IMG/VR virus record: IMGVR_UViG_3300038418_000072
Span: 1 to 29,211 of that record
Strand: one strand, 5' to 3'
Source: a virus
DNA length: 29,211 bases
Within the stretch, counting starts at the first letter, position 1; the number at the start of each line of letters is the position of its first letter. Below, piece after piece: positions 1 through 29,211 of the stretch. A model generated the notes under the pieces. That model saw only the letters and a list, made by a program, of their open reading frames with translations. It did no database searches and was not told the DNA's origin. A program made the position numbers and the translations under genes.

Positions 1-90
1 GAGCAGGTTGGAAATGCGCTTGGTTGGCTCGATGTTGTTTCGGGAGACTTGGAAGGTGAAGGCTACACCATTGGGGCGGCAATTATGGGC
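1..90 (+). repeat. Left arm of 90-bp perfect inverted repeat
   Basis: Bases 1-90 are the exact reverse complement of 3018-3107. Both arms lie inside coding sequence for the same phage Dcm-like methyltransferase, in the stretch encoding EQVGNALGWL through AAIMG. Identity stops at base 91 here and below 3018 on the other side. The arm touches the window edge, so its true outer limit cannot be seen. Confidence 0.97.
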
Positions 91-444
91 GCACACAGCG
101 TCGGTGCGCCGCACATCAGACAACGCTTATGGTTCGTGGCCCACACCAAGCAGCAACGAGATGAGAACCAAGAGTGTGGAAACCTTGAGAAGACGGCGTG
201 CTGCATGTCTTCTCAAGTGGAAGAATGGAAACGGCTTCGGACTGACCCTTGGGAACGCTGTAACTATGTGGCTTGCTCCGATGGGCTACTACGGGGATTT
301 GAACCCGGCGCATTCCCGCTGGCTACAGGGCTTGCCCAGCGAGTGGGACGATTGCGGGGTTATGGTAACTGCATCGTTGCGCCGCAAGCGCAAGCGTTCA
401 TAGAATCCTATCTGGAAGTTATGAGTGAAGGGGGCCGAGAATGA
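1..444 (+). CDS. Phage Dcm-like C5-cytosine methyltransferase, 3' fragment
   Basis: The reading frame is open from base 1 (EQVGNALGWL...) to TGA at 442-444. It is the C-terminal half of a phage-type DNA cytosine-5 methyltransferase. It has the motif VIII-like segment GAPHIRQRLWFVAH and the usual C-terminal end EPGAFPLATGLAQRVGRLR-GYGN, the motif X region in this family. The N-terminal half, with motif I and the PCQ catalytic loop, is not upstream. It lies on the opposite strand at 3458-3000, and both halves share 90 bp of identical sequence. Joined across that repeat they would make one uninterrupted enzyme of roughly 265-270 residues. The stop overlaps the next ATG (ATGA at 441-444), so the fragment is coupled to the cassette downstream. 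It should not be active alone, because the catalytic Cys is missing. Confidence 0.85.
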   Translation, partial: EQVGNALGWLDVVSGDLEGEGYTIGAAIMGAHSVGAPHIRQRLWFVAHTKQQRDENQECGNLEKTACCMSSQVEEWKRLRTDPWERCNYVACSDGLLRGFEPGAFPLATGLAQRVGRLRGYGNCIVAPQAQAFIESYLEVMSEGGRE

Positions 445-1424
445 ATCCGATGATCAAACAGATCGTGGTTGAGCTTGACAACGGCGCGGCAAGCGCAAAA
501 CGGTTTAGAGTGGTTTCGCTTTTTTCGGGTTGCGGCGGGATGGATTTGGGCTTCCGTGGTGGCTTCACTATTTTCGGCTCTACTTACGAAAAACTCCCAT
601 TCGACATCATTTGGGCGAACGACATCAGCGAGCCAGCGTGCAAGACATACAGGAAAAACCTGGGCGAGCATATTATCTGCGATGATATTTGGAAGTTAAT
701 TGAGAGTAACTTTATTCCAAAAGCCGACGTGGTAATTGGCGGATTCCCGTGCCAAGACATTTCCATCAACGGGAAGGGCGCTGGCGTCAATGGCAATACG
801 AGGAGTGGGCTTTATCGGGCAATGATCAAGGTCGTTTCCCGGTGCAACCCAAGGGTTTTCGTGGCCGAGAATGTTAAGGCGTTGCTCCAGAGAAACAACA
901 GGGAGAGCTTGGCCCGAGTCGTTTCCGACTTCTCCGAACTTGGCTATAATCTTTCCTACAACCTATACCTAGCTGCCGACTACGGGGTCCCGCAGATGCG
1001 CGAGCGCATCTTCATAGTCGGGACACGTCAAGGCGTGAAGCCATTTCATCACCCTTGGTCGGTCATGCCGAGAGCCGACTGGAGAACATCTAAGTTCGCC
1101 ATCGGAGACTTGGAAGGCTTGCCGGAATCAGAGGAGAATAATCACATCTGGAGCCGCGCCGAGCGCAGTCCCGAGCAAGGGGACCGGCATATCAAGGCCG
1201 ACCAGCCATCGGACACGATTCGCGCTGAGTGTCACGGCAACATTCAATATCACTACGCCCTGCCCCGGCGTCTTTCCATGCGGGAAGCCGCGCGCATTCA
1301 GTCCTTCCCGGATAATTTCATTTTTGCGTGCAAGCTGCGAGAGACAGAAAGGCAAGTGGGCAATGCCGTTCCGCCCATTCTCGCGTGGCACATAGCCAAG
1401 GCGGTGAGCGAGTGCCTGTTGTGA
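441..1424 (+). CDS. DNA (cytosine-5)-methyltransferase of an RM cassette
   Basis: A complete 327-residue C5-methyltransferase that transfers a methyl group from SAM to cytosine in a specific DNA site. Its motifs run in canonical order: motif I LFSGCGGMDLGF (about residues 27-38), motif IV GGFPCQDIS with the catalytic Cys, motif VI ENVK, motif VIII QMRERIFIVG, motif IX RLSMREAARIQSFPD, and motif X RQVGNAVPP near the C terminus. The variable target-recognition region lies between VIII and IX. The ATG at 441 overlaps the stop of the preceding Dcm fragment, and the 3' end overlaps the endonuclease start. Being followed by a PD-(D/E)XK nuclease and a Vsr nickase, it is best read as the protective methylase of a type II restriction-modification system. 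Its target site cannot be told from sequence alone. Confidence 0.95.
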   Translation: MNPMIKQIVVELDNGAASAKRFRVVSLFSGCGGMDLGFRGGFTIFGSTYEKLPFDIIWANDISEPACKTYRKNLGEHIICDDIWKLIESNFIPKADVVIGGFPCQDISINGKGAGVNGNTRSGLYRAMIKVVSRCNPRVFVAENVKALLQRNNRESLARVVSDFSELGYNLSYNLYLAADYGVPQMRERIFIVGTRQGVKPFHHPWSVMPRADWRTSKFAIGDLEGLPESEENNHIWSRAERSPEQGDRHIKADQPSDTIRAECHGNIQYHYALPRRLSMREAARIQSFPDNFIFACKLRETERQVGNAVPPILAWHIAKAVSECLL

Positions 1425-2488
1425 TCGAACGGGAAGAATTCGAGGGCATCCTTGCCGATGCCGTGAGGCTCCTGAACGCGGACGTTCGGACGAGCAAGGA
1501 CTATCATGACCCCAAGGCATTCGAGGAGCGAGTGTGCGAGGTTCTTCAAGAAGTAGCCGAAGGACGCTCAATAAAAATCAAGCCTACCTTTCATCCTAAC
1601 GCCTTTCCAGACATAGTGGCCAACGGCTACGGTATCGAAGTGAAAACCACGAACAAGGAATCATGGCTAAGTGTCGGCAATAGCGTTTTCGAGTCAATGC
1701 GAGAACCCGGCCTGGAGCGCCTTTACGTTGTATTCGGAAAGTTCGGCGGGATGCCGAGCGTCAAATGGGGCAGATACGAGGAAAGAATTACTCATGTAAG
1801 AATCTCGCACGCTCCACGCTTCGTGCTGGAAATGGACAGGGAACCGCCATCCTCGCTGTTCGACCACATGAAGATCACCTATGATGAGTTCTCGCAGCTC
1901 TCGCCCGAAGAGAAGATGAAGCACATTCGCAAGTACGAGCGGGACAGGCTGAAGCCGGGAGAGAGCCTTTGGTGGATGGAAGACGAGCGCGCCGACGAAG
2001 GATTGCCAGTGGCCGTGCGCTTGTACACGTCGCTGAGCAAGGAAGAAAAAATCAAGTTACGCGCCGAAGCCGCGCTACTGTTCCCGCAAGTCGTCAAGGG
2101 CGGGCGAGCTAAGCATAAATATGAGGACGCGGCGCTTTACTTCCTAAGCCGACACAACGTCATAGCAGCGCAGACCCGAGACCTTTTCTCCGCTGGCAGC
2201 GTCGCTGGGAAGGAAAGAGGCGGGTTGTACGTCCCGCGCTCTCTGAAAAAGATCGAGGCTGCAATGATCGAGGCAGCCGAAACACTGCCCGACGTGGTGT
2301 TCGAGGAGTATTGGAACGCAGTTGTGCCCCGCGAGGGACGTATCCCATATTGGCTGCGGCTCGCGGACTCCTATGCCAAAGGCTGGAAGCCATCGGACCA
2401 TCTTTTCATCGAATATAGGAAAGGCAAGAAGGGAAATGAAACCAGCGCCGAACGTCCCAGGCAATACACCTTGGGAAAAATTCGATAA
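1412..2488 (+). CDS. Putative type II restriction endonuclease (PD-(D/E)XK)
   Basis: A 358-residue protein taken from GTG 1412, which has an AAGGCGG ribosome-binding site 7 nt upstream. A second GTG at 1421 overlaps the methylase stop and is the alternative start. The N-terminal third carries a PD-(D/E)XK nuclease signature: NAFPDIVANGYGIEVKTT, with P66-D67, E76 and K78 as candidate metal-binding and catalytic residues. Helical segments precede it (FEERVCEVLQEVAEG). The rest is rich in charged residues, shows no motif I recognise, and may hold the DNA-recognition part. Position directly between a C5-methylase and Vsr makes cognate restriction endonuclease the best reading. Specificity is unknown, and the family was not matched by a search. 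Confidence 0.8.
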   Translation: MPVVIEREEFEGILADAVRLLNADVRTSKDYHDPKAFEERVCEVLQEVAEGRSIKIKPTFHPNAFPDIVANGYGIEVKTTNKESWLSVGNSVFESMREPGLERLYVVFGKFGGMPSVKWGRYEERITHVRISHAPRFVLEMDREPPSSLFDHMKITYDEFSQLSPEEKMKHIRKYERDRLKPGESLWWMEDERADEGLPVAVRLYTSLSKEEKIKLRAEAALLFPQVVKGGRAKHKYEDAALYFLSRHNVIAAQTRDLFSAGSVAGKERGGLYVPRSLKKIEAAMIEAAETLPDVVFEEYWNAVVPREGRIPYWLRLADSYAKGWKPSDHLFIEYRKGKKGNETSAERPRQYTLGKIR

Positions 2489-2594
2489 CGCCGTCGCGGG
2501 CATTTTCAAGGTTTCCAAAGAGGCGTTTATAAAGGAAGAGGCTAGGGTGAGGCGGCAACGAAAAAGAAACCGACTGAGGAAGTTGGCCAATTGA
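2436..2594 (+). CDS. Small basic protein, unknown function
   Basis: A 52-residue ORF from ATG 2436 inside the 3' end of the endonuclease gene, ending in TGA at 2592-2594. It contains TPWEKFDNAVAGIFKVSKE followed by a very basic tail (RRQRKRNRLRKL). This general pattern, a short N-terminal KFD-N helix plus a basic tail, occurs in many small phage proteins of unknown role. The overlap with the endonuclease is about 50 nt, in another frame. Its stop region (ATTGA) overlaps the proposed upstream Vsr start. Confidence is moderate because there is no strong ribosome-binding site beyond a weak AAGGG. Confidence 0.5.
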   Translation: MKPAPNVPGNTPWEKFDNAVAGIFKVSKEAFIKEEARVRRQRKRNRLRKLAN

Positions 2595-2625
2595 CACGCT
2601 CACTCAGGCTCAGCGAAGCGAGCGC

Positions 2626-2997
2626 ATGAGCCGCGTCCGCTCTAAGAATACCAGGCCGGAATTGATTGTGCGCCGCCTCATCCGCACCTTGGGCTTTCGC
2701 TTTCGAACTTATGGCAAGCATCTTCCAGGCAAGCCCGATGTGTTTTTCCCAACGCGGAAATTAGCGATCTTTGTGCATGGCTGCTTTTGGCATCGTCACG
2801 GCACGCGATGCCGACTAACGAGACTACCCAAGTCCCGCCTAGATTACTGGATTCCCAAGCTAGAGAGAAATAGGCGCAGGGACATTGCGGAACATAGAAA
2901 GCTGCGAAAAGCCGGATGGCGCACACTGGTCATTTGGGAGTGCCAACTGAAAGAAAGCGATAAAATAGAACGGCGGCTCACTGCTTTCCTGGCGTAG
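2626..2997 (+). CDS. vsr: Very short patch repair endonuclease Vsr
   Basis: A mismatch-specific nicking endonuclease of the Vsr family. These enzymes cut 5' of the T in T:G mismatches that arise when 5-methylcytosine deaminates, protecting the methylated site. The protein shows MSRVRSKNTRPE near the N terminus, then GKPDVFFPTRKLAIFVHGCFWHRH, which holds the active-site Asp, the HGCFWH block and metal or catalytic His residues, and GWRTLVIWECQL at the C terminus. From ATG 2626 it is 123 residues, a little short for the family. In-frame codons upstream encode DTLTQAQRSER, which matches the usual Vsr N terminus, so translation probably begins at a non-ATG codon near 2590. Placement after a C5-methylase and a nuclease is the classic Vsr context. 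Confidence 0.93.
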   Translation: MSRVRSKNTRPELIVRRLIRTLGFRFRTYGKHLPGKPDVFFPTRKLAIFVHGCFWHRHGTRCRLTRLPKSRLDYWIPKLERNRRRDIAEHRKLRKAGWRTLVIWECQLKESDKIERRLTAFLA

Positions 2998-2999
2998 GA

Positions 3000-3458
3000 T
3001 TAGCCAAGTATATTGTTGCCCATAATTGCCGCCCCAATGGTGTAGCCTTCACCTTCCAAGTCTCCCGAAACAACATCGAGCCAACCAAGCGCATTTCCAA
3101 CCTGCTCGCCAAAGATTGTGACAGGGCTATACTCTCTGACGAGCCTGAACCACTCAGGCCATAAGTGGCGGGGGTCTGTAAAGCCTTTTTGCTTCCCCGC
3201 CGTCGAGAAGGGTTGGCAGGGGCAGCTTCCAGTCCAGCATTCGATGTTATCTGGCCATCCTGCTTGCCTGAGAGCATAACTCCAAACTCCTATCCCCGCA
3301 AAGAAGTGATGCTGCGTGTAGCCATGCAAATCATGCAACTGGACTTCCGCAATGGACCTCTCGTCCACATCCCCATCTGCTATTAATGCAGTTTTGATAA
3401 GTTCCCGCAGCCAAGCGGCGGCGAAGGGGTCAAACTCATTGTAGTACGCCCCGCTCAT
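3000..3458 (-). pseudogene. Phage Dcm-like methyltransferase, 5' fragment truncated at the inverted repeat
   Basis: The N-terminal half (152 residues) of the same phage Dcm whose C-terminal half lies at 1-444 (+). It shows motif I HHFFAGIGVWSYALRQAGWP and motif IV TGSCPCQPFSTAGKQKG with the catalytic Cys. It also has the phage-type GEQV in place of the ENV of motif VI. After the 90-bp repeat the frame continues only into NNILG and a stop at 3000-3002, so motifs VIII-X are lost. The start ATG at 3458 overlaps the stop of the upstream gene (ATGA), showing that it was the next member of the leftward operon. If the 91-3017 segment were flipped, this frame would run directly into GAPHIRQRLWFV and form an intact enzyme. 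Confidence 0.85.
3018..3107 (-). repeat. Right arm of 90-bp perfect inverted repeat
   Basis: Exact reverse complement of bases 1-90. Bases just inside this arm (3008-3017) do not match the bases following the left arm (91 onward), so identity ends sharply at the inner edge. Only 20 bp (2998-3017) separate the Vsr stop codon from this arm. Confidence 0.97.
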
Positions 3459-3853
3459 CCAAGCCTAGCCTCTTCGCTGTCATTTTTCACTCCCGTTGCG
3501 AGGAATTGTCTATGCTTCTCCTCTGGTGCACTGGACAAATGACTGCATAGATACAAAGGGCCGTCCCAATGAGATACTGTCTTGGACACGACCTCCATCT
3601 CGATGGGGAACGCGCGCCTTAGCCACGCCGGGAAATAGTCCATCTTGAAATGTTGCCAGGCAGTCTTAGGATAAGCGAACTCCACTACCTGCTCTCGCTT
3701 GATGGCTGGGTATCTGTTGACTTGCAACCAAGTTCTTAGTGAGTATATGCCATCCCGCAGGGCTAGTTCTAACCTGTCTCGCACGCCTTTGGGTAGTACG
3801 ATGGCAACCGGGAATTCGCTAAGGGATTGAACCTGCTCTTTGTCATCAGCCAT
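3455..3853 (-). CDS. Hypothetical phage protein
   Basis: A 132-residue soluble protein with no motif I recognise. It begins MADDKEQVQSLSEFP and has an Arg/Trp-rich middle (RTWLQVNRYPAIKREQVVEF, then AWQHFKMDYFPAWLRRAFP) that suggests a small alpha/beta fold. It has no signal peptide or membrane segment. The ATG at 3853 overlaps the end of the upstream methyltransferase by 8 nt. Its stop overlaps the start of the Dcm fragment by 4 nt, so it sits firmly within the leftward operon of DNA-modification genes. Confidence 0.75.
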   Translation of the reverse strand: MADDKEQVQSLSEFPVAIVLPKGVRDRLELALRDGIYSLRTWLQVNRYPAIKREQVVEFAYPKTAWQHFKMDYFPAWLRRAFPIEMEVVSKTVSHWDGPLYLCSHLSSAPEEKHRQFLATGVKNDSEEARLG

Positions 3854-4340
3854 TCTTCGTCTCCACTGTTACGATGGTATCGTTGTGGCAAGCTCCGTGG
3901 CACAATAGCAGCACTCGCTGTAACCCAAAGCCACGGGTCTTGCCAATCCCGCAGGAGTCCCACCCAAAGCAGATGGCCTTGCCCCCCACTCTAACCACGC
4001 GGGCTACCTCATCCTTGCACTTCGCCCAATATTCAGCCCGTCCAGCCGTTCCACCTTGCATGGGCTTATACTTCCTGAGAGCCTGCTCATGTGAGTAAGG
4101 CGGGTCAAACAGCACCCCATCCACGCAGCGTTCGGGTATCTCGCGCAGGAAGTCTAGCGCATCCAAGTGGTAGTCAGCGGGTATGGATTCGTCTGCATCG
4201 TTGCGCAGATGCGCGGGGCTGGCGATGCCACAGAATGGGTCTGCCCACTCACCCTGCATTTCTTCAGCAAGCAGTGCGCTTACTGCCTTCATTTTGAAGG
4301 TGTACTTATTTGGCATTTCCCACTTGCGCTCAATCAGCAT
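3846..4340 (-). CDS. Phage DPPY-type DNA methyltransferase-like protein
   Basis: A 164-residue protein with motif IV DPPY (GVLFDPPYSHEQ, about residues 80-91), typical of N6-adenine or N4-cytosine amino-methyltransferases. It opens with a block near EWADPFCGIASPAHLRND, resembling a shortened SAM-binding motif I. It continues through RVVRVGGKAICFGWDSCGIG and ends with CHGACHNDTIVTVE. This arrangement is a known small phage family annotated as adenine-specific methylase or SAM-dependent methyltransferase. It is much shorter than chromosomal enzymes and has no separate target-recognition domain. The start ATG at 4340 overlaps the preceding gene by 11 nt. It could methylate DNA against restriction or alter a modified base; substrate is not shown by the sequence. 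Confidence 0.8.
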   Translation of the reverse strand: MLIERKWEMPNKYTFKMKAVSALLAEEMQGEWADPFCGIASPAHLRNDADESIPADYHLDALDFLREIPERCVDGVLFDPPYSHEQALRKYKPMQGGTAGRAEYWAKCKDEVARVVRVGGKAICFGWDSCGIGKTRGFGLQRVLLLCHGACHNDTIVTVETKNG

Positions 4341-4719
4341 CAGCCGCTTCCTTTGCCGCTTCTGACTTCCTGTAAGTTGTTGGCCTCAATAGCACTGGTG
4401 GGCTAACCGATATCCCCTGTGCCGCATCCAGTGCCGCATGGAGTTCCCACTCACCGCCGCAATTGCAGCACACCACCCAAATAGCGCCGTCGGCCAGCCT
4501 CTCGACGTAATCGAAGGTGTGCGAGACCCAATCATCTGCTCCTGGCGTGCCTACGGTGCATACTGGGCAGTGAGGCGGAAAGTAGCAGCCAGTGGGTCTA
4601 GCGCGCCATAGGTCAATAAGCACTTGCACTCTAGCGATGCAGCCATGGTCGTCACAGACAGCGGGTGCATCATTCTGGCTAGCTCCGCCACCAAGCGGCA
4701 TGAGAATACCATGGCGCAT
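4330..4719 (-). CDS. Hypothetical zinc-ribbon-like phage protein
   Basis: 129 residues. Cysteine pairs CPVC (about residue 51) and CCNC (about residue 84) are spaced like a zinc ribbon, and a further Cys pair lies near the N terminus (CDDHGC). I recognise no enzyme motif. The N terminus MRHGILMPLGGGASQNDAP resembles that of the neighbouring upstream protein, MHPGIILPMGGGAGQRDKP, pointing to a shared leader module. It starts at ATG 4719, six bases after the upstream stop, and overlaps the methyltransferase start downstream. It is likely a small DNA- or protein-binding accessory protein of the early operon, but this is inference. Confidence 0.7.
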   Translation of the reverse strand: MRHGILMPLGGGASQNDAPAVCDDHGCIARVQVLIDLWRARPTGCYFPPHCPVCTVGTPGADDWVSHTFDYVERLADGAIWVVCCNCGGEWELHAALDAAQGISVSPPVLLRPTTYRKSEAAKEAADAD

Positions 4720-4725
4720 TCCGCC

Positions 4726-5007
4726 CTACATTTCACGCCTCAGTACTGGCTTGATGGTGCGAAAACCGATTGCATCTGCATTGGAGTCCGCTTTTTTGTC
4801 CTCACTCACAAACACAGATTCAATTTCACTTTCAGGTTCTTTTTCCAGCGCCTCCTTGACGGAGTTGGCTTTGACATATCTTTGAATGCAATAACGCTTA
4901 GGCTTATCCACTGTTAGCTCCTCCAAGTAGTCGTATAATGTCCGGGCATATGGCTTATCACGCTGGCCAGCTCCCCCTCCCATTGGCAGAATGATACCGG
5001 GATGCAA
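4726..5007 (-). CDS. Hypothetical phage protein with TTG start
   Basis: 93 residues from TTG 5007, chosen because GGAG lies about 6 nt upstream and the codon sits one base after the preceding stop (TAGATTG). The N terminus HPGIILPMGGGAGQRDKP is alike in pattern to that of the next gene. The middle, RTLYDYLEELTVDKPKRYCI, and the acidic stretch EALEKEPESEIESVFVSED suggest a small helical protein. No function is recognised. Confidence 0.65.
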   Translation of the reverse strand: MHPGIILPMGGGAGQRDKPYARTLYDYLEELTVDKPKRYCIQRYVKANSVKEALEKEPESEIESVFVSEDKKADSNADAIGFRTIKPVLRREM

Positions 5008-5008
5008 T

Positions 5009-5809
5009 CTATCTCCAAGGCTTCAAGCATTTGGTGCATGGCCCACACCTATAGTTCTCCGACTGCCCAAAGAAATCAGGCGGGCATACCATCCTGCGCT
5101 GCTGAGGGTTAAGAGACTGCCACCAGGGAGCGCTCGTGGGGTCATCCAGCTCCCGACCCCGCAGGCTGTAATCAGGGAAGATGACAGAGCCCCTTGGCAG
5201 CTCCGGCATAGTGCCATCCACTGTCAGGTAGCACAACCGCAACCCATACCTATTATGCGCGGCCAGAGCCTCTTGCCAATTATCTTGGTCAGCAGATAGA
5301 TTGACCACAAGGTTGCGGGACTGCGGTTTGACTAAGGGTTCTATGAAAGAGAAGGAGCGAGTGTAAATCCAGAAGGGCACTCCCGTGGCCAGCCAACAGA
5401 CCTCAGCGATGAACCGGGCATGGCTGAGCGAGAAGATGTCCCCGGATACGTGCCAGCGAAATCCCTTGGGAGCATTAGCGCGAATGTAAGAAGCGAATAT
5501 TTGCGCCCCTAGCCAGCGGACAGATTTGTCCTCCAGCATCTTCGCTAAGGACTGCTGGTTGGTGACGTAGCACTGGTACAGCTCTGGGTTGTTGGCTTTG
5601 AGGCCATGAACGTAGCAAGTACGTAGGCAAGTCTGGGTAGCGAAGGGACAGGTATCGACATGTGGTAGTGAGAAGGAATTGGCCACAGGATCGGCGAAGG
5701 TGCCATTCTCGCGGGTTATCTTGGAGTTCCCATCGAACCAGAACTCCAGCACGTTGCCGTTGGGCTGCTTAACCTCTATGCGCTTGCGGGTGAAGTTGGT
5801 TGGGGTCAC
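5009..5809 (-). CDS. Gp88-like Cys-rich phage protein
   Basis: 266 residues from GTG 5809, which overlaps the upstream TAG by one base (TAGTG) and has AAGAGG about 8 nt upstream. The longer in-frame extension to 5989 would lie wholly within the metallophosphoesterase gene and is rejected. The N-terminal half has TCPFATQTCLRTCYV, a C-x6-C-x3-C cluster, after a GNSK-like block. The middle has WHVSGDIFS and a TRSFSF segment. The C terminus has a second cluster, CPPDFFGQSENYRCGPCTKC. This matches the layout of the mycobacteriophage Gene product 88 group, whose members pair an N-terminal Cys cluster with an RWHVxGD motif. The clusters may bind iron-sulfur or zinc. Biochemical role is unknown. Confidence 0.75.
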   Translation of the reverse strand: MTPTNFTRKRIEVKQPNGNVLEFWFDGNSKITRENGTFADPVANSFSLPHVDTCPFATQTCLRTCYVHGLKANNPELYQCYVTNQQSLAKMLEDKSVRWLGAQIFASYIRANAPKGFRWHVSGDIFSLSHARFIAEVCWLATGVPFWIYTRSFSFIEPLVKPQSRNLVVNLSADQDNWQEALAAHNRYGLRLCYLTVDGTMPELPRGSVIFPDYSLRGRELDDPTSAPWWQSLNPQQRRMVCPPDFFGQSENYRCGPCTKCLKPWR

Positions 5810-7677
5810 TAATACCTCTTCCCATTGGCATGGACTCCCGCGTCGATCCGACCATCTTTTTGCAGCGTCACAGCGTGCAAGCCGCGCAGGCCAGGAGGCA
5901 GGCGCTTCTTTGCGGCGTAGGAATTGCCAGTGATGAATATCTTTCCACTGCGGCGGGCCACAAAAGTTGTATTGGGTGTACTGACACACCAGACTAGACC
6001 AGCGTAGTCATTATCCCACTCCACGATAGGTCGATGGCCTCCGTCGGAGTTTCTTGCCTGCCAGCGGGCTGTCTTTCCAGAACGGACGGAGACGCTCTCA
6101 TACTGCTCATATGCTGGGCAGTTTTCCCCCAGCCGGAATCCTAGCGCTTGAAACAGGTCCCTGTTGGTGCGGTTCTTTTGTTTCCAACTCCAATTGTGCA
6201 TGGTGCCATAATGTCCGTCTCCACGCATAAGGGCTGCAAATAATTTCTTGGCTTGATGGATCGGGAGTCCAAACACAAGTTCTGGGGTAAGAAGTTTGTC
6301 TGGTATAATTGTCTTGATTATGGGAGCTTCCTCTTTGGGGATGTAGAATCTGGTGATACCCAAGTAGCGACTATCAATCTTGGCATGGAACCCCGCTTTG
6401 GACAGGGCCAGTCTGATGGCTTGGACGTATCTGGGATTCTTCTTATTTGACTGGGATATTTCTATCCTCCCTCCGTGATCGTAATGTCCCTCAGATATAA
6501 CCCAGCCCAGCACTGATGCCAACTCAGGGGAAATGTTCAGTGGTATCCTCGCCTCTAGGGGATTTAGAACTTGTGGTATCTGTAGATTTGATGATGTTTT
6601 GGGAGGCATCTCATCCACGCAACGAACTTGAATTTTCCCTGAGCGGTCATCTACCGCAACAACTCGATGATTGGGAGTTAGCAGCATATCCACGTGTCGA
6701 TTGTGAATGTGGGCCATCGGACCAGCGTAGCTGCGCACGAACTTATCTTCACATTGCTGCCATTCCATCCTTCTCGTTTCAAGATTCATAGTAGGCAGAA
6801 ATTCATCACCGCGTATCTTATCCCAGCCCTTCCAGCCCTCTTCGGTTAGACATTCGGTTTTTTCATCTACGCAATTGAAATACCGCATGTAGGATGGAGA
6901 TACGATGACTAGGCCGTTGCGCTCATAGGCTAGGCCAGTTCTCTGGTTGAAGTCTGTCTGGTATAACACATCAATTCTGGAGGAGTGAATGTGTCCCGTC
7001 CAGTATAGGTCGAAGACTTTGAAGAAGGGGATGTCCTTGCGGGCAGCCATAAGTTGGCCCCCTGCGGTCTGTGCTGCGCCAGTGCCATGGTGGGCTAGGA
7101 GGCGGAAGTTGTTGCCAGCGAATTTGATTGTGATGAATGCATAATCCGCGAAATACGGAATATCCAGCAACCACGCCAGCCACTGCCCTACATCCACGCC
7201 CATAATGAGCGTGCGGTCTTCGTGGTTGCCGGGCAGCTTGAACAGCATTTTGTGGTGTAGACCAGCCAGTTGCTTGGCGGCCTGCACTAGCTGATTCTGC
7301 GGATCAAAATCCTGCTCGTAGACGCCAGCCCCGATGCTCAACTTGGAAGCGTTCTCGATCATGTCGCCGCCATCCCAGGTTAGGACGTAAGGCTCCTCCA
7401 GCAGCCATTTGCAGTGTCGAGCGAACAACTTGGCATCGTGCAACTGATGGCCGATGTGAACGTCGTACAGCGGCGCGAGGTGGACATAGGGCCAAGAATC
7501 TGGCACTGTCACGTGCATCTCGGGGAACTCCGAAACGGGCAGCACACTCTTGAATACTGGCTTCTTGAATTTGGAGCGGATGCTCTCCAGCAACCGATGG
7601 TCGCGCGCGGCGGCGTCCTCGTGCTTAGCCTCGATAAGGCGCTTGATTTCGTTTGGCACGACATCAACGAGTTTCAT
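5809..7677 (-). CDS. Metallophosphoesterase interrupted by an intein
   Basis: 622 residues encoded, about 305 after splicing. The N-extein (1-268) is a calcineurin-like metallophosphoesterase. Its motifs are DVH at D72-x-H74, GGDMIEN near 102-108, LPGNHEDR near 148, HHGTGAA, and TGHIHSS near 231. Such enzymes cleave phosphoesters with a two-metal centre, and phage members are often thought to act on nucleic acid. The intein spans residues 269-585 and begins CVDEKTECLTEEGWK. Its insertion falls within SYMRYFN/SYAAKKRLPPG, just after the last metal-binding motif, so splicing is needed to restore the C-terminal strand. The C-extein is only 37 residues (586-622). ATG 7677 has AAGGAG 5 nt upstream and overlaps the winged-helix gene. 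The stop overlaps the Gp88-like gene. Confidence 0.93.
   Translation of the reverse strand: MKLVDVVPNEIKRLIEAKHEDAAARDHRLLESIRSKFKKPVFKSVLPVSEFPEMHVTVPDSWPYVHLAPLYDVHIGHQLHDAKLFARHCKWLLEEPYVLTWDGGDMIENASKLSIGAGVYEQDFDPQNQLVQAAKQLAGLHHKMLFKLPGNHEDRTLIMGVDVGQWLAWLLDIPYFADYAFITIKFAGNNFRLLAHHGTGAAQTAGGQLMAARKDIPFFKVFDLYWTGHIHSSRIDVLYQTDFNQRTGLAYERNGLVIVSPSYMRYFNCVDEKTECLTEEGWKGWDKIRGDEFLPTMNLETRRMEWQQCEDKFVRSYAGPMAHIHNRHVDMLLTPNHRVVAVDDRSGKIQVRCVDEMPPKTSSNLQIPQVLNPLEARIPLNISPELASVLGWVISEGHYDHGGRIEISQSNKKNPRYVQAIRLALSKAGFHAKIDSRYLGITRFYIPKEEAPIIKTIIPDKLLTPELVFGLPIHQAKKLFAALMRGDGHYGTMHNWSWKQKNRTNRDLFQALGFRLGENCPAYEQYESVSVRSGKTARWQARNSDGGHRPIVEWDNDYAGLVWCVSTPNTTFVARRSGKIFITGNSYAAKKRLPPGLRGLHAVTLQKDGRIDAGVHANGKRY
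5923..6873 (-). mobile_element. Intein with LAGLIDADG-type endonuclease in metallophosphoesterase
   Basis: 317 residues from Cys1 (CVDEKTECLTEEGWK) to the terminal Gly-Asn (KIFITGN) before Ser+1. Block A is at the N terminus. Block B contains MLLTPNHRVVAV (the TxxH motif). Two LAGLIDADG-like helices occur (LASVLGWVISEGHY and LFAALMRGDGHYG). Block F/G is WCVSTPNTTFVARRSGKIFITGN. Cys1, the TxxH His and the terminal Asn support splicing by the standard class 1 route. The penultimate residue is Gly instead of the usual His. The two endonuclease motifs each retain an acidic residue, so homing activity is possible. Confidence 0.92.
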
Positions 7678-7906
7678 GCAGTCTCCTTAACTCCGCAATT
7701 GCTTTCTTGTTGCCCCAATACCTTCGGCGGTGAGTCAATAGGCTGAAACCGCTTAACTTGCCCAGGTTGTCATAGAGAGTGGGCTTAGTGGTCTTAGACG
7801 CAACCATGAGTTCTTTACTCGTGTAGACTTCATCATCTGGGGCTTTGCGCAGGAATGCCAACACTCGTTCGATGGCTGTAGACGCATGGACGGCTGACAG
7901 CTTCAT
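7664..7906 (-). CDS. Small winged-helix-like protein
   Basis: 80 residues: ERVLAFLRKAPDDEVYTSKELMV followed by TTKPTLYDNLGKLSGFSLLTHRRRYWG. The pattern of a short helix, an entry helix, a TxxTLYxNL recognition helix and a beta wing fits a winged helix-turn-helix DNA-binding domain. It overlaps the dNMP kinase stop by 4 nt (ATGA) and the metallophosphoesterase start by 14 nt. It could be an early transcription regulator or a replication accessory protein. There is no evidence for its operator. Confidence 0.7.
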   Translation of the reverse strand: MKLSAVHASTAIERVLAFLRKAPDDEVYTSKELMVASKTTKPTLYDNLGKLSGFSLLTHRRRYWGNKKAIAELRRLHETR

Positions 7907-8463
7907 TGATTCATGGCCTTTTCTAGCCTGCCCTGTAGATCAGGCGTGCAATACTTCTCAGCGATGCGCTTGAATAGCTCCACAGCGTGCTGTTGCAGTT
8001 CGAACAGGTGGCCATCATGCTCCGCTAGGGCGTAATCTGGCGCAATGTCATTGAGGTCATTCTCCGTGGCGTCTTTCGCTGCTTCGGGGTCAGGCTTATA
8101 GCCTATCCTATCTACCAGCACATAGACGCCCCCTCGCGCCCGCAGCCAGCCTAGCTCATTCTTCATGCGGATGCTACTAATGAGGGCTATCTCCGGCTTA
8201 TCCCATGCAATGAGCGCAGCTAGTTTGCGAATCCAATAGCGTTCATCCTGCTGGCGGCGATAGAGGCCGTGGGCTTGGAGTTTGCGGCGGTACTCTACGG
8301 CATTGTAGGAGCCATCGTTGGGCATCTCCTCTCGCACGAGATTGCCAAAGTTGTAGCGGGCGATGTCAGCGTAGCAGCCAAATATGTCCATGATGGCGGA
8401 GATTGCGGTATCTTTGCCAGTTCTCATTTTACAACCAAACCCTATGATGAGTTCTGTAGCCAT
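7903..8463 (-). CDS. Deoxynucleoside monophosphate kinase-like protein
   Basis: 186 residues. The N terminus has a P-loop variant GFGCKMRTGKDTA (residues 8-20), as in phage dNMP kinases (T4 gp1 type) and adenylate-kinase-like folds. YNFGNLVREEM follows. Conserved Arg and Trp residues in LYRRQQDERYWIRKL may be part of the lid. The segment ALISSIRMKNELGWLRARGGVYVLVDR matches the core strand of that family. It likely phosphorylates dNMPs to dNDPs to feed phage DNA synthesis. Together with the deoxyribosyltransferase-like gene just upstream it forms a nucleotide-supply pair. The start follows the upstream stop by one base. Confidence 0.8.
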   Translation of the reverse strand: MATELIIGFGCKMRTGKDTAISAIMDIFGCYADIARYNFGNLVREEMPNDGSYNAVEYRRKLQAHGLYRRQQDERYWIRKLAALIAWDKPEIALISSIRMKNELGWLRARGGVYVLVDRIGYKPDPEAAKDATENDLNDIAPDYALAEHDGHLFELQQHAVELFKRIAEKYCTPDLQGRLEKAMNQ

Positions 8464-8464
8464 G

Positions 8465-8899
8465 TTAGAACCAACCTTTCTTCCATTCTCGCAGCCGCTC
8501 TTTCAGCGCCTCAAAGTTATCCACGCATATCACCTGCGGCAGGTAGCAGAATATCGTATTCTTGGGGCCGCATACAAAAACGTCAAAGCGGCGCTCACTG
8601 TAGACCTGCGCCAAACCGTAGCCAAACTCAACCTGATGGCCGCTTCTTACTGGCTCTGGCTGTGTAAACAGCACCAGAGCCTCGGATTCGTCCATCTTCT
8701 CTAGGCAGTCGCGCATCGCTAGTGTGGCTAATTCGTCAGCATGTACCTCATCAAGTTGTATATTGGGGCTGTATTTCTCCATCGTCCAGCGGGAGGTGAT
8801 GTGAAAGCCCATGCGCTGGAGGGTGGCTCGGTAGGCGTGAATCTCCTTCTTACGCTGGTAGGATGCGGCTAGATAAAGGCTCGGTCGTGTTGGGCTCAT
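8465..8899 (-). CDS. Nucleoside 2-deoxyribosyltransferase-like protein
   Basis: 144 residues from ATG 8899. This start is chosen because it follows the stop of a short upstream ORF by two bases (TAACTATG) and the domain begins at once. In-frame starts at 8917 (ATG) and 8932 (GTG) are possible. The fold signature is SLYLAASYQRKKEIHAYRA (an N-terminal Rossmann-like strand), then GFHITSRW and MRDCLEKMDESEALVLFTQPE. Last comes GHQVEFGYGLAQVY, where the Glu of HQVEFGYG fits the catalytic or substrate-binding region of this group. Members exchange bases on deoxynucleosides or hydrolyse nucleoside monophosphates. A role in host nucleotide salvage or in making a modified base is inferred. Confidence 0.75.
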   Translation of the reverse strand: MSPTRPSLYLAASYQRKKEIHAYRATLQRMGFHITSRWTMEKYSPNIQLDEVHADELATLAMRDCLEKMDESEALVLFTQPEPVRSGHQVEFGYGLAQVYSERRFDVFVCGPKNTIFCYLPQVICVDNFEALKERLREWKKGWF

Positions 8900-8901
8900 A
8901 G

Positions 8902-8997
8902 TTAAAGTGTGGCGCATGGCTGGATTCCCCACCCAGCCCCCAGCCTGCGTGCATCCCTAATGGCCAACGCATACATCTTTGTGGGATGCCCACTCAC
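8902..8997 (-). CDS. Short ORF coupled to the deoxyribosyltransferase-like gene
   Basis: 31 codons from GTG 8997 (SGHPTKMYALAIRDARRLGAGWG...). GGAGGAG lies 7 nt before the GTG, a strong ribosome-binding site, and the stop TAA lies two bases before ATG 8899, giving tight coupling. The peptide is amphipathic and basic. It may be a real microprotein or a leader that loads ribosomes for the next gene. Confidence 0.45.
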   Translation of the reverse strand: MSGHPTKMYALAIRDARRLGAGWGIQPCATL

Positions 8998-9038
8998 GGC
9001 CTATCTCCTCCTAGCAGTTGGCTGCTACATGCGCTCAC
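8994..9038 (-). CDS. Possible leaderless 14-codon leader ORF
   Basis: GTG 9038 lies exactly 6 nt after a CATAAT -10 box, the same spacing as at four other starts in this window, so the transcript may begin at this codon. The 14-codon frame ends in TGA overlapping GTG 8997, and its last codons contain the GGAGGAG ribosome-binding site of that next ORF. It may simply be a 5' leader. Confidence 0.3.
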   Translation of the reverse strand: MSACSSQLLGGDRP

Positions 9039-9044
9039 AATTCG

Positions 9045-9073
9045 ATTATGGAGCAAGTTGCGGTGGTTGTCAA
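9045..9073 (-). promoter_or_regulatory. Sigma70-type promoter for the leftward operon
   Basis: On the minus strand, TTGACA (9073-9068), a 17-nt spacer, and CATAAT (9050-9045). It starts just past the stop codon of the small gene at 9075-9242 and would launch the deoxyribosyltransferase to Dcm operon. The -35 is a perfect consensus and the -10 has one mismatch. Confidence 0.75.
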
Positions 9074-9074
9074 G

Positions 9075-9242
9075 CTAAATCTTTGGGCTGGTTACATTAC
9101 ATAACCAACGAACTGTCACTAGGAGCCTATACCATATCCATTCCCTGATAGGATTCCTCTCAAAGTGCTTGGCTTGCTGACCCTCTATCCAATTATAGAG
9201 TATGAAAACAGGTCTTTCCTTCTTTGTGCTACTGTACGGCAT
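9075..9242 (-). CDS. Small leaderless phage protein, unknown function
   Basis: 55 residues from ATG 9242. This start, well inside a longer open frame, is chosen because a TTGACA-17-TACCAT promoter places its -10 exactly 6 nt upstream, predicting transcription from the A of ATG. The protein is basic and aromatic-rich: PYSSTKKERPVFILYNWIEG, then HFERNPIREWIWYRLLVTV. A single weak hydrophobic patch could touch a membrane, but no clear transmembrane segment is seen. As the first gene expressed leftward from the divergent region it may be an immediate-early host-takeover protein, which is inference. Confidence 0.6.
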   Translation of the reverse strand: MPYSSTKKERPVFILYNWIEGQQAKHFERNPIREWIWYRLLVTVRWLCNVTSPKI

Positions 9243-9248
9243 AGTCCC

Positions 9249-9277
9249 ATGGTATCCCCAGCTATGTCCCTTGTCAA
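9249..9277 (-). promoter_or_regulatory. Leaderless sigma70-type promoter
   Basis: Minus strand: TTGACA (9277-9272), 17-nt spacer, TACCAT (9254-9249), then 6 nt to ATG 9242. The -35, spacer length, -10 hexamer and distance to ATG are all identical to those of the promoter at 20262-20290. No ribosome-binding site lies between the -10 and the ATG. Confidence 0.8.
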
Positions 9278-9399
9278 GCCCAAAAGTGTATATCTTGACC
9301 ATTGTTAGAATTTTCCCAAAACTGGTGATAAACCGGCCAAACATAGGCTAGTGATCGTTTACACAGCATCAAAGTGTTGACTGGGAGCGTAGGGTTAGA

Positions 9400-9428
9400 G
9401 TAGTTATATCCTACACTGTGGGTATAAT
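9400..9428 (+). promoter_or_regulatory. Promoter with consensus TATAAT 6 nt before terS
   Basis: TATAAT at 9423-9428 lies 6 nt before ATG 9435, so the expected start of transcription falls on the ATG. No good -35 sits 17 nt upstream (GTAGTT at 9400-9405). TTGACT at 9377-9382 is too far away for this -10 but could pair with TAGTTA at 9401. The region 9278-9399 between the divergent promoters shows nothing else I can name. Confidence 0.6.
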
Positions 9429-9434
9429 GTATCT

Positions 9435-10211
9435 ATGGGGATAGTGTTAGGAGAGTTCGATACTGAGGAGCTTTCAGCAACTGCTGAAATACCCTTGTTC
9501 ACTGAAAGTGTACATGAGCAAAAAGTGTACAAGGCGCAGGAAGCTGGTTTACAAAAGCCCGCAGATGTACACCTTGGGTTGGCAAATCAGCCTGAACCTA
9601 ATCTGCCACAGCATACTAAATACCGGCAGTATAGCGAACTCTTCCGCGATGAGGTCTTTGAGCACTATTGGATGCAAGGGCTGAACGGTGGGGAGCGCAG
9701 CTTCTCAGCCACAGCGAAAGAGTTCCAGCTCACAAGCGCGCAAGTGAGCAGTTGGTTCAAGCAATACCACTGGCAGGATAGGATTGACCTGCGGGCGCAA
9801 AAGATTGCGAAGAGGATGGATGAGCGCGCGGTAGAGAAGGTAAGCGAGATTAAGACAGCCTACCACCGTTTGATCCGCGGCATGGTGGAGGATTGGTTCA
9901 AGATGCACTTTGGGGATGCATCCAATAAGGCATTAACTCTTGCAGCAACCGACGTGGATGCTATTGTCAGACTGGTTAAGCTCGATCTTGTACTCCTTGG
10001 AGCCCCAGACACAATTCGCCAACTGGAAGGAACTGTGGTTCATCAGGTGGATGAGAACATTCGTGCATTGTCCACGGAGGACCTGAAAGCGATAGTGAAT
10101 GCGCGGAAGGAGCGAAAAGAATTGCCAGCAGCGGATGTTATAGTTCATGTAGAGAAGATCGCCCCGGAGGCGACGACTCTAGCAGAGACAGTAAGTGAGG
10201 AGAAGCATTGA
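9435..10211 (+). CDS. Terminase small subunit-like protein
   Basis: 258 residues. After a low-complexity N-terminal region (about 1-60), residues about 75-130 form a helix-turn-helix-like DNA-binding region: YSELFRDEVFEHYWMQG, then SATAKEFQLTSAQVSSWFKQYHW and a basic helix. A long helical part and an acidic tail follow. Such an HTH followed by an oligomerisation helix is typical of TerS, which binds the packaging site and loads the large subunit. It directly precedes terL with a 4-base overlap (TTGA). There is no ribosome-binding site at ATG 9435, consistent with a leaderless mRNA. The assignment rests on position and the HTH rather than on a diagnostic motif. Confidence 0.75.
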   Translation: MGIVLGEFDTEELSATAEIPLFTESVHEQKVYKAQEAGLQKPADVHLGLANQPEPNLPQHTKYRQYSELFRDEVFEHYWMQGLNGGERSFSATAKEFQLTSAQVSSWFKQYHWQDRIDLRAQKIAKRMDERAVEKVSEIKTAYHRLIRGMVEDWFKMHFGDASNKALTLAATDVDAIVRLVKLDLVLLGAPDTIRQLEGTVVHQVDENIRALSTEDLKAIVNARKERKELPAADVIVHVEKIAPEATTLAETVSEEKH

Positions 10212-12889
10212 GTGTACGTTCTTCAATCTCGCAACTTGGCGTAGATGAACTGGAAGCCTTGGCAGTGAAAGCTGAGTTGGAGTTAGCGAGGCGCGACCTT
10301 GGAGAATTTGGACGGCTGGTGTATGGTTACCAATGCCTGCCGCACATTCGACAATGGTGCGACGCGGTTCAAGATGACAGCATTGAGCAGCTGATCATCA
10401 TAAGCCCTCCGGGCAGCGCAAAGTCAACTTGGATGGGAACTGTGCTGCCCTCCTGGTATCTTGGCCGCAACCCGGACGGGCACATTTTACTGCTGTCCCA
10501 TTCTGCATCTCACGCTAGTAAGTTCTCTACGGCGGCTCGTGATACCATAGCATCTTCCCCGATTTATCACCAGATATTTCCACACATCAAGCCCGACGCG
10601 GCGAAAGGCTGGGCTCAAGATCGCTGGTACATCGAGCGCAGGAATGTTGGCGACCCGCATCCCACAATGATGGCATCTGGATTCGATGGCCCAATCCTCG
10701 GCAGTCGGGCGAGCCTCCTGATTTTGGATGATGTCATGGATGAAGCTTGTGCTGCGAGTGCTGAGCAGCGCGCGAAGTTAAAAGAGCTTATAAAGGGTAC
10801 AGTGTTTAGTCGCCGCGTGCGTGGATGCAAGAGTATTATAATTTTAACTCGCTGGAACGCTGACGATTTGGCGGCTGAATTTGTAGACTCCAAGGGCGTC
10901 GCAGCCCCCGGCTGGACTGTAATTCACATGCCCGCGATTGGTTACTGGGGTCCTGATACTCCACTTGCTCCTGAGATAGCTTCTCTGGATGAACTATTAG
11001 CAATTAAGAATGATGTCAGGGGTGGTATTATCAGGTTTGAAAATATCTGGCAAGGAAATCCCACGGTTCAGCAGGGCACGATTCTACAGCGTGCATGGTG
11101 GCGCAGGATGCCTCTCGCACAGATGCCGAGAAAGGAAGATTGCCAGGTTTTATTGCAGTGCTGGGATACTGCCTTCAAGAAGACGGCGGACTCTGCATTC
11201 AGCGTCTGTATAACGGCAGGCTTATATAAGGGGAGCATATTTTTTTACAATATGTACCGGAAAAAAATCGAATTTCCAGAGCTGCTCAAAGTGAGTAGGC
11301 AGTTGTTTAAGCTCGACAGACCGCGCTTAGTTCTGGTTGAGGACAAGGCTAGCGGGCAGTGTTACTCAGATGATACAGAAGTGCTCACGCGTCGAGGCTG
11401 GAAACTATTCGAGGAAGTGGATACAACCACAGATGAATTTGCCACGCGCAATCCGCAGACGAAGGAGTTTGAATGGCAGTATGCTTATGCCCGAACGGAT
11501 GAACCACATGCTGGGAACATGTATCACTTCTGCGGCAGGTCCATAGACATCCTTGTAACCCCAGAGCATAGGATGCTCATTGATCGCCTGCCGAGGAAAC
11601 TGGGAGGCAACGCACTTCGTAAAGGTGAGGTGGTAGTAGCAGCTAAGGATTTGGCTTTCGCTTGGAATGCCAGCCTAGACATACCAGTCACCTCAATATG
11701 GAGAGGAAAGCGAATTGTTTCCAAGTCCTTTCCAATGGATAAGCAAAAGCAGGCACAACGCTTTGCTGGAAGGGTTGACACTTTAGGTCGGCGTGTTGCT
11801 ACCAGTGAGCCTGCTCCTGTTCAGATGTCGGGGGATGACTATTGTGCCTTTATGGGCATGTACCTATCCGAAGGCTGGTGGAGAATACAAGAATCCAGCC
11901 GTAGCGGTGCCGTTTTCATTTGCCAGTATCCCACTTCCCCATACTTGCAGGAATTTTCGGATGCTCTAGATAGCATCTTTGGGCACAAAGTTCCGTACAG
12001 TTCTAGGAAGCATCAGTTCACTATTAGCCGAAGAGGACTTGCCGAACACATAGCAAAGTTTGGTCATCATGCTTGGGAGAAATTCGTACCAGATGATATT
12101 ATGAATGCCACTCCGAAGCAGTTGCGGATATTCTGGAAATTCTATTCAATGGGCGATGGTTGCACTGCTTCTGGTATGGAACAGATCACCACCTCTAGTG
12201 AGCATATGGCTGGGCAACTTGTGGAGATAGCGCAGAAGATTGGTCAACATGCTAGTATGGCTAAAAAGATTGCTAAAAAGGATATTCTCATCGGCAGTAA
12301 CAAGCACCCGACTTTAGCTGTAAACCGCAGACCGACTTATGTGGTGAGTCTGCGAAAGAGCAAGACAATGGGATTCCACGTTGAGCAACTGCCCTATTCT
12401 GGCATGGCTCACTGTATAAGCGTTCCCAATGGAATAATCTACGTGCGCAGGCATGGAAAACCTGCTTGGTGTGGGCAGTCTCTAATTCAATCCATCCAAG
12501 CTGGCACTGGCATTGAGGACTCCGCTGATAAGCAGTCGCTGACTCTGCCTATGCTGCCCATCAAGGCGGATAGCGATCCAGTTTCCTATGTGAATGCTTT
12601 TTCTGGCTATTTGGAGGCTGGACGTTGTTGGCTCCCGGTTGAGGGGCTGTGGCAGGACGACCTGCTGAATGAGTGCGCGGCGTTCCCCCAGGGTCAATAC
12701 AAGGACGTGCCAATGGTGTGGGCGCATATTATGAAATATATGACCTCCGGCGATCAATTCTCCCGCCTTTCCGAAGGCGCAATAGTGAGCATGCCCCCGA
12801 TGGCTGGCGAACCCAACCTTGGCGATTGGTCGGATTTGCCGGGGCCTAGCAGCATAGCCGAATTTCTCAATGAGTGGAAGGACTTATAG
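10208..12889 (+). CDS. terL: Terminase large subunit with intein
   Basis: 893 residues encoded, about 520 after splicing. The packaging motor has an ATPase with Walker A SPPGSAKST (66-74), Walker B SLLILDD ending at D174-D175, and a coupling motif IIILTRW. A RNase H-like nuclease follows, with CWDTAF (D320) and VLVEDKASGQ (E378, D379). The intein (385-757) interrupts right after the second nuclease motif, at ASGQ/SLIQ. The C-extein holds the third nuclease region (MLPIKADSDPVSYVNAFSGY). Start TTG 10208 overlaps the terS stop and has GAGGAG upstream. The enzyme docks on the portal encoded four genes downstream and cuts DNA during packaging; splicing should be required for nuclease function. 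Confidence 0.96.
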   Translation: MSVRSSISQLGVDELEALAVKAELELARRDLGEFGRLVYGYQCLPHIRQWCDAVQDDSIEQLIIISPPGSAKSTWMGTVLPSWYLGRNPDGHILLLSHSASHASKFSTAARDTIASSPIYHQIFPHIKPDAAKGWAQDRWYIERRNVGDPHPTMMASGFDGPILGSRASLLILDDVMDEACAASAEQRAKLKELIKGTVFSRRVRGCKSIIILTRWNADDLAAEFVDSKGVAAPGWTVIHMPAIGYWGPDTPLAPEIASLDELLAIKNDVRGGIIRFENIWQGNPTVQQGTILQRAWWRRMPLAQMPRKEDCQVLLQCWDTAFKKTADSAFSVCITAGLYKGSIFFYNMYRKKIEFPELLKVSRQLFKLDRPRLVLVEDKASGQCYSDDTEVLTRRGWKLFEEVDTTTDEFATRNPQTKEFEWQYAYARTDEPHAGNMYHFCGRSIDILVTPEHRMLIDRLPRKLGGNALRKGEVVVAAKDLAFAWNASLDIPVTSIWRGKRIVSKSFPMDKQKQAQRFAGRVDTLGRRVATSEPAPVQMSGDDYCAFMGMYLSEGWWRIQESSRSGAVFICQYPTSPYLQEFSDALDSIFGHKVPYSSRKHQFTISRRGLAEHIAKFGHHAWEKFVPDDIMNATPKQLRIFWKFYSMGDGCTASGMEQITTSSEHMAGQLVEIAQKIGQHASMAKKIAKKDILIGSNKHPTLAVNRRPTYVVSLRKSKTMGFHVEQLPYSGMAHCISVPNGIIYVRRHGKPAWCGQSLIQSIQAGTGIEDSADKQSLTLPMLPIKADSDPVSYVNAFSGYLEAGRCWLPVEGLWQDDLLNECAAFPQGQYKDVPMVWAHIMKYMTSGDQFSRLSEGAIVSMPPMAGEPNLGDWSDLPGPSSIAEFLNEWKDL
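11360..12478 (+). mobile_element. Intein with LAGLIDADG-type domain in terL
   Basis: 373 residues from Cys1 (CYSDDTEVLTRRGWK) to Gly-Gln (KPAWCGQ) before Ser+1. Block B has ILVTPEHRMLI (TxxH-like). LAGLIDADG-like helices are CAFMGMYLSEGWW and RIFWKFYSMGDGC. The end VPNGIIYVRRHGKPAWCGQ is the block F/G region. The terminal residue is Gln rather than Asn and the penultimate is Gly rather than His. C-terminal Gln is known in a minority of active inteins. The insertion point in the nuclease active-site motif is a typical conserved homing site. Confidence 0.92.
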
Positions 12890-13504
12890 ATGGCAGTAAG
12901 ACTGGAACCAGCAAAGAAGAAGCCAAAGCTCACTGATGAGCTAATCCTCGCTCGCGCCAAGCGCCTCCGCAAGGCTGCTGGCAACACGGCTGTAGGCGAG
13001 ATACTGGGCCGCTACCTCCAAGATGCGCGCTACCTCCACGTCGCCATGGGCATCCTGCACCGCCATGAGGATGCTGAGGATGCTGTGTCAGAAGCGGTAG
13101 TGCTCGCGCTTCGCAAGTGGCGTCAATTCCGCGGCGAGTCTAAGTTCAGCACGTGGTTCACTCGCATTGTCATCACTTGTTCCCTCATGGCGCGGCGAGG
13201 AAAGAATGGCAATGGAGCCGATCACACGAATGACATCCCTGAGCGCTGGATGCCACAGAATCTGGATGACGACATCTACCAAGGAGAAATCAGCGCCCTG
13301 CTGCGGGAGGCGGTGAACAAGTTAGAGGTGCCAAGAGAGCGCGCTGTATTGCAGATGAGAGTAGTGGAAGGGCTTACGTTTCGAGAGATTAGCAAGCGCA
13401 TCTCTACGCCACTCGGAAGTACCAAGAATATCGCGCTCGGAGCCTATCAAAAGTTGAAAGATAAACTGATGACCGGCTCTGAGCATCAGAATACTGAGGA
13501 GTAG
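12890..13504 (+). CDS. ECF-type RNA polymerase sigma factor
   Basis: 204 residues. Region 2 spans about residues 45-105: LHRHEDAEDAVSEAVVLAL (core binding), then KWRQFRGESKFSTWFTRIV, matching the FxG-x-FxTWLxxI signature of sigma region 2. Region 4 covers about 145-195, with LEVPRERAVLQMRVVEGLTFREISKRI and a recognition helix STPLGSTKNIALGAYQKLK. A basic N-terminal extension of about 40 residues precedes region 2. It could direct host polymerase to late phage promoters, which are not identified here. AAGGA lies upstream of ATG 12890, which directly follows the terL stop. Its place within the packaging genes is unusual. Confidence 0.85.
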   Translation: MAVRLEPAKKKPKLTDELILARAKRLRKAAGNTAVGEILGRYLQDARYLHVAMGILHRHEDAEDAVSEAVVLALRKWRQFRGESKFSTWFTRIVITCSLMARRGKNGNGADHTNDIPERWMPQNLDDDIYQGEISALLREAVNKLEVPRERAVLQMRVVEGLTFREISKRISTPLGSTKNIALGAYQKLKDKLMTGSEHQNTEE

Positions 13505-13506
13505 CC

Positions 13507-13722
13507 GTGTCCATTCAGAGAGTCGTCTTGATTGTTGACATTAGTGGCGAGAACCAGAATGCTTCTTGCTCTCGCGTGGTCAATCCTGGCGATGTTGACA
13601 ATATAAAGGTCGAAGATTCGGGCGTGACGAGGGACTTTGGCAATATTATGCGCACCATCAAGCAAGCTGTCCTGATTTCTCAGGGGCGGGATGCTGAGGC
13701 TGCGGCGCTGCCACAGGAGTAG
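13507..13722 (+). CDS. Small hypothetical phage protein
   Basis: 71 residues from GTG 13507, with GAGGAG upstream within the end of the sigma gene. It begins SIQRVVLIVDISGENQNA and ends QAVLISQGRDAEAAALPQE. A short beta-strand opening and helical end are all that can be seen. Its place between sigma factor and portal suggests a virion-assembly accessory, without direct evidence. Confidence 0.65.
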   Translation: MSIQRVVLIVDISGENQNASCSRVVNPGDVDNIKVEDSGVTRDFGNIMRTIKQAVLISQGRDAEAAALPQE

Positions 13723-13725
13723 ACA

Positions 13726-14007
13726 ATGGCTATCGTCTATGGCTATTACCCTAACCCTGCTGAGAAAACGGCTGGCGTTGACCCTGGCCCCGAGCAACTC
13801 TGCCCAGTATGTGGCAGACCCATTGGCACTGTGGACGCTCTACGCGGGGACATTGACTTGGGGATGCCGAGAAAGTTCTTCTTTAGGCTCCATCAGGATT
13901 GCGCGGCGAAGGCTGACAGGAAATGGGTCAATGATGTAGTAGCCCATGCAATTGCGTATGATAATATGGCTACTGTGAAAGTTCAGAAAGACGTTATGGT
14001 GAATTAA
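13726..14007 (+). CDS. Small zinc-finger-like phage protein
   Basis: 93 residues. CPVCGRPIG (about residues 26-34), followed later by HQDC (about 57-60), gives a possible C-C-H-C zinc site. ATG 13726 has AGGAG upstream. The stop directly precedes the portal GTG, so the two genes are probably translated together. No function is recognised. Confidence 0.7.
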   Translation: MAIVYGYYPNPAEKTAGVDPGPEQLCPVCGRPIGTVDALRGDIDLGMPRKFFFRLHQDCAAKADRKWVNDVVAHAIAYDNMATVKVQKDVMVN

Positions 14008-17000
14008 GTGTTCAATGCCAGCGAATATCGTTTTTCGGCTCGCCCAGCAACCGGGGCTCTAATCTTCCCTGATGGCGAGGAGCATAACTTTGCGCTGGGG
14101 CAAGCATGGCCCGGAGGCCCGGATTTATCTAGCTACGGTATAGACCTTACGCGCCTCGAACAGACTCCCTCGATCAGTGGAGGCCCAATTCCAGCACCTC
14201 CTGCTGCGCCATCGCCGCCTCCCACAGATGTAACGATAGGCGCACCTGGCACGCCCATATTTTCAGGTTTTCTGCGTGACCTTGGCGAGTACAATCCCAA
14301 GTTGGAAGGCCGCTCAGCCTTCCCCATCTATGAGAAGATGCGCCGCTCTGACGCCGATGTGCGTGCTGGTCTGGTTGCCTGTAAGCTGCCCGTCCGTGCT
14401 GCTGAGAAGCAAATTATCCCCGGCGTTGGCCCCAACGAACCTGACCATGGGCGCGCTAAAGAGATAGCTGACTTCGTGCGCGAGAACCTATTTGGTGGCC
14501 TAGAGCAGCAAACTCCCACGGGCGCATGGCAGACGCAAGCATTTGAGACTGTGGAAGAGAATGCGCTGCTATCCCTGGACTTTGGCTGTGCGGCCCATGA
14601 GGACATCTGGTCTATTGATGGGGACAATGTGCGTTTACGTAGGATGGCCCCCAGACTACCGTCCACCTTTTACCGCTGGTGGGTGGCGGATGATGGGGAT
14701 ACCCTGCTTGCTCTTGAGCAGTATGGCTACCGCAAGAACGAATATGTGAACGTCATCGTGCCCGCAGAGAAGATTTGTGTCTTCAACCACCAGAAGGAAG
14801 GCGCGAACTTCTTTGGCATGGCACTTGCGCTGGATACTCCCATACTGACTCTTGATGGTTGGAAGAATATGAACGACCTCCAAGTTGGAGATACCATCTT
14901 TGACGATCAGGGGCAGTTGACGAAGGTTGTTGCCAAGTCAGTTGTGTGGAAAAAGAGGCCGTGCTACCGTGTTATCTTTGGGGATGGAACCTCAGTAGTA
15001 GCGGACGCCAATCATCTGTGGCTTACTCAGACATTTCACGAACGGCATACTCGTAGGCAAGGTTCTGTGCGCACGACGAAGAGTTTGGTGGAGAGTCTAA
15101 CGTACAGTTATGGAAATGGAATGACGTGTTCCAACCATTCCATCCCGCGTTGCGCTCCTCTACAATATCTGAGACAGGACTTGCCTATTAATCCCTATAT
15201 TCTGGGGGCTTGGCTGGGAGATGGCAGCCATGACGGTAGCCGAGTAGCTTGCCACAGAAATGATGAAGAGCATTTAATTTCTATGGCGGAAGGTGCTGGG
15301 TATGCAACCGACTCTTCGCACAGCGGTAGGGTTGGAAGCTTGGGGCGGTCTGTTACCTTACATGGGCTTGTAACTCAGGTGAAGGGGCTGGGGCTGTATA
15401 AGAACAAATATATTCCAGAAGTCTACCTGCGCGGAGATGTAATTCAGCGTAAGGCTCTTCTGGCTGGATTGATGGATACTGATGGTTCTGTAAATTCTGA
15501 GGGGCAGTGCTCGTTCTGTAATAGTAACAGGAAGCTAATAGATGCAGTGGTCGAACTATTGCGCTCCTTGGGAGAGGCCCCTACTGTAGTGGAAATGACT
15601 ATTGGTGGAGAGAGGAAGAATCTTGCTTGGGAGGTACGATTCTTCCCAATGGAGACCCCATTTTCCTTGGAACGTAAAACAGAGGCTCTGAATGCAGCCA
15701 ATGCAGTAAAGAAATTCCGCAGACACCGCACGATGATTGTGGCGGTCGAGCGGGTTGAAGATCAGGACACCGTATGTATAGAAGTTGACAGTCCTAGCCA
15801 TCTTTTCTTATGTGGTGGTGGACTGCAAGTCACTCATAACTCAATACTTAGGTCGGCCTACCTGCATTGGTTCATGAAATCGAACCTATATCGCATAGAT
15901 GCTATAGCCTTGGAACGTAATGCTCAGGGGGTTCCCACCTTCAAACTCCCCACGGGCTATGCTACTGAGGATAAGAAAGCAGCCGTAGATTGGGCACGCC
16001 AGCTAGTTACGCATGAACAGACTGGCCTCGTATTGCCCCCTGGCTGGGAGTTTGAAATCAACGGTATCAAAGGTAGGCTACGTGACCCCTGGCAAAGTAT
16101 TCGTCATCACTCGGAAGAGATCGTCCGCTCCATGTTAGAAATGTTTATGGCTCTGGGCACAACTCAATCTGGCTCCCGCGCGCTTGGCAATACATTTGTG
16201 GACTTCTTCTTCCTGAGCTTGGAAGCAACCGCACGCCATATCGCAGATACTATCACCAACGGCACGATTCGCAGGCTGGTGGACTACAACTTCGATGCAA
16301 AGAAGGGCAAACCTCTACCCTACCCGAAGTTGGTTTACTCATCTATCGTAGTTCTCGACCCCATCGAAGTGGCTAGCGCAGTGAAGGATTTAGCAAACGC
16401 ACAGACTGATATTTTCCAGCCCGATGATGAGTTGGAGAATTACCTGCGCCGCAAGTTCTCACTGCCCCTCAAAACTAAGTTGCGGCCACGCTTCCTGCCT
16501 GTCCAGACTCGCCTTATGGAGTCGCCCATCGCGGATGAGACCATTAGCGAGATTGAAAGTGAATCTCCCACTGGCGGCAAGGTGCAACCTGAAAACGCAG
16601 GCAAGGGTGTGGGTGCGCTGGTATCCCAAGGCACTAAGGCTGGCGTGAAAAACACGACCACCGGCAAGCCCCCAGGAGCTATTCCTGGCCTTGAGCCAGC
16701 CCAGCGCACCCCTAAGCCTAAAGCCGCTAAAGTGCAAGCATCAGAAATTGGCGGGGATACTACCATCACAATGGTGGATGGTCTGGCGATTGGTGGAACA
16801 GTCTATGAGTTGCTCTTGTCAGAGGGCAATGGACGGCTCATAGCACTGGACTTCGACGGAGTTTTGGCCGAGCATGATCCTGACTACACTAAGGTTGGAG
16901 CCCCTATTCCTGCTGGTTTGCGCCTCGCGCAGGACTTGGTAGCCAAGGGCTTCAGACTTCTGATCTTCACTGCCCGTGTTAACCGCAAACCCGTTAAGGA

Positions 17001-17166
17001 ATTCTTGCAGGCTAATGGGATTGAATATGTGAAAGTGACAAACATCAAAGACCCCCTCGTGGTGGCATGGATTGACGACAGAGCGATCTCGGTAGACTCC
17101 AAAAAGCCGAAGACTTACCGCAAGGTGACTAAGAAGATCAGGAAGCTGGAGAAGCGTGGCATATAA
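14008..17166 (+). CDS. Portal protein (DUF935/Mu-like) with intein and C-terminal HAD-like domain
   Basis: 1052 residues encoded, about 712 after splicing. Residues about 85-271 and 612-860 form a DUF935-type portal: YEKMRRSDADVRAGLVACKLP, later KICVFNHQKEGANFFGM, then SILRSAYLHWFMKSNLYRIDAIALER after the intein. The portal is the dodecameric DNA gate of the capsid. A Pro/Ala-rich stretch (55-75) and a low-complexity linker (about 870-930) flank the core. The intein is residues 272-611. The C-terminal 110 residues carry HAD-fold motifs: ALDFDGVLAEHD (D948, D950), FTAR, and WIDDRA (D1023, D1024), with a Lys-rich end. GTG 14008 directly follows the previous stop. A HAD-like phosphatase domain on a portal is unusual; whether it is active, or a decoration inside or outside the capsid, is not known. 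Confidence 0.88.
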   Translation: MFNASEYRFSARPATGALIFPDGEEHNFALGQAWPGGPDLSSYGIDLTRLEQTPSISGGPIPAPPAAPSPPPTDVTIGAPGTPIFSGFLRDLGEYNPKLEGRSAFPIYEKMRRSDADVRAGLVACKLPVRAAEKQIIPGVGPNEPDHGRAKEIADFVRENLFGGLEQQTPTGAWQTQAFETVEENALLSLDFGCAAHEDIWSIDGDNVRLRRMAPRLPSTFYRWWVADDGDTLLALEQYGYRKNEYVNVIVPAEKICVFNHQKEGANFFGMALALDTPILTLDGWKNMNDLQVGDTIFDDQGQLTKVVAKSVVWKKRPCYRVIFGDGTSVVADANHLWLTQTFHERHTRRQGSVRTTKSLVESLTYSYGNGMTCSNHSIPRCAPLQYLRQDLPINPYILGAWLGDGSHDGSRVACHRNDEEHLISMAEGAGYATDSSHSGRVGSLGRSVTLHGLVTQVKGLGLYKNKYIPEVYLRGDVIQRKALLAGLMDTDGSVNSEGQCSFCNSNRKLIDAVVELLRSLGEAPTVVEMTIGGERKNLAWEVRFFPMETPFSLERKTEALNAANAVKKFRRHRTMIVAVERVEDQDTVCIEVDSPSHLFLCGGGLQVTHNSILRSAYLHWFMKSNLYRIDAIALERNAQGVPTFKLPTGYATEDKKAAVDWARQLVTHEQTGLVLPPGWEFEINGIKGRLRDPWQSIRHHSEEIVRSMLEMFMALGTTQSGSRALGNTFVDFFFLSLEATARHIADTITNGTIRRLVDYNFDAKKGKPLPYPKLVYSSIVVLDPIEVASAVKDLANAQTDIFQPDDELENYLRRKFSLPLKTKLRPRFLPVQTRLMESPIADETISEIESESPTGGKVQPENAGKGVGALVSQGTKAGVKNTTTGKPPGAIPGLEPAQRTPKPKAAKVQASEIGGDTTITMVDGLAIGGTVYELLLSEGNGRLIALDFDGVLAEHDPDYTKVGAPIPAGLRLAQDLVAKGFRLLIFTARVNRKPVKEFLQANGIEYVKVTNIKDPLVVAWIDDRAISVDSKKPKTYRKVTKKIRKLEKRGI
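14821..15840 (+). mobile_element. Probable class 3 intein (Ala1, WCT motif) in portal
   Basis: 340 residues from Ala1 (ALALDTPILTLDGWKNM) to His-Asn (LQVTHN) before Ser+1. The first residue is not a nucleophile. The three class 3 marker residues appear in place: Trp in block B (ANHLWL, portal residue 338), Cys in block F (TVCIEVDSPS, residue 590), and Thr just before the terminal His-Asn (residue 609). LAGLIDADG-like helices are ILGAWLGDGSHDG and LLAGLMDTDGSV. Class 3 inteins start splicing from the internal Cys, so removal of an Ala1 intein is plausible. Confidence 0.9.
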
Positions 17167-17193
17167 TCATGGGACGTTGCAAGGAGCGAAACT

Positions 17194-18087
17194 ATGCTGA
17201 AGAGGATTCTACTCTATGTGCTGGTGGGAGCAGCGGCACTGCTTTATCCTGCTCGCCTCACTGCACAGGTCAAGAGCGAGGCTCAAATTCTCAATGCGGC
17301 CTACGACCCAACGGCCCTCGCGCTCCGCGGCAATGCGGGCACGAATCCTAATCCCAATAACTGTTTGGCCCATCCTGGCTTCCTCAGCGCCGCGCAGATT
17401 CTTAATTGCGTGTACGACCCCATCGGACATGGGCTATACTTTAGCGGAATGGCCGGTGCCAGTATGACCATCGGGGGAGCCGTGGCGGGTGGTACACAAG
17501 CCTCTATCCTGTACATTGATACTAGCGGGAATCTTGCTCAGGACAACGCTTATTTCAGTTGGAGGGACTCAGATCATACCCTCACCGCAGCCAATGTTGC
17601 TGGCAATGCTACCTCGTCCACGGGTGGATATGGAGGGGCATTCAATGTTCCACCTCTTCCAGTACCCATCAACCTTGGGTTTACTATTGGCGGGGGTGGG
17701 ACTCTAGGTGTTGGAACATACTGCTATCGAATCACCGCCCTGAACATCTTTGGGGAAACTACGCCCTCAACAGAGACTTGCATCAACGCGACATCGGGTA
17801 GCAGCAACGAGGTTTACGTCTTTGCGGGGCGGTTCCTAAATGCTGCTAGCTGCAAAGTCTATGGGCGCACCTCTGGGGCAGAGCAATTCCTGCATGCGGG
17901 AATGCTCGTTGGTGAAGTTTGCGTCTACACCGACACGGGGGCTGACACACCATCGGGCTCTATGCCCGGAGCTAACACTACAGCAGGTTTCACAGTTGAT
18001 AGCACGCCTGGCGTCACAGCATCAGGAACTAGTTGCACGATAACTGCCATAAAGGGCGGTCTTATCACTGCCGCGACGTGCATCTAG
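17194..18087 (+). CDS. Exported fibre-like protein with signal peptide
   Basis: 297 residues. Start ATG 17194 has AAGGAG 7 nt upstream. The N terminus (KRILLYVLVGAAALLYPARLTAQ) is a clear signal peptide with a likely cleavage site after about residue 25. Two short related units follow (AQILNAAYDPTALALRG and AQILNCVYDPIGHGLYF), of a kind common in phage tail-fibre proteins. Gly/Ser/Thr-rich beta-type sequence continues to the end, with several Cys pairs that suit oxidising conditions outside the cytoplasm. A secretion signal on a protein next to the portal is odd for a virion part. It may act at the host surface or be a cell-wall-directed adhesin. Confidence 0.8.
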   Translation: MLKRILLYVLVGAAALLYPARLTAQVKSEAQILNAAYDPTALALRGNAGTNPNPNNCLAHPGFLSAAQILNCVYDPIGHGLYFSGMAGASMTIGGAVAGGTQASILYIDTSGNLAQDNAYFSWRDSDHTLTAANVAGNATSSTGGYGGAFNVPPLPVPINLGFTIGGGGTLGVGTYCYRITALNIFGETTPSTETCINATSGSSNEVYVFAGRFLNAASCKVYGRTSGAEQFLHAGMLVGEVCVYTDTGADTPSGSMPGANTTAGFTVDSTPGVTASGTSCTITAIKGGLITAATCI

Positions 18088-18125
18088 CCGGTGCCCGCAG
18101 CGAGATTACCAGTTTGAGGGATAAC

Positions 18126-18722
18126 ATGAAAAGATTACTGATCTTAGCGCTCTTGGCAACAATGATTCCGCTGTGGGCTGCTGGACAGCAGCAGTCTGTG
18201 ACGAAAGTGCTCACGATCACCGTGAGCGCTTCCCCAATCAGCTTCCCTGTGGTTTCTGTACCTAACATGATAGTTGGAACAGCGATTAGCACGATCACGT
18301 TCAGCACTTCAGGCGGCGTGGCCCCCTATGTTTACTCCATAAGCGTGGGCTCGCTTCCCACGGGTCTCACGCTTTCCAGCGCTGGCGTGCTTTCTGGCAC
18401 CCCAACCATAGCGGGGTCTTACTCTTTCACAGTACAAGTCGCGGATTCAGAGCTAACACCCCAGACTGCAACCCAGAGCTTTACGGTTAATGTTGCTGCT
18501 CTACTGAGCATCACGACCACGAGTTTGCCTGCTGGAACGGCTGCGGCTTCATATTCCGCAATGCTGGCTGCCACTGGCGGCACTACGCCGTACACATGGA
18601 GCCTTTCGTCTGGCACACTTCCTGCGGGGCTCACGCTGAGCGCTGCGGGGGTTATCTCTGGCACGCCAACGACTCCCGGAACCTACACGATTACGGTTAA
18701 GGTCACTGACGCTGGACATTAG
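18126..18722 (+). CDS. Secreted putative-Ig (He_PIG) domain protein
   Basis: 198 residues from ATG 18126, chosen over upstream codons because a GAGG site lies before it and the signal peptide starts here (KRLLILALLATMIPLWAAG). The mature part opens QQQSVTKVLTITV and holds two He_PIG-type Ig-like repeats. Each has the TP-Y-W/YS...LPxGLTLS-AGVxSGTP core and an FTV-V end. The second repeat stops at TVKVTDAGH without the last strand, so the protein may be slightly truncated. Such modules are abundant in secreted proteins of Acidobacteriota and relatives. Role in the phage is unknown; binding at the cell surface is a guess. Confidence 0.8.
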   Translation: MKRLLILALLATMIPLWAAGQQQSVTKVLTITVSASPISFPVVSVPNMIVGTAISTITFSTSGGVAPYVYSISVGSLPTGLTLSSAGVLSGTPTIAGSYSFTVQVADSELTPQTATQSFTVNVAALLSITTTSLPAGTAAASYSAMLAATGGTTPYTWSLSSGTLPAGLTLSAAGVISGTPTTPGTYTITVKVTDAGH

Positions 18723-18730
18723 AGGGCACC

Positions 18731-19231
18731 GTGAACTGGCTCCTGCTTGTGCTTTTGGGCTTTCCTGGTATGTCCAAGGTAAAGCCGCTGATTATTCAGA
18801 CTACGAGTATACCCGCAGCTAAGCTGGGAGTGAGTTACCGATTCACCCTGCAAGCGCTGGGGGGCAAAACGCCTTATGTGTGGGCTATCACTGCGGGGAC
18901 GTTGCCCCAAGGCTTGAATCTCAGCACGAGCGGACTGATATCAGGGATTCCCAAGAAGGCAGGAACCTTCAATTTCACGGTCAAGTGTACGGATTCTGGA
19001 GGACGTAATGCGGAGGCAAATTTTAGCTTGGCTGCTGGTACTAGCGGCACTATCGTCTCCAGCATTAGCTCAGCAGCAAAGCCGGACAGTCGCGCTGACT
19101 ATCACCATTGGGCGTTCGGTAACACTGGGCTGGACTGCTTCTGCGAGTCCTGGGGTGACGGGCTACAACGTCTACCGGGGAACTGCGGCTGGTGGGGAGA
19201 GCCTAACCCCACTGAATTATGCCCCAATTAG
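18731..19231 (+). CDS. Putative-Ig domain protein with hydrophobic N terminus, 3' end overlapping next gene
   Basis: 166 residues from GTG 18731. The N terminus NWLLLVLLGFPG is hydrophobic and could be a signal or anchor. One He_PIG repeat follows, KTPYVWAITAGTLPQGLNLS, SGLISGIP and FNFTVKCTDSGG, ending near ANFSLAAG at about residue 106. The remaining 60 residues overlap the next gene in another frame and have no domain character (Trp/Cys-rich shadow sequence). They may be read-through past a lost stop. Upstream is the stop of the previous Ig protein, 9 bp away. Confidence 0.6.
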   Translation: MNWLLLVLLGFPGMSKVKPLIIQTTSIPAAKLGVSYRFTLQALGGKTPYVWAITAGTLPQGLNLSTSGLISGIPKKAGTFNFTVKCTDSGGRNAEANFSLAAGTSGTIVSSISSAAKPDSRADYHHWAFGNTGLDCFCESWGDGLQRLPGNCGWWGEPNPTELCPN

Positions 19232-19358
19232 CGGAACTGGCTACTTGGATGCAAACGTGGTGCCCGGGACGCGATACTACTATGTGGTCACAGCCACAGA
19301 TGGTTCGCAGCAGAGTCCGAAGTCGAACGAGGCTGATGCGGCGGTTCCAACCCCCTGA
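19008..19358 (+). CDS. Secreted fibronectin type III-like protein
   Basis: 116 residues. ATG 19008 has GGAGG 5-6 nt upstream. Signal peptide MRRQILAWLLVLAALSSPALA is cleaved before QQQS. The mature protein begins QQQSRTVALTIT, like the Ig protein two genes upstream. One FN3-type domain follows (VTLGWTASASPGVTGYNVYRG, then TRYYYVVTATDGSQQSPKSNE), ending AAVPTP. The domain belongs to a pattern very frequent in Acidobacteriota secreted proteins. It overlaps the preceding Ig-like ORF by 224 nt. Confidence 0.8.
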   Translation: MRRQILAWLLVLAALSSPALAQQQSRTVALTITIGRSVTLGWTASASPGVTGYNVYRGTAAGGESLTPLNYAPISGTGYLDANVVPGTRYYYVVTATDGSQQSPKSNEADAAVPTP

Positions 19359-19373
19359 TCTGGAGGATAGGAC

Positions 19374-19484
19374 ATGCATCCGATTTGGCTGTACGCAAGC
19401 AAGATTATAGTGGGCGTGGTTGCGGTGCCCGCGGCTATCTGGTATAAAGTGAAGGGAATCTTTGGTAAAAACAGCAAGACCTAG
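19374..19484 (+). CDS. 36-residue single-pass membrane microprotein
   Basis: ATG 19374 has an excellent GGAGG site 7 nt upstream. The peptide begins MHPIWLYASKIIVGVVAVP and continues AAIWYKVKGIFGKNSKT. It is one transmembrane helix with a strongly basic C-terminal tail, predicting an N-out/C-in or small anchor topology. It follows the FN3-like gene by 15 bp. Possible roles are a small holin-like or lysis accessory protein, or an anchor for the neighbouring exported proteins. Confidence 0.65.
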   Translation: MHPIWLYASKIIVGVVAVPAAIWYKVKGIFGKNSKT

Positions 19485-19517
19485 CCTTACCTCCCGTATC
19501 CGCATCAGAATATTGGA

Positions 19518-19679
19518 ATGCTCAAAGACGGCTTAAAGACCAGAGATTCTGTAGGGATGGCACTTGGCTGCGCTTTCTGCGGAGAGCCCGCCGAGCAGAA
19601 CCACCAGTGTAGCTCTATTACCAAGCCTCACGCGCAGGGATCACAAGAGGAAACCTATGAGAAGCGAAAAAACATTTAG
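19518..19679 (+). CDS. Small Cys-rich ORF
   Basis: 53 residues from ATG 19518 (alternative ATG 19557, in frame). It contains CAFCGEP and a later Cys/His (NHQC), enough for a small zinc knuckle. The end overlaps the next gene by 23 nt. Ribosome-binding signals are weak, so this is a tentative gene. Confidence 0.35.
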   Translation: MLKDGLKTRDSVGMALGCAFCGEPAEQNHQCSSITKPHAQGSQEETYEKRKNI

Positions 19680-20187
19680 TAAACACGCAGTTGACATGCG
19701 GGATGCTATCGACCTGCACGTGATGAAGGGCCGGTTTGGCTTCATGCTGGGGGATGCGGAAGGCAAGCCTGTCTGGGATGAGCCGAAATATGCGGAGAAT
19801 ACCGTAGTCACGTCTGGCCGCGCATGGGTGCTGAAGCATATCATGTCCGCGCAGAGCACCAACGTCACTGCCAACCCAATCATCAGCGCGCTGGCCGTGG
19901 GAACTGTGAGCGCTACCGGCCCGACGACCTCAGACACGATCCTGGGCTCGGAAGTCTCCCGCAACACGAATATGACTGAGACTGACCAGACCACCAGCTC
20001 CGCCCCGTATTGCGTGTGGGCTTGCTCGTTTGCTACCAGCCAAGGCAACGCCACCAACTTGGCCGAGTTTGGGCTGTTCAACACGTCGAGCGCCAACGTG
20101 GCTACGCTACTGGCGAGGGCTACGACTACGGCGTTCTCAAAAACTACGTCAAATACGCTCACCGTGTCGTACACAATTAGTATATAG
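19657..20187 (+). CDS. Phage tail/virion structural protein
   Basis: 176 residues from ATG 19657, with AGAGG upstream. After a charged N terminus it has a beta-rich body: ENTVVTSGRAWVLKHIMSAQS, ISALAVGTVSATGP, TNLAEFGLF, and ends in ARATTTAF and SNTLTVSYTISI. This layout (a short helix, a beta sandwich with EFGLF, and a final alternating beta strand ending in YTI) is typical of small phage tail or fibre-associated proteins that follow tail tip genes. No signal peptide is present, in contrast to the genes before it. A strong hairpin terminator follows. Confidence 0.65.
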   Translation: MRSEKTFSKHAVDMRDAIDLHVMKGRFGFMLGDAEGKPVWDEPKYAENTVVTSGRAWVLKHIMSAQSTNVTANPIISALAVGTVSATGPTTSDTILGSEVSRNTNMTETDQTTSSAPYCVWACSFATSQGNATNLAEFGLFNTSSANVATLLARATTTAFSKTTSNTLTVSYTISI

Positions 20188-20214
20188 CAAACTGGTTAAT
20201 ACCAGACATCAAAA

Positions 20215-20244
20215 CAGCCACCCTGCGGTGGCTGTTGGTGTTTT
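20215..20244 (+). terminator. Rho-independent-type terminator
   Basis: CAGCCACC (20215-20222), loop CTGC, GGTGGCTG (20227-20234), then TTGGTGTTTT. The 8-bp stem is perfect and GC-rich with an A run before it and a T-rich tail after. It ends the structural operon and insulates the homing endonuclease promoter 18 bp downstream. Confidence 0.85.
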
Positions 20245-20261
20245 ACGCCCCAAAACAATGC

Positions 20262-20290
20262 TTGACATCCTTTGGGCAGTGTGTTACCAT
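20262..20290 (+). promoter_or_regulatory. Leaderless sigma70-type promoter of the homing endonuclease
   Basis: TTGACA (20262-20267), 17-nt spacer, TACCAT (20285-20290), then 6 nt to ATG 20297. No ribosome-binding site is present. The element pair is identical in hexamers and spacing to the minus-strand promoter at 9249-9277. Confidence 0.8.
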
Positions 20291-20296
20291 TAAAGT

Positions 20297-21148
20297 ATGG
20301 GTACTGTTGAATGCACGATGTGCAAGAGCAAGAACCACACTGCGGATGAACATAAAGCGAAATTAACCGCAGCAAGATTGGCTAGCCCCAAGTGGCGCAA
20401 GGCTGTAAGCGAAGCGGCCATAGCCACACATAGCCATCCTCACACCTCCAAGCATAATGCGAACATCGCTAAAGGGGTACAGAAAGCCTATGAGGACCCA
20501 GCCCTGCATGAAAAGTTAAGCACCTTCCATGAGCAGCGCTGGGCGGCAATGAGTGATAGGGAAAGGGCTGAGTTGGCAGAGAAGATTGCCGCACCGCAGA
20601 GGGGTAGAGAGTTTACTCCAGAGCATCTGGCTGCTATCCAAGAGGCCAACAGCAAGCCACGCACCCCAGAACATCGCGCCAAACTCTCCGAAGCCTGCAA
20701 GGGTCGCAGTGGCAAATCTCCCGACCCCGAAATCGAAGCTGAGCGTGTCCGCAAAATCATCGCCAAGCAGAAGGGCCACATCCCCCGTTATGGCAAGGAG
20801 CCTTTTTGGTATGAGAGTGGCGATCGCTGCGTTGCTATGCGCTCAAGCTGGGAAGTGGCTTATGCTAAGTTCTTGGACTCACATGGATGGGAATGGCAGT
20901 ACGAGCCTAAAGCATTCGATTTGGGCGATAGCACCTACACGCCGGACTTCTATCTGCCGTTGATGGATGCGTATGTTGAAATCAAGGGCTACCTGACCAG
21001 AGCCAATAAGTTCAAGATAGATAGGTTCCGCGAACTGTATCCCAACGTGGGTTGGAAGTTGCTGGAGAAGTCTGGCCTAGAGTCCTTGGGTATGGAGTTG
21101 CCGGAATACATTCCCAAAATCCAGAGGGTGCCTACACTTTTCCCTTGA
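20297..21148 (+). CDS. Free-standing homing endonuclease (NUMOD3 plus PD-(D/E)XK)
   Basis: 283 residues. An N-terminal Cys/His cluster (CTMCKSKNHTADEH) may bind zinc. The region about 95-140 holds NUMOD3-type DNA-binding repeats (TPEHLAAIQEA, TPEHRAKLSEACKGR), hallmarks of mobile-intron and homing endonucleases. The C-terminal domain (about 180-260) is a PD-(D/E)XK nuclease of the Vsr-like type: MRSSWEVAYAKFLDSHGW, then YTPDFYLPLMDAYVEIKGY, with D, E and K of the catalytic triad in place. The gene has its own leaderless promoter and lies between a terminator and a promoter, as expected for an inserted selfish gene. It would cut an unmarked copy of its home site to spread. Confidence 0.85.
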   Translation: MGTVECTMCKSKNHTADEHKAKLTAARLASPKWRKAVSEAAIATHSHPHTSKHNANIAKGVQKAYEDPALHEKLSTFHEQRWAAMSDRERAELAEKIAAPQRGREFTPEHLAAIQEANSKPRTPEHRAKLSEACKGRSGKSPDPEIEAERVRKIIAKQKGHIPRYGKEPFWYESGDRCVAMRSSWEVAYAKFLDSHGWEWQYEPKAFDLGDSTYTPDFYLPLMDAYVEIKGYLTRANKFKIDRFRELYPNVGWKLLEKSGLESLGMELPEYIPKIQRVPTLFP

Positions 21149-21173
21149 CAACCCCTCCTCTTCCTGTTAATCT
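21145..21173 (+). promoter_or_regulatory. Leaderless sigma70-type promoter of the surface-modification module
   Basis: TTGACA (21145-21150), overlapping the end of the homing endonuclease gene, then a 17-nt spacer, TAATCT (21168-21173), and 6 nt to ATG 21180. No ribosome-binding site is present. Geometry is the same as for the other leaderless promoters. Confidence 0.8.
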
Positions 21174-21179
21174 ATAACC

Positions 21180-21956
21180 ATGAATGATGAGACTACTGCC
21201 AAGCCTATCAGTACACCCTTCGTGGTTGCCCCTGGAGCCCAAATCATCGCCAAGTCTGATGGCTCTTTCCATTATGAGCCTCCCAAAGCGGTTACTTTTC
21301 CACCCGACCTACAGAAGTTCATAGAAGCCTTCCAGAGGTTCTACTATGAGCCGCTGTGGAAAATGGCCCGTGACCAAGGGGCTCCACTTCCCATGGTGCG
21401 CTGGCTTGGTAACCCCTGCCAGAAGTGGATGTTCGACCTCTTCGTCATCCAGGAAATCATCTACGACACCCGCCCTGACATCATCATCGAATGCGGCACG
21501 AGCACTGGAGGTAGCGCTCTATTCATGGCATCTATATGCGAGTTGCTGCACCATGGAGAGGTTATCACGGTTGATATCGAGCAGTTCTCCCGCTCACTCC
21601 ATCCTGGCGTCACTTGGGTTGTGTCAGACGTACTTGACCCCGAGTTACTCGAAGGATTCCGAGATTGGTCAACGATGTCAGGCAAGGTTATGGTGGTGTT
21701 GGATGACGATCACACCAAAGACCATGTGCTTAGAGAGATGGAAGTGTACGGCGAGTTTGTGACGCCGGGCTGCTACATGGTGGTGGAGGATACAAACATC
21801 AACGGCCACCCAGTGTTCGACAACTTCGGGCCGGGGCCATGGGAGGCGGTGCAGGAATATCTGCCCCAACACCCTGAGTACGTGGTGGACAAGAGTCGGG
21901 AGCACTTGTTGTTGACACACAATCCCAGCGGATATCTGCTAAAGGTTAGAGGATGA
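21180..21956 (+). CDS. CmcI-family SAM-dependent methyltransferase
   Basis: 258 residues. The central SAM-binding region reads DIIIECGTSTGGSALFMASI (motif I, about 101-120), then GEVITVDIEQ, VVSDVLDPEL and VMVVLDDDHTKDHVLREM. The C-terminal part has YMVVEDTNINGHP and GPWEAVQEYL. This matches the cephalosporin hydroxylase/CmcI group, which includes sugar and rhamnosyl O-methyltransferases. It probably adds methyl groups to a glycan or small molecule. It starts at the leaderless ATG 21180 and overlaps the next gene by 4 nt. Confidence 0.88.
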   Translation: MNDETTAKPISTPFVVAPGAQIIAKSDGSFHYEPPKAVTFPPDLQKFIEAFQRFYYEPLWKMARDQGAPLPMVRWLGNPCQKWMFDLFVIQEIIYDTRPDIIIECGTSTGGSALFMASICELLHHGEVITVDIEQFSRSLHPGVTWVVSDVLDPELLEGFRDWSTMSGKVMVVLDDDHTKDHVLREMEVYGEFVTPGCYMVVEDTNINGHPVFDNFGPGPWEAVQEYLPQHPEYVVDKSREHLLLTHNPSGYLLKVRG

Positions 21957-22165
21957 CAGACGAGCAGATCAATGAGCTGGCAGAGAAGCGCGCTGAGGCT
22001 AAGGCGTCCGGGGACTATGCTAAAGCTGATTCCATCCGCTGCCAGCTAAGGAACCTGCCGGAGCGTGTCGAGATACTAGACTTGAAATCAGGCAAAACCC
22101 GTTGGTATAGAACTATGTTATCCCTAGAGGAGCGGAAAGCGATTCTGGACATCTACCCAGTATGA
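21953..22165 (+). CDS. Small protein like the C-terminal tail of cysteinyl-tRNA synthetase
   Basis: 70 residues. LAEKRAEAKASGDYAKADSIR followed by RVEILDLKSGKTRWYR closely follows the pattern of the final CysRS segment (R-x-A-R-x-x-K-D-F-x-x-A-D-x-I-R, then ELEDTxxGTRW). No catalytic domain is present. It is linked by ATGA overlaps to the methyltransferases on both sides. Function is unknown; it may bind RNA or a small partner. Confidence 0.7.
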   Translation: MTDEQINELAEKRAEAKASGDYAKADSIRCQLRNLPERVEILDLKSGKTRWYRTMLSLEERKAILDIYPV

Positions 22166-22860
22166 CCCCCAACTGTCGAGCATTCGTTAAATTGCTGTCT
22201 CAAGCTCACTCTCTGGGGCCGGTGGTGGAATTCGGCTCCCGTGTTATTGAGACTGCCGATGTAGAGTGTGACACCAACCTAAGAATGTACTTCCCCAATG
22301 TGGAGTACATTGGTTGCGATATTCAGGAAGGCAGAGGCGTAGATAGAATAGATAGTTGGGGGAAGTGTCTGACCTTTGCAGACTTCTCCATTGGCACCTT
22401 GCTGGCCATCGGGACATTGGAGCACGTTGCTGACCCGTGGCAGGCGATGAGACAGTCCTACAACGTTCTGCAACCTCAAGGGGTAATGCTTATAGCTACT
22501 CATTTCGACTTCCCCCTTCACCACCTACCTGACTATTGGCGGGTTTCGCCGCAGGGTATGGAGAAGCTGCTGGGGAGATTTGAGCGTCGGGTCTACTTCC
22601 AAGGAAGCATTGCGATGCCCCATGCAATCATAGGCGTTGCTTCCAAATCGAAAGAGGTGCTAGACCAAGTTTCTGGATACATCGAGCAGCACCTATGTGA
22701 AATACCAGCCCTGTTTGAGGGGGATATGATCTATAAGTGGATTGACGAGAAGACCTACAATGAGTTGCGGCGGCTAGAGCCGAGTCTAGTATACAAGTTG
22801 ACCCCAACCGGATGGGTGGGAAAAGCAGAAGATGGAGACAAGCGTGCTACTGAAAGATAA
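22162..22860 (+). CDS. Class I SAM-dependent methyltransferase-like protein
   Basis: 232 residues. VVEFGSRVIETADV (a loosely conserved motif I), VEYIGCDIQEGRGVD (acidic residue after beta 2), and IGTLEHVADPWQAM with YNVLQPQGVMLIATHF follow the order of the methyltransferase 11 family. The motif I glycines are fewer than normal, so SAM binding may be altered. The ATG overlaps the preceding stop. It is likely part of the same glycan-modification module. Confidence 0.75.
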   Translation: MTPNCRAFVKLLSQAHSLGPVVEFGSRVIETADVECDTNLRMYFPNVEYIGCDIQEGRGVDRIDSWGKCLTFADFSIGTLLAIGTLEHVADPWQAMRQSYNVLQPQGVMLIATHFDFPLHHLPDYWRVSPQGMEKLLGRFERRVYFQGSIAMPHAIIGVASKSKEVLDQVSGYIEQHLCEIPALFEGDMIYKWIDEKTYNELRRLEPSLVYKLTPTGWVGKAEDGDKRATER

Positions 22861-24493
22861 AGTCCGAAAGGGTGTTGCAGTTTGCGTACCTTCGCTGGGC
22901 ACAATAGTTCCCCAGCAGTGGGCATGGGCCATGAAATTCGTGGACTGCCCCATCAACTTCAATGCGCTCTACCACTCGCCGCAGGGCCTGCCTGTAGATG
23001 AAGCGCGCAACCAGTGTGCGGAGTTCGCCATCCAGCGCAACATGAAGTATATCTTCTTCGTGGATGAGGACACTGTGCCTGCTGCCGACGCGCTGCGGAA
23101 GCTGCTGTTTATAGCCGAGAACAATCCCGGTATAGACGTGGTAGGGGGCATCTATTTCTCCAAGTCTGACCCTCCCGCGCCGCTCGTCTTCCGTGGTAAT
23201 GGCGCTGGCCCCTATTGGGATTGGAAGGTTGGGGAGCTATTTTGGGTGACTGGTATCGGGATGGGCTGCACAGTCATCCGCGTGTCGTGCTTTGAGAGGC
23301 TGGAGAAGCCTTACTTCCTCACTGCGAAATCGGATGCAGGCATAGATGGGGTTGCGCGCGCAGAAGCATGGACTGAGGACTTGTACTTTGGCGAGAAGTT
23401 GCTGAGGTCTTATGGCTGGGAATCATCCGACGAAGCGCTGGCCAAGAGCAAGAAGCGCCTGAAGACTCTCCCCAAGCCAATCTGGGCCGATGGCTCAGTG
23501 CTGTGCGACCATATTGACGTGAACACGGGCAAGGTCTACAATCTACCTTGGAACTCTAAGCCCGCAGTGCGCAGGTTCGCGGTGGGTAAGAAGAAGATTC
23601 TCGACCTTGGCTGCGGCCCCATTGGCACAATCATGAAAGACGGCTTGCCCATCCGCGTGGACATGCGCGATGATGTGAATGCAGATTACCGCTGCGATGT
23701 GCGGATACTGCCTTTCAAGACGGAATCCTATGACGTGATCTTCTCCAGCCATACTCTAGAGCATTTCTCCCGCGAACAGCTTCTTAAACTGCTTGACGAA
23801 TGGCTGCGCATCCTGAAGCCGGGCGGCGAGTTGCGCCTTATTCTCCCCAACTTGGAAGTAGCCGCAAAGGACATCCTTGATGGGAAGATGTCTATGCGCA
23901 CTATGCATATTCTCTATGGTGAGCAGAACGAACTTTGGAACTACCACAAGAATGGCTTCACGCCGAAATCTATAGAGGAACTGCTGAAGTCAAAGGGCAT
24001 GAAGATCAAGAAGATATGGACGGAGGAGCCGTTCAATCTCTTTGTGGAAGCTACTAAAGGCGAGGCTATCAAGTCAATCGGCACGGGTGAAGGTCTCCTC
24101 ATCCAGAAAGAAGATGTGCAGCAAGCTGTGGAAGACAAGCTAGTAGCTGCGGCCACGCCATCAAAAGATGTGGCAGAAGCGTCTAGCAAGCCCACCATCC
24201 CCGTGAGAACTGGACATTGGGAAGATGGGGAGTTCAAGTATGACGCTGAGGGCAAGGGTGCTGTAACCGTAATGCCAATAGAGGATGCTGGCACGTTGGG
24301 CAAGAGCTTACTATTCACATCGTGCGAGGGGGCTATCCCCACCGTGGTAGCCTTCGGAACAGACAGCGAAGCAGCACGGCGCTGGCAGGGCGCGGAAGGG
24401 TTGAAGTTCATATCTCCAGGTAACGCTCTGGAGGGTGTGCCCCCAAGGTTACTCAAGAAGGTGCTTGGCAAGGCGCGGAAGCGTAAACGCTGA
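22832..24493 (+). CDS. Glycosyltransferase-methyltransferase fusion
   Basis: 553 residues with at least two enzymes. Residues about 1-235 resemble a GT-A glycosyltransferase: LPVDEARNQCAEFAIQRN, YIFFVDEDTVPAADALRKL (DxD-like VDEDT) and VVGGIYFSK. Residues about 250-400 form a class I methyltransferase: KKILDLGCGPIGT, VIFSSHTLEHFSREQLLKLL and EWLRILKPGGELRLILPN. The last 150 residues are unlike either and end in a basic tail (KARKRKR). The start at 22832 overlaps the previous gene by 29 nt; GTG 22844 has a better GGAG spacing and is an alternative. It probably builds and methylates a glycan on the virion or host surface. Confidence 0.85.
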   Translation: METSVLLKDKVRKGVAVCVPSLGTIVPQQWAWAMKFVDCPINFNALYHSPQGLPVDEARNQCAEFAIQRNMKYIFFVDEDTVPAADALRKLLFIAENNPGIDVVGGIYFSKSDPPAPLVFRGNGAGPYWDWKVGELFWVTGIGMGCTVIRVSCFERLEKPYFLTAKSDAGIDGVARAEAWTEDLYFGEKLLRSYGWESSDEALAKSKKRLKTLPKPIWADGSVLCDHIDVNTGKVYNLPWNSKPAVRRFAVGKKKILDLGCGPIGTIMKDGLPIRVDMRDDVNADYRCDVRILPFKTESYDVIFSSHTLEHFSREQLLKLLDEWLRILKPGGELRLILPNLEVAAKDILDGKMSMRTMHILYGEQNELWNYHKNGFTPKSIEELLKSKGMKIKKIWTEEPFNLFVEATKGEAIKSIGTGEGLLIQKEDVQQAVEDKLVAAATPSKDVAEASSKPTIPVRTGHWEDGEFKYDAEGKGAVTVMPIEDAGTLGKSLLFTSCEGAIPTVVAFGTDSEAARRWQGAEGLKFISPGNALEGVPPRLLKKVLGKARKRKR

Positions 24494-25176
24494 TGGCGAT
24501 TGTTAGAACACAATATGCTAAGAACGACAATGGTACTAGCGCCTCATCTTTTACCATCGGTTCTGGTCAAGGATGGGCGAGCACTAGTTCTGGTAGCACT
24601 GTCATTGTCGTCATGTTTGTCTTTAATGACACTCTTGCCCCTGCCACCACAGGGGTCACGGACAATCTCTCCAGCACGTATACCCCGGATTTGGCCCTCA
24701 TTGGTTCCTACGGAGGCATATATGTCTACAGGTTAAGTAATTGCCCCAGCGGCATTACCACCGTGAACATAAATTGGGTTGGAGGAGGACATGCATCTTC
24801 AGCCATGGCCTTGGAATACACTGGCTTGCAGTTAGGCAGTCCCCTGGATGCCGTGATTTCGGCACTCCATAATGATCTTTCGGCTACGTCTTGGACATCG
24901 AACAATATTGCTACAACTGGCAACGATCTATTGCTGGGGGCAAGCATGACCTTTAACCACTACACAGGCACAATGGCCGCCTCCGGGAATTGGACTGGAA
25001 TAGCTAACGTTGGGGACTCCGCTGATGGGGATGATGCGTTTGTCGAGGAACAGCTTAACAAAGTGTCGGGCACATATTCAGCATCGGGAACTGGAACGTC
25101 GGCTAACTACACAAGCGCGATAATCTCATATCTAGGAGTTGGGCTGATAACCGGCTGGCAGGTATTCATAGGATGA
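24493..25176 (+). CDS. Beta-rich adhesin/tail-type domain protein
   Basis: 227 residues, starting at ATG 24493 overlapped with the previous stop (TGATG). It has alternating beta pattern, rich in Ser/Thr/Gly: STVIVVMFVFNDTLAP, GVTDNLSSTYTPDLALIG, YVYRLSNCPSGITTVNINW, and MALEYTGLQLGSPLDAV. The same outline (a transport-like beta segment, V-D-N-xYT, a mid G-x-T-x-V strand, ExxG) recurs at the start and middle of the giant gene downstream, so this appears to be a paralogous single-domain copy. No signal peptide is seen. Likely a host-binding or tail decoration protein. Confidence 0.7.
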   Translation: MAIVRTQYAKNDNGTSASSFTIGSGQGWASTSSGSTVIVVMFVFNDTLAPATTGVTDNLSSTYTPDLALIGSYGGIYVYRLSNCPSGITTVNINWVGGGHASSAMALEYTGLQLGSPLDAVISALHNDLSATSWTSNNIATTGNDLLLGASMTFNHYTGTMAASGNWTGIANVGDSADGDDAFVEEQLNKVSGTYSASGTGTSANYTSAIISYLGVGLITGWQVFIG

Positions 25177-25457
25177 TTGTAGGCATTGTCCAATCCGTTG
25201 AAGATGCAGTCGCTTCCGGTTGGAGCGATAGACTTAGCTGCCAGCCCTTGCGCGTTGCTGCGGCTGCTTGTGCGCGAGGTACAGGCCATCTGTACCTCAA
25301 AATGCTGGACAATGGTTGGCTGCCGGTTCAGGATGGGTTTCAGATTGCCTATTGGTCTGATTCCTCTCCGCCTCTGCTCCACTTGAGAGCCAACCTATTT
25401 CCCCTTCCTATTCCATACCCCTTCCAATTTCATAGCGTCTTGCAGGGAGGCTTCTAG
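25173..25457 (+). CDS. Small hypothetical protein
   Basis: 94 residues, ATG overlapping the preceding stop (ATGA) and its TAG overlapping the GTG of the giant gene (TAGTG). Contains HLYLKMLDNGWLPVQDGF, and a Pro-rich end, PLPIPYPFQFHSVLQGGF. No motif is recognised. The coupled arrangement supports a real gene, but the amino acid composition is not decisive. Confidence 0.5.
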   Translation: MIVGIVQSVEDAVASGWSDRLSCQPLRVAAAACARGTGHLYLKMLDNGWLPVQDGFQIAYWSDSSPPLLHLRANLFPLPIPYPFQFHSVLQGGF

Positions 25458-28400
25458 TGGCCACCTACAGGACTAGTGCGGCAGGCGGCGGAACTTCCGG
25501 GACTGGCAACCGGACTGTCGCCATTACTCCTGCTGTAGGCGACTTGCTTGTTGTTTTCGTCGCTGTCTCCGTCAATACCCAGACTGCCCCGACAATGGCG
25601 GACGATAATGGGTCGGGCACCTATACTCTAATCAGTTATGGTCAGTGGAATACCTCTGCCAACACGATGTCAGTGTTCGTCCGCAATGCGTTGATGGTGA
25701 ACACGACTTCCACTACAATCACTGCTACTACAGGCTCGAACACTTCCGGTGAGTTAGTTGCGGTAGCCATTAGCGGGATGAAGGTAGCTGGGTCAGCGGC
25801 TATCGTCCAGAGCGCGAAACAGGAGAATGGAGCGGCTGCTGGCACTCCGCAGCCAGGTTTTGGTTCCAACGCAAACACGGTCAACGAGATTCTTGGTGGT
25901 GTAGCCAATGCCTCCAACCCTCCTGGGATGACGCATCCCGCGGGTGCGAGTTGGGCTCAGGCGCAGGATGTTGCGCAGATCACTCCTACTACGGGGCTTC
26001 ACGTTGATTACACCAATAGCGGTTTTTCTACGCAGACGGTTACTTGGGGCAGCGCATCAGCCACAGTATTTGCCGCCCTTATTGTTGAACTCGCGGCGGG
26101 GAAAGAAATTGCTTCACCTTCTGATACGTTATCACTGACTGAAGCGCAAAGTCGGGCGAGCGGGAGCATAGTATCACCCACTGACGCTGAAACTATAACG
26201 GACAGCGCCGCGATTGCCGTGGCGATTGCGCCTTTGCCTACTCCAGCCGATGCTAACGGTGTAGCCCCTAATTGGTCTGATGGCTCAGTCACAGTGCGGC
26301 TAGTCTATACCCTAGCGCTGTCTGACACCAACTCTGCAAACTGGTCGGATGCTAATAGTTATAGTGTCCAGATTGCTCTCGCTCCGGCAGATACCACAAC
26401 TTCAAACTGGTCAGATGCTGAAGCGCTGGGCGAGAGTTGGGTTTACTACCCCAGTGATTCTCAAGCTTCAAACTGGTCTGATATTCAATCCCCACTTGCG
26501 GGCGAAACTGTATCTCCCAGTGATGATTCCTCTTCAAACTGGTCTGACGCGCGGGTAATAGCTACTGCAATTGCTCCCCTTCCTGCGCCAGTGGATACTA
26601 CAGCCTCTAATTGGTCTGACAGCGAGAGTTGCCTAGATGGAGAGCAGCTTTCTCCCTCTGACGACGAATCTAGCAATTGGTCGGATGCCACAGCCTTAGC
26701 GCTTGGCGAACAGGTCTCTCCATCTGACACGCAGGCATCTGCATGGTCTGATGGCGGGGCGGTATCAGAGATTGGCGCTTCAACAGCAGCGCCAACAGAC
26801 ACGACCGATTCCAATTGGACAGATGCTGAGGCTTTGCTAGTTGGGGAACAGGTCTCTCTAAGCGATTCTAATTCAGCCAACTGGGGGGATTCCGAAAGCA
26901 TATTCCTAGACAAGCAGATTTCCACCTTGGATGATGAGTCCGCCAACTGGTCTGATTCCGAGAGTCTGCTCCTCAGCGAACAATCCCTGCCAAGTGACGA
27001 TGAAACCGGCAACTGGTTGGATGTTTTAGGCGAAACTCTATCCCTTCCGTACTCACCCAGTGATGATTCTACCTCCAACTGGTCTGATGGAGTCGCATGG
27101 TGGGCGGGAATATCTAAATCCTTAACCGATTCCGAAGTTTCCGAATGGTTGGATGCCATAGGCCAGACCATGGCGGGTGGTGGCATCGTCCGCGTGCAGG
27201 CCCCAGTGGGAGTAAGCACATTATTGGCGCTTCCCCACAGTATTCCGTGCGCCTCTACCGGGTCGGGTAATGCATTATTCGTTCTTGTCTATTGCTCCAG
27301 CCCAGTAAGTCTTGGTGCATACGGAAGTGTTATTGATGATGCGGGCAACGTCTACTCCCACGTATGCCAGTTTTACAAGTCAACCCATGGGCAGGCTGAC
27401 ATCTTTGCGTGCCTGAATAGCACAGCTGGAGCGACGAGCGTAACCTTCACCGCTCCCGATGCTAGGCTTTGGTGGGTATTCTTCGCTGAATACCAAGGCA
27501 TTGTGACGGTTAATGCCTTTGACAGGACATCAGGCTCTGCTGCATATGCTTACAGTTCCGGCAGCACGGCGACAACCTCCCAAGCAACTGAATTATTACT
27601 CGGCATAGCAGGAAACTCAGATACGCCTAGCGTATATTCCCCAGGAACCGACTGGACTTGCCCCGTCCCAGAAGTTGGCCACATAACGCAGGGAAGTTCC
27701 AGGTGGCAGGAGCAGATAGTCGGCTCGCAAGGGTCTTATGCGGCAACGGGTACATGTGGGTCAACAGCCGCCTGCTTAATCGCTACTTTCTTGGCTGCTT
27801 CTGGTGGGGGGGGTGTTTGCCAGCCCGCTGATAGTTCCGTATCCAACTGGTCTGACACGGTAAGTGTTCAGCTTGCGGAAACTGTCTCTTCCTCAGATGA
27901 TGAATCAGCATACTGGGCCGATTCTGCGGCTTTTGTTGTTGGTATACCTGTACAGCCTAGCGACTCAGAAGCTGCTAACTGGTTGGATAGTGAGAACCTA
28001 GCCTTTAATATCCTCGCGCAGCCTAGCGATGATTCGAGTTCCAATTGGTCGGATGGCTCAGTAACAGTCTCATTCGTTTACTTTATGGTCATAGCAGAGG
28101 ACACCTCTGCGAATTGGTCAGACACCACTGTCTATTCCTTGGCGAGCCTTGGCGGAGAGACGGCGCTTCCAGATGACAGTGAATCAGCCAATTGGAGTGA
28201 TGCTATCCCCTTGGCGCTCGGTGCGCAGGTTTCCCCATCCGACTCGGAGGCTGCCTACTGGACGGAAGCTCAGACTCTAATAAACGGCATTCCTGTCCAG
28301 CTTGGTGATACGCAGACAAGCAATTGGTCTGACGCGCAGACTCCGGTAATTGGTGTGCCAGCACAACTTGGCGATACCAGTGTATCCAACTGGTCAGACG

Positions 28401-29211
28401 CAGTAGGTCTCGTCTGCGGAGAACAGGTTCCTCTTGGCGACTCGGATGTTTCAAATTGGAATGAAGCAGAAGCAGTTGTCCTAGGGGAGCAGGTCTCTCC
28501 ATCCGATTCTGAAACCCCCAACTGGAGCGATTCTCTCAACCAGATTCAGTGGCTCCAACCGCAACCCTCTGATTCACAGGTTAGCAATTGGGCTGACGCG
28601 GCCAGCCTGTGGCTGGGAGAGCAGGTATCCCCTTCCGACTCTGAGAGTGCAAATTGGAACGAAACACAGATACCTATCGTGGGCTCTTCGCTACAGCCAA
28701 GTGACACACAAGTAAGCAACTGGGGAGATTCGGCATCACTGGTTGATGGTGGACAAGTCTCCCCAAGTGACTCCGAAATCGCCAACTGGGGAGACTCTGA
28801 AGCCTTAGTCCTGGGAGAACAACTATCCCCGTCCGATTCGGAAGTTGGCAACTGGACTGATGCTATCGGCCAAATCCAGTGGTTGCAGCCCCAGCCTTCA
28901 GATTCTCAAACTGGCAATTGGTTGGATGTCGTAAGCGTCCTAGTTGGGGAACTTATCTCAGCTTCCAATTCTGAGGTGAGCAACTGGTCGGATGCTCAGA
29001 CGCCGGTTGCTGGAGCCACACCACAGCCCAGCGATTCACAGTCCAATAATTGGAGTGACGCGGTAACGTTGGTAAATGGAGAGCAAGTCGCTCCAAGTGA
29101 TTCTGATGTTGCTAACTGGTCTGACTCAGGAAGCTTGATTCTGGGTGGGCAGGTGTCGCCTAGCGACTCTGAAACGGGCAACTGGTCGGATAGCACCAGC
29201 CAGATTCTATG
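25457..29211 (+). CDS. Giant NWSD-repeat protein, incomplete at window end
   Basis: At least 1251 residues from GTG 25457, with GGAGG 6 nt upstream; no stop before the window ends. Residues 1-215 are a beta-rich domain (VGDLLVVFVAVSVN, MADDNGSGTYTLI, GELVAVAISGMK, VFAALIVELA). Residues about 216-574 hold the first array of the 22-residue repeat, 14 units with Trp plus two degenerate ones. Residues about 575-790 are a second copy of the beta-rich domain (GNALFVLVYCSS, VIDDAGNVYSHV, WVFFAEYQGIV), followed by a Gly run. From about residue 791 a second array of 21 repeats continues to the window end. The usual unit is NWSDAxxLxLGEQVSPSDSExS. A rod- or solenoid-like stalk carrying globular heads, such as a long tail fibre or adhesin, is the simplest reading. 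No signal peptide is seen, and the real C terminus is unseen. Confidence 0.9.
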   Translation, partial: MATYRTSAAGGGTSGTGNRTVAITPAVGDLLVVFVAVSVNTQTAPTMADDNGSGTYTLISYGQWNTSANTMSVFVRNALMVNTTSTTITATTGSNTSGELVAVAISGMKVAGSAAIVQSAKQENGAAAGTPQPGFGSNANTVNEILGGVANASNPPGMTHPAGASWAQAQDVAQITPTTGLHVDYTNSGFSTQTVTWGSASATVFAALIVELAAGKEIASPSDTLSLTEAQSRASGSIVSPTDAETITDSAAIAVAIAPLPTPADANGVAPNWSDGSVTVRLVYTLALSDTNSANWSDANSYSVQIALAPADTTTSNWSDAEALGESWVYYPSDSQASNWSDIQSPLAGETVSPSDDSSSNWSDARVIATAIAPLPAPVDTTASNWSDSESCLDGEQLSPSDDESSNWSDATALALGEQVSPSDTQASAWSDGGAVSEIGASTAAPTDTTDSNWTDAEALLVGEQVSLSDSNSANWGDSESIFLDKQISTLDDESANWSDSESLLLSEQSLPSDDETGNWLDVLGETLSLPYSPSDDSTSNWSDGVAWWAGISKSLTDSEVSEWLDAIGQTMAGGGIVRVQAPVGVSTLLALPHSIPCASTGSGNALFVLVYCSSPVSLGAYGSVIDDAGNVYSHVCQFYKSTHGQADIFACLNSTAGATSVTFTAPDARLWWVFFAEYQGIVTVNAFDRTSGSAAYAYSSGSTATTSQATELLLGIAGNSDTPSVYSPGTDWTCPVPEVGHITQGSSRWQEQIVGSQGSYAATGTCGSTAACLIATFLAASGGGGVCQPADSSVSNWSDTVSVQLAETVSSSDDESAYWADSAAFVVGIPVQPSDSEAANWLDSENLAFNILAQPSDDSSSNWSDGSVTVSFVYFMVIAEDTSANWSDTTVYSLASLGGETALPDDSESANWSDAIPLALGAQVSPSDSEAAYWTEAQTLINGIPVQLGDTQTSNWSDAQTPVIGVPAQLGDTSVSNWSDAVGLVCGEQVPLGDSDVSNWNEAEAVVLGEQVSPSDSETPNWSDSLNQIQWLQPQPSDSQVSNWADAASLWLGEQVSPSDSESANWNETQIPIVGSSLQPSDTQVSNWGDSASLVDGGQVSPSDSEIANWGDSEALVLGEQLSPSDSEVGNWTDAIGQIQWLQPQPSDSQTGNWLDVVSVLVGELISASNSEVSNWSDAQTPVAGATPQPSDSQSNNWSDAVTLVNGEQVAPSDSDVANWSDSGSLILGGQVSPSDSETGNWSDSTSQIL
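26102..27179 (+). repeat. NWSD repeat array 1 (coding, 66-nt period)
   Basis: Fourteen units marked by a Trp codon at 26273, 26342, 26408, 26474, 26540, 26612, 26678, 26744, 26816, 26882, 26948, 27014, 27080 and 27146. Ten of 13 spacings are exactly 66 nt; the others are 69, 72 and 72. Two degenerate units (SPSDTLSLTEA and SPTDAETITDSA) precede them from 26105. Ser in NWSD is encoded by both TCN and AGY codons across the gene, so identity is at the protein level. Confidence 0.95.
27824..29211 (+). repeat. NWSD repeat array 2 (coding, 66-nt period, 330-nt super-period)
   Basis: Twenty-one units with Trp codons at 27848, 27914, 27980, 28046, 28115, 28193, then every 66 nt from 28259 to 29183. 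Eighteen of 20 spacings are 66 nt. From 28325 onward a 330-nt (five-unit) higher-order pattern is seen: for example QIQWLQPQPSDSQ follows the Trp codons at 28523 and 28853, and SQI follows at 29183. The array continues past the window end. Confidence 0.95.

Follow-up and report, generated by a model that had tools for sequence, protein, structure and literature searches.

The window (IMG/VR virus record IMGVR_UViG_3300038418_000072, the whole 29,211-nt stretch that was analysed) contains phage structural genes and, at its 3′ edge, a large repeat-protein gene. The frame of this gene (25457-29209, + strand) begins with GTG, covers 1251 aa and is open at the window edge. Upstream lie genes for the terminase small and large subunits, the portal, a phrog_5417 protein and three methyltransferase-type genes, the last of which, a fusion gene, is separated from the repeat gene by two small frames. 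The features are as follows.

10208..12889, + strand: terminase large subunit, probably interrupted by an intein
14008..17166, + strand: portal protein, probably interrupted by an intein; locates the structural module
19564..20187, + strand: phrog_5417 protein
21180..21956, + strand: Rhamnosyl O-methyltransferase/CmcI family gene (PF04989)
22162..22860, + strand: methyltransferase gene
22832..24493, + strand: GT2-like and methyltransferase fusion gene, a conserved upstream neighbour of repeat genes elsewhere
24493..25176, + strand: separate globular-domain gene, weakly similar to the central domain of the repeat protein
25457..29211, + strand: repeat-protein gene, 5′ part (1251 codons; 2110 aa once joined to contig L011)
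25457..26107, + strand: N-terminal domain, modelled with beta strands at low confidence
26108..26245, + strand: degenerate LSD-like first units (SPSDTLSLTEA, SPTDAETITDSA), assigned by sequence
26246..27184, + strand: array 1, 14 W-x-D units (W273-W564)
27176..27841, + strand: central globular domain between the arrays (~220 aa), its flanks overlapping the outer units of both
27821..29211, + strand: array 2, 21 W-x-D units (W798-W1243), continuing on L011

The original prediction described a protein of at least 35 repeat units, split 14 and 21 between two arrays, and counting units as W-x-[DE] recovered both arrays in the frame. The claimed 66-nt Trp spacing is equally real: 28 of the 33 gaps within the arrays measure 22 residues (the other five are 23, 23, 24, 24 and 26), against a mean of 2.0 and a maximum of 7 such W-W pairs in 2,000 shuffles. 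Numbered from the tryptophan (W0), the unit consensus is P-8, S-7, D-6, S/T/D-5, N-1, W0, D+2 and A/S+3, followed by hydrophobic residues at +6 to +8, G+9 and V/L+12. Array 2 also contains a 5-unit (110-aa) higher-order repeat linking W1023, W1133 and W1243, and Lys and Arg are nearly absent from the repeats (0-1.3%); both features had previously gone unremarked. The division into two arrays stands, but what had been taken merely as a gap between them is a globular domain of ~220 aa, into the start of which the final unit of array 1 extends. This central domain shows 25% identity to the product of 24493-25176 (E 0.005, in a single comparison). The N-terminal domain shares 49-50% identity with the N-terminus of a protein from another phage (L012); hhalign did not show homology between this domain and the central domain or the 24493 product (probability 0.1%). 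The predicted structure of the N-terminal domain contains beta strands (pLDDT 46), and its structural matches in the PDB were not significant, the best being a Tuc2009 baseplate protein (E 0.02). A solenoid or stalk had been suggested for the repeats. AlphaFold2 modeling of nine units from a 10-row alignment gave one short strand per unit as the sole regular feature and no confident fold (pLDDT 34, pTM 0.19).

The units have diverged widely. Mean identity between unit pairs is 45.5% at the nucleotide level and 36% at the protein level, and synonymous sites are near saturation (pS 0.78 versus pN 0.47), in agreement with the predicted nucleotide divergence of the copies. Recent slippage was ruled out, as no exact repeat within the array exceeds 16 nt and synonymous sites are saturated. 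Long-term selection on the peptide had been argued from the switching of the serine after Trp between TCN and AGY codons. That serine is encoded by AGY in three units (W913, W1023 and W1199) and by TCN in the remaining ones, but over 34 units the position holds S in only 20, with L in 4, T and G in 3 each, and A and N in 2 each. As the position is not conserved, codon switching by itself argues only weakly for selection on that Ser. The selection itself is better argued from the saturated synonymous change, and the retention of D-6, N-1, W0 and D+2 despite it supports an old array that has probably been held under peptide selection.

Completion of the gene beyond position 29211, which had been proposed as a check, came from a 3-unit pattern scan of IMG/VR. 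This identified the end of a 53,077-bp contig (L011), which overlaps the final 129 bp of the window; 126 bases of the overlap are exact, and a single mismatch lies near the tip. Given the 16-nt limit on exact repeats inside the array, an overlap of this length indicates that the two were not mis-joined within it. The join is further supported by an upstream marker in the window and a downstream marker on L011, flanking the gene as in the related locus L069. Joined, the two parts encode a protein of 2110 residues that contains 73 W-x-D/E units, mixes NW and LSD unit forms in its far half and ends in an Arg-containing, Gly/Ser-rich tail (GGSAESRSQGG...ENRDRVGSVESHSKGSVVPRSKQD). The pitch is not the invariant 22 residues originally proposed: 45 of the 72 gaps in the completed protein are 22, and gaps of 20, 21, 23, 24 and 26 are also present.

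To find relatives in other phages, we used the fusion gene as an anchor and gathered 16 loci. Repeat genes are found 3′ of it in L069, L086, L088, L090, L092 and L094, and at several loci the gene or genes that follow it encode ~18-22-residue 'SD' repeats (LSDxLTLSDA, DNINNLADA, DALGSYADS). The form varies by locus: NWADA in L069, LSD with some NW in L086 and L082, DALGSYADS and DNLNAWADS in L088, and LSD, NINNLADA and DDLNNWQD among L090, L092 and L094/L095. NW and LSD units occur within one protein in L069, L082_b and L011, and in the window's own first units. At L093 the protein in the fibre slot (12837-17729, 1630 aa) carries an unrelated AQAQAxIKQTY repeat array. In several of the related loci, genes that by eye resemble the phrog_5417 gene lie 5′ of the fusion gene.

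The unit profile proposed for searching phage proteins does reach these relatives. A 2-unit profile built from window units only matched L069 at 105 bits, a score inflated by compositional bias (bias term 52 bits), and reached 43 and 27 bits for L082; reversed copies were not matched. A broader profile, A5, found L090 (5e-10) and L094 (4e-9), neither of which was used in building it. In profile comparisons the NW units of the window matched the L069 units with a probability of 95% (E 2e-8), and hhalign scores of NW against the LSD sets of L082, L090 and L094 were 12.6-13.9, versus maxima of 7.5-8.9 over 20 column shuffles for each set. The Y-form units of L088 (10.1 versus 11.1 for the shuffle) and the L092 units were not separable from column shuffles by hhalign. 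When viral contigs were scanned with single-protein patterns and with DNA patterns of 2-4 units, W-form arrays appeared, besides L011, only in L068 and L069; nearly all other matches were unrelated repeats or out of frame. A pattern scan of genome contigs returned 4 matches and no NW-repeat proteins. A profile search of 379 genomes from the phylum of L074 (Polyangiaceae), with no positive control among them, found nothing, and tblastn in phage and plasmid collections gave no repeat matches, under a low-complexity filter that may mask repeats.

The NWSD repeat matched no family in Pfam, PHROGs, NCBIfam or the PDB, consistent with the prediction that this form is unnamed, and a literature search found no paper on it. 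The nearest library entry is phrog_12240 (function unknown), which is matched by the L090, L094 and L086 proteins (PHROGs v4); the window protein itself has no PHROGs match, phrog_12240 included. The phrog_12240/LSDxLTLSDA repeats share with the window units of ~18-22 residues, a pair of Asp at a spacing of 6-8 with a hydrophobic residue at position -2 from the second, the same gene slot and mixed arrays. They differ in having Leu for Trp, an Asp-Asp spacing of mostly 6-7 rather than mostly 8, and a pitch of mostly 18-21 rather than 22. The suspected kinship with LSDSLTLSD-type repeats is thus borne out by the mixed arrays of L069, L082 and the far half of the protein, and by the three LSD sets that score above their shuffles. 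Because NW and LSD forms are mixed and LSD-type repeats occur at related loci, the NWSD unit is, as judged from sequence, a W-form variant of a widespread, unnamed phage repeat class. NW and LSD forms fill equivalent gene slots in different phages, which is a new observation. The L069 protein (IMGVR_UViG_3300031369_000028) is a close counterpart, with NWADA units at a 22-residue pitch between the fusion gene and a Gp77 gene; unlike the window protein, it is 347 aa long and Ala-rich, has LSDTLSFSDA units mixed in and lacks a globular domain. A protein of Microcystis phage Mae-JY22 (XAI95683.1, L172:744-1421) also has a 22-residue repeat with an Asp-Asp spacing of 8, but it carries a D-x-x-H-x-H-x-x-D motif and shows no detectable profile similarity to the window repeat (probability 0.07%).

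The gene directly 3′ of the repeat gene on the L011 contig matches Pfam Gp77 (PF23148, 'Podophage GP4 fiber-tail adaptor', E 2e-11) and PDB 8jou_D (E 2e-4), and is followed by genes for a head maturation protease, a major head protein and a neck protein. Gp77 is likewise the next gene after the repeat gene in L069 (E 9e-25), where it is fused to a head-completion domain, and in L094 (E 8e-27), so that three loci have an adaptor gene at this position. In L088 the immediate 3′ neighbour is a tail tubular protein (E 7e-4), and in the cultured phages LilDestine and Bernal13 a Gp77 relative sits among minor tail protein genes. The podophage GP4 system (PDB 8jou) shares the adaptor-family gene, but no PDB sequence, including those of the GP4 proteins, matches the repeat protein. 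C-termini rich in [ED]-x-R were seen directly upstream of a Gp77 relative in L170:2607-3953 and shortly upstream of one in the Mae-JY22 protein (there E-x-R), and also at an ORF C-terminus on the - strand of L142. They are a possible anchoring signal; in the joined protein the signal is weak, with two E-x-R in the last 70 residues against a background mean of 0.46.

We interpret the repeat protein as probably an extended fibre, or whisker, on the virion of an uncultivated tailed phage. In this reading its ~73 W-x-D units would make up a stalk that is acidic and poor in Lys and Arg, and the beta-rich globular domains set between them could bind a glycan of the host or of the environment. The fibre would be attached through its Arg-containing C-terminal tail to the Gp77-type adaptor, the product of the adjoining gene. 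Modification of the fibre or of the host by the GT2/methyltransferase is conceivable, as is metal binding by the paired acidic Asp. A fibre is supported by the Gp77 adaptor genes next to repeat genes at three loci, by terminase and portal genes upstream and by head protease, major head and neck genes downstream; its position between portal and head protease, outside the classic tail-fibre block, counts against it. That same position, ahead of the protease and major head protein, would suit a head fibre or capsid decoration, a flexible acidic brush that helps the capsid stick to surfaces or polysaccharide, and the unconfident fold and D/S/T-rich, Lys/Arg-poor composition also fit a brush. We consider this unlikely, given the fibre-tail adaptor family next door at three loci and the tail tubular protein in L088.

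The lack of a confident fold, together with 24-27% Ser+Thr in the window arrays and a GT2-like/methyltransferase fusion upstream of repeat genes at several loci, might instead indicate a mostly disordered Ser/Thr-rich scaffold glycosylated by the adjacent GT2/methyltransferase, comparable in principle to serine-rich repeat adhesins. This seems less likely still: Asp, Trp and Asn, not Ser/Thr, are the most conserved positions, the GT2 match falls under the Pfam cut-off (21.9 versus 23.3), and L085-type loci pair the same fusion gene with globular proteins free of these repeats. N-W-S as an N-glycosylation sequon was ruled out because its S is not conserved (NWL, NWG, NWA and NWN occur). A secreted or host-surface protein outside the virion is very improbable; genes at 17194 and 18033 begin, by eye, with signal-peptide-like sequences, but the repeat protein begins MATYRTSAAGG, with no such stretch, and an adaptor gene adjoins it. 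A more elaborate version of the fibre reading, which we regard as speculative and rather improbable, envisages a new solenoid/fibre module with a swappable aromatic or aliphatic core position (W/L/Y) between two Asp that bind divalent metal, giving exchangeable Gp77-docked stalks modified by the GT2-methyltransferase. The synteny places an unnamed group of repeat proteins from phages in a single conserved position, next to fibre-adaptor and sugar-modifying genes. This offers a way to annotate, as probable fibres, a class of large 'hypothetical' proteins from uncultivated phages, and it defines a repeat family with a testable structure.

Elsewhere in the window, the terminase, the portal and a metallophosphatase-like frame (5809-7677, - strand) each appear to bear an intein, with termini placed by eye; residues ~263-626 of the portal have matches in other PHROG terminase families. 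The frames 17194-18087 and 18033-18722 encode structural-module proteins, the second with He_PIG Ig-like domains. Bases 1-90 repeat the sequence at 3018-3107 exactly but in inverted orientation, inside a cytosine-methyltransferase-like frame, and represent either an inverted duplication or an assembly artefact.
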